From Candidatus Aerophobota bacterium (lineage in GTDB: Bacteria > Aerophobota > Aerophobia > Aerophobales > B3-G15), in assembly GCA_030615365.1 (NCBI GenBank), contig JAUWZM010000052.1, forward strand, positions 1 to 19,420: a stretch of 19,420 bases of DNA, read 5' to 3'. Made by a program: the position numbers and the translations under genes. Below, piece by piece: positions 1 to 19,420 of this stretch (position 1 is its first letter; each line of letters begins with the position of its first letter). The notes beneath the pieces were generated by a model. It made no database searches. It was given only the letters and a program-made list of their open reading frames with translations, and had not been told where the DNA came from.

Positions 1-1217
1 TCTGGTGCTATGTGGGGATACCTATAGCTTTTACCATAACCTAACTCTTTCATTAGTCTTGTTGGTGCATTTCTTATAGAAAGTGGTACTGGTAATGTCA
101 TACTATTTTTAACATCCTCTTTAACTAAATTATATGCTTTATATAATGAGTTGCTTTTTGGAGCTGTTGCCAGGTATGTTACTGCTTGAGCTAAAGCCAA
201 ATCTGCTTCAGGCATTCCTATAAATTCTACTGCTTGCTTTGCTGCAATTGCTACTTGTAATGCCTGAGGATCAGCATTTCCTACATCCTCAGATGCAAAT
301 CTTACTAATCTTCTTACAATATATAATGGATCCTCACCACCCTCTAACATTCTTGCGAGCCAATACAAAGATGCATCTGGGTCGCTACCCCTTAAACTTT
401 TATGAAGTGCTGATATCAGATTATAATGTTCTTCACCAGCCTTATCATACCTTAGTGGTTTATGCTGCATTACATCTATTAATTTTTTCATATTAATATT
501 TATTATTTTCTCTTCACCTACAGGTTTTGTTGTTTGAACAGATGTTTCAATAGCATTTAATGCTACCCTTGCATCTCCATCAGAAAATTGTGTAATAAAA
601 TCAATAACTTCTGGTTCAATTTCAATATTTAGATTTCCAAATCCTCTTTCATCGTCTTTAAGAGATCTTTTGATTATAATTTTTAAGTCATCTTTAGATA
701 AAGATTTTAAAGTATAAACTCTAGATCTTGAAAGTAATGGAGAGATAATTTCAAATGAGGGATTTTCAGTTGTTGCTGCTATTAATATAATAGTTCCGTC
801 CTCAACATATGGAAGAAATGTATCCTGTTGTGATTTATTGAATCTGTGTATCTCATCAATAAATAGTATAGTTTTTTTATTTTTAAAATCTCTAAGGTAT
901 TTTGCCTGTTCAATGACTTCTCTAATCTTTTTAACTCCAGATGATACAGCACTAAAAGATACAAAATTTGCATCTGTATATTTGGCAATTATCTTTGCTA
1001 AACTTGTTTTTCCTGACCCTGGAGGACCCCATAATATTATGGATCCAATCTCTCCAGATAAAATTGCACTCCTTAGTGCTTTTCCTTTTCCAATTATATG
1101 ATCCTGTCCTAATAGCTCATTCAAATCTTCGGGTCTCATTCTATCTGCAAGAGGAGTAATTACTTTTGTAAATCTTCCTTTTTTGGATTCTTGTTCAAAC
1201 AGATTTATTTCTTCCAT
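1..1217 (-). CDS. rarA: Replication-associated recombination protein A (RarA/MgsA AAA+ ATPase), 3' end beyond window
   Basis: This is a clamp-loader-like AAA+ ATPase of the RarA/MgsA/WRNIP1 family, which acts at stalled replication forks. About 405 codons are visible and the reading frame is open at the window edge, so the C-terminal end is missing. The Walker A motif is GPPGSGKT (residues 64-71). Walker B is ILFIDEIHRF (D121, E122), followed by the family-typical NKSQQD. A sensor region AATTENPSF and the later RRLVRFASEDVGNADPQAL segment are also RarA hallmarks. The N-terminal part carries PLADRMRPEDLNELLGQDHI, the usual RarA opening. The start is the ATG at 1217; the ribosome site in front of it (AGAG-like) is weak. 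It lies 27 bases downstream of the PPC-domain gene on the same strand and may be translated from a shared transcript. Recognition of the family is secure; only the visible part is annotated. Confidence 0.95.
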   Translation of the reverse strand, partial: MEEINLFEQESKKGRFTKVITPLADRMRPEDLNELLGQDHIIGKGKALRSAILSGEIGSIILWGPPGSGKTSLAKIIAKYTDANFVSFSAVSSGVKKIREVIEQAKYLRDFKNKKTILFIDEIHRFNKSQQDTFLPYVEDGTIILIAATTENPSFEIISPLLSRSRVYTLKSLSKDDLKIIIKRSLKDDERGFGNLNIEIEPEVIDFITQFSDGDARVALNAIETSVQTTKPVGEEKIININMKKLIDVMQHKPLRYDKAGEEHYNLISALHKSLRGSDPDASLYWLARMLEGGEDPLYIVRRLVRFASEDVGNADPQALQVAIAAKQAVEFIGMPEADLALAQAVTYLATAPKSNSLYKAYNLVKEDVKNSMTLPVPLSIRNAPTRLMKELGYGKSYRYPHIAP

Positions 1218-1244
1218 AACTCTAAATTTGTTTTCTTAATAAAT

Positions 1245-1637
1245 TTATTTTTTCCATAATTTGAGATTGGTTTCTCTATCAAATTTCCTTATTAATTTTT
1301 GTTCATAATTAAATATTATAATTTCAGCAGCAAAAATCTCTCCACTAAAAAGATGCCCGCCCTTTACATTTCCATCTTTATCAGCGAAATTTATATGAGC
1401 ATGTATAAAAATTTTATTTTCAAGAATTGAAACATTTCCTGTGCAGGAGGTAATCTCACACTCTTTATCAAATGAGCTTTTCATATATTGTTTTGAACTT
1501 TGGTTATAAAAACCATAAGTGATATTTTTTAAAGCTCCAATTACAATAACCCAGCCAGTTTTTATTCTTTCATCTTCACAAACTCTCTCTATTTCTGAAA
1601 TTAAATCCTTTCCATAACTTAACCTTGTAATAATCAT
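1245..1637 (-). CDS. PPC/DUF296-domain protein (plants-and-prokaryotes conserved domain)
   Basis: A small single-domain protein (130 residues from the chosen start) of the PPC/DUF296 family. In plants this domain is attached to AT-hooks; bacterial members are stand-alone trimers of uncertain function. Visible family features are the central GWVIVIGALKNITYGFYN strand pair, the histidine-rich HAHINFADKDGNVKGGHLFSG core (HAH and GGHL are the usual conserved, possibly metal-binding, histidines) and the following AAEIII strand. Two in-frame ATGs compete, at 1652 and 1637. I chose 1637 because GGAAAGGG sits five bases before it, while only a weak GAAAG precedes 1652; starting at 1652 would add five residues (MERVN). 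It lies just upstream of rarA on the same strand. Its function is not inferable beyond the fold, and a link to RarA is only positional. Confidence 0.8.
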   Translation of the reverse strand: MIITRLSYGKDLISEIERVCEDERIKTGWVIVIGALKNITYGFYNQSSKQYMKSSFDKECEITSCTGNVSILENKIFIHAHINFADKDGNVKGGHLFSGEIFAAEIIIFNYEQKLIRKFDRETNLKLWKK

Positions 1638-1680
1638 ATTTACCCTTTCCATAATCTTTCAAATTTTATTAAACCATCTC

Positions 1681-1722
1681 TTTGTGAACTACCTCTACCT
1701 GAAGGAAGGAGTCTTGGGCGAC
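1681..1722 (+). repeat. Possible relic of an IS200/IS605 (tnpB-type) element right end
   Basis: The segment contains GTGAACTACC, then an imperfect hairpin (CCTCTACCT facing AGGAAGG), then AGTCTTGGGCGACC. A 'GAACTACC - short stem - GGAG..CTTGGG' arrangement resembles the right-end/omega-RNA region found after tnpB genes in many clostridial IS605-type elements. No tnpB or tnpA frame is present, so it would be a solo end left by deletion or by the later IS256 insertion. This rests on pattern resemblance only; it could be chance. Confidence 0.25.
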
Positions 1723-1876
1723 CAATTCAAAGATAAAAAGAGATTTCCTACTAATATAACAAAAATATATTATAAATTCTTTAAAAAGTCAAACATAGGT
1801 TCGATTATTTATTTTGTTTATTTCTATTAAAATCATTTAAAAGATATGGATTTTTTAATTTAGGGACTGTGTTATA

Positions 1877-1890
1877 TTTTCTGTAAAATT
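1877..1890. repeat. IS256 element inner inverted repeat, left copy
   Basis: TTTTCTGTAAAATT, matched exactly in reverse orientation at 3193-3206. It lies about 75 bases before the transposase start and marks the left end region. Confidence 0.75.
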
Positions 1891-1966
1891 GTTCTTTGAA
1901 AATTTGAATGGGTCATCAAAATCCTTCATAATGTTTTAAAAAACATTTAAAAAGGAAGGTGAAAAG

Positions 1967-3193
1967 ATGACCCAAGTAAATAATACAGAAATAAAAGAAA
2001 TTTATCAAGAGGCAGTAGAAAAAGATGAAGACTTCATGAGAGAGCTATTAACTAAAGTTCTTCAAGAATTATTAGAGATTGAAAGAGATAAGCAGATAGG
2101 TGTAAAAGAATACATACGAGATAAAAAACAAAGAAAAGGCTTAAGAAACGGATACAAAAATAGAGAACTTAATACCAGGTTAGGTAAGTTAAAATTATTA
2201 AAACCACAGATAAGGGAGTTTCCTTTTAAAACAGATATGTTTGAAAATTATCAGAGAAGTGAGAAAGCACTAATTTCAGCAATTATTCAGATGGTAATAG
2301 ATGGTGTATCTACAAATAGGATAAAGAAGATAACAGATAAGTTATCATCTGACTTAAGCTTTTCTAAATCAACAGTTTCAAGACTAATAAAAGAGCTAGA
2401 TCCTATGATAGAGTCCTGGCGCAGTCAGAAATTAAATGAAAATTATAGTTACATTATTTCAGATGCTTGTTATTTCTATGTAAGAGAAAATTCTAAAGTA
2501 GTAAAAAGACCATTATTAATTTCTGTGGGAGTAGATATGAAAATAGATGAGAGTGAAGAGTCCTGGAGGGAACACATATTAAGTCTTAAAGAGAGAGGAC
2601 TAAAGACAGTAGGACTTACTATATCTGATAAACATAAGGGACTAGTTAAAGTATTAGAGGAAGAATTTGCTGGAAGTCCTCATCAAAGATGCATGGTTCA
2701 TTTTGAGAGAAATTTACTTTCTAAAGTACCTGCAAAGGAAAAAAAGCTCTTAAGTAGATATTTAAAGACAATATACAACTGCCCAGATAAAGAGATGGCA
2801 TTTAAAATAGCAAATTTAATATCAGATAAATACAGGGAGCGCTATCCTAAAGTATCTAAACTCTTAGATGAAAATGTAGAGGAAACATTAACATTTTACA
2901 GTTACCTGAGACATCATCACAGAAAGATAAGAACTACAAATCTAATAGAGGGAACATTAAATAGCATGCTTAAGAGACGTTCTAAGGTTGTTGGTATATT
3001 CCCTAACAGAGACTCTTGTATTAGATATGCTTGCTCTCTGCTTATGGAGATAGATGAAGAATGGCAAACTAATAGAAGGTATGTGAGAATGCTAAAAGAA
3101 GATAATGCTGCTGATTTTGATGAAGATCTCATAATAGAAATAACTCAATTAAAACAAAAATCAAAAATTAAGAAGGAATTGGTGACTCTTTGA
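1967..3193 (+). CDS. IS256-family (Mutator-type) DDE transposase
   Basis: A 408-residue transposase that catalyses cut-and-copy movement of its own element. Length and layout match the IS256/Mutator family (usually about 390-410 residues). The catalytic triad is visible as D166 (in ISDACYFYV), D221 (in TISDKHKGL) and E328 (in TTNLIEGTLNS), with the conserved RCMVHFERN (C242, H245) between the second aspartate and the glutamate. The N-terminal region has the family's DNA-binding helices, including RNGYKNRELNTRLG (residues 60-73). An AAGGAAGGTG ribosome site precedes the ATG. The reading frame is undamaged, so the enzyme could be active. The last base of the stop codon is the first base of the right inverted repeat, which is compact but normal for such elements. 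Confidence 0.95.
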   Translation: MTQVNNTEIKEIYQEAVEKDEDFMRELLTKVLQELLEIERDKQIGVKEYIRDKKQRKGLRNGYKNRELNTRLGKLKLLKPQIREFPFKTDMFENYQRSEKALISAIIQMVIDGVSTNRIKKITDKLSSDLSFSKSTVSRLIKELDPMIESWRSQKLNENYSYIISDACYFYVRENSKVVKRPLLISVGVDMKIDESEESWREHILSLKERGLKTVGLTISDKHKGLVKVLEEEFAGSPHQRCMVHFERNLLSKVPAKEKKLLSRYLKTIYNCPDKEMAFKIANLISDKYRERYPKVSKLLDENVEETLTFYSYLRHHHRKIRTTNLIEGTLNSMLKRRSKVVGIFPNRDSCIRYACSLLMEIDEEWQTNRRYVRMLKEDNAADFDEDLIIEITQLKQKSKIKKELVTL

Positions 3194-3206
3194 ATTTTAC
3201 AGAAAA
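3193..3206. repeat. IS256 element inner inverted repeat, right copy
   Basis: AATTTTACAGAAAA, the exact reverse complement of 1877-1890. It begins at the last base of the transposase stop codon. Confidence 0.75.
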
Positions 3207-3263
3207 ATTGGGATTGACTCATTTATTTGCAACTTATAAATTAAAATATTAAACTTTATATTA

Positions 3264-4124
3264 GGTAATTAGTTATCAAAATTGACCTTAGTACATTGAC
3301 AATTCCCTGATAATATAGTAGATTTTGGTCATGAAAAATTGTCCTCGCTGTGGCAGTAAAAAATTTTGGCAATATTCCAGTGGACAGGAGCGTTGTTCTA
3401 ACTGTAGATTAACTAGAAAGTTTGATAAAACTGTTTGGCAAAGAACTAGAATCTCTCCTTATTGGAAGGGTAGATTGGTAGAGTTCTTCTGTTTAGGTGT
3501 TCCTGCTTATAGATTAAGATTTCAGGTGCCATACAGTCAACCAACTATTCAGAGATGGTTTAGAATCCTAAGAGAGACCATCTATCAACAAACGATGAAA
3601 GAACTTGAGCCTTTATCAGGACAGATTGAGATGGATGAAACAATGTTCGGTGGTAGAAGACCTGGTAAACGTGGCTGGGGAGCTACTGAAAAACATATAG
3701 TATTTGGTATCTATCAGAGAAATGGTAAAGTCTTAACTTTTCCTATTTCATTAAGAGCTAAAGACAGTATGATTCCCTTAATCACTCATTACACTAAAGC
3801 TGGAAGTCTATATTATACTGATGACTGGTTTGCATATACATTTCTACCCATAAGGGGTAATCATGTTGTTGTTACAAAAGAAAAGGGATTACCTAAAGGA
3901 CGTGATCACTTAAATAGTATTGAAGGTTTCTGGTCTTATGCTAAGCATTGACTCTATCAATATCGTGGTGTTTAAAAACAATATTTTCATCTATACTTAA
4001 AAGAGATAGAATGGAGATTTAACCATCGTAACAAGAATTTAGTTGTACTAGTACGTAAGTTACTAAATCAGAGAATTAAAGTTGTCAAAGAACAAAGTTA
4101 GTGCACTTTTGTTTAGGTATTACC
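3264..4124 (+). mobile_element. IS1595-family insertion sequence, degenerate
   Basis: The element contains an IS1595/ISXO2-type transposase gene broken by two stop codons. Imperfect terminal repeats are seen: GGTAATTAGTTATCAAAATTG from 3264 resembles the reverse complement of 4101-4124 (GGTAATACCTAAACAAAAGTG), with GGTAAT and CAAAA shared. Limits are approximate and no target duplication was recognised. It lies only about 40 bases after the IS256 element, and its right end cuts into a minus-strand gene remnant. Confidence 0.6.
3331..4101 (+). pseudogene. IS1595-family (ISXO2-like) transposase with two in-frame stop codons
   Basis: Reading in one frame gives an N-terminal zinc ribbon (CPRC...CSNC), a helical segment, then the DDE-type core: QIEMDETMFGG, a second aspartate in YTDDWFAY, and HLNSIEGFWSYAKH. 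The frame then hits TGA at 3949, continues as LYQYRGV, hits TAA at 3973, and continues as KQYFHLYLKEIEWRFNHRN to a normal TAG at 4099. The sequence after the stops (YLKEIEWRFNHR) is the usual C-terminal block of this family, so this is decay by nonsense mutation with no frame change. The TGA sits where an aromatic or basic residue is expected and could be a TGG to TGA change. The first fragment alone (to 3951) lacks the C-terminal helix block and is probably inactive. The start is ATG 3331; a TTG at 3325 is possible. Confidence 0.85.
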
Positions 4125-4607
4125 TTCATTTTTATGATTTTCAAGAATATCAGAGATAATCTTAAGAAGCTCCTCTTGACCTCTTATTAAAATTACTTTA
4201 CGATTTTTACTAATAAGTTTAAGTTCTGGACTATCTAGAGTTAGATCAACTTTCCCAATTTTATTTAAGATATATCTAGTTTCATCAAAATCCGGTCCAT
4301 AAATAATTTTTATATCAGGTAAAGTTCTAAGAGAAAATCTTTTTCTAGGTAAAAGAGTTTGTACAATAGATTCTGGATTTATATCAGGCAAGGGGTCTCG
4401 GGGTCTCAATTGAGTGAGTAATACTCCCTTAAAATATTTTGAATATACACCAAGTTCAGACATTTTCTTTCTAATATTTTTTACTTTATATACAATAACA
4501 TCGTGTAACTGGGACTCCTCAGAGTTATTAAAATCTATACACCTTATTGGTATTTGTTCTTGAAGTTTCTGCCTCATGTAACCCAGCTGCCTTGCTTTTT
4601 GATTCAT
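4113..4607 (-). pseudogene. Gene remnant; resembles C-terminal end of an N6-adenine DNA methyltransferase/R-M protein
   Basis: A 164-codon frame with no recognisable N-terminal domain. The segment LQEQIPIRCIDFNNSEESQLHDVIVYKVKNIRKKMSEL resembles the end of the target-recognition region in Eco57I/TaqI-class N6-adenine methyltransferases, where a 'PIR.IDF..PEE...HD.IV..V' pattern is common. The methyltransferase motifs themselves (NPPY and the SAM-binding glycine loop) are absent, so at most the C-terminal part survives. The first methionine has no ribosome site and an in-frame stop lies two codons upstream, consistent with truncation at a rearrangement joint near 4608-4620. The last residues and the stop codon are supplied by the right end of the IS1595 element, so the C-terminus is also cut. 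The family call is tentative; that it is a fragment is more secure. Confidence 0.35.
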
Positions 4608-4633
4608 CCATTGTTAATAGGAGGAAATCTTAA

Positions 4634-5423
4634 ATGGCACCATTTATTATTAACGGTATTTTAATTGTAGTCGGTGGATTTATAAGCTTGTTTGTACCCA
4701 TGAGGATAAAAAATGAAAATATCGAACTAAAGTTTATGCAAACCACATCCATTGGTGAACTTAAAGGCATCTTGACCGATAACGCTGCAGCCGGTCTTGA
4801 AGGATACAGGAATTATGTTGAATTAAAGAGCCTTACTGGCTCTGATAAACCTCAAAAAGCTCCATTTTCTGACAAAAAGTAGCTTATTACAATGCTAACC
4901 TTTACCAGGTATATGAAGAAGAGGAAACACATACCGACAGCAAAGGCACCAAGAGGAGTATAAAAAAGAATGAAACACTCGTGACCAACCAGAAAAGCTC
5001 AAATCCGATTTCACTTAAAGATGCCGGATCGGGGGAAAAGGTCGATATCTATATTTCACAATCCGGCCTGCAGCTTGACACATTGAAGACCCTATATAAA
5101 TTTGAACCTTTCCACAATATTAAGAAGTATAATTTTTTTGGTAATTATAGATATAAAAATTTGGGTTTGAGAACACTAGGTTTCAGGATGGTGGAAAACA
5201 CAATCCCTATAGGGACAATCCCTGTATGTACTGGGAGAAGCTGTTCTTGAGGGTACCAGAGTCATTGTAGGTAGGCCGGAGGGACGGCAAGAAACCATTT
5301 ATCGTGTCAGTAAAAAAAGAGGCCGACATCATACAGGCTAATAAAAGCTGTGCGAGAGCTGCCCTTATAATCGGTATATTGATCGCACTTGCAGGTATTC
5401 TTGTGATGATTTTCATGAAGTGA
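4634..5423 (+). pseudogene. GIDE-domain (E3 ubiquitin-ligase-like) membrane protein, broken by three frameshifts
   Basis: The gene starts with a strong ribosome site (AGGAGG, 4620-4625) and an N-terminal membrane segment (APFIINGILIVVGGFISLFV). A GIDE-type domain follows: IGELKGILTDNAAAGLEGYRNYVELKSLTG, then KKVAYYNANLYQVYEEEETH, then SISLKDAGSGEKVDIY-like sequence, and a C-terminal hydrophobic helix (LIIGILIALAGILVMIFMK). Three single-base changes break it: one base missing in the A-run near 4876-4880 (giving a TAG), one extra A near 5217, and one extra G near 5281-5283. Correcting these gives one continuous protein of about 263 residues ending at 5423. The bacterial role of GIDE proteins is unknown. 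Either true decay or run-length sequencing error would explain the pattern; all three changes sit in or next to short repeats. Confidence 0.7.
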
Positions 5424-5440
5424 TTTTAAATAAAAGCAAT

Positions 5441-6391
5441 CTACTTTTGGGATCTCCGTGACAGGGTTACACGGCCTATTATCCCTTCAATGCCATTTGG
5501 GAAGAAAAAGATCCCCAGCATTAATAGAACGGCTAAAGAGATAAAAAATGGGTATGGATTTTGTCTTGTAGCAAACAGCTCAAAGAACAGAGAAAGGAAT
5601 ATTGCACTGATCATACCTCCCCTCAAGCTCCCGACTCCACCGATTACTCCCATTACAAGAACATTAAAAGAGATGATGGGAGCAAAGACAGTTGTTGTAT
5701 CTATATAGCCTCCCCGGGGTACTATGGCAGCCGCAGCGATACCGATAAAAAAAGCACTGATGCTGAAAGTCAGGGATTTATAACGGGCGGTATTTATACC
5801 GACGATACTGGCAAGGTCCTCATTTCCTTTGATGCAGGACAGGCCGTAACCAAACCTTGAATTCTTCAAGAAGAAAGCCGCAAGCAGGGTTATTATGGTG
5901 ATAACAAGTAGTACATTATAAATGGTAGATATGGGAACAATAGTCACTGTCCTACCACTAAGATAGGACACTGCCTGCTCATAATAGAGAACCAGTGAGG
6001 CGAACAATAGAACCATTGCATATGAAGCAATTGTAAAATACGGACCCCTGATCCTGAGAAAGATTATACCAAGAAGGTAAGCTACAACAAAGGATATTAT
6101 ACCGACCAGGGGAATAGCCAGTAAGTAAGGTATCCTGGTGGATATTATTGCATAAGAATATCCTGCGATTCCATATATCGCTGCCACACCCAGGAAGAGA
6201 TACCCGGTAAACCCGGAAAATATGTTCCATGCTATAACCAGGTGGACATATAAGATTATTGTTAGCAATATCTGGAGAATATACCGCGAGGAATACAAGG
6301 GTACAGTAAATAAGACTACGATCACGATAATACCTATTATCCAAACCGGTGCTTTTATGTTCCTTATTGCTATCACTGTCCTGTTTTTCAT
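5441..6391 (-). CDS. livM: LivM-type branched-chain amino acid ABC transporter permease
   Basis: A 316-residue inner-membrane permease of the HAAT/LivM family with about 8-10 hydrophobic helices. The family-typical region GSRFGYGLSCIKGNEDLASIVGIN-like (here NSRFGYGLSCIKGNEDLASIVGIN, around residues 178-200) is the cytoplasmic loop that contacts the ATPases, and VMGVIGGVGSLRGGMISA follows in the C-terminal half. It pairs with LivH just upstream (9 bases between the livH stop and this start), and should form the membrane channel with LivG and LivF encoded on the opposite strand. It is the last gene of the minus-strand arm; its stop is 17 bases from the end of the GIDE pseudogene, and no terminator hairpin is seen there. 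Substrate cannot be assumed to be an amino acid, as this permease class serves many small organic compounds. Confidence 0.93.
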   Translation of the reverse strand: MKNRTVIAIRNIKAPVWIIGIIVIVVLFTVPLYSSRYILQILLTIILYVHLVIAWNIFSGFTGYLFLGVAAIYGIAGYSYAIISTRIPYLLAIPLVGIISFVVAYLLGIIFLRIRGPYFTIASYAMVLLFASLVLYYEQAVSYLSGRTVTIVPISTIYNVLLVITIITLLAAFFLKNSRFGYGLSCIKGNEDLASIVGINTARYKSLTFSISAFFIGIAAAAIVPRGGYIDTTTVFAPIISFNVLVMGVIGGVGSLRGGMISAIFLSLFFELFATRQNPYPFFISLAVLLMLGIFFFPNGIEGIIGRVTLSRRSQK

Positions 6392-6400
6392 TTATTTACC

Positions 6401-7276
6401 TCACATATTCTTAAATAAGCCTGAGGGCCTGATCAAAAGTATAGTTACAAATAAGGCATAGACGAATGCAATTTTAAGCAAAGGTGCAGTGAAAAACATG
6501 ACAAGGACCTCCGCCAGGGCAACAATAAAGCCTGCTATCAAAGCTCCCTTAACACTTCCTATTCCCCCAATAATAGTTACCACAATAGCAATCATGGTAA
6601 ATTCTACCCCCTGGTAAGGGCTCATAACGAAGTTAAAGCTGTACAGGGTTCCACCCAGGCCAGCTGTAAAGAAAGCTATGAAAAAGATAACGAAGTGTAC
6701 AGTATCCACATTTATTCCCATAAGTTTTGCAGCATCATTATCATCAAAAACACATTTGATGCTTAGCCCGACCCAGGTCCTCTTGATTATCAACCATATG
6801 ATTCCCAGCGACGACAATGAAAGGACTATGGTCAATAGCTTCCTGAATGGGATAATAGTACTGGAAAAAACCAGGCTCTCCGGACCAGGAAAGGTCTGTG
6901 GATTTGCTGTAAATATTACCGCCAGAGCATTAGAAGCTATCCAGGCCAATGCAAAGGTCATGATCAATGTTGTGTATTCCCTGTCAGTCCTGGAGATAGG
7001 CCGCATTAGAATGCGGGAGAAACCTCCAATCTTATACAGGGCCATCCCAAAAATACCCATCAGGATTGGAACAATGATAAGCAGCCATAATGGTGCTATA
7101 CCCAGTGCTGATACAAATATAAAAGTGAGATAAGCTCCAACGATCATGAAATCTCCGTGAGACAAGTTGATTGTCTGGGAAACACCATAAAGAAGGCTCA
7201 AGCCAACACCTATCAGTACATATATGGAACCCAGAAAGATACCACTGACCGCAAGGTTAAGCACGGTTGTTAGCAT
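6401..7276 (-). CDS. livH: LivH-type branched-chain amino acid ABC transporter permease
   Basis: A 291-residue permease with the LivH opening GIFLGSIYVLIGVGLSLLYGVSQTINLSHGDFMIVGAY, a hallmark of the family, several transmembrane helices, the KRTWVGLSIKCVFDDNDAAKLMGIN loop that docks the ATPase, and VVTIIGGIGSVKGALIAG near the C-terminus. GGAGGAAAG stands 5 bases before the ATG. It is preceded on the same transcript by the PEP-hydrolase-like gene with a 145-base gap that can fold into a stem-loop, and followed closely by livM. Together the two permeases make the heterodimeric pore of the importer. Confidence 0.93.
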   Translation of the reverse strand: MLTTVLNLAVSGIFLGSIYVLIGVGLSLLYGVSQTINLSHGDFMIVGAYLTFIFVSALGIAPLWLLIIVPILMGIFGMALYKIGGFSRILMRPISRTDREYTTLIMTFALAWIASNALAVIFTANPQTFPGPESLVFSSTIIPFRKLLTIVLSLSSLGIIWLIIKRTWVGLSIKCVFDDNDAAKLMGINVDTVHFVIFFIAFFTAGLGGTLYSFNFVMSPYQGVEFTMIAIVVTIIGGIGSVKGALIAGFIVALAEVLVMFFTAPLLKIAFVYALFVTILLIRPSGLFKNM

Positions 7277-7385
7277 ATATTCTTTCCTCCATATTTCTAG
7301 ATCTGATTTTGAATGTAGCCACCCTTACATCTTCCTGATTGTAGCAGGTATAATCCTTGCCCCAGATCAGAAAGATGTTACAAAT

Positions 7386-7426
7386 AGTAAGCATAATCTT
7401 AATAAAAACTGTAATTACTGCTTACT
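7386..7426 (-). other. Intercistronic stem-loop between PEP-hydrolase-like gene and livH
   Basis: AGTAAGCA (7386-7393) and TGCTTACT (7419-7426) are exact inverted repeats, and TAAT/ATTA just inside can extend the stem past a bulged base. It overlaps the stop codon of the upstream gene. No T-run follows, so a processing or mRNA-stability role is more likely than termination. The rest of 7277-7421 shows only the livH ribosome site. Confidence 0.4.
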
Positions 7427-8336
7427 TTTTCAACTTTTTAACAGCCCTAAATCTTGCAATGGTATCTATAAGGGCGTTTTCTACAGGGACTCTTTCCCAG
7501 GCTGAAGCTGCTTCAAAGCCATCGGTGGTAGTTTTTTCAAACATATATTTTACTGATTCAACGTCAATAAACGGTCCGCCGTGGGACAGTGAGATTATCT
7601 TAGGATTGATCTCCCTGGCTGCATCGGTTATTTCCTGTACATGCTTACAGGCTTCATCTATGTCTTTGATGGGAGTAATTCTGGTATTTGGATATCTCTC
7701 AGTTGTAGGCGCTCCGACCTTACCACCACTGGACCAGCCGGCATGAGGTACTATGGCATCTGCTCCTGCTTTAGCAACATCCTGAGCCTGTTTCGGTGTA
7801 CATGCATACCACATGGTGAAAATATCCAATTCATTACACAGAGCTACCAGTTCAACTTCTCTATCCCATCCCATATTTAAAGGATCCCTTACTCTGGTTG
7901 TTGGTTCAAGAAAAACAAGGGTTGGGAAGTTCTGTATACCATCATAGCCCATTTCGATTACTGTTTTTACCATTCTTTTTAACCCGCGTTCACCCCTGAA
8001 TCTTGGATCATAACATTCCACTCCTGCAATAAGAGGAGTCTTGTCAACCTGGGTCCTGATCTCTTCATACATCGGGAATGACCAGCGGTTAGGGTCTGCC
8101 AGCATAGTGGTAGGCATTCCCCAGTGCCTAGATAAACCAGTCTCATATACTACTATGGCATCAAGTTCTGTTAATTCTGCATATTTGGCCACTATACCAA
8201 CACTACATCCGGCATAGATGATAGGTATGCCCTTTTTGATCTGGGCATTCCAGTTATCAACAATAGCTTTTCTTGTCGGCATAGGTTCAACAAGTTGAGA
8301 TAATATCCGTTCTCTTTCAGTTATATTTAAAGCCAT
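7422..8336 (-). CDS. PEP-hydrolase-like TIM-barrel protein (PF09370/Tm-1 C-terminal type), copy 2
   Basis: A cytoplasmic (beta/alpha)8-barrel protein of the phosphoenolpyruvate-hydrolase-like family, of about 304 residues, the usual length. No reaction has been firmly established for the family. Diagnostic stretches are IPIIYAGCSVGIVAKYAE, MGYDGIQNFPTLVFL, IFTMWYACTPKQAQDVAKAGADAIVPHAGWSSGGKVGAP (HAGW..GG is the most conserved block) and SLSHGGPFIDVESVKYM, ending with DGFEAASAWERVPVE. The start at 8336 is chosen because AGGAAAGGAG ends 9 bases before it; the frame could run up to 8363 but would overlap the previous gene. Only four bases separate it from the stop of copy 1, so the two are translationally coupled. 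The two copies are diverged paralogues, not a recent duplication, and may form a heteromer or act on successive substrates. Confidence 0.88.
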   Translation of the reverse strand: MALNITERERILSQLVEPMPTRKAIVDNWNAQIKKGIPIIYAGCSVGIVAKYAELTELDAIVVYETGLSRHWGMPTTMLADPNRWSFPMYEEIRTQVDKTPLIAGVECYDPRFRGERGLKRMVKTVIEMGYDGIQNFPTLVFLEPTTRVRDPLNMGWDREVELVALCNELDIFTMWYACTPKQAQDVAKAGADAIVPHAGWSSGGKVGAPTTERYPNTRITPIKDIDEACKHVQEITDAAREINPKIISLSHGGPFIDVESVKYMFEKTTTDGFEAASAWERVPVENALIDTIARFRAVKKLKK

Positions 8337-8340
8337 TTCG

Positions 8341-9264
8341 TCACGCTCCTTTCCTGTTAACATTGGGATTCTCGGGATTCAATTTCAGGCTCTTATATTC
8401 TTTCCCTATCCGTAAAAGTTCATTTTCTATAGGGATGGCATCAATAGCATGTCCGACTTCAAAGCCGTCTACATCACACTTATCCATCACACTTTGAGCG
8501 TTCTCGGGAGAGTTTAAAGAACCGCCAGTGACCAGCACTATCTGTTTCGGATTGACTTCCCTTGCTGCATTTGCGATATCCTGAGCCAGCTGAATGGTCC
8601 CGTCAAGGTCTCTTGGTTGACCCCTAAAACCTTCTTCTTCAAAATCAAAATCTACTGTTCCTGGAGCAGGTGCTCCGGTGCTTCCACCAGTAGTCCATCC
8701 TGCATGGGCAATTATTACATCTGCGCCTTTCTTTACAAACTCCTTGGCATCATCTGGCCAGAAAGCGTAAGCCATAGAAAATATATCTTTCCGGCTTGCC
8801 AGTTCGATCATCTCCAGTTCCCGTTTGAAACCGAAGCCTGCTGCATCACGCAACCATCGCATTGGTATATAATAACCGTGGGTGGGAAAATTCTGTACAC
8901 CATCGTAACCTATATCCATTGCTTTATCCAATAGCTCATCAGTATGCCTGAACAAACTGTCATAAGCTTCAAGTCCCGCTACTAGTGGAACATTGTCCAG
9001 AGCATTTGTCATCTCATGGTGTACATCGAAAACATTGTCCTTCATCTCATTACTGCCTCCCCACCACAGGGTACACAGAGGCACTGGATGGCCCCGGTAA
9101 CGGAACCTTCCCCAGCTATGGACACTTATTAAGTCAGCACTGTTCTTTTCAGAGTATCTAGCAACCATTCCCGATGAAGCATTGGCCACAAAAATCGGCT
9201 CATTAGCTTTAATCTTCCGGTTAAGTATGTCAAGGATTTCTGCTCTAGAAAATTTAGTCTTCAT
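8341..9264 (-). CDS. PEP-hydrolase-like TIM-barrel protein (PF09370/Tm-1 C-terminal type), copy 1
   Basis: A second member of the same TIM-barrel family (307 residues) directly upstream of copy 2. Conserved blocks align: EPIFVANASSGMVARYSEKNSADLISVHSWGRFR, IGYDGVQNFPTHGYYI, IFSMAYAFWPDDAKEFVKKGADVIIAHAGWTTGGSTGAP, and QIVLVTGGSLNSPENAQSVM, then DGFEVGHAIDAIPIE. The active-site-like HAGW..GG and VQNFPT blocks are intact, but the loop after GSTGAP is longer and acidic (VDFDFEEEGFRGQP), and WWGGSNEMKDNV replaces the short equivalent in copy 2, so substrate preference probably differs. AAAGGAG precedes the ATG by 6 bases. The gene follows the binding-protein gene after a stem-loop, placing it in the importer transcript. 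Confidence 0.88.
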   Translation of the reverse strand: MKTKFSRAEILDILNRKIKANEPIFVANASSGMVARYSEKNSADLISVHSWGRFRYRGHPVPLCTLWWGGSNEMKDNVFDVHHEMTNALDNVPLVAGLEAYDSLFRHTDELLDKAMDIGYDGVQNFPTHGYYIPMRWLRDAAGFGFKRELEMIELASRKDIFSMAYAFWPDDAKEFVKKGADVIIAHAGWTTGGSTGAPAPGTVDFDFEEEGFRGQPRDLDGTIQLAQDIANAAREVNPKQIVLVTGGSLNSPENAQSVMDKCDVDGFEVGHAIDAIPIENELLRIGKEYKSLKLNPENPNVNRKGA

Positions 9265-9303
9265 ACTATCTCCTTTCTTTTTTGTTTACCATCTAGATCT
9301 TTG

Positions 9304-9346
9304 GCAGATTTACTGCCCTTCTACTTATGAAAGGCAGTAAATCTGC
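9304..9346 (-). other. Perfect 14-bp stem-loop between the binding-protein gene and the downstream operon
   Basis: GCAGATTTACTGCC (9304-9317) and GGCAGTAAATCTGC (9333-9346) are exact inverted repeats with a 15-base loop. It lies 18 bases after the livJ stop on the minus strand. There is no T-run after the stem in the direction of transcription, so it is not a standard intrinsic terminator. Such hairpins after a binding-protein gene commonly protect the upstream mRNA from 3' decay and lower expression of downstream genes, giving excess binding protein. Confidence 0.75.
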
Positions 9347-9364
9347 AAATGTTGCTTTTTGCTA

Positions 9365-10789
9365 TTACCATTCAGGTTTTGGATATATTGGAGCTGCTGA
9401 TATCCAATCTTCTACATTCCAGTCTCTTTCAATTCCGCCCATCTCTCCATAACCTGCTCCTACAATCTGGCAATCCTGACCCAGGTCAGTGTCACTGGTT
9501 CCAATGTGCTGACCAACTGCTCCAGGCAGATCAGGCCATGGTCCCTTGTCCCACATGATGGGACCCAGTACTGTAGGAATTGGGTTATCTTTGGTCTTCA
9601 GGATTTCTGCTCTTATAGCATCCTTATCAGTAGTACCTGCCCGCCTGATGAGTTCGGCCATGACTTCAATAGTACCATAAGCCATAGGACCATCGACCAT
9701 ATCGGGAGCCAGACCATATTTATCAATATAGGCATTCATCACATCAACACCAGAACCAAAAGTACCCATGGACATCTCACTCGTCGGGAATGCGAAGGAG
9801 TGGTACATTATACCATCAAGTTTGGCTCCAAACCTGGTATATGCTTCACCAGAGGAGCTACCGAGTGCATTATAGAACAGCTTGGGATTGTAATCCAATG
9901 CGATCATATCCTCTATTGATTTCATTCCATCACCAGGATAGCTGAACTGGATTATTGCATCAGGGTTAAGTACCTTAGCCTTAGTTATAAGAGCAGTAAA
10001 GTCCAGTATATCCATTGGATACTGTTCCTTGGCCAGGATTTCGATATCTACCATAGGGAGTAAATACTCCAGGAATCTTGAGCTCTCAGAACCATAGAGA
10101 GTTCCTATCTCCCATATTACTACTGTCTCAACACCTACTTCCTCCAGGACACTGACCAGACCCTCTATATGGAAAGCTCTGGGATTCTCTGTCCAAAGAG
10201 TGTATTCCCATTCGGTCCATGGTTGGCCATTCTCAGTATACACATCATCTGTCTTGTAGAGATTATAGAACTCTTCTGCAGTTTCCCATTTAACACAGGT
10301 ACCGTTTCCTACCATATAGGTGGTTCCAAATTCCCCTGACAGACTGTTCACAAGTGGTTCCTGGGCAAAGCCCTGGAAAGTTCCATAGGATCCGTAGATG
10401 ATGTCTACCATATCCTGAGTGATGAGTTTCTCTACGTTGGTTGCGGCCCTTCCGGTATCTCCCTGGTCATTATATACGATCCAATTGAGTGGTACTGTGG
10501 TTCCGTATTGAGAGAGGTATATTCCTCCCTGAGCATTGACCTGTTCGGTAAAAAGCTCATAGAAGGTCTCGCAAATGATCTCGGCAGAAGCCAAAAATCC
10601 TGTGATAGGACCGGAATGTCCAAATTTGACTTCTGTTGGTCCTTCGTGGACTTTTTCCACTTCGACTGTTTCCGTAACTGTTTCTGTAACAGTCTCAACA
10701 ACTACCTGTGGCTCTTTACAGCCCGGTAATAGCGAGAGTAGTGATATACATATAATCACTACAGCAGCAAATAAAAATGTTTTTTTCAT
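9365..10789 (-). CDS. livJ: LivJ-type substrate-binding lipoprotein of the ABC importer
   Basis: A 474-residue type-1 periplasmic-binding-fold protein that should capture the substrate outside the cytoplasmic membrane and deliver it to LivHM. The N-terminus is a lipoprotein signal (MKKTFLFAAVVIICISLLSL) ending in the lipobox LPGC with C24 as the lipidated residue. A threonine/glutamate/valine-rich linker with ETVTETVTETV repeats follows (about 32-45). The mature domain opens with VKFGHSGPITGFLAS, the usual ligand-binding entry, and has GRAATNVEKLITQDMVDIIYGSYGTFQGF and DILDFTALITKAKVLNPDAIIQFSY. At 474 residues it is longer than classical LivJ (about 370-400) and rich in aromatic and acidic residues, so the ligand is unlikely to be ordinary leucine. 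AAGGAAGGG precedes the ATG. It is the first gene of the minus-strand arm. Confidence 0.9.
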   Translation of the reverse strand: MKKTFLFAAVVIICISLLSLLPGCKEPQVVVETVTETVTETVEVEKVHEGPTEVKFGHSGPITGFLASAEIICETFYELFTEQVNAQGGIYLSQYGTTVPLNWIVYNDQGDTGRAATNVEKLITQDMVDIIYGSYGTFQGFAQEPLVNSLSGEFGTTYMVGNGTCVKWETAEEFYNLYKTDDVYTENGQPWTEWEYTLWTENPRAFHIEGLVSVLEEVGVETVVIWEIGTLYGSESSRFLEYLLPMVDIEILAKEQYPMDILDFTALITKAKVLNPDAIIQFSYPGDGMKSIEDMIALDYNPKLFYNALGSSSGEAYTRFGAKLDGIMYHSFAFPTSEMSMGTFGSGVDVMNAYIDKYGLAPDMVDGPMAYGTIEVMAELIRRAGTTDKDAIRAEILKTKDNPIPTVLGPIMWDKGPWPDLPGAVGQHIGTSDTDLGQDCQIVGAGYGEMGGIERDWNVEDWISAAPIYPKPEW

Positions 10790-10826
10790 TTTACCCTTCC
10801 TTTTGAAATTTTTTCTTTAAAAATTT

Positions 10827-10854
10827 TTAATCTGACATATATGCATCACCTCCT
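10827..10854 (-). promoter_or_regulatory. Perfect anti-Shine-Dalgarno match with a minimal reading frame ahead of livJ
   Basis: On the minus strand AGGAGGTGAT (10854-10845) is a full match to the 16S tail. It is followed by ATG TCA GAT TAA (10838-10827), encoding only Met-Ser-Asp, or by an overlapping nine-codon frame from the ATG at 10846-10844 (MHICQIKNF). Either could be a leader peptide or ribosome standby site if transcription starts upstream. It conflicts with the promoter entry above, so only one of the two readings can be right. Confidence 0.3.
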
Positions 10855-10864
10855 GTTGCGTCAA
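10836..10864 (-). promoter_or_regulatory. Candidate livJ promoter with an overlapping operator-like palindrome
   Basis: On the minus strand TTGACG (10864-10859) and TATATG (10841-10836) are separated by exactly 17 bases, placing the transcript start about 40 bases before the livJ start codon. The palindrome TGTTG-CGT-CAACA (10854-10866) covers the -35 box, a fitting place for a repressor. The -10 box is only a 4/6 match. Confidence 0.4.
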
Positions 10865-10929
10865 CACAATATAGATTTATATAGAATGAAGCCAATAATC
10901 ATTTTCCTTAAATAAAATTATTATAATTG

Positions 10930-10975
10930 GGGTCAATTCAGTAAGATTTAGCTAAGTTTGAGTATTTTTTGACCC
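10930..10975. repeat. Inverted repeat GGGTCAA / TTGACCC in the divergent control region
   Basis: GGGTCAA at 10930-10936 and TTGACCC at 10969-10975 are exact inverted copies 32 bases apart, near the middle of the region. The right copy extends to TTGACCCTCA, a 10-mer that recurs exactly at 18744-18753 upstream of the UPF0261 gene. They may be sites for the local DeoR-type regulator. Confidence 0.4.
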
Positions 10976-10989
10976 TCACAAAATTTTAA

Positions 10990-11018
10990 TTGATATTTTA
11001 CAAATATTGGTATATTAT
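10990..11018 (+). promoter_or_regulatory. Candidate sigma-70-type promoter of the DeoR-family gene
   Basis: TTGATA (10990-10995) and TATTAT (11013-11018) are each a 5/6 match to consensus and are spaced by 17 bases. A transcript from here would have a leader of about 135 bases before the regulator. The upstream TTGACCC half-site (10969-10975) would be close behind the -35 box. Confidence 0.5.
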
Positions 11019-11162
11019 AACATAAATCCTATAAATTAAAACATAAAATAAAAAAAATTAACAGTTTTAAAAGCTTCTACTTCTATAAGTTATAATAATT
11101 GATTAGAATAAATATGTATAGTAACTGGAATTTTGGACCAGAAAAACTCTTTTAAACAATGA

Positions 11163-11969
11163 TTGGAGTCTGATAGAAAATTGAGAGCCAGCAATAGAAG
11201 ATATAAAATACTTGAGATCTTAAAGTCCAGGAATGCTGTAAGCATAAAGGAATTAGCTGATCTATTAAATGTCAGTTCTATGACCTTATATAGAGATATA
11301 AAACATCTGGGCAGCAATCTTTTTCTATCAAAGGGCAATGTTATTTATATTGAAAATAATAATTCTGAAGAATCTCCTTATAGTACCAGAAAGGGAAGAA
11401 ATAAAGAATTGAAAAAAGCGATAGCCAGGGCTGCCATAAATTACATAAAAGATAATGACACAATTTTTCTGGATGGCAGTTCGACAATCGGATATTTGGC
11501 GAGCGAGATAATCAAAAGCAACCTTTGCTTAACTGTAGTAACAATATCGCCAATTATTTCAATTGAACTGGCTAAAGCGGATAGTATAAAAATTTTATGC
11601 CCTGGTGGATTATTAGATAATATAAATTATATTTATAATTGCGAGATTGAGAATTATTTAAAATCTATAAATATAAATAAAGCTTTTATCTCTTGCGGAG
11701 CATTTTCCCTGGAAAAAGGATTTACAGATCTGGCTATTGGTGAATCAAAGATTAAAAAAGAAATAATAGATAAAATTCCTGAAGTCAATATTTTAGCCGA
11801 TCATACAAAGATGAAGAATGCACATAGTTATACCTGGTCAAATTTTGATAAATTAACCAGGTTGATATGTGATAATAATATTGATAAGAGCGATTTAAAA
11901 GAACTAAAGGCTAAAAAAATAGAAATAGTTTTGGGAAATGTAGTGGAGTCCAGAAATAATTTTGTGTAA
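11163..11969 (+). CDS. DeoR-family transcriptional regulator
   Basis: A 268-residue regulator with an N-terminal winged helix-turn-helix (RRYKILEILKSRNAVSIKELADLLNVSSMTLYRDIKHL, about residues 12-50) and a C-terminal DeoR sensor domain of the ISOCOT fold. Visible sensor features are DTIFLDGSSTIGYLASEI (sugar-phosphate-type loop with D and GSST), a central GAFSLEKGFTDLAIGESKIKK and NILADHTKM near the end. DeoR proteins usually repress carbohydrate or related catabolic operons and respond to phosphorylated intermediates. The recognition helix reads MTLYRDIKHL rather than the usual TIRRDL, so the operator may be unusual. The start is uncertain: TTG 11163 directly follows an in-frame TGA, and TTG 11181, with GGAG 12 bases upstream, is an alternative; no ATG is available. 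It heads the plus-strand arm and probably controls both arms. Confidence 0.88.
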   Translation: MESDRKLRASNRRYKILEILKSRNAVSIKELADLLNVSSMTLYRDIKHLGSNLFLSKGNVIYIENNNSEESPYSTRKGRNKELKKAIARAAINYIKDNDTIFLDGSSTIGYLASEIIKSNLCLTVVTISPIISIELAKADSIKILCPGGLLDNINYIYNCEIENYLKSININKAFISCGAFSLEKGFTDLAIGESKIKKEIIDKIPEVNILADHTKMKNAHSYTWSNFDKLTRLICDNNIDKSDLKELKAKKIEIVLGNVVESRNNFV

Positions 11970-12032
11970 ACCTCCAAGTTAACCAACAATATTAAACAGT
12001 TTAGAGGAGAGCACAAATACCAAAAAAATAAG

Positions 12033-12059
12033 GATCTTTTTTAAAGATCTGAAAGGAGA
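12033..12059 (+). promoter_or_regulatory. Hairpin directly before the ribosome site of the third TIM-barrel gene
   Basis: GATCTTT (12033-12039) and AAAGATC (12043-12049) form a perfect 7-bp stem with a 3-base loop, two bases before the strong ribosome site AAAGGAGAGG. Stem formation could affect access to the site or slow RNA decay. It is short and AT-rich, so its effect is uncertain. Confidence 0.4.
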
Positions 12060-12066
12060 GGGTCAA

Positions 12067-12744
12067 ATGATGCCAAAACTAATCCTCATGTTTACATTCA
12101 ATGATATGACTGTTCCTGATGCCATTGAATATTTTGAACAGGTAAAAGACCTTCCTGTAGACTATTTTGGTTATAAGGAGCTTGGGCTGGAGCCTGAGAA
12201 AATGAAGGTCTTAAACGACAAAATCCATAAAGCTGGATTTCAGACTTTCCTTGAAGTCGTTGAATATGAGGAGGAAACAATACTCGGCCCGGCACAGATG
12301 GCATTAGACATGGGGTTTGATTATCTTATGGGAACCGTTTATTTTCCTTCAATATGGAATGTTATAGGTAAAAAGATCAATTACTTTCCATTCTGTGGAA
12401 AGATTTATGACCGCCCTTCTATCCTTGATGGAACAATAGAGGAAATAGCCAAGGATGCAAAGAGAATAGAGGCGGAAGGAGCCAATGGTTTTGATCTTAT
12501 CGCTTACAGGCACATAGATCAGTCAAAAGTAAATGAACTTGTAGGTGCTGTAAAAAATGCAGTGAAAGTACCTATTGTATTAGCAGGTTCAATAAATAGT
12601 TTAGAGAGGGTTGACGAGACTATTAAACAGGGAGTCTGGGGATTTACCATAGGCGGTGCATTCTTTGAAAGGAAATTTGTCCCAGATGGCTCTTACAGGG
12701 AAAACGTCGCTGCAGTGCTTGAACAACTTGGTAAAAAGCTCTGA
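12067..12744 (+). CDS. TIM-barrel protein of unknown function with C-terminal phosphate-binding-like motif
   Basis: A 225-residue cytoplasmic protein that I could not assign to a named family. The alternation of strands and helices and the motifs KVPIVLAGSINSLERVDETIKQGVWGFTIGGAFFERKF in the last quarter are typical of phosphate-binding (beta/alpha)8 barrels (HisA/TrpF/NanE-like), where the AGSI and IGGAFF loops bind a phosphate. Other strand ends with polar residues are DYFGYKELGL, QTFLEVVEYEEE, FDYLMGTVYFPS and FDLIAYRHID. A lyase, isomerase or epimerase acting on a phosphorylated compound is a reasonable inference, not more. AAAGGAGAGG precedes the start; the second codon is also ATG. It lies between the regulator and livG, so it is co-regulated with the importer, and is not a paralogue of the two PEP-hydrolase-like proteins. 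Confidence 0.75.
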   Translation: MMPKLILMFTFNDMTVPDAIEYFEQVKDLPVDYFGYKELGLEPEKMKVLNDKIHKAGFQTFLEVVEYEEETILGPAQMALDMGFDYLMGTVYFPSIWNVIGKKINYFPFCGKIYDRPSILDGTIEEIAKDAKRIEAEGANGFDLIAYRHIDQSKVNELVGAVKNAVKVPIVLAGSINSLERVDETIKQGVWGFTIGGAFFERKFVPDGSYRENVAAVLEQLGKKL

Positions 12745-12745
12745 T

Positions 12746-12762
12746 AATTATTTAAAATAATT
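12746..12762 (+). other. Small AT-rich hairpin in the gap before livG
   Basis: AATTATT (12746-12752) and AATAATT (12756-12762) form a 7-bp stem with a 3-base loop just after the stop codon, before the livG ribosome site (AGAGGA). It is weak, all A/T, and of uncertain importance. Confidence 0.3.
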
Positions 12763-12779
12763 CTAGAGGAATATTAGAT

Positions 12780-13532
12780 ATGACATCAGAAAATTCAATA
12801 CCTCTTTTTGAGGTCAGAGGGGTAAAAAAGAGATTCGGCGGAAACATCGTTTTGGACGGTATAGACATGAGAGTGAAGAGGGGTGAGATCAGGTCCCTCA
12901 TTGGGCCTAATGGTGCGGGCAAGACAACTCTGTTTAACTTGATCTCAGGAATCTACCGGGTAGACGCGGGCGATATCATGTTTGAAGGAAAAAGGATTAA
13001 TAAACTAAAACAGCACCAGATCTGCAGGGTGGGTATCGCAAGGACTTTCCAGAATGCTAAGCCCTTTTTGTCCATGACTGTGTTACAGAATGTTGTATCC
13101 GGCTTATTATTTGGTTCGGATACTGTTTCCCATATAAGCTCTGCAGAGAAAGAAGCTATGGAGATACTTGACTTCATTGACCTAGAGGATAAATCTCATA
13201 TCCTTGCGGAGTCATTGACCATCGGAGACATCAGGCGTCTGGAGATAGCCAGAGCTATCGCCTGTAAACCAAAACTTATACTTTTTGATGAAGTGCTGGC
13301 TGGCCTGACTGTTCAGGAGGTTGAGACAGCTCTTCATTTCATCAAGAAACTCAGGGATGAAAGAGGAATAACCATATTATTGGTAGAGCACAATTTAAGG
13401 GTTGTAATGAAGGTATCAGACAAGATCAGCGCCCTTCATCTGGGTAAGATAATATGTTCAGGCAAACCTGAGCAAGTTGCTAATGATAAATGTGTAATAG
13501 AGTCATATATGGGAGAAGATAAACATGCTTAA
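12780..13532 (+). CDS. livG: LivG-type ABC transporter ATP-binding protein
   Basis: A 250-residue ATPase that powers import through LivHM, in complex with LivF. Walker A is GPNGAGKTT (42-50), the Q-loop is ARTFQNAKPF (Q91), Walker B is LILFDE (D170, E171) and the switch histidine is in LLVEHNLRVVM. The signature LSGGQ is replaced by LTIGD (146-150) followed by IRRLEIARA; LivG proteins normally have LPYGDQRRLEIARA, so this is a further departure at the P-Y positions. The residue after the catalytic glutamate is V rather than P (FDEVLAGL). These changes do not remove a catalytic residue. It overlaps livF by eight bases. Confidence 0.93.
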   Translation: MTSENSIPLFEVRGVKKRFGGNIVLDGIDMRVKRGEIRSLIGPNGAGKTTLFNLISGIYRVDAGDIMFEGKRINKLKQHQICRVGIARTFQNAKPFLSMTVLQNVVSGLLFGSDTVSHISSAEKEAMEILDFIDLEDKSHILAESLTIGDIRRLEIARAIACKPKLILFDEVLAGLTVQEVETALHFIKKLRDERGITILLVEHNLRVVMKVSDKISALHLGKIICSGKPEQVANDKCVIESYMGEDKHA

Positions 13533-14223
13533 AATTGAAAACCTCTCCTACTCATATGGTAAAATCAATGCGCTAACAAATGTAAGCCTGGAAGTCAAGG
13601 AGGGGAAAATCACTGCCCTTCTGGGACCAAACGGTTCAGGCAAGAGTACCCTGGTTAATAATATAGCAGGCCTATTGACACCTTCAGAGGGAGACATTTA
13701 CCTTAATGGTGAGAAGATTACGGCACTACCTCCCTATAAGCGCGTACAAAGGGGGATTTCAATTGTCCCAGAGAGACGGAGGCTATTTGAACACTTATCA
13801 GTTCTGGAAAATCTCAAAGCCAGTGCTTTCCTGAACAGGAAAAAAATAAAAGAAAATCTCAAGGTAGTTTACTCGATCTTTCCAATACTTAAAGAGTGCA
13901 GAAATCAGATTGTTTCTACTATGAGCGGAGGGCAGCAGCAGATGGTGGCCCTTGCCCGGGGAATGATGGCTAATCCATTAGTTCTAATACTGGACGAGCC
14001 TCTCCTGGGGCTACAGCCAAGTATAGTTTTAGAAATGGTCCAGAACTTAAAAAAGATCTCAGAACTGGGCACGAGTATCTTACTGGTAGAACAAATTTTC
14101 TACCAGGTTTCTAAAATAATAGATTGGGCCTATATAATGGAACACAGGCAGATCACCATTAGTGGAAAGATTGAAGACATTATAAATAATCCTGAAGTAA
14201 AGAAAGCCTACCTTGGAATGTGA
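13525..14223 (+). CDS. livF: LivF-type ABC transporter ATP-binding protein
   Basis: A 232-residue ATPase and partner of LivG. Walker A is GPNGSGKST (34-42), the signature is TMSGGQQQMVALARG (a standard SGGQ), and Walker B is LVLILDEPLLGLQP, with the LLVEQ switch region typical of LivF. The start lies inside the last codons of livG (eight-base overlap) with GGGAG nine bases upstream, so translation is coupled and the two subunits should be made in equal amounts. It is the last gene of the plus arm; its stop is six bases from the convergent HD-domain gene, with no terminator hairpin evident. Confidence 0.94.
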   Translation: MLKIENLSYSYGKINALTNVSLEVKEGKITALLGPNGSGKSTLVNNIAGLLTPSEGDIYLNGEKITALPPYKRVQRGISIVPERRRLFEHLSVLENLKASAFLNRKKIKENLKVVYSIFPILKECRNQIVSTMSGGQQQMVALARGMMANPLVLILDEPLLGLQPSIVLEMVQNLKKISELGTSILLVEQIFYQVSKIIDWAYIMEHRQITISGKIEDIINNPEVKKAYLGM

Positions 14224-14229
14224 CCTGGT

Positions 14230-14778
14230 TTATTTCCTAAGCTTTTCATCCAGGATCTTGACTGCTTCCTGATAAAAAGGCTTGGCAATTTTTTTTGCTT
14301 TATCCAGAGAAATACGGTCATACATCCAATCAAATTTAGCCATGATCTGTTCTCTCGTAAAATTATCTATCCAGTTTGCATGTGTTGCTGCATTAGTCTT
14401 AAAATAACTTATGGAATCAGCATCCTTTATTAAATTTTGTCCATAAGTACCACCGTCTTCATGCCTCTCGATCAGGTTTTTAACCTTAGATGCAAATTCA
14501 GGATTTGCCCCCTCCTTTAACAGGAATCTATGTATTTCCTTTGCACCGTTTTCTTGATGCTTCCTGAGTACTTCCTCATCCAGAAGGAAAACCCCTATGT
14601 TATACTCACAGATTGCCCGCTCGGTATCATGTGCATATGCTGCAATTTGCAGTGTCTCATCAGCATCTGGTTCTAGCTGATTAAGCCAGTACAATGCCTG
14701 GACAAAATGCGGGTCTTTTTTTCCAAAAAGGTGGTCGACATGTTTTATGGTCTTGTCTAAAAAATAGCCTTTTTTCAT
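14230..14778 (-). CDS. HD-domain protein, probable metal-dependent phosphohydrolase
   Basis: A 182-residue protein with an HD-type metal site: an early histidine (H13/H16), the HD doublet in IAAYAHDTERA (H50-D51), a further histidine in LIERHEDGGTYG and an aspartate in LIKDADSISYF. This order (H...HD...H...D) is that of the HD superfamily, which hydrolyses phosphoester bonds. WLNQLEPDADETLQIAAYAHDTERA resembles a known group of uncharacterised HD-like proteins. Its start overlaps the nitroreductase stop by four bases (ATGA), so it is translated from the same mRNA. The substrate is unknown; in this locus a phosphorylated metabolite of the imported compound is a possible target, but that is inference. 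Confidence 0.75.
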   Translation of the reverse strand: MKKGYFLDKTIKHVDHLFGKKDPHFVQALYWLNQLEPDADETLQIAAYAHDTERAICEYNIGVFLLDEEVLRKHQENGAKEIHRFLLKEGANPEFASKVKNLIERHEDGGTYGQNLIKDADSISYFKTNAATHANWIDNFTREQIMAKFDWMYDRISLDKAKKIAKPFYQEAVKILDEKLRK

Positions 14779-15515
14779 TCTTGATTCTTAAATCCCTGTT
14801 TCTTTAATGTTGGATAAACCTTCGGATAATAGTTGTCTTTATAAAAATTGCTGGTATTGTAGCTCCAGTTTATTTCCTGCTCTCTATCAACGTCCTTTAA
14901 GTATTGGACTATCAGCTCATCATAAGAGTCTATAGCATCTTTTAGATTTTCCCCGCTGTATTTCTCAAAGTGACAGTAGGTGGCTTTATCCAACCTCGGT
15001 TTTAACTTTGAGCGGTCTTCGGGATATCCCAGACATAGTCCCACTACAGGATATGTATATTTAGGCAGCTCCAATAACTCTATGATGGTAGCAGGATCAT
15101 TTCTGATGCTGCCGATACATACAGTACCAAGCCCCAAAGATTCAGCTGCAGTGATGACATTTTGCATGCTGAGCCCTATATCAACAGAGCCTACCATAAT
15201 TGATTCAATGCTATCTGTAACGGTCTGTGTCCTGCCGTTTTTTTCACACGCTAATTTGGTTTTAAGAAAATCCATTACAAAAAGAAAGAAGACCGGACAC
15301 TCCTCTATCCATAGCATTTCCACAGCAACCTGTTCGATTTTCTTTTTTGACTGCTTATCTTTTATCACAATGACTGCGCTTTGCTGGCCGTTAAGTGAAG
15401 TCGGTGCACGCTGTGCAACATCGACAAGTTCATTAATAATATCATCCGGGATCATGGTATCTTTATATTTTCTTATAGACCTGTGGTTTTTCATTACTTG
15501 AATGGTCTGGTTCAT
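14775..15515 (-). CDS. Nitroreductase-family FMN-dependent oxidoreductase
   Basis: A 246-residue flavoenzyme of the nitroreductase superfamily, close in length and layout to NADPH-dependent NfsA/Frp-type reductases. FMN contacts are visible as NHRSIRKYKD (residues 10-19), RAPTSLNGQQSAVIVI (36-51) and AAESLGLGTVCIGSIRNDP (about 121-140). It uses reduced nicotinamide to reduce nitro, quinone or flavin-type substrates in the cytoplasm. The role here could be reduction of an intermediate of the imported compound. A convincing promoter (TTGACT, 17 bases, TATAAT) lies upstream, and it is the first gene of a two-gene unit with the HD protein (ATGA overlap). Confidence 0.88.
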   Translation of the reverse strand: MNQTIQVMKNHRSIRKYKDTMIPDDIINELVDVAQRAPTSLNGQQSAVIVIKDKQSKKKIEQVAVEMLWIEECPVFFLFVMDFLKTKLACEKNGRTQTVTDSIESIMVGSVDIGLSMQNVITAAESLGLGTVCIGSIRNDPATIIELLELPKYTYPVVGLCLGYPEDRSKLKPRLDKATYCHFEKYSGENLKDAIDSYDELIVQYLKDVDREQEINWSYNTSNFYKDNYYPKVYPTLKKQGFKNQE

Positions 15516-15606
15516 GATCAGTCTCCCCTCTTATTTGTTTAACTTCACAAACTTGCTTGGTTTTTACATATAGATTTAGGATTATATTCTGCTGTGCTTT
15601 TCAATA

Positions 15607-15635
15607 ATTATATCGATTTCAGGAGGTTCAGTCAA
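15607..15635 (-). promoter_or_regulatory. Strong promoter of the nitroreductase-HD unit
   Basis: On the minus strand TTGACT (15635-15630) and TATAAT (15612-15607) are spaced by exactly 17 bases, near-perfect for the housekeeping sigma factor. The transcript would begin about 85 bases before the nitroreductase start. Confidence 0.65.
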
Positions 15636-15646
15636 TATAATTTTTT

Positions 15647-15677
15647 AATTTTCAATCTATACAAAGCATTGAAAATT
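15647..15677. promoter_or_regulatory. 10-bp inverted repeat, probable operator in the divergent promoter region
   Basis: AATTTTCAAT (15647-15656) and ATTGAAAATT (15668-15677) are exact inverted copies separated by 11 bases. The centre-to-centre spacing is 21 bases, two helical turns, as for a dimeric regulator. The right half covers the -35 box of the rightward promoter and the left half is 12 bases upstream of the leftward -35 box. Confidence 0.6.
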
Positions 15678-15697
15678 GTGTAATATTAATGAATAAT
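15669..15697 (+). promoter_or_regulatory. Candidate promoter of the 99-residue protein gene
   Basis: TTGAAA (15669-15674) and AATAAT (15692-15697), each 5/6, with a 17-base spacer. The transcript would start about 20 bases before the AAAGGGGG ribosome site. Confidence 0.55.
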
Positions 15698-15723
15698 TCA
15701 TACAAAAAAAGGGGGTCACAAAT

Positions 15724-16023
15724 ATGAAATTCTTAGTCCATTGGAAAATGCGTCCATCTCCTGCTTCAGAAGTTTTAAAGCTGCTTCCCAAGGATCTCGC
15801 ATTCTGCCAGGACCTGATGAAGGAAGGAAAGCTATTGCAATCCTATGTCCTTGCAGGAAAGCCGGAAGGGTTTGAGGTATTCGATGTAGAGACCAATGAA
15901 GAAATGCATAAAATAATTATGGAAGCACCTTTTGGTCCTTTCCTCGACTTTGAGGTCTGGCCCATAGTTGATTTCGATTTCTCATTAAATACCTTGAAAT
16001 CGGTCCTGGAAAGCAACAAGTAG
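15724..16023 (+). CDS. Small ferredoxin-like-fold protein resembling muconolactone isomerase/YCII family
   Basis: A 99-residue protein with the pattern of a dimeric alpha-beta barrel: strand MKFLVHWKM, helix PASEVLKLLPKDLAFCQDLMKEG, strand KLLQSYVLAGKPEGFEVFDV, helix TNEEMHKIIMEAPFG, strand FLDFEVWPIVDF. This 'RM..E....L.EGK' plus 'EGF.VFDV.....' arrangement is seen in muconolactone delta-isomerase-like and DUF3303-type proteins. Enzyme activity is not certain; many members are stand-alone small-molecule-binding or isomerase subunits. AAAGGGGG precedes the ATG. It is transcribed alone, divergently from the nitroreductase, and its stop is 16 bases from the convergent MFS gene. A role in handling the compound taken up here is inference from position. 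Confidence 0.65.
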   Translation: MKFLVHWKMRPSPASEVLKLLPKDLAFCQDLMKEGKLLQSYVLAGKPEGFEVFDVETNEEMHKIIMEAPFGPFLDFEVWPIVDFDFSLNTLKSVLESNK

Positions 16024-16038
16024 AATATTGGGTGCTGT

Positions 16039-17235
16039 CTAAGTCTTTTTTCTGACTCCGGTTTCCGGTATAAAGAAAACGAGCACTAAAGAGATGACCA
16101 TAATTACAACCAGCAGGATTATTGAAAACGTAAGCGATCCTGTCAGATCTTTCAGGTAACCTGCTATTAGGGGGCCCAGAGCTCCGCCTATATAACCTAT
16201 TGAAATAACTATGCCACTTGCTGTTCCGGCATAGGCAGGTGTCACCAGCTCAAGTGGGAGGAAAAGGGATATTACATATGTAGCAGTAAGGGTAATTCCC
16301 AATAATGCCATGAGAATGATATCCAGGATAAAGGGGGTATAAAGTACACCCAAAAATGCTGCTGCTGCAATCAGGCAACTTATCCATAGGAAAGGCTTTC
16401 TCAGGCCTATCCTGTCTGATACAAATGGAACTAGAAATACAGCAGGGATACCGGCTATGGTAACTACCGAGGTCAGGAATCCCGAGCTGATTTCGCTAAT
16501 ACCTTTTTCCATGAAAAAAGTGGAAAACCATCCTGTTATTATATAAAAGGTTATATTAGCTGCAAGTGCGAAGAAAATGGCAACAATCCATATGTATTTG
16601 TTCCTGAGTACTGCTCCAAAAGAACCCTTTGAAACCTGTGAAGGTGAAAGCTCCTCACTTCTGAAAGAAGAAGGTTCTCTTGCCAGGCTCCACCATATGA
16701 TAGTTACAATAAAAGCTATAGTCCCCCAGAAATAATAAACACCTCTCCAACTCCCCATTAATGGAAAGACCATGGGCATGGTTATAGACAGGGCCAATGT
16801 CCCACCTACGAAAACCCCGGTCGAGTAAATCCCTGTTGCTGTACCCACAAACCTGTTCGGATACCATAGCCTGACGATTTTAGGAAGATTGGGGAAAATG
16901 AAACCCCAACCAATACCAACAATAAAGTTGAGTATTAATAGAATAGCAAAATTTGGGGAGATTCCCCTGAGAAAAGCACTTAAGCTTAATAGTATTGCCC
17001 CAAGGCCCGCAGCTTTGCGTGGCCCAATAATATCTCCCAGAAACCCTCCCACAAAGGCAAACAGCCCCAGGGTTATGACCGGTGCTGAAAATAATAATCC
17101 AGCCTGGGAAGCTGTAAGGTTTAGTTCCTGAATAGTGAGATTCAGTACCGGAGAGACACATAATACCGAAGCATATGCCGCAAAGATCAGCAGCCATGAA
17201 CATGTTAATGTAATTATCCGGTTTTTTGAATCCAT
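16039..17235 (-). CDS. Major facilitator superfamily transporter
   Basis: A 398-residue membrane carrier with about 12 transmembrane helices in two halves joined by a central cytoplasmic loop (LAREPSSFRSEELSPSQVSKGSFGAVLR). The MFS motif A region after helix 2 reads GGFLGDIIGPRKAAG, and its repeat in the second half is VSDRIGLRKPF. N-terminal LTIQELNLTASQAGLLFSAPVITLG and the overall pattern recall the cyanate/nitrate-type and sugar-acid (anion) carriers. It could import a substrate or export a product. It lies 86 bases downstream of the UPF0261 gene on the same strand, presumably in one operon; its own ribosome site is GAAAGGAAG, about 12 bases before the ATG. Confidence 0.9.
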   Translation of the reverse strand: MDSKNRIITLTCSWLLIFAAYASVLCVSPVLNLTIQELNLTASQAGLLFSAPVITLGLFAFVGGFLGDIIGPRKAAGLGAILLSLSAFLRGISPNFAILLILNFIVGIGWGFIFPNLPKIVRLWYPNRFVGTATGIYSTGVFVGGTLALSITMPMVFPLMGSWRGVYYFWGTIAFIVTIIWWSLAREPSSFRSEELSPSQVSKGSFGAVLRNKYIWIVAIFFALAANITFYIITGWFSTFFMEKGISEISSGFLTSVVTIAGIPAVFLVPFVSDRIGLRKPFLWISCLIAAAAFLGVLYTPFILDIILMALLGITLTATYVISLFLPLELVTPAYAGTASGIVISIGYIGGALGPLIAGYLKDLTGSLTFSIILLVVIMVISLVLVFFIPETGVRKKT

Positions 17236-17321
17236 TGGAGGTGTTCTCTTCCTTTCAAGAATTCAGGATGATAAATGCATCCTCCCGAACTATTGTGATT
17301 GTATTCGATTCATTTTCAAAA

Positions 17322-18611
17322 TTAATTATACTTTTTTCCCTTCTTCCACTTCCCGGTAATCATATCATCCAGTATGGAAGATGTTATCTTTGCAAATCTG
17401 AGGTCATTTATGTGTAGATCCACTTTTATTAATTCTATATTGTCCCTAGATTTTTCCAGGTTTTTTTCCAGAGCTTCGACAAAAGCCCTATTTGCATCGG
17501 GATAATACCAGTGTCTTCCGGTAGAGGTACCATCGTAATTGACAGTGAGGTATTTTCCTTCAGTATCCAGAATCGACCAACCTTTCAAGGGAATGGCAAC
17601 AACGGTAGGTCCTTTGGCTTTGTTCACTTTCTTTGCAAAGACCTTACCCAGCTTTTCACTCTCTTTCTTGCTGGTCCTCATCAAGGTTGAATTCGGGTTA
17701 TGGAAATAAAACTCCCTGTCCCTGTACTTATCCGGAACAGTATCAAGTGACCAAAATTGAATCATATCCAGACACCCGGGAACAAGGACCTGTGGGACTC
17801 CTTTCTCTCCTGCTGTCTCCATACGCTTCGGTCCGGAATTTGAAAAACCTCCAAAACACCAGTCAACAACTTCATGAGTGGTTATATCTAAAACTCCGAC
17901 TACCATCCCGCTTTCTACCAATTCCTCCAGTACCTCTCCGCCGGACCCCACTGCATGAAATGATATAAACTCATAATCCCTGGCATCCAGTATTTCCCTT
18001 GCTTTATCAATGTGGGGAGTGGTGTTACCATACTGGGAAGCCACGATTATCTTCCTTTCCTCCGGGATCTCCGGTTGGGCATCCACCATACCGGCAATAG
18101 CAGCAGCTGCATGAGCCAGGGTTATCGCTTCTATCCTGTTGATCCTCTCCCCGTTCATATCTGTCACAGTTGGGAAGATAGCTATATTTTTTGGCCCTAC
18201 AGAGCCGGCTGCCAGACTAAGTGAGGTAGTGACTAAAACCTTGGGTACATCTAAAGGCAGGGATTTTTCTACCAAGGCCGTTATAGATTCACCCATACTT
18301 CCTCCATAACCAAGGATTCCATCGATCTTTTTCTTGCTGTAAAGATCTTGCACAATCTTGATTGCTCCTTTAACCGTCACTTCTATAGCCGGCATCCTTT
18401 CCAGCTTTTCGACTTCTTTAATATTGCTGCCGGCTGCCCTTATCACATCTTTATTGGAAATGTCCCCATCTCTCAGCTTCGGATTGCACTTCCTCATGCT
18501 AATGTCTATAAAGATGGTTTTGTGTCCAAATCTCTCGATCTGGTTTCTGATATACTGGCCCTCAATCTCTTTAGTGTTTAGAGTGCCCAACAGAATCACA
18601 GTTTTAGCCAT
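17322..18611 (-). CDS. UPF0261 family protein (Tm-1-like N-terminal domain)
   Basis: A 429-residue cytoplasmic protein covering a full UPF0261 (PF06792) domain of two Rossmann-like halves. Marks are TVILLGTLNTKEIEGQYIRNQIERFGHKTIFIDIS at the N-terminus, IDGILGYGGSMGESI and VPKVLVTTSLSLAAGSVGPKNIAIFPTV in the first half, and SFHAVGSGGEVLEELVESGMVVGVLDITTHEVVD followed by GVPQVLVPGCLDMIQF in the second. The domain is known as the N-terminal part of tomato Tm-1, where it is joined to a TIM barrel like those encoded at 7422-9264. ATP/nucleotide binding has been proposed for the family; the reaction is not established. GGGAAGG precedes the ATG. It is the first gene of a unit with the MFS carrier. 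Confidence 0.9.
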   Translation of the reverse strand: MAKTVILLGTLNTKEIEGQYIRNQIERFGHKTIFIDISMRKCNPKLRDGDISNKDVIRAAGSNIKEVEKLERMPAIEVTVKGAIKIVQDLYSKKKIDGILGYGGSMGESITALVEKSLPLDVPKVLVTTSLSLAAGSVGPKNIAIFPTVTDMNGERINRIEAITLAHAAAAIAGMVDAQPEIPEERKIIVASQYGNTTPHIDKAREILDARDYEFISFHAVGSGGEVLEELVESGMVVGVLDITTHEVVDWCFGGFSNSGPKRMETAGEKGVPQVLVPGCLDMIQFWSLDTVPDKYRDREFYFHNPNSTLMRTSKKESEKLGKVFAKKVNKAKGPTVVAIPLKGWSILDTEGKYLTVNYDGTSTGRHWYYPDANRAFVEALEKNLEKSRDNIELIKVDLHINDLRFAKITSSILDDMITGKWKKGKKYN

Positions 18612-18937
18612 TTAACCTTCCCTATTATTCTATTTTTGTTATAGAAAAACCTGTCTAAGTTAATAAAATCTATGAATTAGATCTTTAGAATTATTTATTA
18701 TGTTTAAAAACCTTAAGTGCTTACTGCCCAGTCTAATATTTTATTGACCCTCAGAGCTTAAATAATGCTAACGGTTTTCTGACAGCTAAAATAAAATTGT
18801 GCTAGCATTTCCCAATTGCTAAATTATCCTGGCTAATATGATAACACGTACTTATACCGGTTTCAAGTTTGAAATGTAATACTATTTTATAAGCCCCAAT
18901 ATAGAAATATTTCTTGACAATATATCCGTTTTTGATA
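18612..18937. other. AT-rich gene-free stretch upstream of UPF0261 and the IS3 element
   Basis: No credible gene. It should contain the leftward promoter of the UPF0261 unit; a weak pair TTATTA and TATAAC (17-base spacing on the minus strand, within 18638-18670) is the best seen. The 10-mer TTGACCCTCA (18744-18753) recurs from the livJ-deoR control region. Small palindromes are TGCTAGCA (18800-18807) and TTTCAA-GT-TTGAAA (18861-18874). Base composition drops sharply relative to the island. Confidence 0.5.
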
Positions 18938-19037
18938 TGGACTGAACCCCTATCATTAGACACATTGTATACTAAAATTAATTAAGTTAGAATAGCTGAT
19001 TAGACAAAAAAGAAATGATTAAATAGGAGGTCTCATT

Positions 19038-19388
19038 ATGCGAAAGAGAAGAAGTTTTTCTAGTGAGTTTAAAAAAGAGGTAGTAGAAGCTATAGTTTCG
19101 GGGCAAGCTACTGGGGCAGAGATTTCAAGAGAATATTCTATATCTCCAGTATTGATATCTAATTGGAAGAAAGACTACAAAGAAGGAAAGTTCTTTGATA
19201 ATGTTAATAGTACTGATATTGCAAGATTAGAGCTTAAGGTAAGAGAGCTGGAAAGACTTGTTGGTGAGCTTACTATGGAAAACAGAATGTTAAAGAAAGT
19301 TAGAGATCTAAATAACAAGAAAAAAAAAGAAGATTTATCCATAATAACCTCAAGGACCTGGGATCAGTTAAAAAAGGGTGCAGACTAG
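19038..19388 (+). CDS. IS3-family transposase OrfA (HTH DNA-binding subunit)
   Basis: A 116-residue protein with the HTH_Tnp_1-type helix-turn-helix: RRSFSSEFKKEVVEAIVSGQATGAEISREYSISPVLISNWKKDYKEG (residues 4-51). A leucine-zipper-like coiled coil follows (IARLELKVRELERLVGELTMENRMLKKV), used for OrfA-OrfAB oligomers. A strong AGGAGG ribosome site precedes the ATG. After a run of nine A (19320-19328) the frame ends at 19388, while the -1 frame continues as OrfB. Confidence 0.93.
   Translation: MRKRRSFSSEFKKEVVEAIVSGQATGAEISREYSISPVLISNWKKDYKEGKFFDNVNSTDIARLELKVRELERLVGELTMENRMLKKVRDLNNKKKKEDLSIITSRTWDQLKKGAD
19320..19328 (+). promoter_or_regulatory. Probable -1 frameshift site of the IS3 element (A9 run)
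   Basis: Nine consecutive A at 19320-19328 followed by G, placed where OrfA and OrfB frames meet. In the IS3 family such A-runs drive programmed -1 slippage to make the OrfAB fusion transposase. Confidence 0.7.
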
Positions 19389-19420
19389 TGGGAATATCTA
19401 GACCAGCTTACTACTACAAA
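19328..19420 (+). CDS. IS3-family transposase OrfB, N-terminal fragment in the -1 frame
   Basis: Reading the -1 frame from the A9 run gives RRFIHNNLKDLGSVKKGCRLVGISRPAYYYK, open to the window edge. The end (LVGISRPAYYYK) is the conserved HTH_21-type start of OrfB, which carries the DDE integrase core downstream (not visible). Production is expected by -1 ribosomal frameshifting at A-AAA-AAG-like slippery sequence, or from an internal start such as GTG at 19388. Confidence 0.75.

Follow-up and report, generated by a model that had tools for sequence, protein, structure and literature searches.

Tm-1 is a tomato virus-resistance protein, and the locus described here raises the question of what its two constituent families, UPF0261 and PF09370, do together in bacteria. 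The window, the whole analysed stretch of 19,420 nucleotides from a Candidatus Aerophobota contig, holds one UPF0261 gene and two adjacent PF09370 barrel genes, the latter family being presumably identical to COG5564. COG5441 is UPF0261 (PMC2364660), and a COG5441-COG5564 pair is reported in PMC8963296. Yang et al. 2016 (PMC5028733) place the UPF0261-PF09370 (TBST) pair in bacteria, archaea and fungi, report that the two families occur together in 491 of 504 bacterial genomes and have co-evolved, and treat separate genes as usual in prokaryotes and the fusion in plant Tm-1, as in tomato, as derived. The general link between the families is already in print and not new, and the "split" Tm-1 system of the original prediction is a misleading term for the usual prokaryotic state. 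In the open-licence literature searched we found no substrate or reaction for UPF0261 or PF09370, and no prior report of a two-barrel form or of a fusion between a Liv ATPase and UPF0261. The reading that we favor, albeit at even confidence, is that of a horizontally acquired catabolic cassette for a small molecule, in which Liv-type import would be followed by a UPF0261 and PF09370 barrel enzyme system.

Gene content of the locus

The features are as follows, with identities referring to the counterparts on a Candidatus Fraserbacteria contig.

5441..6391, minus strand: LivM-type permease (PF02653, 82 bits; 65% identity)
6401..7276, minus strand: LivH-type permease (PF02653, 129 bits; 64% identity)
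7422..8336 (annotated frame up to 8363), minus strand: barrel B, PF09370 (206 bits (205.9); 85% identity)
8341..9264, minus strand: barrel A, PF09370, active-site residues changed (196 bits (195.9))
9301..9349, minus strand: RNA hairpin in the gap between the binding protein gene and barrel A
9365..10789, minus strand: periplasmic binding protein, SBP (PF13458, Peripla_BP_6, 89 bits; 70% identity)
11163..11969, plus strand: DeoR-type regulator (PF00455, 115 bits; GC3 0.27, flank-like)
12067..12744, plus strand: third TIM barrel (predicted model, pLDDT 95; no Pfam family over cut-off)
12780..13532, plus strand: LivG-type ATPase (PF00005, PF12399; 74% identity)
13525..14223, plus strand: LivF-type ATPase (PF00005, 119 bits; 71% identity)
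14230..14778, minus strand: HD-like protein (weak PF01966/DUF4202; candidate cassette member)
14775..15515, minus strand: NfsA/NfrA-type nitroreductase (PF00881, 83 bits; top PDB match NfrA2, 5hei; candidate cassette member)
15724..16023, plus strand: muconolactone-isomerase-like protein (PF02426, 47 bits against a cut-off of 26.7; candidate cassette member)
16039..17235, minus strand: MFS carrier, CynX/NimT-like (PF07690, 189 bits; 68% identity)
17322..18611, minus strand: UPF0261 (Tm-1 N-terminal type) protein, 429 aa (PF06792 and PF23189; 74% identity)

As predicted, the UPF0261 gene is full length: its product matches the whole length of the N-terminal as well as the C-terminal domain (PF06792 131.2 and PF23189 241.8 bits, cut-offs 27 each) and exceeds the NCBIfam NF002674 cut-off (401 against 335). 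Both anticipated barrels score above the PF09370 cut-off of 33.8, the likelier start of barrel B being the ATG at 8336, with GGAAAGGAG upstream and 4 bp past the stop of barrel A, rather than 8363. The Liv/urea-type importer is complete, with a binding protein, two PF02653 permeases and two ATPases, and Pfam also recovered the DeoR regulator, the MFS carrier and the nitroreductase where they had been placed. All Liv/Urt equivalog models listed remained under their curated cut-offs, e.g. UrtB (128 against 250), LivG (217 against 362) and UrtE (202 against 286). The HD protein is located as claimed, but the call itself is weak, with PF01966 at 22.8 bits against a cut-off of 22 and DUF4202 under its cut-off. 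The muconolactone-isomerase-like gene had been overlooked.

The hairpin region folds with -30.9 kcal/mol (z -6.5), and a dissimilar hairpin (z -4.0) occupies the same position between the SBP gene and barrel A on the Fraserbacteria contig. Neither a tRNA nor an Rfam match at gathering scores was found in the window, and a common operator motif, TTGACCC, was rejected (5 copies against 2.3 expected, at least 5 being reached in 15 of 200 shuffles).

A conserved nine-gene core

Nine genes, encoding the SBP, A, B, UPF0261, MFS, LivH, LivM, LivG and LivF, share 64-85% identity with their counterparts on a Candidatus Fraserbacteria contig; the comparison is between the window and this single other contig, and the shared set rules out chance neighbours for the core. 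Relatives from single-barrel loci reach 25-41% identity only, and the SBP and the MFS carrier lack a match in the single-barrel sets. On the Fraserbacteria contig UPF0261 and the MFS gene are situated between barrel B and LivH, UPF0261 lying between B and MFS and the latter thus within the operon, and in the window both have moved from this position. The conserved two-barrel variant of the UPF0261-PF09370 locus is, as judged from the open-licence literature searched, new.

The original prediction gathered all genes of the island into one unit, which is upheld by conservation in Fraserbacteria as regards UPF0261, PF09370, the importer and the MFS gene. The nitroreductase, HD and DeoR genes have no counterpart there and fall outside the common core, a weak negative because the Fraserbacteria contig ends at 12,294 bp. 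This contig carries a GntR-UTRA protein and no DeoR.

The third barrel, likewise foreseen, is modelled as a barrel fold, though it lacks a Pfam match over cut-off. It has 963 relatives. The Fraserbacteria contig carries a relative at 40% identity as compared to 64-85% for the nine core genes, and this family without a Pfam name occurs in both loci. Kinship to PF09370 was rejected (hhalign probability 0.9%). Plasmid relatives, 33-43% identical to it, adjoin PdxA-type genes in five of six opened loci, in the manner of the third gene of DUF1537-PdxA operons, and in four of these five a four-carbon acid sugar kinase is annotated as well; neither a DUF1537 nor a PdxA gene is, however, present among the scanned window proteins.

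Two barrels from one duplication

Barrels A and B each form a clade of single origin, sister to one another (support 100/100, 100/99 and 100/97 in a tree of 53 rows), and are, as read from this tree, the products of one duplication. An origin of A and B in two separate old subfamilies of PF09370, told apart by the motifs GRYR and TGxSR, was rejected on the same sister placement, and a recent tandem copy on the 36% identity between A and B and on a split that precedes the divergence inside each clade. Both barrels are also found together on 5 contigs besides the window (paired as equally long contigs). A scan of genome contigs with barrel A gave no match, a second one with a barrel B alignment recovered one locus, and two scans of viral contigs returned no relatives of the barrels.

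Barrel B keeps His261, Ser287, Glu290 and Arg291 (B numbering), which are present in 15/15 B and 27/27 other PF09370 sequences. At the matching sites the window barrel A displays T246, H272, D275 and A276, and A is thus a member of PF09370 by descent rather than by its site. Across the A proteins, positions invariant or near-invariant among 42/42 non-A sequences are exchanged (Ser to His and Gly to Asn in 18/18, His to Thr and Tyr to His in 17/18), and the family-invariant polar residues R31, D68, R79, N92, D119, N145, E169 and H207 (B numbering) are retained in 18/18. Compared with Mll9387 of Mesorhizobium (PDB 2p10, titled putative phosphonopyruvate hydrolase), of which we know of no assay, window barrel A is without several residues kept across the rest of the family.

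The duplication and the altered site of A would be compatible with both a heteromer and successive steps. That A and B are separate enzymes of two successive pathway steps, with no single complex, is a serious possibility, if somewhat short of even: the reciprocal fixed residues in A suggest a substrate of its own, and the third barrel represents a further presumptive step, however no result here separates this arrangement from a heteromer. More tentatively, B may be the sole catalytic member of a heteromer in which A, as a pseudo-enzyme without catalysis or as a regulatory subunit, shapes B or controls it. Such a role of A is congruent with its loss of the invariant His and Ser and, for the most part, of the Glu-Arg pair, with a stem longer than that of the B clade (0.95 against 0.49), with genes that almost abut, and with correlated A and B distances (r 0.92 over 6 pairs, 30 of 720 permutations being equally high). 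Co-inheritance alone nevertheless yields correlated distances, and the many invariant polar residues kept in A, together with the new ones fixed, fit a new activity equally.

The UPF0261 protein

The window UPF0261 matches the Tm-1 structure 3wry (E 1.9e-52), and a PDB profile search with 10 UPF0261 sequences recovered Tm-1 chains and 9mpy only at E < 0.1. Kinship to the DUF1537 kinase was rejected, with no profile similarity and an hhalign probability of 15%. The "ATP-binding" label of Tm-1-like UPF0261 is a name in annotation strings. Of 72 columns conserved across the family (in 14 or more of the 15 other members), 17 differ in the window protein, so its chemistry may deviate from that of the usual pair; 11 of these 17 hold an identical residue in the Fraserbacteria protein. 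The gene is separated from the SBP gene by approximately 6.5 kb with other genes in between.

Gene neighbourhoods in plasmids

The association between the two families, which the original prediction proposed to examine in genome surveys, is real: UPF0261 and PF09370 genes are found together in 18/18 opened plasmid loci, and in all 12 plasmid records that were scanned over their full length for members of either family, no UPF0261 gene is situated more than about 5 kb from a PF09370 gene. This outcome goes against the refuting result that the prediction had named, neighbourhood at chance level. Plasmid records with a UPF0261 match nevertheless outnumber those with a barrel B match by at least 113 (343 against 230), and a Yoonia record has two extra UPF0261 genes distant from its barrel, and hence UPF0261 can function without a nearby barrel.

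Three plasmids, of Variovorax, Yoonia and Shinella, encode a fusion of a Liv-type ATPase with UPF0261, the last known from a one-piece match, and in the first two a PF09370 gene follows. These fusions tie the importer to the enzyme. Variovorax and Yoonia thus resemble the window in linking UPF0261 to a Liv-type importer, yet differ in the fused protein and the single barrel, the Variovorax UPF0261 being 31% identical to that of the window. Of the 14 annotated plasmid loci that were opened, 11 had ABC transporter genes, which in 3 loci were of the branched-chain type. The plasmid of Thermomicrobium roseum (NC_011961) is also alike, with two branched-chain-type permeases, an SBP and two ATPases that continue without a break into UPF0261 and PF09370 (permeases-SBP-ATPases-UPF0261-PF09370-GntR). 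In contrast to the window, however, it has one barrel, from the other branch of the PF09370 tree, a GntR regulator and no annotated MFS or third barrel, with 25-41% identity where matched.

PF09370 also serves as the N-terminal sensor of sigma-54 regulators, where an AAA and a Fis domain are joined to it, as in proteins of Phyllobacterium and Mesorhizobium (2 opened), and ligand binding without catalysis is therefore possible. That the whole module is a metabolite sensor and not a breakdown system is improbable, considering that a Pfam scan detected no AAA or Fis domain behind the window barrels, that neither these nor UPF0261 carry a DNA-binding or AAA domain, that the window has a separate DeoR, that other loci have UPF0261 joined to a transporter ATPase, and that the plasmid neighbours are oxidoreductases, cupins and sugar ABC genes.

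Mobility

The cassette genes have a GC3 of 0.35-0.48, compared with 0.16-0.30 for the flanking RarA, PCC, ORF and transposases, and transposases are located on both sides (1967-3951 and 19038-19388); the gene set is probably mobile. A gathering of unrelated genes by transposons, to which these transposases and the shift of UPF0261 and MFS relative to Fraserbacteria would lend themselves, is highly improbable given nine genes kept together in another lineage and the adjacency of the two families throughout the opened plasmid loci. The nitroreductase, HD, muconolactone-isomerase-like and DeoR genes may, on the other hand, have been gathered in this way.

Proposed function

In the catabolic cassette that we favor, a small molecule would be bound by the periplasmic protein (9365-10789) and imported via the Liv-type transporter (5441-7276 and 12780-14223). 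UPF0261 (17322-18611) would most likely provide an ATP-dependent activation, e.g. acid phosphorylation, on the assumption that it uses ATP. Barrel B, with the active-site residues of the family intact, may then work on the UPF0261 product, and A, the paralogue with a rebuilt site, may be an obligate partner subunit of B or the enzyme of the next step. The third barrel would act at a later step, and the MFS carrier may export or import a related compound. The horizontal acquisition, and with it the direction of transfer, is presumed.

A bolder and rather doubtful version is an ancient two-barrel enzyme of the Tm-1 family, in which UPF0261, a canonical and a retooled PF09370 barrel would constitute one ATP-dependent heteromer of an undescribed reaction class, physically fed by the Liv importer, with plant Tm-1 arising from the simple form. 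As compared to the published UPF0261-TBST pair and Tm-1, the window likewise has both families at one locus and a full-length, two-domain UPF0261, but instead of a single PF09370 gene it has two paralogues whose fates are opposite, and a full Liv importer, an MFS carrier and a third barrel conserved alongside.

We found no metabolic role for the two domains of Tm-1, a protein recruited against a plant virus, in the open-licence literature. The window locus narrows this question, as it offers a binding protein that can be screened for ligands and an importer linked to UPF0261 via fusions elsewhere, and the residue swaps between A and B point out sites for mutation. If a substrate of the binding protein were found, it would give the first clue to what UPF0261 and PF09370 both act on.

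Gene content and probable origin of the cassette

Every gene named in the original prediction is present in the window. Its observations were confirmed as a whole and its interpretation is supported in part; the UPF0261-PF09370 pairing is known already. The features with coordinates are as follows.

1967-3951 and 19038-19388: transposase genes
7422-8363: barrel B, PF09370, far over the PF09370 cut-off; likelier start 8336
8341-9264: barrel A, PF09370, far over the PF09370 cut-off
12067-12744, plus strand: third barrel, a separate TIM barrel
15724-16023: muconolactone-isomerase-like protein, PF02426, absent from the originally predicted gene list
17322-18611: UPF0261, complete

Barrels A and B share 36% identity. 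The other genes encode LivM and LivH permeases, LivG and LivF ATPases, a Peripla_BP_6 binding protein, a DeoR regulator, a CynX-like MFS carrier and an NfsA-type nitroreductase, along with a weak HD match. A short frame at 4981-5250 matches the GIDE type (PF12483, 25.7 bits against a cut-off of 23.6) and may be what is left of a gene next to the transposases. An RNA hairpin (9301-9349, minus strand, z -6.5) separates the binding-protein gene from barrel A and perhaps protects the binding-protein message; L001, a Candidatus Fraserbacteria contig, has a hairpin in the same place (1305-1425, z -4.0), common in position and unlike in sequence.

Third-position G+C amounts to 0.35-0.48 in the cassette genes, versus 0.16-0.30 in RarA, PCC, ORF 4113, the transposases and DeoR, the last possibly a local addition. 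The nitroreductase, HD-like and muconolactone-isomerase-like genes have the composition of the cassette. Combined with the likeness across lineages, this contrast points to a probable horizontal acquisition of the cassette.

The third barrel exceeds no Pfam cut-off. Its family, with 963 relatives found, recurs as the third gene in operons of acid sugar kinase and PdxA; some members are fused to a cupin, and the few named relatives among the matches listed are Actinobacteria MAGs.

A conserved nine-gene unit

The sole match of the barrel B alignment in the genome collection was Candidatus Fraserbacteria RBG_16_55_9 (L001, 12.3 kb), which encodes the binding protein, A, B, UPF0261, MFS, LivH and LivM on one strand, while the opposite strand carries LivF, LivG, a GntR-UTRA regulator and a third barrel. 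Nine genes are 64-85% identical to those of the window, compared to 25-41%, where matched, for the single-barrel loci of Thermomicrobium and Variovorax; the third barrel, at 40%, falls below the nine.

Identity between the window and L001 (%)
Binding protein: 70
Barrel A: 77
Barrel B: 85
UPF0261: 74
MFS: 68
LivH: 64
LivM: 65
LivG: 74
LivF: 71

Since the MFS carrier is among these nine, it belongs to the unit, and in the window UPF0261 and MFS are displaced from the place between B and LivH that they hold in L001. The nitroreductase, HD-like and muconolactone-isomerase-like genes have no counterpart on L001, a short contig. Among the other 99 genomes of the Fraserbacteria phylum set, one (G059) has a PF09370 barrel, adjoining UPF0261, and a UPF0261 search of all 100 matched the same two genomes.

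Barrels A and B

In a PF09370 tree of 53 rows (12 A, 12 B), A and B are each a single group, and the two groups are sister to one another (support 100/97), the stem of A being twice as long (0.95 vs 0.49). Across 42 non-A sequences (B numbering), His261, Ser287, Glu290, Arg291 and Tyr73 are invariant and Gly52 is retained in 98%. The 18 A sequences instead carry Ser to His and Gly to Asn (18/18 each), His to Thr and Tyr to His (17/18 each), Glu to Asp (78%) and Arg to Ala (61%). By our own reading of strands in the A model, several changed sites would lie at C-terminal ends of barrel strands. Because the replacement residues are fixed, barrel A appears retooled rather than decaying.

Besides the window, A and B coincide on five contigs, as judged by equal size (12,294, 10,120, 14,800, 7,878 and 5,413 bp), with size equality as the sole basis for co-location on four. 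For three contigs with an A-clade protein (34,901, 33,855 and 120,389 bp) there is no same-sized B partner among the matches listed, which leaves the absence of B unproven, as one representative is listed per 90% cluster. These three sizes, and 15,716 bp, also recur for third-barrel proteins.

The UPF0261-PF09370 pair elsewhere

Among 72,556 plasmid records, barrel B matched 230 and UPF0261 343, at least 113 having UPF0261 without a barrel-B match. All 18 opened loci (17 PF09370, one UPF0261), taken from the top of the match list rather than randomly, contain both families, as direct neighbours within about 200 bp in 15 and 0.4-2 kb apart in three. In 12 records searched whole for both families, every UPF0261 gene (14 by our count) has a PF09370 gene no more than about 5 kb away, while one Bradyrhizobium PF09370 gene stands apart from UPF0261. 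The Yoonia record carries two further UPF0261 genes, which, with the at least 113 records, weakens a strict pairing rule.

The Rosetta-stone link drawn in the original prediction from the fused Tm-1 domains is real, yet no discovery, given the co-occurrence, co-evolution and pairing described in the literature. Yang et al. 2016 (PMC5028733) report UPF0261 in 491 of 504 bacterial genomes bearing TBST, the PF09370-type barrel, and correlated evolution of the two (r 0.77, 333 genomes), and they describe the fusion in plants as having arisen later; PMC8963296 places COG5441-COG5564 among the top fungal pairs (STRING score 0.988). The pair is general and already known.

Beside two such pairs, PF09370 forms the N-terminal part of sigma-54 regulators (L014 5405-7129; L016 8508-10337). 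The Brucella UPF0261 gene BAB2_1127 is listed among mutant-screen genes in PMC2364660.

Proposed coupling to import

In two of the 15 close-set pairs UPF0261 is fused to an ATPase: the Variovorax (750 aa; L038 2705-4957) and Yoonia (720 aa; L040 2835-4997) proteins consist of a Liv-type ABC ATPase ahead of both UPF0261 domains, with a PF09370 gene next to them and branched-chain-type permeases close by. A Shinella plasmid gives a one-piece match over 96% of the fusion protein. The label 'ABC transporter permease' on both fusions is a misannotation that deserves correction. The Thermomicrobium roseum plasmid locus (L009) has importer, UPF0261 and PF09370 genes in one run, unfused. Beside that pair, 10638-18819 encodes a PPDK_N-only protein, a PEP-utiliser mobile-domain protein, a fumarylacetoacetate hydrolase, an ABM protein and a xanthine-dehydrogenase-type subunit, a set that might act on a ring compound.

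Transporters differ between loci: ABC genes occur in 11 of the 14 annotated plasmid loci, of branched-chain type in three. The binding protein and transporter of the window fall below every branched-chain or urea equivalog cut-off scanned. As the fusion links importer and UPF0261 directly, it lends support to the import-fed pathway originally proposed.

The part worth keeping is the two-barrel variant with its apparently retooled copy, the nine-gene unit and the ATPase fusion. The cassette is likely an import-fed catabolic unit, by which a small molecule would be imported and then broken down. Fusion, adjacency and co-evolution make it plausible that UPF0261 and barrel B form an ATP-dependent enzyme, and, more tentatively, barrel A may serve as a heteromer partner or as the next enzyme.
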